A DNA stretch of 37,210 nt from Gammaproteobacteria bacterium (GCA_020845935.1 JADLEV010000005.1:1-37210); one strand, 5' to 3'. Counted from the stretch's first letter, positions 1 to 37,210 are shown. Translations and numbers: made by a program. Notes: generated by a model not told the origin, from the letters alone.

Positions 1-2
1 CT

Positions 3-917
3 AAATTGCTGCTTAGTGAAGCGGTCAACCGTGGCAGCGAACTGGCGAATCAGCTTAAGGGCGGCAGCGAGGTCGATCCGACCTTCGCGGATCCGTTCCT
101 GACCAGCCCGGCGTTGGCGGCGATCGATGCGCGCATGCAGTCGATGCAGTCTCGGCTCGACGAACTGCTGGTGACCTATACCGACCGCCATCCCGATGTC
201 ATCAATATCCGCAAGTCCCTGGAGGATCTGCAAAGCCGCCGCGAGGTCGAAGTCGCAGCGGCCGCGGAGCAGCGCGCGGCCATGGGTCCGATGGACAGCG
301 GCAATGCCTATCAGGCGCAGATGCAGTTGGCGCTCGTGGAGAGCGAGGCCCAGATCGCGTCGCTGCGGACGCGCGTCGGTGAGTACGAGAAACGCGTCGC
401 CGAACTGGGAAAACTGGTTGATACGGTGCCCGAGGTCGAAGCGGAACTGGCGCGACTGAACCGCGACTACGACATCCAGAAGAGTCAATACGATCAGCTG
501 GTCGCCCGGCGCGAACAGGCACGCCTGGGTCAGCAGGTCAGCCAAGCCGCCGATGATGTCCAGATTCGGATCATCGAGCCGGCCCGGCAACCTTTGGTTC
601 CGACCAAACCCAATCGGATCCTGCTGGTCAGCGTGGTGTTCGCGGCGAGCCTGGGCGTTGGCGCGGTGTTGGCATTTCTGCTGTCGCAAATCAATCCACG
701 AATTTTCTCCGGGAATGAGCTGAAATCACTGGTCAACGTGCCGATCGTCGGTCAGGTTTCGTTGCTGTCCGGTCCGCAATATCGCCATCAGCGCGTGATG
801 GAACTGGCGGCCTTCAGCGTAGGCATACTGGGACTGACGGCCGCGTATGGAGTACTGATCGCGATGCAGATGGCGAACGTCAACCTCCATTCCTACGTCA
901 GCAATATCTTCGGGTGA
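3..917 (+). CDS. Polysaccharide chain-length determinant (Wzz/GNVR family, XrtA-system type), 5' truncated by window edge
   Basis: Reading frame open to the window edge; coiled-coil text (LARLNRDYDIQKSQYDQLVARREQARLGQQ) followed by PARQPLVPTKPNRILLVSVVFAASLGVGAVLAFLL, the typical GNVR + C-terminal TM arrangement; directly upstream of a BY-kinase. Confidence 0.88.
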   Translation, partial: KLLLSEAVNRGSELANQLKGGSEVDPTFADPFLTSPALAAIDARMQSMQSRLDELLVTYTDRHPDVINIRKSLEDLQSRREVEVAAAAEQRAAMGPMDSGNAYQAQMQLALVESEAQIASLRTRVGEYEKRVAELGKLVDTVPEVEAELARLNRDYDIQKSQYDQLVARREQARLGQQVSQAADDVQIRIIEPARQPLVPTKPNRILLVSVVFAASLGVGAVLAFLLSQINPRIFSGNELKSLVNVPIVGQVSLLSGPQYRHQRVMELAAFSVGILGLTAAYGVLIAMQMANVNLHSYVSNIFG

Positions 918-921
918 GGCA

Positions 922-1953
922 ATGTTGAGCACGATAGAACGAGCGATGCGCAAGCTGAGCGGAGAGCCGGCGGCGCCATCGGCACCACCGCCTGCGCCCA
1001 AAGCAGCGGTCGCGGAACGGCAATCGGCGCCGCCAGTGCCGAGCCGTGAACCCGAACACGCCGATATCCCCATCCGCGAAGCCGATCCCGTGGCGATTGC
1101 AGCAGCCGCGCCGGCGCCGTCCCCTGGGGGCGTGCGCACTGATGCCGGCCTTGCCGGCATGATGCGCGAGCCGAACGAAGTGGACCTCTGGATCGACATC
1201 GATCGCCTCGTGGCGAGGAACTGTCTGCGTCCAGGCGACACCTACAGTCAGATGGCCGAGGAGTTTCAACACATCAAGCGGCGGCTGCTCGGCAATATCG
1301 TGACCAATCAGCATCATCCTGGTCCGCCGCAGAACCTCATCATGGTGACCAGTTCGGTGCCGGGTGAAGGCAAGACGTTTACCAGCACCAACCTCGCGCT
1401 CAGTCTGGCGATGGAGATCGACCGGCGCGTGCTGCTGGTCGATACCGATATCGCCAAGTCGGACCTGACCCGCCTGTTCGGTGCGCATGGCAAGATTGGG
1501 CTGTTCGATGTGCTGGCCGGTTATGCGACGGTGCCGGAAGTCATTCTGCGGACGAACCTGGCGAAATTGTCGATGATTCCGTCCGGCACCGTGCGTGAAG
1601 CGGTGTCCGAGCGGTTGGCGAGTGATGCCATGCAAGCGCTGACGATGGAATTTGCCCGGCGGTATCCGGATCGAATTGTCATTTTCGATTGCCCGCCGGT
1701 GCTCGCGACGTCAGGCGCAGCGGCGCTGGCGCCATTCATTGGTCAGATCGTCATGGTCGTCGAGGCGTGGCGCACGCCACGGGCGACGATCAAGCATGCG
1801 TTGCAGATGCTGGAGCCGACGCGGGTCACGGGCATGGTGTTGAACAAGACCCGTGAAGTGCCGCAGGGACACGGTTACTACTACCAATATGGCTATGGTT
1901 ACGGCTATGGCTACGGGACGCCCCCGGCGCCGGCCGCGGCAAACCGCGAATGA
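922..1953 (+). CDS. XrtA-associated tyrosine autokinase (BY-kinase, CpsD/CapB-like)
   Basis: Walker A SSVPGEGKTFTSTNLA, Walker A' RVLLVDTDI, Walker B IVIFDCPP, Tyr-rich C-terminus YYYQYGYGYGYGYG. Confidence 0.92.
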   Translation: MLSTIERAMRKLSGEPAAPSAPPPAPKAAVAERQSAPPVPSREPEHADIPIREADPVAIAAAAPAPSPGGVRTDAGLAGMMREPNEVDLWIDIDRLVARNCLRPGDTYSQMAEEFQHIKRRLLGNIVTNQHHPGPPQNLIMVTSSVPGEGKTFTSTNLALSLAMEIDRRVLLVDTDIAKSDLTRLFGAHGKIGLFDVLAGYATVPEVILRTNLAKLSMIPSGTVREAVSERLASDAMQALTMEFARRYPDRIVIFDCPPVLATSGAAALAPFIGQIVMVVEAWRTPRATIKHALQMLEPTRVTGMVLNKTREVPQGHGYYYQYGYGYGYGYGTPPAPAAANRE

Positions 1954-1973
1954 AATCGGGACGACGTATCGTC

Positions 1974-3407
1974 ATGTCTGACTCCAGGCTCGCTTTGTCC
2001 GTATTCGCGACGCTGCTCGCCAGCGGCGTGGTGCATGCCGCCGATTGGCAAGTGCAGCCGCGCGTGACGATTGGCGGGACCTATACCGATAACGTCGGCC
2101 TCCAGGCCGGAGCCGCCAACAACGAATCGATCATCATGCAGGTGACGCCGGGTATCTCGGTCAGAGGCGAGGGCGCGCGGCTCTCGGCCAATCTCGATTA
2201 CAACCTGCAAGGCGTGGCATTTCTGGATGACATCGACCGCAGCCGGGTCAATCATCAACTGCAACTGTCATCGACGACGCAGTTGATTCCGGGGCATCTG
2301 TCGCTCGATATGGGTGCCGGAGCCTATCAGGCGTTGCTGGACAACGAACTGCCGTATGGCAATACCAATCTGAATATCAGCCGGAATCAGACCGATGTCG
2401 CGTACTTCCGCGCGCGGCCCTCGTATCGCCATCAATTCGGCAGTTTCGCCATCCTCGACGCGGGCTATGGCTACAGCCGCTCCTTTGTCCACGGCCGGCA
2501 AACCGGCGATCAGGGCGGGCAAGATGCGAATGTGTCGCTGTCGAGCGGCAGCGATTTCACCTGGCTGTCCTGGTCTCTGAACTATTCCTACCAGCGCAAC
2601 GAAGCGAATCGGTTCGGGCGCAACCGCAATTTCGAGATGGCGACCGCGCAAATCTCATTGGCACTGACCGATCGCGTGCGGCTGAATGGTTCCGCCGGCC
2701 GGGAGGTCAATTCGTTTCAGAGCAGTCGTCCGACCGGTGCCAAGACCATCTGGTCCGGAGGTTTGACCTGGGCGCCGAGCCGGCGCACGACGGTGTCGGC
2801 ATCGATCGGGGAACGGGCCTATGGCCGCAATTATTCGTTGAATGTGTCCCACCAGCGCCGGCGGGTGGCGGTATCGGTCCAATACGGCGAGGATTACCAG
2901 ACCTACCTCGGCATCCTGCAGCAGACGGTGCTGGTGCCGGTGCTCGACCAGTTCGGCAATCCGATCTTCGATCCGCTGCGTGGTGTCGCGATCCTGCTGC
3001 CGATCGATCTGCCGACCTTGACCGATGAGGTCTTCCTCAGCCGCCGCTGGAACGCCTCGTTGTCGTACAACCGGAAGCGCGACACGTTTTCCTTGTCCGC
3101 CTACCGCAACGATCGGGAACGCGAAACCTCGCTGATCCAGGACGTGGTGACGGGAGCAACCGCGACCTGGTCGCACAATGTCTCACGCGCGGTAACGACC
3201 AGGCTCGACGTGTCGGCACAGCACAGTGAATTCTCCGATCGGGCCGATGGCGATTATCTGCTGCACGTGTCGCCGAGTCTGTCGTATCGCTTTGGCCGCA
3301 GCCTGAGCGGCAGCCTCAGTTATCGGTATTACCGCCGGATCAGCGACGACGTCCGCCGTGACTATGTCGAGAATGCCGTGACCGGCACACTGACCTACCT
3401 TTTCTAG
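1974..3407 (+). CDS. PEP-CTERM/XrtA-system-associated outer membrane beta-barrel protein (TIGR03016-like)
   Basis: Signal peptide MSDSRLALSVFATLLASGVVHA, alternating beta-strand pattern, C-terminal aromatic (TGTLTYLF); ORF opens at 1950 (ATGA overlap with the kinase), internal ATG at 1974 gives a cleaner signal peptide. Confidence 0.85.
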   Translation: MSDSRLALSVFATLLASGVVHAADWQVQPRVTIGGTYTDNVGLQAGAANNESIIMQVTPGISVRGEGARLSANLDYNLQGVAFLDDIDRSRVNHQLQLSSTTQLIPGHLSLDMGAGAYQALLDNELPYGNTNLNISRNQTDVAYFRARPSYRHQFGSFAILDAGYGYSRSFVHGRQTGDQGGQDANVSLSSGSDFTWLSWSLNYSYQRNEANRFGRNRNFEMATAQISLALTDRVRLNGSAGREVNSFQSSRPTGAKTIWSGGLTWAPSRRTTVSASIGERAYGRNYSLNVSHQRRRVAVSVQYGEDYQTYLGILQQTVLVPVLDQFGNPIFDPLRGVAILLPIDLPTLTDEVFLSRRWNASLSYNRKRDTFSLSAYRNDRERETSLIQDVVTGATATWSHNVSRAVTTRLDVSAQHSEFSDRADGDYLLHVSPSLSYRFGRSLSGSLSYRYYRRISDDVRRDYVENAVTGTLTYLF

Positions 3408-3416
3408 CAGATCCGC

Positions 3417-4586
3417 ATGTACGAAGCCTTTTATGGGTTGCAGGCGAAGCCGTTCCAGCTCAATCCGGACCCGAGATTTTTCTATCGCAGCACCGGCCAC
3501 CAGCGCGCCATGGCCTATCTGCGCTACGGCTTGCAGCTCGGCCAGGGGTTCATTGTCGTCACCGGTGATGTCGGCACCGGCAAGACGATGCTGGTCAACA
3601 CGCTGTTCAAGGAAATCGCGGGCAAGGGCATCGCCGCGGCGAAAATCGTTTCGACCAATCTGCAGGAGCATGACCTGCTGCAACTGATCGCCAGTGCCTT
3701 CGATTTGCCGTTCGAAGGACAGTCCAAGGCGCAGTTGCTGAAGAACCTGGAGCTGTTCTTCCGCGCCTCGATGGAAGAGGGGCGGCGCGTGCTGCTGGTG
3801 GTCGACGAGGCCCAGAACCTGCCGCGCAGTTCGCTCGAAGAGCTGCGGATGCTGTCGAACTTCGACCACAACGGCCAGCCGCTGGCGCAAAGCTTCCTGC
3901 TTGGCCAGCGTGAATTTCGGTCAACAATGCGATCCCCCGGGCTGGAACAACTGCGGCAGCGCGTGATCGCCGCCTATCACCTGCGGCCACTGAACGACGT
4001 CGAAACGCGGGACTATGTGACACATCGCTTGCAGACCGTCGGCTGGCACAGCGATCCGAAGATCCACGACGACGTGTACGCCGGCGTCCATGCCTTTACG
4101 CGCGGCGTGCCACGGCGCATCAATACCTTGATGGATCGACTGCTGCTGAATTGCTTTCTCGACGAGCGGCATGAAATCGATCCGGATCTGCTGGCGAACG
4201 TCGTCACCGAGATCGAACTGGAACGAGGTGAAGCCGACGATGACCACTCTGGCGATGAGGAACCGGCGGAAACGCCCCCGCGACGACCGGCGGCCGCGAT
4301 AACCGGTGCCGCGGCCGCCGCACCGGTGGCGCCAGGCGACTCTGTAGAATTAGGCAAACTCGAGCAGCGTCTCGGTGCGATGCAACGGGCGGTTGATAGT
4401 ATTAGCCGGCGTCTGGAATTGCGTATCGATGAAACCGCCCCTTCCTACCGGCAGCCCCCTCCGTCAGCGATGCCCGGCCCCGCGCTGCAGGGGTCGAAGC
4501 AGATGCTCTGGCTCGCCGTGCTGTTGGCCGGCGTTGCCGTGCTGTCGATCTGTGCGACGGCGGCATTTTTCCTGCTTCGCTCCTGA
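3417..4586 (+). CDS. XrtA/PEP-CTERM-system-associated AAA ATPase (ExeA/GspA-like, TIGR03015-like)
   Basis: MYEAFYGLQAKPFQLNPDPRFFY N-terminus, Walker A GDVGTGKT, Walker B VLLVVDEAQNL, C-terminal TM. Confidence 0.9.
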   Translation: MYEAFYGLQAKPFQLNPDPRFFYRSTGHQRAMAYLRYGLQLGQGFIVVTGDVGTGKTMLVNTLFKEIAGKGIAAAKIVSTNLQEHDLLQLIASAFDLPFEGQSKAQLLKNLELFFRASMEEGRRVLLVVDEAQNLPRSSLEELRMLSNFDHNGQPLAQSFLLGQREFRSTMRSPGLEQLRQRVIAAYHLRPLNDVETRDYVTHRLQTVGWHSDPKIHDDVYAGVHAFTRGVPRRINTLMDRLLLNCFLDERHEIDPDLLANVVTEIELERGEADDDHSGDEEPAETPPRRPAAAITGAAAAAPVAPGDSVELGKLEQRLGAMQRAVDSISRRLELRIDETAPSYRQPPPSAMPGPALQGSKQMLWLAVLLAGVAVLSICATAAFFLLRS

Positions 4587-4609
4587 ATCTTCGGCCGGCG
4601 CGATCTGAC

Positions 4610-5497
4610 GTGACCGAGCCGCCGGTCCGCAACGCGATGACCGTGGACGTGGAGGATTACTTCCACGTCTCGGCGTTCGAGTCGCACATTCCCCGTGCCG
4701 CCTGGGATTCGTTGGATCGCCGCGTCGAGGCCAATACCGAGCTGCTGCTCGACTTGTTCGCCCAGGTTGGCTGCCAGGCGACGTTTTTCACGCTGGCCTG
4801 GGTCGCCAGGCGCCATCCGGCCCTGATCCGGCGCATTACCGCGGCCGGACATGAACTCGCGAGCCACGGCTGCGAGCACGTGCGCATCACGCAGTTCGAT
4901 CGGCGGGCGCTGCAAGCGGATCTCGGCGACAGCAAGAAGCTGCTGGAAGACCTGGGCGGCGTGGCCGTGCTCGGCTATCGCGCACCCAGCTTTTCGGTCA
5001 CGCGCGGCAACCTCTGGGCCCTGGCCGAGATTGCGGCGGCCGGTTATCGCTACAGTTCCAGCATCTATCCGGTGCGCCACGACCTGTATGGCATTCCGGA
5101 TGCGCCGCGGTTTCCATTCCTCGATCGTGCCTCCGGTCTGCTGGAAATCCCGATGACGACCGTTCGGCTGGGTGGCCGCAACCTGCCGATCGGCGGCGGT
5201 TTTTTCCGTTTCTATCCCTACGCGGCGTCGCGCTGGGCCTTCGCCCGGGTCAATCGGCTGGAACACCAGCCGGTGGTGTTCTACACGCACCCGTGGGAGT
5301 ACGACCCGGAGCAGCCGCGTCAGGACGGAGCCGGTTGGAAGGCGCGGACGCGGCATTATCTGAACCTCGACAAGACCACGCCACGATTGCGTCGGCTGTT
5401 GCGGGACTTTGCCTGGGATCGCATGGATCGTGTTTTCCTTGCAGCTGACGATAAATCGATTCCAGCCACACGCTACAGAAGCCACGCATGGAATTGA
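4610..5497 (+). CDS. Polysaccharide deacetylase, DUF3473 / XrtA-system family (TIGR03006-like)
   Basis: MTVDVEDYFHVSAFE, HGCEHVRI metal motif, GYRAPSFSVT; GTG start at 4610 (alternative ATG 4637). Confidence 0.92.
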   Translation: MTEPPVRNAMTVDVEDYFHVSAFESHIPRAAWDSLDRRVEANTELLLDLFAQVGCQATFFTLAWVARRHPALIRRITAAGHELASHGCEHVRITQFDRRALQADLGDSKKLLEDLGGVAVLGYRAPSFSVTRGNLWALAEIAAAGYRYSSSIYPVRHDLYGIPDAPRFPFLDRASGLLEIPMTTVRLGGRNLPIGGGFFRFYPYAASRWAFARVNRLEHQPVVFYTHPWEYDPEQPRQDGAGWKARTRHYLNLDKTTPRLRRLLRDFAWDRMDRVFLAADDKSIPATRYRSHAWN

Positions 5498-6516
5498 CGA
5501 TCTCCTCACCCGCGCCGATCGATCGCGCCGAATGGAACAGCTTCGTGCTGGCGCAGCCGCAGGGCACGCACTTTCACCGCGCCGAATGGGCCGACGTGAT
5601 CGAACGTGTCTTCGGCCATCGCTGTCATCATCTGGTCGCGCGCGCCGGCGGTGCGATCGCCGGTGTGCTGCCTTTGGTCGAGGTCCGCAGCCGACTGTTT
5701 GGCCACAGCCTCAGTTCGACGCCGTTCTGCGTCTATGGCGGCGCGATCGGCAGTGACGAAGCCATCCTTGCGCTCGAAGATGCCGCCGCGCGGCTCGCCG
5801 AAAAACTCGGTGTGTCGCATCTCGAATTGCGCAACCGCGACCGCGAACGGCCGGGCTGGCTGCGCAAGGATCTGTACGCGACCTTCCGCAAACCGCTTGC
5901 CGCGGATGATGACGCCAACCTGAATGCGATTCCGCGCAAGCAGCGGGCGATGGTGCGTAAAGGCATTGGCAATGATCTCTCCAGCGTGACCGAACGCACC
6001 ATCGACCAGTTCTTTCCGATCTATGCGAGCAGCGTGCGCGATCTCGGCACGCCGGTATTTCCGCGCCGGTATTTCCGCGCGTTGCTCGAGGCCTTTGGCG
6101 ACGATTGTGATGTCCTGACCGTGCGGGATCGCGACGGCCAGCCGATCGCGAGCGTGCTGAGCTTCTATTTCCGGGACGAGGTGCTGCCGTACTATGCCGG
6201 CGGCCTGCACGCGGCGCGCGAACTGAAGGGCTACGACTTCATGTACTGGGAACTGATGCGCGGTGCGACCGCGCGCGGTTGCCGCTGGTTCGATTACGGC
6301 CGCAGCAAGCAGGGCACCGGTGCCTATTCGTTCAAGAAGAACTGGGGTTTCGAGCCGGCGCCACTGCCGTATCAATATCACCTGGTGAAGGCGCAGGCGC
6401 TGCCGGACGTCAGCCCGGCCAATCCGAAGTACCGGCTGTTCATCGCCGCGTGGCAGCGCCTGCCGTTGCCGGTGGCGAACCGGATCGGACCGCTGCTGTC
6501 GCGGAGTCTCGGCTGA
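5488..6516 (+). CDS. FemAB-like XrtA/PEP-CTERM-associated protein (TIGR03019-like)
   Basis: FemAB/GNAT C-terminal region YYAGGLHAARELKGYDFMYWELMRGATARGCRWFDYGRSKQGTGAYSFKKNWGFEP; overlaps the upstream gene by 10 bp. Confidence 0.88.
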   Translation: MELTISSPAPIDRAEWNSFVLAQPQGTHFHRAEWADVIERVFGHRCHHLVARAGGAIAGVLPLVEVRSRLFGHSLSSTPFCVYGGAIGSDEAILALEDAAARLAEKLGVSHLELRNRDRERPGWLRKDLYATFRKPLAADDDANLNAIPRKQRAMVRKGIGNDLSSVTERTIDQFFPIYASSVRDLGTPVFPRRYFRALLEAFGDDCDVLTVRDRDGQPIASVLSFYFRDEVLPYYAGGLHAARELKGYDFMYWELMRGATARGCRWFDYGRSKQGTGAYSFKKNWGFEPAPLPYQYHLVKAQALPDVSPANPKYRLFIAAWQRLPLPVANRIGPLLSRSLG

Positions 6517-7781
6517 TGGCGCCGGCACTGGCCCAGCCGATGACCTGCGAGTCCACTGCGTCCGATCCCGGAACGCGACCGGACCTGTTGTTCCTGGCGC
6601 ACCGGATCCCGTTCCCGCCGAACAAGGGCGACAAGATCCGTTCGTTCCATCTGCTGCGCCATCTCGCAGGTCGGTATCGCGTGCACCTCGGCGCATTCAT
6701 CGATGTCCCGGAGGATTGGCAACACGCGGCGGCCTTGCGCGAATGGTGTGTCGACGTGCATCTCGAACCGCTGCGGCCCTGGTCGAGCCGGATCCGTGGC
6801 GTGACCGGGCTGCTGCGCGGCGAGGCGCTCGGCCTGCCGTACTACCGGCGCGCCTCGATGCAGGCTTGGGTGCGGCGCAAGGTGTTTGCTGAAGGTACGC
6901 GGCGCGCGGTCATCTATTCCTCGACGATGGCGCAGTACCTGGATGGCCCGGAGTTTGGCCCGGTCTGCCGGGTGCTCGACATGGTCGATGTCGATTCGCA
7001 GAAGTGGACGGCTTATGCGGCGCGCAAACCCTGGCCGGCTTCCTGGCTTTACCGAAGGGAAGGCGAGCGGTTGTTGCGCTTCGAGCGCGCCATGGCCGCC
7101 CGCTTCGATCACACGCTGTTCGTGTCCGCCGCGGAGGCAGCGCTGTTCCGGCAGCTCGCGCCGGAGTCGGCGGCCCGCGTGTCGCATTACGACAATGGCG
7201 TCGATGCCGGATACTTCAATCCGGAGCACAACTATCCGTCGCCGTATGCGGATGGCGATCTGCCACTGGTGTTCACCGGAGCGATGGACTATTGGGCGAA
7301 CGTCGATGCGGTGGTCTGGTTTGCGCGCGAGGTGTTTCCTCGAGTGTTGCAGGCGGTCCCGGCGGCGCGGTTCGTGATCGTCGGTGGCCGTCCCGCGGCC
7401 GCGGTGCAGACGCTGGCCCGGCTTCCCGGCGTTACCGTGACCGGTGCGATCCGGGACATCCGGCCGTATGTCGCGCACGCGATCGCCGCGGTCGCGCCGA
7501 TGCGGATCGCACGCGGTTTGCAGAACAAGGTGTTGGAAGCGATGGCGATGGCCAAGCCCGTCATCGCGACGCCGGCGGCGATGGAAGGGATCAGCGCGGG
7601 GCCGGAATTCGCGGCCCTGGTGGCGGATGCGCCGGCGGCGCTCGCGACCATCGCCATCGAGGTGCTGCGCGGTGGTCTCGGCGCCACCCTGGGAGCACTC
7701 GGCCGAAACCATGTCATGCGTTGCCATGACTGGACGCGGACCGTGCAGCCGTTGACCGATCTGCTGGAACGGGGAACCTGA
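6516..7781 (+). CDS. GT4-type glycosyltransferase, XrtA-system (TIGR03087-like)
   Basis: LFLAHRIPFPPNKGDKIRSFHLLRHLA N-terminus; C-terminal ARGLQNKVLEAMAMAKPVIATPAAMEGI; ATG at 6516 overlaps the upstream TGA (ORF track start 6279 is too early). Confidence 0.88.
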   Translation: MAPALAQPMTCESTASDPGTRPDLLFLAHRIPFPPNKGDKIRSFHLLRHLAGRYRVHLGAFIDVPEDWQHAAALREWCVDVHLEPLRPWSSRIRGVTGLLRGEALGLPYYRRASMQAWVRRKVFAEGTRRAVIYSSTMAQYLDGPEFGPVCRVLDMVDVDSQKWTAYAARKPWPASWLYRREGERLLRFERAMAARFDHTLFVSAAEAALFRQLAPESAARVSHYDNGVDAGYFNPEHNYPSPYADGDLPLVFTGAMDYWANVDAVVWFAREVFPRVLQAVPAARFVIVGGRPAAAVQTLARLPGVTVTGAIRDIRPYVAHAIAAVAPMRIARGLQNKVLEAMAMAKPVIATPAAMEGISAGPEFAALVADAPAALATIAIEVLRGGLGATLGALGRNHVMRCHDWTRTVQPLTDLLERGT

Positions 7782-7782
7782 G

Positions 7783-9351
7783 ATGGAGGCGGACGCCACG
7801 TTGCCGTTGTCGCGTGTGGCGAGTGCCGATCCGGCCGGCATGCGTTTGCGCCTGCTGATCCTGGCGCTGCTTGGCGCGGCGCTGCTGCTGCTGTATCGCG
7901 ACAGCTGGTTAGCGATGGCGCATATCTGGTGGGTTTCGGATACCTTCGCGCACGGCATGTTCATCCTGCCGCTGAGTGGTTGGCTGGTCTACCGGCTGCG
8001 GCAGGAACTGCAGCAGACTCCGGTCACGACCGGCTGGCTGGCATTGCCGTTGCTGGTGCTGCTTGGCTTTGGTTGGGCGCTGGCGCGGTTCGCCGATGTG
8101 CTGGTGATTCAGCAATTCGCCGTGATTGCGATGATTCCGCTGCTGGTGCTGCTGGTGTACGGGCAACGACTGACCGCGGCAATCGCCTTTCCGCTCGGCT
8201 TCCTGTTGATGGCCGTTCCGGTCGGGGAAGGCCTGATCCCTTATCTGATCGACTGGACCGCCGATTTCGTTGTCTTTGCGCTCCGCCTGACGGGCCTGCC
8301 GGTCTTTCGCGAGGGCAACGATTTCACGATCCCGAGCGGCAAATGGTCCGTCGTCACCGGCTGCAGTGGCTTGCGCTATCTGATGGCGACTCTCACGATC
8401 GCGCTGTTGTATGCCTATCTCAGTTACCGCGCGACCTGGCGCCGGGTCGTGTTCGTGCTGGCGGGCATCGCTGTCGCCATCGTCGGCAATTGGCTGCGCG
8501 CCTACGGCATCGTGATGATCGCGCACCTGAGCGGCATGAAGCTCGCCCTTGGCGTCGATCATTTCATCTACGGCTGGGTCTTTTTTGGCATCCTGATCTT
8601 CGCGGTGATGTGGTTGGGTGCCGCGTGGCGCGAACCGGAACCGGAGCCCGCGGTCACGCCGCTGCTGCCGCCGCTGCCGCCGCGGCAGCAGCGGCCAACG
8701 GGGACATGGGCCATGTCCGCGCTGGGGGCAGGCCTGGTCGTGTTGATCCTGGCGCCGATGCTGGTGGGGGTCGCCGAGCAGCGGGCCGCGGCCTTCGCCG
8801 CACATCGGCTGCGCTCCGATGCGCCGGCCGGCTGGACGCTGACCGAGGACTGGAATGTCCGTTGGCGGCCGGAACACTTCGGTGCTGCGCAGGTGCTCGA
8901 CGAGTGGTTCAGCGATGGCGCGCAACGAGTCGGCGTGTTCCTCGCCTGGTACCCGGCGCAGCGGCAGGGCGCAGAGCTGATCAATGCACGCAACCGGCTG
9001 CTGTATGAAAAGGACCGGGACTGGCGCGAGTTGCGTGGTCGCGGGGGCGTGGTGCCGTGGGGCGCGATGGCGTTCCCGTATCGCGAATCGCACATCGAGG
9101 CACGCGCCGACGACGTCGGGTTGCTCGTCTGGCACGGCTGGTGGGTCAGCGGCCGGTTCACGACCAATCCCTATCTGGCGAAGCTTTACGAAGCGCTCGG
9201 CGCGTTGCTCGGGCAAGGACGCCGCGGCGCCTGGGTCGTGCTCTACACGCCGGACGATGAAGCGGCGCGCACGCGGCTCACCGCCTTCGCCAACGCCTAT
9301 GCCGCCACGTTCGAGCGAATGATCCGCGACACCGCGCCGGCGGTCCCGTGA
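7783..9351 (+). CDS. xrtA: Exosortase A with C-terminal EpsI-like (DUF3485) domain
   Basis: Polytopic N-terminal half with candidate catalytic triad Cys194 (TGCSGLRYL), Arg239 (GNWLRAYGI), His260 (GVDHFIYGWVFF); soluble C-terminal half beginning around EQRAAAFAAHRLR matches EpsI organisation. Confidence 0.93.
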   Translation: MEADATLPLSRVASADPAGMRLRLLILALLGAALLLLYRDSWLAMAHIWWVSDTFAHGMFILPLSGWLVYRLRQELQQTPVTTGWLALPLLVLLGFGWALARFADVLVIQQFAVIAMIPLLVLLVYGQRLTAAIAFPLGFLLMAVPVGEGLIPYLIDWTADFVVFALRLTGLPVFREGNDFTIPSGKWSVVTGCSGLRYLMATLTIALLYAYLSYRATWRRVVFVLAGIAVAIVGNWLRAYGIVMIAHLSGMKLALGVDHFIYGWVFFGILIFAVMWLGAAWREPEPEPAVTPLLPPLPPRQQRPTGTWAMSALGAGLVVLILAPMLVGVAEQRAAAFAAHRLRSDAPAGWTLTEDWNVRWRPEHFGAAQVLDEWFSDGAQRVGVFLAWYPAQRQGAELINARNRLLYEKDRDWRELRGRGGVVPWGAMAFPYRESHIEARADDVGLLVWHGWWVSGRFTTNPYLAKLYEALGALLGQGRRGAWVVLYTPDDEAARTRLTAFANAYAATFERMIRDTAPAVP

Positions 9352-9363
9352 TCAGAGGTTGAC

Positions 9364-10506
9364 ATGGCCAAGTCGGGCGCGGCGCCGCTGATCGCGCATG
9401 TCATTCACCGGCTCGATTTTGGCGGCCTGGAGAATGGTCTCGTGAATCTGATCAATCTCCTGCCGGCCGAAGAGTTTCGTCATGCGATCGTCGCGCTGAC
9501 CACGGCAAGCGACTTCCGCAACCGGTTGCGCCCGGGGATCGAGGTGATCGAGCTGAACCGGCGCGAGGGTCCGGACTGGGATCTCTATCCGCGGCTGTAT
9601 CGGACCTTTCGCCGCTTGCGCCCGGCGATCGCCCATACCCGCAATCTCGCGACGCTCGAAGCGCAGGTGCCTGCCTGGCTCGCCGGTGTGCGCGGACGGA
9701 TCCACGGCGAGCACGGTCGCGACGTGCACGACCTCGACAACCAGGCACGCAAGTACCGCTGGCTGCGCCGCGCGTTCGTGCCGCTGGTGCAGCGGTACAT
9801 CCCGTTGTCGCAGGAACTGGAACGCTATCTCGGTGCGGAGGTCGGCGTGCCGGCGCGCAAGATCCGGCGGATCTGCAATGGTGTCGACACCGCGCGCTTC
9901 GCTCCGGCAGAGAACGCACGTGCCTGGCTCGATGCCGCGCCATTCACCACCTCTGGGCGGATCGTGATCGGCAGCCTCGGCCGGATGGCTGCGGTCAAGG
10001 ATCCGCTGCTTCTGGCCGATGCTTTCATCCGTCTGGTCGCGCAGGTGCCGGACGGCCGCGCGCGGCTGGCGCTGGTGATGGCCGGAGACGGCGAACTGCG
10101 GCCACAGGTTGCGGCGCGGCTGGCTGAGGCAGGGCTCGCTTCGATCTGCTGGATACCCGGCAGCCGGGACGATACGCCCGAGCTGCTGCGCGCGCTCGAC
10201 ATTTTCGTTTTGCCGTCGCTGGCTGAAGGGATCTCGAACACGATCCTCGAAGCGATGGCGAGCGGCTTGCCGGTGATCGCGACCGCGGTCGGCGGCAATA
10301 GCGAACTGGTACAGGAGGGCCGCACGGGATCCCTGGTGCCGCGCGCCGATCCCGAAACCCTGGCGGCGGCGCTGCTGCGTTACGTCGTCGACCCCGAATT
10401 GCGACGCGCGCATGGCCTGGCGGGGCGGGAACGGGCGGTTGCCGAATTCAGTCTGGAGAACATGGTGGCGAACTACGCAAAGGTCTATCGCGAGGTGCTC
10501 GGCTGA
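9364..10506 (+). CDS. GT4-type glycosyltransferase, XrtA-system (TIGR03088-like)
   Basis: IAHVIHRLDFGGLENGLVNLINLLP start, GTD donor-site text FVLPSLAEGISNTILEAMASGLPVIATAVGGNSELV. Confidence 0.9.
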   Translation: MAKSGAAPLIAHVIHRLDFGGLENGLVNLINLLPAEEFRHAIVALTTASDFRNRLRPGIEVIELNRREGPDWDLYPRLYRTFRRLRPAIAHTRNLATLEAQVPAWLAGVRGRIHGEHGRDVHDLDNQARKYRWLRRAFVPLVQRYIPLSQELERYLGAEVGVPARKIRRICNGVDTARFAPAENARAWLDAAPFTTSGRIVIGSLGRMAAVKDPLLLADAFIRLVAQVPDGRARLALVMAGDGELRPQVAARLAEAGLASICWIPGSRDDTPELLRALDIFVLPSLAEGISNTILEAMASGLPVIATAVGGNSELVQEGRTGSLVPRADPETLAAALLRYVVDPELRRAHGLAGRERAVAEFSLENMVANYAKVYREVLG

Positions 10507-12395
10507 TGTGCGGCATAGGTGGCCTGTTCGATCCACGCGCGGCCTCGACCATCTCGCGGGAACCGCTCGATCGGATCAATCGCGTGCAGCATCATCGCGG
10601 CCCGGATGAAGCCGGCATCTGGCTCGGCCCGGGCGTCGGCTTTGCGCACACACGGCTGTCGATCATCGATCGCGCGGAAGGGCAGCAGCCGATGTCGACC
10701 GCGGATGGCACGATCACGATCGCGTTCAACGGCGAGATCTACAACTTCCGTTCGCTGCGCGAGGAACTGGAGCGCCGCGGCCATGGATTCCGCACGCATT
10801 CCGACACCGAAGTGATCCTCGAGGCCTACCGAGCCTTCGGCGACGCCTGCGTGCCGAAGCTGCGCGGCATGTTCGACTTCGCGATCTGGGATACCGCGCG
10901 CCAGCATCTGCTGCTGGCGCGCGACCGGGTCGGCATCAAGCCATTGTTCTACGGTTTCACCAGGGCCGGGATGCTGGTGTTCGGCTCGGAACTGAAGGCG
11001 CTGCTGGTGCACGAGGATCTGCCGCGTGTGCTCGACAAGCGCGCGGTCGAGGATTACTTCACCTTCGGCTATGTGCCGGAACCGCGGACGATCTTCGAAC
11101 ATGCGGCGAAGCTGCCGCCGGGCTTTACGTTGACGCTGAACCGCGGCGATCGCGAGCCGGTCATTCGCCAGTACTGGGATGTGCCGACCGATCGCGAGCA
11201 ATTGCTCGACGAGGCGTCCGCGCGCACACAACTGATCGAGCGGCTTGGTGATGCGGTCGACAGCCATCTGATGTCCGAAGTGCCGCTCGGGGCATTTCTG
11301 TCCGGCGGGGTCGATTCGAGCAGCGTCGTCGCGATGATGGCGCGTGGCGGCGAGACCGTCACGACCTGCTCGATCGCCTTCAAGGAGAAGAGTTACAACG
11401 AAACCGAATTCGCGCGCCAGGTCGCGGCGCGCTATCACACCAGGCATCACGAGGACCTGGTCGATACCGATGACTTCGGCCTGGTCGATGCGCTCGGTGG
11501 TCTGTACGACGAGCCGTACGCCGACAGTTCAGCGATCCCGACCTATCGGGTCTGCGAGCTCGCGCGCCGGCATGTCACCGTCGCTCTCTCGGGCGACGGT
11601 GGCGATGAACTCTTTGCCGGGTATCGGCGCTATCGCTGGCACATGCACGAAGAACGCTGGCGCGCCCGATTGCCCGGTTTCATTCGCAAGCCGGTGTTCG
11701 GTACGCTCGGCCAGCTCTATCCGAAACTCGATTGGGCGCCGCGCTTCCTGCGTGCGAAGACGACGTTTCAGGCGCTGGCGCGCGACAGCGTCGATGCCTA
11801 CCGGCACAGCGTCGCGATCCTGCGCGATGCCGAGCGGGAACGCCTGTTCAGCACGGGCCTCAAGCGCGATCTCGCGGGATATTCCTCGGCTGAAGTCTTC
11901 GCCCGCCATGCCGCGAACTTCCGCGGCGTCGATCCGCTGAAGCTGATCCAGTATCTCGACTTCAAGACCTATCTGGTTGGCGACATCCTGACCAAGGTCG
12001 ATCGCGCCAGCATGGCGCACGCACTCGAAGTCCGCGTGCCGATCCTTGATCACGAACTGATCGAATGGGCAATGCCGCTGCCCTCGTCGCTCAAGCTCAC
12101 CGCAGGCGAGGGCAAGCACCTGCTGAAGAAAGCGATGGAGCCACATCTGCCGCACGATGTGTTGTATCGGACCAAGATGGGCTTTGGCGTGCCGCTGTCC
12201 GAATGGTTCCGTGGTCCGTTGCGGCAACGCGTGCGCGACGGCGTACTCAGCCAGGCTATGCGCGACTCCGGGCTGTTCGACATGCGTTACGTCGAAATGC
12301 TGGTCGATCAGCACCAGAGCGGCCAGAGCGAATTCAGCGCACCGCTGTGGAGTCTCCTGATGTTCGATTCCTTCCTCAGGCGTTCGCTCGCGTGA
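10506..12395 (+). CDS. Asparagine-synthase-like amidotransferase, XrtA-system (TIGR03108-like)
   Basis: MCGIGGLFD N-terminal nucleophile class II GATase; SGGVDSSSV pyrophosphatase loop; VALSGDGGDELFAGY. Confidence 0.93.
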   Translation: MCGIGGLFDPRAASTISREPLDRINRVQHHRGPDEAGIWLGPGVGFAHTRLSIIDRAEGQQPMSTADGTITIAFNGEIYNFRSLREELERRGHGFRTHSDTEVILEAYRAFGDACVPKLRGMFDFAIWDTARQHLLLARDRVGIKPLFYGFTRAGMLVFGSELKALLVHEDLPRVLDKRAVEDYFTFGYVPEPRTIFEHAAKLPPGFTLTLNRGDREPVIRQYWDVPTDREQLLDEASARTQLIERLGDAVDSHLMSEVPLGAFLSGGVDSSSVVAMMARGGETVTTCSIAFKEKSYNETEFARQVAARYHTRHHEDLVDTDDFGLVDALGGLYDEPYADSSAIPTYRVCELARRHVTVALSGDGGDELFAGYRRYRWHMHEERWRARLPGFIRKPVFGTLGQLYPKLDWAPRFLRAKTTFQALARDSVDAYRHSVAILRDAERERLFSTGLKRDLAGYSSAEVFARHAANFRGVDPLKLIQYLDFKTYLVGDILTKVDRASMAHALEVRVPILDHELIEWAMPLPSSLKLTAGEGKHLLKKAMEPHLPHDVLYRTKMGFGVPLSEWFRGPLRQRVRDGVLSQAMRDSGLFDMRYVEMLVDQHQSGQSEFSAPLWSLLMFDSFLRRSLA

Positions 12396-13600
12396 AGATT
12401 CTGCACGTGCTCGACCACTCGATCCCGCTGGCGAGCGGTTACACGTTTCGCACGCGCGCGATCCTGCGCGAGCAGCGCCGGATCGGCTGGGAGACGTTTC
12501 ATCTGACCGGGCCGAAGCAGGGTTCGCCGAGTGATACCGAAGAGACCGTCGATGGTCTCGTCTTTCAGCGCACGGCCCGGCGGCCAACATGGACCGATCG
12601 ATTGCCGGGGCTGGAGCACTGGAACGTCGTGCGCGCGATCGAACGCCGGCTCGAACCGCTGGCGCGGCAACTGCGGCCGGATCTGCTGCATGCGCACTCG
12701 CCGGCGCTGAACGGGCTCGCGGCCCTGCGTGTCGCGCGTCGCCTCAAGCTGCCGCTGGTCTATGAGGTCCGCGCGTTCTGGGAAGATGCCGCAGTTGATC
12801 ACGGGACCGCCAGCGAAGGCGGCCTGCGCTATCGCGCCACGCGCGCACTCGAAACGCATGTGCTGCGCCACGCCGACGCGGTCACGACCATCTGTGATGG
12901 ATTGCGCCAGGACATCGTCGAGCGCGGCATTCCATTGCCCCGCGTGACGGTAATCCCGAACGCCGTCGATTTGCAGGAGCTCGGCACGCCGGGAGCGCCC
13001 GACACCGAACTCGCGACTCGCCTCGGCATCACCGGCAAGCGCGTGCTCGGCTTCATTGGTTCGTTCTACACCTATGAAGGACTCACGCTAGCAATCGAAG
13101 CGCTGCCGAGGATCCGGGACCAACACGATGCAGTCCTGCTGCTGGTCGGAGGGGGGCCGCAGGAAGCGGACCTGAAGCGGCTGGTGGCCGCGCGGGGTCT
13201 GAGCGATCACGTCGTCTTCACCGGCCGCGTGCCGCATGCCGAAGTCGCACGGTACTACAGCCTCGTCGAAGTGCTGCTGTACCCGCGCCTGCCGATGCGC
13301 CTGACCGAACTCGTGACGCCCTTGAAACCGCTCGAAGCGATGGCGCAGCGCAAGCTGTTCGTCGCTTCGGATGTCGGTGGCCATCGCGAACTGATCCGCG
13401 ATCGCGAGACCGGCATCCTGTTTCGCAGCGGCGACGCCGCCGCACTCGCCGCCGCGGTCGATGACCTGCTGTCCGCGCCGGAGATCGCCGAGCGCCTGCG
13501 CAGCAACGGTGCGCGTTTCGTTGCCGAGCAACGCAATTGGCCGGTCAGCGTGGCGCGATATCGTCCGGTGTATGCTGCGGCGGTAGGACGAGCGGTGTGA
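12392..13600 (+). CDS. GT4-type glycosyltransferase, exosortase A-associated (TIGR04063-like)
   Basis: GTG start at 12392 overlapping the upstream TGA: VKILHVLDHSIPLASGYTFRTRAILREQRR; LTELVTPLKPLEAMAQRKLFVASDVGGHRELI. ORF track start 12065 lies inside the upstream gene. Confidence 0.9.
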   Translation: MKILHVLDHSIPLASGYTFRTRAILREQRRIGWETFHLTGPKQGSPSDTEETVDGLVFQRTARRPTWTDRLPGLEHWNVVRAIERRLEPLARQLRPDLLHAHSPALNGLAALRVARRLKLPLVYEVRAFWEDAAVDHGTASEGGLRYRATRALETHVLRHADAVTTICDGLRQDIVERGIPLPRVTVIPNAVDLQELGTPGAPDTELATRLGITGKRVLGFIGSFYTYEGLTLAIEALPRIRDQHDAVLLLVGGGPQEADLKRLVAARGLSDHVVFTGRVPHAEVARYYSLVEVLLYPRLPMRLTELVTPLKPLEAMAQRKLFVASDVGGHRELIRDRETGILFRSGDAAALAAAVDDLLSAPEIAERLRSNGARFVAEQRNWPVSVARYRPVYAAAVGRAV

Positions 13601-14430
13601 GCCTGGCAGCGATGGCCGACAGCAGATCTCTGAAACAACGTGGTGAGCAGCGCCTGATTCGCGTCGTCAAGCGGACCAGGCAACTGTTTCGCGGCACGGC
13701 GCAGCGCCGGTTCGTCTTCATTGCCGGCATGCAGCGTTCCGGCACGAACATGCTGATGGAAGAGATCGATCGCAGTCTCGATACCGATGTCTACCACGAG
13801 ACCGATGCGCGCGCATTCACCGCTTTCGAGATGCGCGACGAAACGGTGATTCAGTCGCTGGCCGACAATTCGCGAGCAGGGTATTTCGTCATCAAGGCGT
13901 TGTGCGAACTCGATCGTCTGCCGCGGTTGATGGCGCGGTTCACACCCTCGCAGACCGTCTGGATCGTTCGCGCCTTCGAGGATGTGGTGAACTCCGCGAC
14001 GCGCTCATTCCGTAACTTTCCGCGGCAGGTCGGCCGCATCGCCGAAGATCGCGCTGCCGCGCAATGGCGCGGGCGGGGCATGTCGGACAAAACGCACGCG
14101 CTGGTGCGCGACCTCTATCGACCCGACATGAATGAGGCGTCTGCGGCCGCGCTGACCTGGTACTTTCGTAACGTGCTCTTCTTCGAACACGCTTTTGAAA
14201 CACGGCCCGACGTGCTGTTGGTGAATTACGAGAAACTCGTTTCGACGCCCCGCGCGCAGTTCCTGCGCCTGTTCGAGTTTCTCGACCTGCGGTGTCCGGC
14301 CGGGGTCGGCGGCAACGTGACGGCGCGCTCTATCGGCAAGAATGCCGTACCGGAGATCGATCCGCGGGTCCGGGCAGTCTGTGAGGAACTGACAGGCTGT
14401 TTCGACCGTCTGTTCGGGACAACGCCATGA
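13597..14430 (+). CDS. Sulfotransferase-like protein
   Basis: 5'-phosphosulfate-loop-like FVFIAGMQRSGTNMLMEEID; VWIVRAFEDVVNSATRSF resembles the 3'-phosphate-binding motif; GTG 13597 or ATG 13612 start. Confidence 0.75.
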   Translation: MSLAAMADSRSLKQRGEQRLIRVVKRTRQLFRGTAQRRFVFIAGMQRSGTNMLMEEIDRSLDTDVYHETDARAFTAFEMRDETVIQSLADNSRAGYFVIKALCELDRLPRLMARFTPSQTVWIVRAFEDVVNSATRSFRNFPRQVGRIAEDRAAAQWRGRGMSDKTHALVRDLYRPDMNEASAAALTWYFRNVLFFEHAFETRPDVLLVNYEKLVSTPRAQFLRLFEFLDLRCPAGVGGNVTARSIGKNAVPEIDPRVRAVCEELTGCFDRLFGTTP

Positions 14431-15821
14431 ATGCCTCGTCCGACCGCTACACGACATTCGTCAGCGGCGTCCTCTTTCCGTTGCATGAGCGATTGAAGGG
14501 GCATGCCACGCTCCGCATTCGGCGCGAGCTCGAGCAAAGCCAGTGGTGGCCGCCGGAGCGGCTGCATGATCTCCGGCAAAGGCGGCTGCAAGCGTTGCTG
14601 CGGCATGCGGCAGTGCGGGTTCCATATTACGGAACGCTGTTTCAGCGAATCGGCCTCGATCCGGCAGCCGGCGTCAGGACCGAGCAGTTGTCGGAGCTGC
14701 CGTTCCTGACCAAGGATGACATTCGTGCCAACAGCGACGCGCTGAAAGCCAGGGACGCGCGCCATCTGGCGAGGTTCAATACCGGCGGCTCGAGTGGTGA
14801 GCCGCTGATCTTCTTCATCGGCCGCGAACGCGTCAGCCACGATGTCGCGGCAAAGTGGCGCGCGACGCGGTGGTGGGGTGTCGATATCGGAGATCGCGAA
14901 GCCGTGATCTGGGGCTCGCCGATCGAGCTCGGCACTCAGGATCGCCTTCGAATGTTGCGTGACCGGCTACTGCGAACGACCTTGCTGCCGGCGTTTGAAA
15001 TGTCGGAGGCCAGGCTCGATGGCTTTGTCGCAGCCTTGCGAACACAGCGGCCGCGGATGTTGTTCGGTTATCCGTCGGCGCTGGCCCACATTGCGCGACA
15101 TGCGCGTAGACGTGGCGTGCGCCTGGATGATCTCGGAATCAAGGTTGCGTTCGTCACGTCGGAGATGCTGTATGACGATCAGCGACGCGACATCGAAGCG
15201 ATCTTCGATTGCCCGGTCGCGAACGGTTACGGCGGTCGCGATGCCGGCTTCATCGCGCACCAATGCCCGGCAGGCGGCATGCACCTGACGGCCGAAGATC
15301 TGATCGTCGAGACGATTGGCAGCGACGGTCGGCCGGTCTCTGCCGGTGAACCCGGTGAGATCGTCGTGACGCATCTCGCGACCCGGGATTTCCCCTTCAT
15401 CCGCTATCGCACCGGTGACATTGGCGTACTCGACGATCGACAGTGCCCCTGTGGCCGGACCCTGCCGTTGTTGCGCGAGGTGCAGGGGCGCAGTACCGAT
15501 TTCGTCGTCGCGCGAGATGGCACCGTGATGCATGGTCTGGCCTTGATCTATGTCGTCCGCGATGTGCCGGGCGTGGTGCGTTTCAGGATCATTCAGGAAA
15601 GCCTCGAGCGAACTCGGGTGCTGCTCGAAACGAATGCTCAGTTCGCGGCCGATGCCGCCGAACGGATCCGCGCCGGAATCGCTGCGCGGCTTGGCGCCGG
15701 TGTCGAAGTCCCGGTGGAGTGCGTCGACCGCATCCCCGACGAACGTTCCGGCAAGTTCCGCTACATCGTCAGTCAGGTCCATGCCGCGCGCGGTGTTTCG
15801 GCACGGGGACGGGTCGCATGA
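14427..15821 (+). CDS. Phenylacetate-CoA ligase / CapK-like adenylate-forming protein
   Basis: NTGGSSGEPLIFF P-loop-like motif, NGYGGRDAGFIAHQC, FIRYRTGDIGVLDDRQCPCGRTLPLLREVQGRSTDFV; ATGA overlap with the upstream gene. Confidence 0.85.
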   Translation: MNASSDRYTTFVSGVLFPLHERLKGHATLRIRRELEQSQWWPPERLHDLRQRRLQALLRHAAVRVPYYGTLFQRIGLDPAAGVRTEQLSELPFLTKDDIRANSDALKARDARHLARFNTGGSSGEPLIFFIGRERVSHDVAAKWRATRWWGVDIGDREAVIWGSPIELGTQDRLRMLRDRLLRTTLLPAFEMSEARLDGFVAALRTQRPRMLFGYPSALAHIARHARRRGVRLDDLGIKVAFVTSEMLYDDQRRDIEAIFDCPVANGYGGRDAGFIAHQCPAGGMHLTAEDLIVETIGSDGRPVSAGEPGEIVVTHLATRDFPFIRYRTGDIGVLDDRQCPCGRTLPLLREVQGRSTDFVVARDGTVMHGLALIYVVRDVPGVVRFRIIQESLERTRVLLETNAQFAADAAERIRAGIAARLGAGVEVPVECVDRIPDERSGKFRYIVSQVHAARGVSARGRVA

Positions 15822-17161
15822 GGGACCTGTTCGTCACCCTGGTGATATTCGGCTCGTTGCCCTTCATCCTGAAGCGGCCGTTCGTCGGCATCCTGGTGTG
15901 GGCGTGGATCGGCTATATGAATCCGCACCGGTTGTGCTGGGGCTTTGCCTACTCGTTCCCGTTCGCGCAGATCGTGGCATTGACGACGCTGGCGTCGATG
16001 GTCTTGTCGCGGGAAAAGAAGCAACTTCCCTGGACGCGAGAGACGATCGTACTGTTGGTTCTGATCGGCTGGATGTTTCTGACCACGGTGTATTCGCTGT
16101 ACCCGTTGCTCGCCTGGCCGCAGTGGGACAAGGTCTGGAAGATCATGCTGGTGACCTACCTGACGATGATGCTGATCAACGACGAATACCGGCTCAAGCT
16201 GCTGCTGTTCGTGATCGCGTTGTCGCTGGGGTTCTACGGATTCAAGGGCGGCCTCTTCGTCCTGACCGGAGGCAGCGAGAACTCGGTGCTTGGTCCGGAG
16301 GGCAGCTTCATCAGCGAGCGCAATTCGATCGGTCTCGCTTTGATCATGACGGTGCCGCTGTTGAACTTCATGCGAATGCACTGCGATGCAAGGATCCTGC
16401 GGACGCTGCCTCTGGTCAGCAATTATGTGACCGAACGCCGGGTGCGTATTGCGCTGCTGGTCGGCACCGGTCTGACGCTGGTCGCGGTCATTGGCACCCA
16501 CTCTCGCGGTGCACTGGTCGGCGTGTCGTGCATGCTGCTGTTCTATTTAATGAAATCGCGGCAGAAGTTCGCGGCCATACTGACGCTGATTCCGATGGTG
16601 ATCACCCTGGTCGCCGTGATGCCCGAGAAATACTTCGATCGCATGGCGACGATTCAGACCTGGCAGCAGGATAACTCCGCCTCGGAGCGCGTGCGGGCCT
16701 GGGGCAATGCCATCGATCTCGCGAACGAGCGGTTTCTCGGCGGTGGCATGCGCGCGCTGATCCGTTACGGCGGGCGGGATTCGCACAGCATCTACTTCGG
16801 CATGCTGGGCGAGCACGGCTGGGTCGGCTTGGCCCTGTTCGTGCTGCTGATTCTGTTCACGTGGCGCTCGGCGAGCTGGATTATCAAGCAATCGAAACCT
16901 CATCCTGGACTCGATTGGGCACGCGACCTGGCGGCGATGCTGCAAGTGAGCCTGATCGGGTACTTCACGGCGGGCGCATTCCTCGGTCTGCATTACTTCG
17001 ATCTCTTCTACCATTACGTTGCCATCATCGTGATGACCCGGCGTGTCGTGCAGCTTCGATTGGAGGCACCCGTCGCGGAACCGGAGGCCGTCCCCGCGGC
17101 GTCCGTGGCGTCCGCGCGTCCGCGGCATCACGATCTGGCGCTTCCCGGGGGGCGGACATGA
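15818..17161 (+). CDS. O-antigen-ligase-like / putative O-glycosylation ligase, exosortase A-associated (TIGR03097-like)
   Basis: Polytopic; RDLFVTLVIFGSLPFILKRPFVGILVWAWIGYMNPHRL and GTHSRGALVGVSCMLLFY; ATG at 15818 overlaps the upstream stop. Confidence 0.9.
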   Translation: MRDLFVTLVIFGSLPFILKRPFVGILVWAWIGYMNPHRLCWGFAYSFPFAQIVALTTLASMVLSREKKQLPWTRETIVLLVLIGWMFLTTVYSLYPLLAWPQWDKVWKIMLVTYLTMMLINDEYRLKLLLFVIALSLGFYGFKGGLFVLTGGSENSVLGPEGSFISERNSIGLALIMTVPLLNFMRMHCDARILRTLPLVSNYVTERRVRIALLVGTGLTLVAVIGTHSRGALVGVSCMLLFYLMKSRQKFAAILTLIPMVITLVAVMPEKYFDRMATIQTWQQDNSASERVRAWGNAIDLANERFLGGGMRALIRYGGRDSHSIYFGMLGEHGWVGLALFVLLILFTWRSASWIIKQSKPHPGLDWARDLAAMLQVSLIGYFTAGAFLGLHYFDLFYHYVAIIVMTRRVVQLRLEAPVAEPEAVPAASVASARPRHHDLALPGGRT

Positions 17162-18156
17162 CGAGGTCCGGTCCCGATGAGTGGCGGATGCCTCAAATGA
17201 CCCCTGTGCTGTTGTTTGGCCTGCCGCGTTCGGGGACGACCTGGATCGGCAAGGTGTTCGACAGCCATCCGGACACGCTGTATCGGCACGAACCGGACAG
17301 CGGCGGCGTCCTCGATCGATCGATGCCGCTCTTTCCGGAACTGACGCGGGCGGCCGAATACGCGCCCGCCGCCCTGCAGTACGTCTCGTCCTTGCCGCAG
17401 CTGCGTTCGCTGCGCGTGATCGGGAAGCTCCCGGTGTTCCGGACACGCGGGCAGTCACGCATGGAAACGCGGTTGCAGCAGGCCACGCTGCTGGGCGCCA
17501 AGGCGGCGGCGCGCTGGCTGCCAGTCCGCTCGGTGCCGGAATTCGGAACGCTGCATGCGAAGGCGCTCGTCTGGAAATCGATTGAATCACTCGGCCGCCT
17601 GGGGGTATTGGCGCGTGTCCTGCCCGCGTCCCGCGCCGTTCACATCGTCCGCCACCCATGCGGGTATGTATCCTCGGTGCTCGGCGGTGAAGCATCCGGT
17701 CTGATGCCAGGCTCGGTCAGAGCCAGCGAGGACTACGGCATCCTCGAATTGTTGTTGTCCACCGCAGGGGCGCGCCGGCGCAAGCTTGACCTGGAGTTCT
17801 TCCGGCGCTTGCAGCCGGTCGAGCGGCTGGCCTGGCGCTGGTTGTTGTACAACGAGAAGGCGCTGGACGATCTGCGGGACTTTCCCAATGCGCGGGTGGC
17901 GATCTACGAGCAGCTCTGCCGCGACCCGGCTGGCGAATTTCGCAAGTTGTTCGAATTCGCCGGGCTGAGCTGGGAGCCGCAAACGGCTGCATTCGTCGAT
18001 GCCAGCACCCATACCGAGCAGTCGGCGTACTTCAGTGTGTTCAAGGATCCGGAACGAGCCGCATACGGCTGGCGGGACAAGCTCCCGGCGGCCGATCAGG
18101 ACCTCGTGCTCGGGGTCGTCGCCGGGTCCGAGCCCGGCACATTGTTCGGGATCTGA
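17158..18156 (+). CDS. Sulfotransferase
   Basis: PVLLFGLPRSGTTWIGKVFDSHPDTLYRHEPD P-loop-like PAPS motif; AVHIVRHPCGYVSSVL; ATGA overlap start at 17158. Confidence 0.85.
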   Translation: MTRSGPDEWRMPQMTPVLLFGLPRSGTTWIGKVFDSHPDTLYRHEPDSGGVLDRSMPLFPELTRAAEYAPAALQYVSSLPQLRSLRVIGKLPVFRTRGQSRMETRLQQATLLGAKAAARWLPVRSVPEFGTLHAKALVWKSIESLGRLGVLARVLPASRAVHIVRHPCGYVSSVLGGEASGLMPGSVRASEDYGILELLLSTAGARRRKLDLEFFRRLQPVERLAWRWLLYNEKALDDLRDFPNARVAIYEQLCRDPAGEFRKLFEFAGLSWEPQTAAFVDASTHTEQSAYFSVFKDPERAAYGWRDKLPAADQDLVLGVVAGSEPGTLFGI

Positions 18157-18157
18157 C

Positions 18158-19375
18158 GTGGACGGCTCTGCGAGAGTTGCCTGTGTGGCCGAGGCCGAAG
18201 TGAAGGCTGTGTCGGGCACACGTCGACTGCTGGTCCTGACCGAACTGTTCCTGCCGACCAAGGGTGGCACAGCCGTGTGGTTCGACGAGGTGTATCGCCG
18301 CCTCGGCGGCAAGGACATTCACGTGATGACCGCGCGCGTGCCTGGCGGCGAGGCCCATGACGCGCAGCATCCGAATACCGTGCACCGGCTGGACCTGGCA
18401 CGGCATCCGTGGTTGCGCCCGTCTTCCTTGCCGGCCTACGCCAGACTGTTGCTCGCCAGCCTCGCGATCGGATTGCGGCACCGCTTCGAGGCGGTTCATG
18501 CGGGGCGCGTGCTGCCCGAAGGACTGGTCGGCTGGTGCGTTGCGAGGCTTTTGCGCCGGCCGCTGGTGGTGTATGCCCATGGCGAGGAGATCACGACCTG
18601 GCGCCGCTCGCCGCGACGGCTCCGGGCGATGCGGTTCGTCTATCGCCGCGCCGATCGCGTCAGCGCGAACAGCGCCTTCACCCGGGATGAACTGCTGCGC
18701 CTCGGCGTCCGCGCGGAGCGGGTCGCAATCATTCATCCCGGCGTCGACCTCGCGAGGTTTCATCCCGGCTACGAGATCGCCGATCTGCGCGCATCGATTG
18801 GCCTCGGCCGGGCGGAGCGGCTGCTGCTTTCCGTCGGCCGGCTCAGCCGCCGCAAGGGGTTTGATAGCGTCATCCGGTCGTTGCCCAGCCTGGTTGCCAC
18901 AGGCATCGACGCGCACCTCGCCGTGATCGGTATCGGTGAGGATCGGGACTACCTCGCCGGATTGGCAGGTGAGTGCGGCGTCGCGGATCGAGTGCACCTG
19001 CTCGGACATGTCCTGCCGGAGGACCTGCCGCGCTGGTATTGCGCGGCGGACCTGTTCGCGATGCCGAATCGGGAGATCGATGGAGATACCGAAGGGTTCG
19101 GCATGGTGTTCGTGGAAGCTGCGGCGTGCGGCGTACCAGCGGTTGCAGGTACGGCCGGCGGAACCGGCGACGCGGTACACGATGGAATGACCGGAATACG
19201 GGTCGACGGATCGAATCAGGAGGCGGTTGCCGCGGCCCTGCGGGTGTTGCTTTCGAATTCGGTCACACGGGAACGGCTGGCGCGCCACGCGTTGGAGCGT
19301 GCCCATGCGAGTTTTGGCTGGCCGGCAGTCGCGGCGATTACCGAACGAGAGGTGTTGTGCCGTGTCCTGGATTGA
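18158..19375 (+). CDS. GT4 glycosyltransferase (PimB-like)
   Basis: LLVLTELFLPTKGGTAVWFDEVYRRL; HPGVDLARFHPG; MPNREIDGDTEGFGMVFVEAAACGVPAVAGTAGGTGDAV; start somewhere in 18158-18201. Confidence 0.88.
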   Translation: MDGSARVACVAEAEVKAVSGTRRLLVLTELFLPTKGGTAVWFDEVYRRLGGKDIHVMTARVPGGEAHDAQHPNTVHRLDLARHPWLRPSSLPAYARLLLASLAIGLRHRFEAVHAGRVLPEGLVGWCVARLLRRPLVVYAHGEEITTWRRSPRRLRAMRFVYRRADRVSANSAFTRDELLRLGVRAERVAIIHPGVDLARFHPGYEIADLRASIGLGRAERLLLSVGRLSRRKGFDSVIRSLPSLVATGIDAHLAVIGIGEDRDYLAGLAGECGVADRVHLLGHVLPEDLPRWYCAADLFAMPNREIDGDTEGFGMVFVEAAACGVPAVAGTAGGTGDAVHDGMTGIRVDGSNQEAVAAALRVLLSNSVTRERLARHALERAHASFGWPAVAAITEREVLCRVLD

Positions 19376-20462
19376 CCGCTTGTTGTCGGTGCCGACCTCG
19401 AGTCAGCGCCTTGGCGCCATGGAGGGGCTGCGCGGCTACGCCGCGTTGCTGATCTACGTGCTGCACCTGACGGGACAGTTCTTTTCGCGGCGCCTCGAGG
19501 TCAGCATGGATGACATCACTCTGTCTAGCCTGGCCGAGCGGCATCCGCTGGAAGCCATCGGCTACTGGCTGTTCTCGAGCCATTACGGCGTCGATATCTT
19601 CTTTGCACTCAGCGGTTACCTGATAGCGGGGATCGTGACGCGGCAGGGCTTTCGCTATGGTCCTTACCTGGTCAATCGGCTGCTGCGGATTTACCCGGTC
19701 CTGATCTGCAGCACGTTCATCTATGTCGCCTACCGGATCTTCGTGAACGGCGGTACGGTCTGGTGGGGCGGACTCGTCGGCAACCTGTTGCTGCTGAACG
19801 GGATCGCCGAACTGGATTTCCCGGCGATCAACATCGTGACCTGGTCATTGTTCTTCGAGATCAGTTTCTACCTGGCATTTCCCATCATCTGGATGGCGTG
19901 TCGCCAGCGCCTTGGCAGATTCACGATCGTGTTCCTTGGACTGGTCGCCGTGCTTGCGGTGTGCAACGACAACTATTCGCGGTACGCGATGTTTGGCGTC
20001 GGTATCCTCCTGAAGTTGTTGCCGGCACCACTCCTGGCGCAGGTGCGGTCTCGATTCTCGGATATCTCGGTCGCTGTGCTGTACGTTGCGGCGGCCGCGG
20101 TGTTCATGGCAACCCAACAGTTCGTGCTGTTTCTCCCGGTATTCGCGATCCCGGCGTTTCTGCTGATGGACCGGGCCATCCATTCCGACGGCTGGTTGAA
20201 TCAATTGTTTTCGAATCGCTGGCTGCGCTATTTCGGCAACATATCGTTCAGCTTCTATATCTATCATCCCCTGGGACTCAGCGTGGCGCATGCAGTCCTG
20301 GAGCGCTATCCGGGGTGGACCCATGGCAAGTATCTGGCCGGATTTATCGTGCTATCGTTCGCATCGAGCACGGTGTTCGCGGTCCTGTCCTACGTGTTTG
20401 TCGAACGGTTGTATTTCTCTTCGCGCCGCCACGCTTTGACGCCGCGGCCCCAGCAGGCATGA
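19362..20462 (+). CDS. Acyltransferase family 3 (OafA-like membrane O-acyltransferase)
   Basis: GTG start; RLGAMEGLRGYAALLIYVLHL, HYGVDIFFALSGYLIAGI, NIVTWSLFFEISFYLAFP; many TM segments. Confidence 0.9.
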   Translation: MSWIDRLLSVPTSSQRLGAMEGLRGYAALLIYVLHLTGQFFSRRLEVSMDDITLSSLAERHPLEAIGYWLFSSHYGVDIFFALSGYLIAGIVTRQGFRYGPYLVNRLLRIYPVLICSTFIYVAYRIFVNGGTVWWGGLVGNLLLLNGIAELDFPAINIVTWSLFFEISFYLAFPIIWMACRQRLGRFTIVFLGLVAVLAVCNDNYSRYAMFGVGILLKLLPAPLLAQVRSRFSDISVAVLYVAAAAVFMATQQFVLFLPVFAIPAFLLMDRAIHSDGWLNQLFSNRWLRYFGNISFSFYIYHPLGLSVAHAVLERYPGWTHGKYLAGFIVLSFASSTVFAVLSYVFVERLYFSSRRHALTPRPQQA

Positions 20463-20508
20463 GGTCTGCGCTGGAAGTCTCTTCGTGGTGTTATGGAGGT
20501 GCAATGAC

Positions 20509-20895
20509 ATGAAAACGAAAACGCAGATCATTCTTGGGCTGTATGTCGGTATGCTTGTCAGCCCGGTCACCCGCGCCGATGTTCTGACTCCGGCGGAACT
20601 CGCGGTACTTCCGCCTTATTGCCTGGCTCGGATCGGAGAAAACAAGGACCTGTACGAGGTCTGGAAAAATCGGCTTGGGGCGAAGCAGTTCATTCATATC
20701 CATCATTATTGCTTTGGCCTGGGGTTCCTCGGCCGCGCTCGATCCGAACTCGATCAAAAAAAGCGCAAGGTTTCGCTGCAAGGCGCGATCAGGAATTTCG
20801 ATTACGTATTGGAACGGTGGCCTGCGACGTTTCAACTCACCTCTCAGGCTCGGGGTCTCAAGGGGCAGGCTGAGGCGATGCTCAACCGGCCCTAG
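20509..20895 (+). CDS. Small exported protein of unknown function with HIHHYC motif, possibly TPR-like
   Basis: Signal peptide MKTKTQIILGLYVGMLVSPVTRA; mature text LPPYCLARIG...FIHIHHYCFGLGFLGRARSEL...AIRNFDYVLERWP. Confidence 0.65.
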   Translation: MKTKTQIILGLYVGMLVSPVTRADVLTPAELAVLPPYCLARIGENKDLYEVWKNRLGAKQFIHIHHYCFGLGFLGRARSELDQKKRKVSLQGAIRNFDYVLERWPATFQLTSQARGLKGQAEAMLNRP

Positions 20896-20952
20896 GTCCA
20901 TCGGGAGGCGGTCGAGGCGTCGTGTGGAACCCTTCTGAACCAGGCCACAAAC

Positions 20953-22395
20953 TCATCGCCACGGTTTTCTGAGGATGTTTTTCCAGCGGGCGGCTTCGCT
21001 CGCCAGTTGCGGGATCGGCAGCAACAGGAAGCAGAGGGCGTAGCAAAGGAAACCGATCCCCGCCATCCATGCGGTGTAGGTGACGGGGTGATAAGGAAAC
21101 GCAACGCGCGCACACCAGTCCGCCACCCAGAGCGCCGCGGCGAGCACGGCGTTCAAAGCCAAGGCTGGGTGCAGGGCGCGCAGTATGTCGCGAGGACGTA
21201 CCTGCAATTCTCGCGCAGCGAGCCGCGCCATCAATAGAGCCAGCGGAATCGCATTGACAACCAGGGCCCAGGCGACTCCGCTGGCGCCCCAGCGGTAACC
21301 TATGCATATTGCAATTATCAGGATCACCCAACTCGCAATCTGGATCGAAAGTTCGCGGCCGAGCAGCCGGCGTGCCGCGGTTACGGCTCCGGACTGGCTA
21401 CTCAGGATGTCGAAAAGTACGGAGAACATGACGATACGCAGAATCGGCGCCGCCTCGGCCCAGTGGCTGCCATACACGACGACGATGAAGGGTTCCGCTG
21501 TCCACCAGAGGACGAGGTAGATCGGGAGCGTGTAAACGGATACCAGGTTCAGGGTCCGAAGGTAGAGGTATCGCGACTGATTGAGATCGCCCTGCGTCTT
21601 GGCAAGTGCACGAAATACCACCTTGTAAGCCGCGGAGTTCAGGACACCGCGTGGCTTGTCGTTCAGGCTCACGGCCTTGTTGAACAAGCCGACGGCCTCT
21701 GCCCCCATGAACCGGCTGATGACGAAATTGCCACTCTGCTGGCGCAGATACTGGACGATATCGTTCAGGGACACCTTGAGGCCATAGCCCGCGTGGCGGC
21801 GCAGGGTGCTCGCATCGAACAGGATTCTGGGGCGCCAGCGCGTCAGCGCGGCCGCCGTGATCGCATTGGCGATCCCACCGGCGATCCCGCCCAGCACGAG
21901 GCTCCACACACCGGCACCGAGAAGTGCCAGCAGGACGCTGACGCTGCCCGTCACGCACAGGATCACGATGTTCGCGAAAGCGGTCGCCTTGTACCGCATC
22001 GCCCGATGCAGCAGCGAATTGGGCGTGTTGGAAAACGGTCGGATGAGAAACGTCAATGCCGATACCCGCATCAAATCCTCGTAGAGCGGCTCGTTGAACC
22101 AGGCGGCGAACGCCGGCGACGTCATGAAGAAGAATGCATAGATCAACGTGCAGATGCAAAGCTGTGCGGTGAATACGACGTGGGTATCCCGGGGCTCGAT
22201 GCCTTTCGCCTGAACGAGCGCCTGACCCATGCCACCGCCAGCGACGAAGTTGGCGATACCGGTAAAGATCTGAACGGTTGCGAGCAGACCGAAATCGGTC
22301 GGCGTCAGCAACCTTGCCAGCACGATGCTCAGGCCAAAGTGCAGCAGGTCCTGGCCGGCACGGCCGGCGATGACCCAGCGGACGCCGCTGCGCAT
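20953..22395 (-). CDS. Oligosaccharide flippase / Wzx-like (MATE/MVF polysaccharide transporter)
   Basis: MRSGVRWVIAGRAGQDLLHFGLSIVLARLLTPTDFGLLATVQIFTGIANFVAGGGMGQALVQ; polytopic; probable ATG at 22395. Confidence 0.9.
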   Translation of the reverse strand: MRSGVRWVIAGRAGQDLLHFGLSIVLARLLTPTDFGLLATVQIFTGIANFVAGGGMGQALVQAKGIEPRDTHVVFTAQLCICTLIYAFFFMTSPAFAAWFNEPLYEDLMRVSALTFLIRPFSNTPNSLLHRAMRYKATAFANIVILCVTGSVSVLLALLGAGVWSLVLGGIAGGIANAITAAALTRWRPRILFDASTLRRHAGYGLKVSLNDIVQYLRQQSGNFVISRFMGAEAVGLFNKAVSLNDKPRGVLNSAAYKVVFRALAKTQGDLNQSRYLYLRTLNLVSVYTLPIYLVLWWTAEPFIVVVYGSHWAEAAPILRIVMFSVLFDILSSQSGAVTAARRLLGRELSIQIASWVILIIAICIGYRWGASGVAWALVVNAIPLALLMARLAARELQVRPRDILRALHPALALNAVLAAALWVADWCARVAFPYHPVTYTAWMAGIGFLCYALCFLLLPIPQLASEAARWKNILRKPWR

Positions 22396-22409
22396 CGTGT
22401 CTCCAAGGT

Positions 22410-24491
22410 TCAAGAACGTTCTCCAATCCAGGTTTGCATCTGCATCGCGAGCTGGCTGACGATGTCGGGCTGCTGCTCTGAGAGGTCGTTGCGGCATCCC
22501 GGGTCGGTGCGCAGATCGAACAAGGCGTAGCGTGCGCCGACTTCGAGTGGTTGATAGGTCAGCTTCCAGTGTCCCAGGCGCAGCATCCGGTCCTTGGCCT
22601 GGGTCACTCGGTTGCGGTAGACGGGTTTGACCGCGATGGTTCCGGACGCCGGGTCGGGCACTTCGAGTATCTCGAACAGGCCCGGGTAGCGGAGATGCTC
22701 ATCGGGCATGCCGGGCAACTCCGTGAACCAGATGCCGCTTTCGTTGTAGACGGGCAAATCGGGCGGTGGCACCCCATTAAGACAGTCCTGCAGAGACACC
22801 CCCTCCATGACGGCCGGAACGTTCAATCCAGCGATCTCGAGCAACGTCGGGGCGAGATCGATGCTGCGCACGATTCCGCCGATCCGATGGCCGCCAGCGC
22901 GGCGAGGGTCGAGCACGAGCAGTGGAATGCGCGCGCTGTAGTCCCCGACCACGCTGTTGCCCTGACCCCAGGTGCCGTGTTCGAAGAAGTCCATGCCATG
23001 GTCGCTGTAGACGACGACGATGGTCCGGTCGGCGAGGCCGCAGGCGTCCAGGTGATCGAGAATCCGTCCGACCTCATCGTCGAAGCGGCGCACGCAGCCA
23101 TCGTACAGCGCGAGGATCTGGTCGAGGTCGAACTCCTTCTTCGGCTCCCCCTGGCGGCGGATGATCTCGAACGGATCGGTCAGCCGCGCCATCGCGAATT
23201 TCGAGGGGCCGGCATAGGCAGGATCCGCATACTGAAGGTAATAGGGATATTCGGAGCCGAACGGCGGATGCGTCGTCGAGAAGAATGCGTTGATCAGGAA
23301 TGGCCGTGCATCACGCGCCGCCGCGCTGATGTGGGCGCGAACGTCCGGGCCGAGCAGATCGGTCGACGGCACGCCGCCGAGATAGTAGATCTCCGGCAGC
23401 AGCCGCTTGCCGAGCCGGTTGCGCAGAAACAGCGACAGAAACAAGCGCAGATCCTTCGGCCCTTGCCGCAGCATGTAGTGCAGGTTCCACGAATCCTGGG
23501 GCAGATCGCATTCGGCGAAGCCGAAGTCGAACTTGCCGAGGTCCGCGCCGCACCAGTCGCTGATGGCCGCGGTCCGATATCCCGCGGCGGCGAACAGTCG
23601 CGGCAGCGCCGGTATCTTCAGTTTCGTGTCGTCGTCGGCGATGAAGTTGTCACGGATGCCGTGCGTCTGTGGCCAGGTCCCGGTGAGCAGCGATACCAGG
23701 CTCGGCGCGGTTCGGCCGCACGGCACGTAGCAGTTCTCGAACCAGGTGCCGCGCTCCGCCAGGGCATCGATCGTGGGCGTCAGCGCGCGCGGATAGCCTG
23801 CGATACCGAGCCGGTCGGCGCGGAGCGTGTCGCTGCCGATGAGCAGGATATTGGGACGGTCGCGGGATCCGGCGACTCCTGCCGTCGGCGCAATGTCCGG
23901 AGCCCGCGTTGCGAACCATGCCAAGGCGTACAGCAGCGTGGCGCTGCCGATCAGGAGCATGGCCGCCCATCCCTGACCGGCTGTCGTGAGGCGCCAGGCC
24001 GCTCCACCCACGAGAATGGTCACGGCCATCGCCAGCAGCAGGGTCGCCCGATGCAGGAGTTGCGGCGACAGACGACGCCACAGCGGGAGAAAACGGCTGA
24101 TGCGATAGTGCGACGACGCCACGATGACGGCGGGATTCAGGAGCAGCACGTGGGACATCTGGAAGGCGACCGCGCCGCAGATCGTGGCGACCGAAGCGGC
24201 GAATCCGCCGCCGAAACCGACCGTAGTCCCGGCCAGTGCCGCGAGCCCCAGGGCCAGGATCAGGCCGCAGCAGCCCCAGTACAGCGCGATGCCGAACGCT
24301 ACCAGCGCCAGACGCAGAAACGCCAGCATCGCGTAACCGCGGAACTGGCGCATGACGTCGGCGGGCAGCAGTGGCCCGGTCGTGGTGTAATCGCGCAGCG
24401 ATTTGAGGGCCAGCAACAGCGTCAGCAGACACGCACCGCTCAGCGTACCGAGCGCCGCATCCCGCAGTGCGACCGTCGTGAATCCGATCAC
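22410..24491 (-). CDS. Membrane-anchored sulfatase-fold (alkaline phosphatase superfamily) hydrolase or transferase
   Basis: N-terminal hydrophobic segments; DRPNILLIGSDTLRADRLG, TAPSLVSLLTG, VVVYSDHGMDFFEHGTWGQG; GTGA overlap start at 24491 with the upstream gene stop. Confidence 0.85.
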   Translation of the reverse strand: MIGFTTVALRDAALGTLSGACLLTLLLALKSLRDYTTTGPLLPADVMRQFRGYAMLAFLRLALVAFGIALYWGCCGLILALGLAALAGTTVGFGGGFAASVATICGAVAFQMSHVLLLNPAVIVASSHYRISRFLPLWRRLSPQLLHRATLLLAMAVTILVGGAAWRLTTAGQGWAAMLLIGSATLLYALAWFATRAPDIAPTAGVAGSRDRPNILLIGSDTLRADRLGIAGYPRALTPTIDALAERGTWFENCYVPCGRTAPSLVSLLTGTWPQTHGIRDNFIADDDTKLKIPALPRLFAAAGYRTAAISDWCGADLGKFDFGFAECDLPQDSWNLHYMLRQGPKDLRLFLSLFLRNRLGKRLLPEIYYLGGVPSTDLLGPDVRAHISAAARDARPFLINAFFSTTHPPFGSEYPYYLQYADPAYAGPSKFAMARLTDPFEIIRRQGEPKKEFDLDQILALYDGCVRRFDDEVGRILDHLDACGLADRTIVVVYSDHGMDFFEHGTWGQGNSVVGDYSARIPLLVLDPRRAGGHRIGGIVRSIDLAPTLLEIAGLNVPAVMEGVSLQDCLNGVPPPDLPVYNESGIWFTELPGMPDEHLRYPGLFEILEVPDPASGTIAVKPVYRNRVTQAKDRMLRLGHWKLTYQPLEVGARYALFDLRTDPGCRNDLSEQQPDIVSQLAMQMQTWIGERS

Positions 24492-25387
24492 AGCGGTTGC
24501 CCCAATGCCATCGCGACCAGCAGTCCGCTCAGCATTCGGCCGCGGCGCAGCGGTGAGCACAGCAGCCCCGCGAGCAGATGGCCCATCGCGGCCATCCGCC
24601 GACCGCTGCGGTATTCCCATTTGGCATAGTCGGCGAGCACGCTGGCATACCCGGCGCGCCACAATGCGCCACGTTCATCGGGCGGCAGCAGCGTCCGGTT
24701 CTTGCGCATGACCTGCACTGCGGACGCGCGCATCACGTCGAGATTGCGGCTCATGCTGCCCGGTTGCTTCACGATCACGGTCAGCGTCTCATCGATGCAA
24801 CCGTACCCGGCGACCGCGGCGAGCCGCATCCACATGTCGATGTCTTCGAGGCTGCGCAGTGTCTCGTCGAACAGGCCCACGCGATCGAACAACGTACGGC
24901 GGACCAGCACGCCGGAGCCGCTGCCGGGAATCGAACCATGGCGCAGGAACAGCGTGCGGAGCAGTGTGCCGTCGAGGCGCGGGCACCCCCACTGGCCGGT
25001 CTCGGTGCCGTCCGGCGCCACGATGCGCGCGCAGGTGGAACAGAAGCCGAGGTCGGGATGACGTTGCATCAGATCGATCTGCCGCGCCAGCTTGTCCGGC
25101 AGCCACCAGTCGTCGGCATCGAGCAGGGCGATGAACTCGCCGCGCGCCTCGCGGATGCCTCGGTTGCGTGCGTTCGACAAACCGCCGTTCGGCTGTGTGA
25201 TGCTCCGGATGCGCGTCCCGTACGAAGCGAGGATGTCGCCGGTCGCATCGCTGCTGCCGTCATTGACGACGATGACCTCGCGCGCCGTCCAGGATTGCGC
25301 GAGCGCCGAATCGATCGCCCGGCGGACGAATGTGGCCGCGTTCCAGGCGGGGATGATGACGCTGACGACGGGCGCGGGGTCACGCAT
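24488..25387 (-). CDS. GT2 glycosyltransferase
   Basis: VVSVIIPAWNAATFVRRAIDSALAQSWTAREVIVVNDGSSDAT; LLDADDWW. Confidence 0.9.
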   Translation of the reverse strand: MRDPAPVVSVIIPAWNAATFVRRAIDSALAQSWTAREVIVVNDGSSDATGDILASYGTRIRSITQPNGGLSNARNRGIREARGEFIALLDADDWWLPDKLARQIDLMQRHPDLGFCSTCARIVAPDGTETGQWGCPRLDGTLLRTLFLRHGSIPGSGSGVLVRRTLFDRVGLFDETLRSLEDIDMWMRLAAVAGYGCIDETLTVIVKQPGSMSRNLDVMRASAVQVMRKNRTLLPPDERGALWRAGYASVLADYAKWEYRSGRRMAAMGHLLAGLLCSPLRRGRMLSGLLVAMALGQPL

Positions 25388-26333
25388 CGGCGTCGTAGCC
25401 AAGCCGCTGCATCATCGGCCGGATCCGTTCGTGGACCCGGGCAATCGCTTCGGGATGGCGCTCGCGCCATTTCGCGCGACGCGGCGGGCCGGAGACGAGG
25501 CTCGTCGGCCGCTGGTGCAGGTCGGCGCAGCGCGCGCGGACGGTATCGGTGAACGGCAGACCCAGCCGTTCGAACACGCTCCGGAACAACTCGACCGGTT
25601 GCGCGACCAGATCCTCGTAGCGGATCCGGATCCAGCGGTCCGGGGCGATCCGCTCGGCCGCGTCGAGCGCAAGCCGGTTCGCCGTGATCCACTGATACGC
25701 GCAGACCTCTTCCAGCGGGGCGTGGTTGTAGTCGCGCCAGCCCGGTGGAAGAAAGAAGTGCCATTCGCGGAATTCACCATTGTTGATCGCGATGTCCGCC
25801 GGTGCCGGCCCAAAGAACTGGTTCAGGCCGAAGGAGCCGTCGCTGCGTCCTTCGCGCCAGCCATCCATCATCGAACTGATGTTGTCGCGGCCATCGCGCT
25901 GGATGAACACGTAGCGCGCTTCCGGAAACAGCTTGTCGAGATAGGAAACACGCAGCGTGTTGATGCAGGTCTTGTCGAGCACCTGACCGCGACCGAGCCG
26001 CTGGTAGAAAAAACGAAAGGCGGCGGCGCGATGATGCGGTCGCGCGTGCCGGGCCTCGGCGGCTTCGGACAGCCAGCCGTTGCGAAGGGGACCGTACAGG
26101 TCATTCCAGAACTGCGGGATTTCGTAGCCGAAGTTCAGCAGCTTCGGCGCGGCGGCCAGCGTCTCGAACGTGACCGTGGTTCCCGAGCGCGAACAGCCGA
26201 TGACGAAGATCGGGTCGGGCATCCGTGGCCGCAGCGCGTCCCACCACAGGCCTCGCAGGCTCCACCGCAGGGCGCGCCAGTTCTTCGCGCGGATCGCTGG
26301 ATCGCGCAGTTTGGCGAGCTTAGCGATCGGCAT
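25380..26333 (-). CDS. Sulfotransferase family protein
   Basis: PIFVIGCSRSGTTVTFETLAAAPKLLNFGYE; ARYVFIQRDGRDNISSM; ATG 26333 (MPIAKLAKL) or 26405. Confidence 0.85.
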   Translation of the reverse strand: MPIAKLAKLRDPAIRAKNWRALRWSLRGLWWDALRPRMPDPIFVIGCSRSGTTVTFETLAAAPKLLNFGYEIPQFWNDLYGPLRNGWLSEAAEARHARPHHRAAAFRFFYQRLGRGQVLDKTCINTLRVSYLDKLFPEARYVFIQRDGRDNISSMMDGWREGRSDGSFGLNQFFGPAPADIAINNGEFREWHFFLPPGWRDYNHAPLEEVCAYQWITANRLALDAAERIAPDRWIRIRYEDLVAQPVELFRSVFERLGLPFTDTVRARCADLHQRPTSLVSGPPRRAKWRERHPEAIARVHERIRPMMQRLGYDADA

Positions 26334-27354
26334 GGTTCGAATCCAAGGAGTGCTCGGTTCTTTCGGCGGCCCGGCGCCGTTGGCTGAATCCCTTGACTTC
26401 GCCAAGCGCGGCCGCGAGCCGTGTCAGATAGAACCGGCGGCGTTGCTGTGACAGCGAGCACAATGCCTGCACGGCGTAGGTCAGCGATTTGCGCACGGTG
26501 AACAACGGCACCGGCCACGGTGAATCGGAGCCGTGGCCGAGCCGCGCGGTCGACGCCGAGCGCTCATACGCCTTTTGCATCAGATAACGCAGCGTCAGCC
26601 GTGTGTTGTCGACATAGTGGTACTGCAACATCGTGGGTTCGTAGTAAAGGTGCGCGCCCGCGGCGACACCGCGTCGCACCCATTCGATGTCTTCCGCGCC
26701 GCCGAGATCATGTCCGTGTGGCCCGAGTTCCAGCCGGAACGGGCCGATGCGTTCGAACAATCCTTGCCGGATGGCGAGGTTGCCGCCGCCCGGCGTCGCA
26801 CTGCCCGGCGCGACGAATTTCGATTCATCGCCCAGATCGAAGCGTGGCACCGGCAGCGGATAGATCCGGTAGGGTCCGGAATCGTGTGTCCATGCCGGCT
26901 CGGTGCCATCCCAGTCCGGCAGGATCCGACCACAGAAGAAATCCGCCTCCGGCACGCGCGCCGCCGCCGCGTGAATCGCGGCGAGGTAGCCAGCGTCGAC
27001 CCGGTGGTCATCATCGACGAAGGCGATCGCGCGGCCGTGCGCCAAGGGCAGCGCCAGGTTCAACGCATGGCTCTTGCCAGGCACCGGATCCTCGATCCAG
27101 CGGAGCGGCAGCGAGGTCCCGTCGGGCTCGGTCCCGGATTCGCGGGCGCGGATGCGATCGCCTAGCCAGGCCGTGGTTCGATCGGAGCAGGCATTCGCGA
27201 CGACGAATATGCCGATGCGGGATCCCGCAGGGCGCGTACAGCGATCCAGGGACGACAGGGTGCGCGCGAGCAGATCGGCGCGATCGTGCGTGCAAATCAG
27301 AACTTCCAGATCCGGCGAATCGGGATAGTCGCGGCTGCGCGACGGCGAGGTCAT
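26320..27354 (-). CDS. GT2 glycosyltransferase
   Basis: LEVLICTHDRADLLARTLSSLDRC; AIAFVDDDHRVDAGYL. Confidence 0.88.
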   Translation of the reverse strand: MTSPSRSRDYPDSPDLEVLICTHDRADLLARTLSSLDRCTRPAGSRIGIFVVANACSDRTTAWLGDRIRARESGTEPDGTSLPLRWIEDPVPGKSHALNLALPLAHGRAIAFVDDDHRVDAGYLAAIHAAAARVPEADFFCGRILPDWDGTEPAWTHDSGPYRIYPLPVPRFDLGDESKFVAPGSATPGGGNLAIRQGLFERIGPFRLELGPHGHDLGGAEDIEWVRRGVAAGAHLYYEPTMLQYHYVDNTRLTLRYLMQKAYERSASTARLGHGSDSPWPVPLFTVRKSLTYAVQALCSLSQQRRRFYLTRLAAALGEVKGFSQRRRAAERTEHSLDSNHADR

Positions 27355-27367
27355 GAAGAACCTGAGC

Positions 27368-28318
27368 TCAGTGATCGGCTGGTGGTGACCGATGCCGCAG
27401 GATCCGCCCCCAGATCATGCCGAGTGCGTTGCTGCCGTTCATCGCCTGACGCAACACCCCGGGCTGGCGGCCGACGAACATCGCAGCGGTCCTGCCCCAG
27501 GCCTTGAGTGCCTGCAACACCATGAACGGAGGCACGCCGTAGATCGTGGCCGGGTAGTTGCCGGTCTGGAACTGGCCTTGCTTGCGGCCAGCGATGAAGT
27601 GCAACTTGAGAAAGTAGCCGCGCTTGAGGCGCCATGCATCGACATAGTGTTCGACCACCATGTCCGGCCGGTAACGGATCTTCAGGCCGCGGTCGACCAT
27701 CGCGCGAAAGATGATCGCATCGGATCCGCCGCCGACCGAGTGGCCGAGGCGGTTGTAGCGCGTATCAAAGCGCAGCTCCGGGTCACGCGCGAAGATCTCC
27801 ATCCGGTAGGCAACGTTCGCGGTCCACAGCGGCGTGGAGTTGTCGGTGATCCAGACTGCTTCATGACCGTGGTCGATCTCGGCGAGAAAGCCGAGCAGTT
27901 CGTCGCTGAGCCAACGCGGTCGGGGGTGTGGCGCGAACATGATTTCGACCCGGCCTCCGGCCACCTCGGCTCCTTCTCTGTCGAGTGCATCGACGGCCGC
28001 GGCAAGCAGGCCCGCACCCGGCAGTTCGTCATCGTCCATGAACAGCATGTAATCGGAGCCGCGCTCGAGGCACTCGGCCAAGGCGCGGTTGCGCGCGAAC
28101 GGGATGCCCTGGGTCGTTTCCCGCACGAAATGCAACCGGACCCCGGGCTCCGCCGCGAGTCGCGCCAGGACTTCCTGTGTCGCATCGGTGCTGTTGTTGT
28201 CGATCACGAGGATGTCGAACGGAATCGGGCACTGCTGCGCCCGCAGGGCGGCGACGAGCGCCGGCAGGCGCGTGGCGCGATTGTAGGTGCAGAACGTGGC
28301 GGTGATGCGTTTGGTCAT
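27368..28318 (-). CDS. GT2 glycosyltransferase
   Basis: TATFCTYNRATRLPALVAALRAQ; DILVIDNNSTDATQEVL; MLFMDDDELPGAGLL. Confidence 0.9.
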   Translation of the reverse strand: MTKRITATFCTYNRATRLPALVAALRAQQCPIPFDILVIDNNSTDATQEVLARLAAEPGVRLHFVRETTQGIPFARNRALAECLERGSDYMLFMDDDELPGAGLLAAAVDALDREGAEVAGGRVEIMFAPHPRPRWLSDELLGFLAEIDHGHEAVWITDNSTPLWTANVAYRMEIFARDPELRFDTRYNRLGHSVGGGSDAIIFRAMVDRGLKIRYRPDMVVEHYVDAWRLKRGYFLKLHFIAGRKQGQFQTGNYPATIYGVPPFMVLQALKAWGRTAAMFVGRQPGVLRQAMNGSNALGMIWGRILRHRSPPADH

Positions 28319-29256
28319 GGTGTTCTGGTATCGCGGAGCTTCAGCAGGCGTACATGGAGGTTTAGCGGCAGCAGGGCGGGAAGCATGTAGGTCCAGTCGC
28401 GCACGGTCCCGTACCCGGCCCGCATCACCTTGCGAAACAAGGCGCGTGCCGCCGGCAAATCGCGGTCCCAGTAGCAGGCGTAGGCGCGCCGCAGCAGTTC
28501 GCCGGTCACCAGCTTGCGGATCTTCGCGCGGCCGAGCAGGCGCGTCGCCTGCGGATTCTGTTCAAGAAACTTCTGCTGCGCCCGATGGTGGTTCAGCGCG
28601 ACGCGCAACCGGTTCTTCGTGATCTGCGCGCCACCATGGTGCTGGTAGAAGGCCAGGACTTCCGGCACGAGCACGAGCCGGCCTTGTGGCGCGACCCGCA
28701 TCCAGAGGTCGTAGTCTTCGGAGGTCTTGAACGAGACATCGAATCCTTGAGTACGCAAGAGATCCTCGCGGCGGCTCAGCACGGCATGGATTGGCCAGCG
28801 GCAGCCGCCGAGAAGGACTTCAAAGCGATCCATCGGGTCGTAATCCGGCGGCACGAACGGCTGGCCTCGGCCACCAGTGACACCGATATTCTGCCAGCCG
28901 CAATAGGCCAACACGGCATCCGGGCGCGGCGCGAGGGTAGCGTGCATCTTGTGAAGAAACTCTGGATCCCAGGTATCGTCTGCATCGAGGAAGGCGATGT
29001 AGCTGCCACGCGCCGCGGCAAGACCGGTGTTGCGCGCGCCTGCCGAGCCCTGATTCGATTGCACCAGCACCTGGATGCGCGGGTCCTCGATCTTTCGAGC
29101 GATTGTGGCGGAGTCATCGCGCGAGCCGTCATCGATGATGAGCAACTCCCAGTCGGTGAAGGTTTGAGCGCACACGCTGGCGATCGAACCGAGGATGGTC
29201 TGCGCGCTGTTGTAGCACGGCATGATGATCGTGATGGCCGGTGCCGTGGCGGTCAT
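28315..29256 (-). CDS. GT2 glycosyltransferase
   Basis: ITIIMPCYNSAQTILGSIASVCAQTFTDWELLIIDDGSRDDS; FLDADDTWDPEF; ATGA overlap start at 29256. Confidence 0.9.
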   Translation of the reverse strand: MTATAPAITIIMPCYNSAQTILGSIASVCAQTFTDWELLIIDDGSRDDSATIARKIEDPRIQVLVQSNQGSAGARNTGLAAARGSYIAFLDADDTWDPEFLHKMHATLAPRPDAVLAYCGWQNIGVTGGRGQPFVPPDYDPMDRFEVLLGGCRWPIHAVLSRREDLLRTQGFDVSFKTSEDYDLWMRVAPQGRLVLVPEVLAFYQHHGGAQITKNRLRVALNHHRAQQKFLEQNPQATRLLGRAKIRKLVTGELLRRAYACYWDRDLPAARALFRKVMRAGYGTVRDWTYMLPALLPLNLHVRLLKLRDTRTP

Positions 29257-30056
29257 CGGCTCAATCCACGCGCCCGCGCGTAGAGGCGCTTGCCGACATA
29301 GCGGAGCAACGGCGCGAAGCCTCCATCGTTGGTCAGCAGCGCCAGCTTGCGCGTGAAACGCGCCGCCGTATCGCGGTTCACGATCTCCAGTCGGCGCAGA
29401 CGATAGGGATTGCCATCCTTCAATGCCGCGCCGGGCTGCGTGGTGCATGCCGCGCTGTATCCGGCCGTGCGCACGGCGTCCTCGCAGCGTGCGTCCCAGG
29501 CGCCATAGGGGTAGGCGAAGCTCGTCACTGGCTTGCCGAGAATGTCCTCCAGTGCCGACTTTGAATCGCGCACCTCACGGGCGAGTGCCTCGTCCGTGAG
29601 TCCGGGCAGGCGGACATGGTCGACGCCATGTGCTCCGATCTCCATGCCCGCTGCATCCAGTTGCCGGATCTCCTCGGCGTTCAGCAAGCGCCCGGCAGGG
29701 CGCCCCGAATCCGGCCAATACGGCACTTGGCCGATCGATCCCGTGACGATGAAGAAGGTTGCGCGCATGGCACGCGCCTCCAGTGCGGCGGCAGCATCGA
29801 GATTGTTGGCAAAGCCGTCGTCGAAGGTAATCGCGACGGCGTTCGCGCCGGTAGCGATGCGGCTGGGTCCCACCAGCTCGCGAATCGCGCAGGTCGTTCG
29901 GCCGGCTTCGTGCAACAGACGAATCTGGTCGTTGAACCTGTTCGCGGAAACAGACCATTTCCATGCAGGTGTTTGCACGCAGTCTTCCAGAGCGTGGTAC
30001 ATGAGGGCCACGGGACCGGCGCTGTTCTGCTTGCCTTGAATGGACAACCTGAGCAT
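29253..30056 (-). CDS. Polysaccharide deacetylase (CE4/NodB)
   Basis: VAITFDDGFANN, GAHGVDHVRLPGL, FAYPYGAWD; ATG at 30056 preferred over the TTG at 30077 in the ORF track. Confidence 0.88.
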   Translation of the reverse strand: MLRLSIQGKQNSAGPVALMYHALEDCVQTPAWKWSVSANRFNDQIRLLHEAGRTTCAIRELVGPSRIATGANAVAITFDDGFANNLDAAAALEARAMRATFFIVTGSIGQVPYWPDSGRPAGRLLNAEEIRQLDAAGMEIGAHGVDHVRLPGLTDEALAREVRDSKSALEDILGKPVTSFAYPYGAWDARCEDAVRTAGYSAACTTQPGAALKDGNPYRLRRLEIVNRDTAARFTRKLALLTNDGGFAPLLRYVGKRLYARARGLSR

Positions 30057-30098
30057 TGGTTTCACTTGACCAGCCAATTGGCGCGGTGCGCGGTCACG

Positions 30099-30117
30099 CC
30101 GGTAGCACTGCTACCGG
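30099..30117. promoter_or_regulatory. 19-bp perfect palindrome, candidate operator
   Basis: CCGGTAGCA-C-TGCTACCGG, 9-nt arms, in the gap between two - strand genes. Confidence 0.4.
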
Positions 30118-30153
30118 GTTCTCGACACGATGCATATCATGGCTGCCTCAATA

Positions 30154-31038
30154 TTATTTTCCAGCGGTCGTTGGCCCCAGCCATCGCTGCCGCAACGTCG
30201 CGAGTTCACCGGGGGTGTAATAGTGCGTTGCGAACTTCGAGCGGTACATCCGATCGATGTAATTCTCCGGCAGCAGGACGTTCGCGATGAAGTCTCCGTA
30301 CATCGAATACGATGGATCCCGCTCGGTGACGTGCGTCTGTTTCAATTCCGGAATACGCAGGCCGAGATACTCGGTGAAGGCCTCCCGATAGCACGCATTC
30401 AGAGTTTCGACCTTGATGAGCAACAACGCGAGCCCATCGTCTCGGATGATCTGATAGCCCTTGTCGGCGGGGAACTCGTGCTGATACACGTCGATGCCGA
30501 ATACGTCCCTGACCTCCTCATCGAACCAGCGCAGCGGCTGATCGTGCGGAAAGCGTTCGAGAAACACGTCAAGGATGTCCTGATGCGACAGCGTACCGGC
30601 GCGGTGGCGCCGGAAAAACTCCGGAATGAACGCCTCGATGCTGAGGAAAAACACCGAGAGATTGCGTGCCACCGGTTCGCGGAACACCGTCACCAGATGC
30701 CAGTGGCGATGGCGTGGCCCCAGACGGCCGATCTCGTCCGCGATGCGGCGGCTAGTGCGAACGTTCAGCGGATGCTGCCGTTCGGACTGACCGTTCACCC
30801 AGCCAATACGTTTTTCGACGCTTTCCGGATTGAGCCAGTGGGTATGAAAGACCGGCATCGTGAGACCCGCCGCACGCAGCGTGTTCACCGTCGTCATCGA
30901 ACCGGCGCGCCCCATCTGGTGCACCAGCAGCGCCGGTTCGCGGGTACGCAGATGCGCTTCGAGGGACTCGACGCTGCGCTGGTTCTTCCGGCGGGTGTGC
31001 CAGGAATAAAGTAATCGCTTCGGCGTGGCGAGGATCAC
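30154..31038 (-). CDS. Putative capsular polysaccharide synthesis protein (sulfotransferase/NKWYS-like)
   Basis: ALLVHQMGRAGSMTTVNTLRAAGL; HLVTVFREPVARNLSVFF; GTG at 31038 preceded by GGAG with 6-nt spacing, better than the TTG at 31050. Confidence 0.7.
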   Translation of the reverse strand: MILATPKRLLYSWHTRRKNQRSVESLEAHLRTREPALLVHQMGRAGSMTTVNTLRAAGLTMPVFHTHWLNPESVEKRIGWVNGQSERQHPLNVRTSRRIADEIGRLGPRHRHWHLVTVFREPVARNLSVFFLSIEAFIPEFFRRHRAGTLSHQDILDVFLERFPHDQPLRWFDEEVRDVFGIDVYQHEFPADKGYQIIRDDGLALLLIKVETLNACYREAFTEYLGLRIPELKQTHVTERDPSYSMYGDFIANVLLPENYIDRMYRSKFATHYYTPGELATLRQRWLGPTTAGK

Positions 31039-31243
31039 CGGGTTCTCCAACGGGAAATATCGTGTGATCTTAATGCCTGACGCAGGTATTGATTGGTTCC
31101 GCGTTTGTTACGCAATGTGGAAGCATGGATCGGTATTCGACAAAATGGGGTAGTGTCTGCCGACACGACCGGTAGCAACGGATGGAAAAGATGGGTCGGC
31201 TGGGACGCAAGCCACACTGGACGTTGTGAGGGCGAGGTGAAGG
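31039..31243. promoter_or_regulatory. Divergent intergenic/promoter region
   Basis: About 205 bp between divergent starts (31038 - and 31244 +), visibly AT-richer at 31050-31150; no confident -35/-10 identified. Confidence 0.5.
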
Positions 31244-32392
31244 ATGGTCAGGTACGAGTACTTTACGCGACGCCAGGCATTGGAGTGGCAAAGCGGTACG
31301 GCGATCGATACCGCCGATCCGTTGACGAATGTCCACCCGGACTACTTCGCCTACTGCGACCCGGATCAGCTCGTCGGTGTCGGTGCGTGGGACGGTGCAC
31401 GGATGATTGGAAGGAACCTGTTCTTCCATTGCCCGATCTCGGTCCATGGTGTCGCCGTGGAGTGCGTGGTCTCGAATAACCTGTTCGTGGCTCCCGAGTA
31501 TCGACCCAAAGGGATTGGGACCTATCTCAAGATGCACGTGCTGAAACTCGGCTATCCGCAGATATCCTCCGGCGTGTCGCCGTCGATGCAGAAGGTGTAC
31601 GACGCATGGAGTGCGTATCGGCGTGTCGACGCGTCGATCACGTACTCGGTCGCGGCAGATGCGTTTGGTGTGTTGCGCGTGTCTCGCATCGCGGCGGAAC
31701 AACATCGCCTGGGTGCCGATCGCGCCGGACGTGTGGGTTTGGCGCGCCTTGCGCTCGCGCGAGCCCGTGCATCGCTGCGTCTGTTGGCCGCCGGTCCCCG
31801 GACGCGGGTGTTGGATGCAAACACCGCAGTCGGTGCGATTGACGACGTCTTGCGAAGTGCGCATCGGGTCATCCAGGTTCCGTGGAATCGGCAGGTGCTG
31901 TGCGATGCCTTGCATGGCCGGCACGCCCGGATGCATGCATGGGTGATCGAGCTTCCCGGTGGCCGGCAACAGTTCCTCAGTGCCTATCGCAAGCAGCGAC
32001 TGGTGCGCACCTTCGGCACGCGCGAGATGATGAAAACGGAGCTTCTGTTCAACGAGGCTTGGCCTCCCGTACAGGAAGATGACGTCGCGCTGACCTGCAT
32101 CGCGTTCGTGGTACGTCAAGCTCGAAGCCTCGGTGCCAGCGTGGTCCAGGTGGACGCGATGACACCGGCATTGGCGCGGATCTGCGAGCGCTTCGGCTTC
32201 GATACTTTTTATCGCAAGCGCGTGTACATCGCGCCGAACACCCGAGACAAAGATTTGTCGTCCGTTCTGTCCGACCCGGCCAACTGGTGGTGCCGTGCGA
32301 TCAACGAGAACGAGTTCGAGGAGATTGCGCTGCCTCGCGCCGGCTACACGGACTTCGCGGCTTTGATTCCTGCGATGAGCCTGTCGGCTTAG
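31244..32392 (+). CDS. GNAT-like protein, possibly tandem GNAT/FemAB-like
   Basis: N-terminal half NNLFVAPEYRPKGIGTYLKMHVLKLGYPQI; C-terminal half FVVRQARSLGASVVQVDAMTPALARICERFGFDTFYRK; purine-rich RBS before ATG. Confidence 0.65.
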   Translation: MVRYEYFTRRQALEWQSGTAIDTADPLTNVHPDYFAYCDPDQLVGVGAWDGARMIGRNLFFHCPISVHGVAVECVVSNNLFVAPEYRPKGIGTYLKMHVLKLGYPQISSGVSPSMQKVYDAWSAYRRVDASITYSVAADAFGVLRVSRIAAEQHRLGADRAGRVGLARLALARARASLRLLAAGPRTRVLDANTAVGAIDDVLRSAHRVIQVPWNRQVLCDALHGRHARMHAWVIELPGGRQQFLSAYRKQRLVRTFGTREMMKTELLFNEAWPPVQEDDVALTCIAFVVRQARSLGASVVQVDAMTPALARICERFGFDTFYRKRVYIAPNTRDKDLSSVLSDPANWWCRAINENEFEEIALPRAGYTDFAALIPAMSLSA

Positions 32393-33820
32393 ATGAGCGA
32401 CGCTTTCATCCATGCGTTGCGATGCCCTCAGGGGGAGAGGCCGGCCCTTGCCGACGATACCGATCGGGTGACGCATACACAGCTGCACGTAGCGGCACGG
32501 CGGGCGGCCGGCAGGATTCGCGAGGAATTCGGCTCCGGCGGCTACGTCCTGCTTGCCGCCGAGCCTTCGGTTCGGTTCATCATCACCTTGCTCGGCACCA
32601 TGTATAGCGGCAACACACCGGTACCGATCGACCCGGTGACGCCCGCGCCAACGCTTGAGGCAATTCGAGCGCAGTGCCGGGCATCAAGGCTCCTGGAGCC
32701 TCTCGCCGCGGGCGATTGTGAGCATGCGCCAAGCCGCGATGCGCCGGATGCGCAGTTGCCGGCGCTGGTGCTGTTCACCTCCGGCACTACGGGATCACCG
32801 AAAGGCGTCCTTATGACGCACCAGAATCTGCTTCGGTCCTGCGACGTCATCGCCGGGTACCTGGGCTATCACGAGTTTCCGACAAGCGTGTCGGTGCTGC
32901 CGCTGCACTACAGCTACGGCTTGATTTCCCAGGTGCTGAGCCAACTGTATGTAGGCGGCTATGTCCGGATCATGGCCGGCCTGCGCAACCCCCTGGTCTT
33001 CGCGAAGACCGTCGAAGGCGAGCGTATCGAGACATTTTGTGGCGTGCCATCGACATTTCTGGCGCTCACGAAATTCAATCGGCTGGCTCCGATCCGGCTA
33101 CCTGCCTTGCGCGTCGTGTGTTCGGCGGGGGCCGCATTCGAGGCGAGCGTGTACGATACGCTCAAGACGATCTGTCCCAACGCCACGGTGTTCAACAACT
33201 ACGGCATGACCGAAGCCTGCCCGAGGCTGTCGTATGTCTCCGATCGCGATGAGCATTTCTTTGACGGCTCGGTGGGCCGTCCGATTGCCGGTGTCGAGGC
33301 GATCGTCATCGACGGGCAGACCGACAACCGCCTGCCGGACAATGTGCGCGGGGTGCTCGCGGTTCGGGGCCCGAACATCAGCCCGGGATATCTGAACGAT
33401 GCGGTGGCCACACGCACCGCATTCACTGCGGACGGGTTTCTGCGTACTGGGGACATCGCGCATATCGACGCGGGTTATATCTATTTGCACGGTCGGGCCG
33501 ACGACATCTTCAATGTCGGTGGTGAGAAAGTCGCGCCGCTGGAAATCGAAACGGCGTTGAACCAGATGCCGGAGATTGAATGCTCCGCGGTGGCGGGGCT
33601 GCAGGACGCGGCCAGGGGCCGGGTCCCGGTGGCATTTCTCAAATTGGTCCAGCCGATTGCCGTGCACCGGATCACCGCGGCTCTCGCGCAGGTGCTGTCG
33701 CCGAACAAGATGCCGGTCGCTTACTACGAGGTGTCGTCGTTTCCTCAGACCGGCAACGGCAAGATCCAGCGACGGCGGCTCGAACCGCACTCTAATTTCG
33801 TGATTCGTCGAATCGAATAG
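32393..33820 (+). CDS. AMP-forming acyl/aminoacyl ligase (ANL superfamily)
   Basis: LVLFTSGTTGSPKGVLMTH, VFNNYGMTEACP, FLRTGDIAHIDAGYIYLHGRADDIFNVGGEKVAPLEIE, GNGKIQRR. Confidence 0.93.
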   Translation: MSDAFIHALRCPQGERPALADDTDRVTHTQLHVAARRAAGRIREEFGSGGYVLLAAEPSVRFIITLLGTMYSGNTPVPIDPVTPAPTLEAIRAQCRASRLLEPLAAGDCEHAPSRDAPDAQLPALVLFTSGTTGSPKGVLMTHQNLLRSCDVIAGYLGYHEFPTSVSVLPLHYSYGLISQVLSQLYVGGYVRIMAGLRNPLVFAKTVEGERIETFCGVPSTFLALTKFNRLAPIRLPALRVVCSAGAAFEASVYDTLKTICPNATVFNNYGMTEACPRLSYVSDRDEHFFDGSVGRPIAGVEAIVIDGQTDNRLPDNVRGVLAVRGPNISPGYLNDAVATRTAFTADGFLRTGDIAHIDAGYIYLHGRADDIFNVGGEKVAPLEIETALNQMPEIECSAVAGLQDAARGRVPVAFLKLVQPIAVHRITAALAQVLSPNKMPVAYYEVSSFPQTGNGKIQRRRLEPHSNFVIRRIE

Positions 33821-33829
33821 GAGCACCTT

Positions 33830-34078
33830 GTGACCGAACCAATTGCCGAGACAATCAAAAACATCGTCGCGGATCTGTTTTCCTGTTCGCGGATGGAGCT
33901 GAACGAATCCAGCGGTCCTGGGGACGTTCCTCGCTGGGATTCATTGGGGCACATCCAGCTCCTCGAAGCGGTCTCGGATCGATTCAAGGTGGCTATTCCA
34001 ATTGAGACCGCGCTTGAAGCGCAATCGATAGGCGATCTGGCGCGGATCATTGCGAAGGCACGGTCCGAAAAGGGTTGA
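33830..34078 (+). CDS. Acyl carrier protein
   Basis: 82 aa, WDSLGHIQLLEAV with predicted phosphopantetheine Ser38; GTG start after GGAG. Confidence 0.9.
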   Translation: MTEPIAETIKNIVADLFSCSRMELNESSGPGDVPRWDSLGHIQLLEAVSDRFKVAIPIETALEAQSIGDLARIIAKARSEKG

Positions 34079-34108
34079 AGGAATCGAGGTTGCACAGAAT
34101 GTAGTTAT

Positions 34109-34144
34109 GCCGAAACCCGCGCGACAGCGCTGGGTCTTTTCGGC
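34109..34144 (+). other. Intergenic RNA hairpin candidate
   Basis: GCCGAAA(34109-34115)/TTTCGGC(34138-34144), CCC/GGG, GCGC/GCGC around GACA loop; no following T tract. Confidence 0.5.
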
Positions 34145-34177
34145 TTCCACTGAACGATGCATCAGGGAGGTACGACG

Positions 34178-35083
34178 ATGGAAAGGAGTTTCGTTGGTCG
34201 CGTCAGTTTCCGGCTCGATGATCCGTCGCCGACGAGCGATCACGCGCTCGAGGCGGAGATCCTGCGGCGATTTCAAAGGTACGGCATCCCCCTAACCGTC
34301 GCCGTCGTTCCGTTCGGCAAGCCGGAACCGGTACGCACGCTGGTGCTGGACGATGTGCGGCACATCATCGAGGCTCGGCAATCCGGAGACATCGAGATCG
34401 CACTGCATGGCTACCGGCATCTGCAACGAACGCGGATAGGTGGGTCGCCGTCGGAATTCTCAGGAGTGCCGCTCGCCGAGCAGACCGATATGCTGCGTCG
34501 CGGCCGGGATGTGCTCCAACGCATCTTCGGCGAGGGGGTTACCGGCTTCGTGCCGCCATGGAACACGTTCGACGGCAACACACTCAAGGCCGTGGCCGCC
34601 GCCGGTATGGAATATCTGGGTGCGGGGTTCGGTGCGGCTCCATCGCTACGCCAGCCCGCAGCACCGCGCATCGTGCCAAAGACCTGCACGCTGAACCAAC
34701 GGGAATACGAGCGTGCATGCAACGAAGCGCGGCGCTTCGCCCACGGCCAGCCGTGGATCGTGTTCGTGTTCCATCCGGACAACTTCGTCGAGTATCGGGA
34801 TCCCTCCGCCGAAGGTGAGCCGGCGCCGTGGCTCACTCTGTCGTTGCTGGAGACCATGCTGGAGCAACTGCGCGCGGAGCCAGATATCGTCGCGACGACC
34901 TTGCAGGCCGCGGTGCACGCTGATGGAGTCCATGGCAGGCTCTGGAATCCTGCGGAACTACTCTGGGTCGGGCGTCTGGTCCCGCGCGCAGGATGGCGAA
35001 TACCAACACGTATCGTCTTCCGCCGATCGCGGCTGCACGGGCTTCGTTGTCTCGCGTACCGGGTACCCGGCAACCGGGACTGA
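34178..35083 (+). CDS. DUF2334-like polysaccharide deacetylase
   Basis: VSFRLDDPSPTSD, IEIALHGYRHLQRT, GFVPPWNTFDGNTLKAV; GGGAGG before ATG at 34178. Confidence 0.82.
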   Translation: MERSFVGRVSFRLDDPSPTSDHALEAEILRRFQRYGIPLTVAVVPFGKPEPVRTLVLDDVRHIIEARQSGDIEIALHGYRHLQRTRIGGSPSEFSGVPLAEQTDMLRRGRDVLQRIFGEGVTGFVPPWNTFDGNTLKAVAAAGMEYLGAGFGAAPSLRQPAAPRIVPKTCTLNQREYERACNEARRFAHGQPWIVFVFHPDNFVEYRDPSAEGEPAPWLTLSLLETMLEQLRAEPDIVATTLQAAVHADGVHGRLWNPAELLWVGRLVPRAGWRIPTRIVFRRSRLHGLRCLAYRVPGNRD

Positions 35084-35118
35084 TTGGCAATGGCAACCAA
35101 CCGTAAGAGGACTATCCG

Positions 35119-35823
35119 GTGATCATTTCCCACAGGTATCGATTTGTGTTCATAAAGACCCGGAAGACGGCCGGTTCCAGCCTTGAAATAGCGTTATCCA
35201 AATACTGTGGTCCGCGTGACATCATTTCGTCGATCAGCGAAGAGGAAGATCGAGAACGCACAGCGTTGGGCTACCGTGGGCCACAGCACGACACGATTCC
35301 GTTGCGCCATCACACGCGACATGAGTTGCTCCGGATGCTGCAGTCCGGTCGGTTGGACCGGCGGGTATATCACCGGCACATGAAAGCGAAAGACGTCCGG
35401 AGCCGTGTCGCCGGGCACGTGTGGGCAAACTACTTCAAGTTTTGTATCGAGCGGAATCCATGGGACAAAGCGATTTCGCTGTATTACTGGCGCACCCGCA
35501 ATCAACGGGAACGACCGCCATTGATCGACTACTTGCAGTCAGAAGAGTCGAAGGATTTGTCGAACTGGGATATTTACACGCAGAATGATCGCGTCCTCGT
35601 GGACCATGTCGCCAGATACGAGAATCTCGAGGCAGAGTTGCGAGCGATTGCGGCACGACTCGGCATACCGGGCGACCTGGCCGCCGATTTGCGCGGTATC
35701 AACGCCAAGGGCGGGGTTCGTGTGGACCGTAGACGCTATCAGGAGGTCATCGGGACCGATGAGCGGCAAGTCATCGCTCGCATCTGCGCAAACGAAATAA
35801 CGCAGTTCGGTTACAGCTTCTAG
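35119..35823 (+). CDS. Sulfotransferase family 2-like protein
   Basis: FVFIKTRKTAGSSLEIALSKY PAPS-type motif; FCIERNPWDKAISLYYW. Confidence 0.82.
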   Translation: MIISHRYRFVFIKTRKTAGSSLEIALSKYCGPRDIISSISEEEDRERTALGYRGPQHDTIPLRHHTRHELLRMLQSGRLDRRVYHRHMKAKDVRSRVAGHVWANYFKFCIERNPWDKAISLYYWRTRNQRERPPLIDYLQSEESKDLSNWDIYTQNDRVLVDHVARYENLEAELRAIAARLGIPGDLAADLRGINAKGGVRVDRRRYQEVIGTDERQVIARICANEITQFGYSF

Positions 35824-35851
35824 CCGGACTGGCCGAAATTGGGCTTCGGTT

Positions 35852-37048
35852 TCAAAGCCGCCGATTGCAACGACTTAACGGCAGCATCAAGCCTGTCCAG
35901 TACGCCGCTCGACGAAACCTCGGTATCTCGGCGATACGGGCACACCGGGCGGCGAGGCGTGGTAACGAGCGCGTCGCGATCCAGTCTGGATCTCTTTCTC
36001 GAATCGCCCGCGCAAGTTCCAGCGGGGCGACGAACCGCAGCGTTGGCCATTCGTCTAGAGCACGCCGCAATCCCCGCTCCAGCGCGGCAAGGCTGGCCGC
36101 GCGTGCACCGAAGAAATTCGCCCGATGTGTCTCGATCAGGCATGCCCGTCCCTGGCGGGTGCGCGCCGCGAGCGCGGCGGCGAGCCGCTCGGGTTCATGA
36201 CCCTTGATCGGTTCGAAGTACACGTCGCGGACCAGATAGGTCATGCCCGAGGCGGCGCGATCGCCATTCAGCATCCTGGCGTCGACGCCACCCGGGGCGC
36301 CAGACGCATCCCGGCAGGTGGCACGACGGCCGGGGGTGATGACCGTATCGATGCCGGCACGGGCCCAGGCACGTTCGACGGCATCGCTCCAGACGAAGGT
36401 CGTCGCGACGGCGACTTGCGGCGCGGCAGCGAACAGCGCGCGATAGCTCTCGCATTCGAATGTGACCGCGGCGTCGATTGCTGCCGCATCCAGCGGTCGC
36501 GATGGTAACGTCGCCGCATCGACCCAACGCGATTGGAGATGGGATGGCAGATCCTCGGTGGCTGCGGGTTCCGGTGAGGTCAGCCAGGTCCGAACACTCG
36601 CGTCGGATTGTGCCGCGGCGAGCAGCGCGGGCGGCCAGTAATGTGCCTGTCCGTGCAACTGGGGAACGAACACACCGGCGGCGATCCCTTCCTTGATCGC
36701 GGCACATACTTCGTCGAACCTCGGATCGGACAGCGGCAAGCCGTGATAGGTGGTGCCGCCATCGGCCAGGATCCGCGGTCCATCCGGTACCTCGAAAACC
36801 ATCCCGAGCGTCATCAATGCCGGGCGACCCGTGCCATCGCGGATGCGGCCGAGCATCGCCGCAAGCTCGCGCAATGCCTTGGCCTGCTCCAGCGGACCCG
36901 CGCCCCAGTCATCGCTTTCGATGACGAGGACCGGATGACGCAACACCGGTTCACGCCAGCGAGCCAGCAATGGCCGCGCGAAGGCTACCAGAACGACGAG
37001 CCAGAGTGCGACGATCGCGAGTGGAATCCACAGGAACACGGTCATCAC
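35852..37048 (-). CDS. Membrane-anchored polysaccharide deacetylase-like protein of uncharacterised type
   Basis: N-terminal TM MMTVFLWIPLAIVALWLVVLVAFA; HPVLVIESDDWGAGP; FVPQLHGQAHYWPPAL; CLIETHRANFFG. Confidence 0.7.
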   Translation of the reverse strand: MMTVFLWIPLAIVALWLVVLVAFARPLLARWREPVLRHPVLVIESDDWGAGPLEQAKALRELAAMLGRIRDGTGRPALMTLGMVFEVPDGPRILADGGTTYHGLPLSDPRFDEVCAAIKEGIAAGVFVPQLHGQAHYWPPALLAAAQSDASVRTWLTSPEPAATEDLPSHLQSRWVDAATLPSRPLDAAAIDAAVTFECESYRALFAAAPQVAVATTFVWSDAVERAWARAGIDTVITPGRRATCRDASGAPGGVDARMLNGDRAASGMTYLVRDVYFEPIKGHEPERLAAALAARTRQGRACLIETHRANFFGARAASLAALERGLRRALDEWPTLRFVAPLELARAIRERDPDWIATRSLPRLAARCARIAEIPRFRRAAYWTGLMLPLSRCNRRL

Positions 37049-37210
37049 ACGACGCGCGGCTCGATCAGCATCGTACCCATCCGCAACGGCTACAGACGCA
37101 GGTAAAACAAAATCTAATCATGGGTGCGGTTTTGACCCCCGATGCAGGGACCTGGGTGAATCGAATTCGACGGCACAATCCGCAGATCGGATTTGAAGAA
37201 TAGTGATGTC

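Follow-up and report, generated by a model that had tools for sequence, protein, structure and literature searches.

In a Gammaproteobacteria bacterium, four + strand ORFs that lie downstream of a canonical locus for XrtA exopolysaccharide encode a GNAT-like protein, an ANL adenylate-forming ligase, an acyl carrier protein (ACP) and a deacetylase. We propose, with a probability of about one in two, that these genes constitute an acylation cassette for the polysaccharide of the surrounding XrtA locus, in which the ligase would load the ACP, the GNAT-like protein would N-acylate an amine and the deacetylase may help. This reading is supported by the tight gene order and by the closest relatives of the ligase, which are always found with an ACP and a tandem-GNAT gene and lie in polysaccharide loci. 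Counting against it are the lack of a close relative of the GNAT-like protein, the gap that precedes the deacetylase and the missing LuxE, LuxC, SDR and Fe-ADH genes.

Gene layout and genomic setting

The window, i.e. the whole stretch of 37210 nucleotides that was analysed, carries at positions 6–13600 (+ strand) an XrtA/PEP-CTERM exopolysaccharide core, with NCBIfam matches that were mostly above cut-off and comprised chain length, tyrosine kinase, deacetylase, FemAB, XrtA glycosyltransferases, exosortase A and amidotransferase. Beyond this core the window encodes an O-antigen-ligase-type protein, a flippase, several GT2 genes and several sulfotransferases, as well as a PaaK-like ligase (14427–15821), an acyltransferase-3 gene (19227–20462) and a second polysaccharide deacetylase (29253–30077). 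The initial annotation had stated that PKS/NRPS domains and a Dlt-type MBOAT are lacking, and indeed no PKS/KS, condensation or MBOAT domains were detected among the window ORFs scanned, but the acyltransferase-3 gene and the PaaK-like ligase have to be set beside that statement.

The cassette begins with the GNAT-like protein (382 aa; 31244–32392), a probable tandem-GNAT N-acyltransferase, which is followed by the ligase (475 aa; 32393–33820), a predicted acid:ACP ligase, and by the dedicated ACP (82 aa, with a GTG start; 33830–34078), all on the + strand. The spacing first described for these three genes was recovered exactly: the ATG of the ligase stands immediately after the TAG stop of the GNAT gene (a gap of 0 bp), and 9 bp separate the ligase from the ACP. 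Codon-position GC was in the coding range for all four cassette ORFs.

The deacetylase ORF is open from 34157 to 35083 (308 aa), as had been annotated, but judged from the sequence the ATG at 34178, which lies behind a GGGAGG, is the more likely start. With this start the gap to the ACP becomes approx. 99 bp, so that the deacetylase (34178–35083, + strand) is tied to the preceding trio more loosely than the first coordinates suggested; a stem-loop within this gap has an unremarkable stability (z −1.4). The protein is DUF2334/CE4-like, matching PF10096 (DUF2334) with 58.8 bits against a cut-off of 26 and PF01522 with 30.8 bits, and its translation contains the motifs RLDDP, HGYRH and FVFHPD. 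The four genes originally grouped as a cassette are thus present, but a fifth co-directional gene, encoding a sulfotransferase (35119–35823, + strand; PF03567, 28 bits), begins 35 bp past the deacetylase and may be co-transcribed with them.

The ligase and its carrier protein

The ligase matched PF00501 (AMP-binding) with 209 bits and PF13193 (AMP-binding_C) with 38 bits, and its catalytic motifs are intact, i.e. the P-loop TSGTTGSPKG, the A5 motif NNYGMTE, the hinge GRADD and the A10 lysine, K457. The ACP scored 26.8 bits with PF00550, against a cut-off of 20.8, and its phosphopantetheine serine sits in the motif WDSLGH. The initial domain calls for the ligase, the 82-aa ACP and the DUF2334-like deacetylase therefore stand, the Pfam assignment being secure for all three (PF00501, PF00550 and PF10096).

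In NRPS domains the A4 aspartate holds the alpha-amino group. EntF and LgrA have FD in this region, whereas the family of the window ligase has LPLHYSYG and no aspartate, and because of this replacement an alpha-amino acid substrate is unlikely. An amino acid substrate, as read from the best PDB match of the ligase profile (the NRPS protein LgrA), was dropped since the A4 aspartate is missing. The same feature bears on the analogy with DltA/DltC that had been drawn initially. A free-standing adenylating ligase next to a small carrier would suit a DltA/DltC-like aminoacyl transfer, and the ACP profile weakly matches D-alanyl carrier protein structures, but, besides the altered A4 region, the DltA model (TIGR01734) lies outside the top 25 models for the window ligase, the relative in locus L006 reaches only 143 bits with it against a cut-off of 560 bits, and a DltB-type MBOAT was not found among the window ORFs scanned. 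An aminoacyl transfer of this type is accordingly disfavoured and, in our estimation, very improbable.

The closest relatives of the ligase, found by a pattern scan with one genome per species, are both in MAG loci, one from Acidobacteriota (L006, 50% identity) and one from Pirellulales (L007, 47% identity); a profile search added L017, likewise from Acidobacteriota, and the identities to the three span 47–50%. The ACP has 39–46% identity by BLASTP with the ACPs of the same three loci, and GPGD and WDSLGH are invariant among all four. No other match to the ligase was found in 399 genomes of the window's phylum or in viral contigs, and 690 genomes of the other two phyla gave three matches, the two query genomes included; the ligase family of the window is rare. 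A search of 115 relatives returned a single ligase match (L009, 34% identity), on a short contig between glycosyltransferases, with no ACP seen there. In a tree that included E. coli FadD, EntE, EntF and AasR together with paralogs from the same genome, the window ligase formed one clade with those of L006, L007 and L017 (support 100/100), which is the only clade relied on here, given the long branches of this tree. FadD of E. coli fell outside; a grouping with fatty-acyl-CoA ligases would have spoken against the initial annotation.

The GNAT-like protein and the loci of the relatives

The GNAT-like protein, in which motif A is VAPEYRPKGIGTYL (residues 82–95), was less readily assigned. Its Pfam match was weak and below cut-off (PF13508, 20.8 bits compared with 27), no NCBIfam model matched at E 0.01, BLASTP against the GNATs of L006 and L007 was not significant and a profile of three related GNATs gave a weak match (E 0.0019). 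A five-member tandem-GNAT profile, built from L006, L007, L017 and two Azospirillum sequences, matched the window protein with 32.4 bits and an E value of 9.6e-9, whereas the best of 3000 shuffles reached E 0.011, and the window protein outscored every non-member ORF compared. The match comprises two collinear stretches, one with motif A (RPKGIG) and the other in the C-terminal half, with E values of 0.016 and 1.1e-4 when matched half by half; it covers approx. 170 aligned residues at less than ortholog-level identity, and a general GNAT might give part of the same signal. The initial GNAT-like call was thus upheld by the five-member profile and not by Pfam, and the protein appears from these profile matches to be a distant member of the cassette tandem-GNAT family, for which we do not claim orthology. 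No close relative was found in 473 genomes (144 relatives and 329 genomes of the phylum), plasmids or IMG/VR viral contigs. A single-sequence AlphaFold model of the window protein had a pLDDT of 33 and was discarded. The L007 GNAT, modelled from three sequences with low confidence (pLDDT 49 and pTM 0.47), had structural matches to tandem GNATs, including glucosamine N-acetyltransferase, mycothiol synthase and N-myristoyltransferase, and this model is a hint of a tandem-GNAT fold, nothing more.

Acetyl-CoA is the donor for most GNATs. Together with the weak GNAT Pfam matches of the window protein, this would fit a GNAT that acetylates or acylates from CoA alone, with the ligase and ACP belonging to general lipid metabolism. 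We regard such a division as highly unlikely, given the 0-bp gap between the GNAT and ligase genes and a recurrence of the ligase, ACP and GNAT trio in three phyla.

This recurrence is seen in the loci of the relatives. L006, L007 and L017 (two loci from Acidobacteriota and one from Planctomycetota, all within polysaccharide loci) have a common gene order of Fe-ADH, ligase, LuxE, LuxC, ACP, a 3-oxoacyl-ACP-reductase-like SDR and tandem-GNAT. L006 has a 4′-phosphopantetheinyl transferase just upstream of the operon and adjoins a PrsT-like protein, L017 adjoins an exosortase and a PrsT TPR lipoprotein, both over a family cut-off, and L007 adjoins a UDP-sugar dehydrogenase, glycosyltransferases and a FemAB protein. 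In addition, the L007 GNAT and the window ligase, as independent queries, both matched Azospirillum plasmid loci, with the two matches approx. 3 kb apart in strain B510; the annotated ones among these Azospirillum exopolysaccharide loci run in the order O-antigen ligase, GT2, GT4, GT4, polysaccharide deacetylase, ACP, ligase, asnB, nadE and GNAT. As the Azospirillum ligase is of another lineage (31% identity to the window ligase), descent within a single ligase clade does not by itself account for the pairing of ACP and ligase with this GNAT family. Polysaccharide loci from three bacterial phyla thus carry the trio, and its treatment as a unit in the initial annotation is borne out by relatives of all three proteins standing side by side in Acidobacteriota, Planctomycetota and Azospirillum; nor are the ligase and ACP relatives found mainly beside unrelated biosynthetic genes, as they lie in polysaccharide loci.

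The company kept by the closest ligase relatives, which always adjoin LuxE, LuxC, SDR and Fe-ADH, would also suit a reductive pathway of the LuxE/LuxC type, in which the acyl thioester is reduced or trimmed to give a sugar substituent and of which the window holds a partial or decayed copy; similar sets are present in Aeromonas and enterobacterial flagellin glycosylation islands (PMC7874193, PMC4875605). We consider this unlikely, as every window ORF is intact with a normal codon structure and the Azospirillum trio is likewise without LuxE/LuxC. LuxE and LuxC do not adjoin the window cassette and were not found in its own assembly, a 2.16-Mb draft that is 62.5% complete, so that gene absences from it are weak evidence; part of the pathway (LuxE, LuxC, SDR and Fe-ADH) may have been lost or left unassembled in the source genome. 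Nor did a search of this assembly yield a 4PPT_N-type PPTase, which weighs little at such completeness.

A further possibility is that the product of the cassette is a small molecule for secretion, i.e. an N-acyl amino acid or amine, and not a polysaccharide decoration. N-acyl amino acid synthases of the FeeM type, which use acyl-ACP as donor, occur beside PEP-CTERM/exosortase genes (PMC7293339), and a tandem-GNAT fold would be compatible with any small amine acceptor. We rate this, too, as unlikely: the GNAT-like protein matched no curated N-acyl amino acid synthase family, having no NCBIfam match at E 0.01, the trio sits among glycosyltransferase, nucleotide-sugar or exosortase-system genes in all five of the five relatives examined, and in Azospirillum the trio has a deacetylase beside it.

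Predicted pathway and comparison with known systems

In the polysaccharide acylation that we favour, the ligase would adenylate a carboxylic acid, whether fatty, hydroxy or otherwise non-alpha-amino, and would attach the activated acid to the phosphopantetheine of the dedicated ACP. From there the tandem-GNAT protein would pass the acyl group on to an amine, most likely one carried by an amino sugar of the repeat unit or of a precursor to it, and the DUF2334 deacetylase may free this acceptor amine by N-acetyl removal. The Azospirillum trio, too, has a deacetylase next to it, although the latter is of another family and CE4 branch than the DUF2334 protein and is nearer to the window deacetylase at 29253–30077. 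On a broader and more tentative reading, which we hold to be possible rather than probable, ligase, dedicated ACP and tandem-GNAT would form a mobile module, present in at least three phyla, that N-acylates exopolysaccharides, with LuxE, LuxC, SDR and ADH, in the copies that have them, tailoring the acyl group and the window containing a minimal version. If so, the N-acylated exopolysaccharides would become amphiphilic.

Nod factors and lipid A are established examples of sugars that receive acyl groups from carrier proteins. In the case of flagellin glycans and exopolysaccharides, work so far has gone no further than noting a gene set and guessing at a lipo-sugar product. The predicted scheme would parallel Nod factor N-acylation, where NodB is the deacetylase, NodA the ACP-dependent N-acyltransferase and NodF the dedicated carrier, except that the adenylating ligase would stand in for the dedicated ketosynthase NodE. 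NodA takes a fatty acid from ACP to a deacetylated sugar (PMC5080398); at E 0.01 neither the GNAT-like protein nor the deacetylase matched the NodA or NodB family, and there was no NodF family match either.

The window ACP has the same type of WDSLxH/N motif as PDB entry 2lml, which we take to be a GmACP3-type specialised ACP with a role in LPS and which was among the best PDB matches of the ACP profile, at 31.6 bits only. An adenylating ligase beside a dedicated ACP is also found in rhodobacterial sphingolipid synthesis, where AasR loads only its dedicated AcpR and neither CoA nor the housekeeping ACP (PMC9386255); the likeness here is one of gene pairing only, as the E. coli B AasR shares 24% identity with the window ligase and lies elsewhere in the tree, and the scan of window ORFs brought up no gene for a serine palmitoyltransferase. 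The exosortase A-associated ligase TIGR03098 is likewise an AMP-forming ligase of XrtA loci, but the window ligase scored 164.8 bits with this model against a cut-off of 592.35. DltA/DltC has in common with the cassette a free ligase and a small carrier, and differs in having the amino-acid aspartate and DltB; the DltA model scores obtained here were far below cut-off.

The flagellin glycosylation islands, compared by description only, contain ACP, 3-oxoacyl-ACP reductase, an AMP-dependent synthetase or CoA ligase, LuxE and LuxC, and a lipo-sugar has been proposed for them (Aeromonas group II, PMC7874193; Enterobacteriaceae, PMC4875605). Like these islands, the window has an ACP and an AMP-dependent ligase in a surface-glycan locus, and its nearest relatives also have SDR, LuxE and LuxC; its ligase (47–50% identity) and ACP (39–46% identity) are homologous with those beside LuxE/LuxC in L006, L007 and L017. 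Unlike them, it has no LuxE, LuxC or SDR beside the cassette, and instead carries genes for a tandem-GNAT protein and a deacetylase, close to an XrtA locus. The window cassette is thus a variant of the LuxE/LuxC/ACP/ligase glycan set, with the same kind of carrier and ligase, without LuxE/LuxC and with a tandem-GNAT and a deacetylase. This comparison singles out the tandem-GNAT protein, which accompanies the ligase and carrier, as a candidate transferase, and the recurrence of the trio points to a poorly known route of sugar acylation, for which Azospirillum species provide cultured hosts.

Sulfation-related genes and a PaaK-like enzyme in the window

The window carries four sulfotransferase-family genes (13537-14430, 16861-18156, 25380-26405 and 35119-35823), together with genes for an NKWYS capsular-synthesis protein (30154-31050) and for a protein with a sulfatase fold (22410-24662), and, judging from this gene content, its polysaccharide may be heavily sulfated. 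A PaaK-like adenylating enzyme (14427-15821), which is flanked by a sulfotransferase and an O-antigen-ligase-type gene and is without an ACP of its own, is a possible second acyl activator of the locus. At the 3' end, the sole match of a large protein encoded on the minus strand (35852-37048) was to GH57, at a sub-threshold level.

Neighbours of the related cassettes

Immediately upstream of the Fe-ADH gene in the planctomycetal locus L007, we found a protein (7584-8696) with CE4-like motifs (TVDTEEE, HLHPW, RAGRYG and MMLHSS), for which a Pfam search returned zero matches, even at an E-value of 1. Alongside each of the two acidobacterial cassettes, the opposite strand encodes a putative right-handed beta-helix protein (L006, 6635-7993; L017, 6898-8238).

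asnB and nadE in Azospirillum and Mesorhizobium

Two Azospirillum exopolysaccharide loci (L022, 5628-13083; L023, 5499-13083) share the order deacetylase-ACP-ligase-asnB-nadE-GNAT, and the Mesorhizobium locus L025 reads asnB-ACP-ligase-nadE; this glutamine-dependent asnB and nadE pair suggests that the acyl-ACP is amidated.
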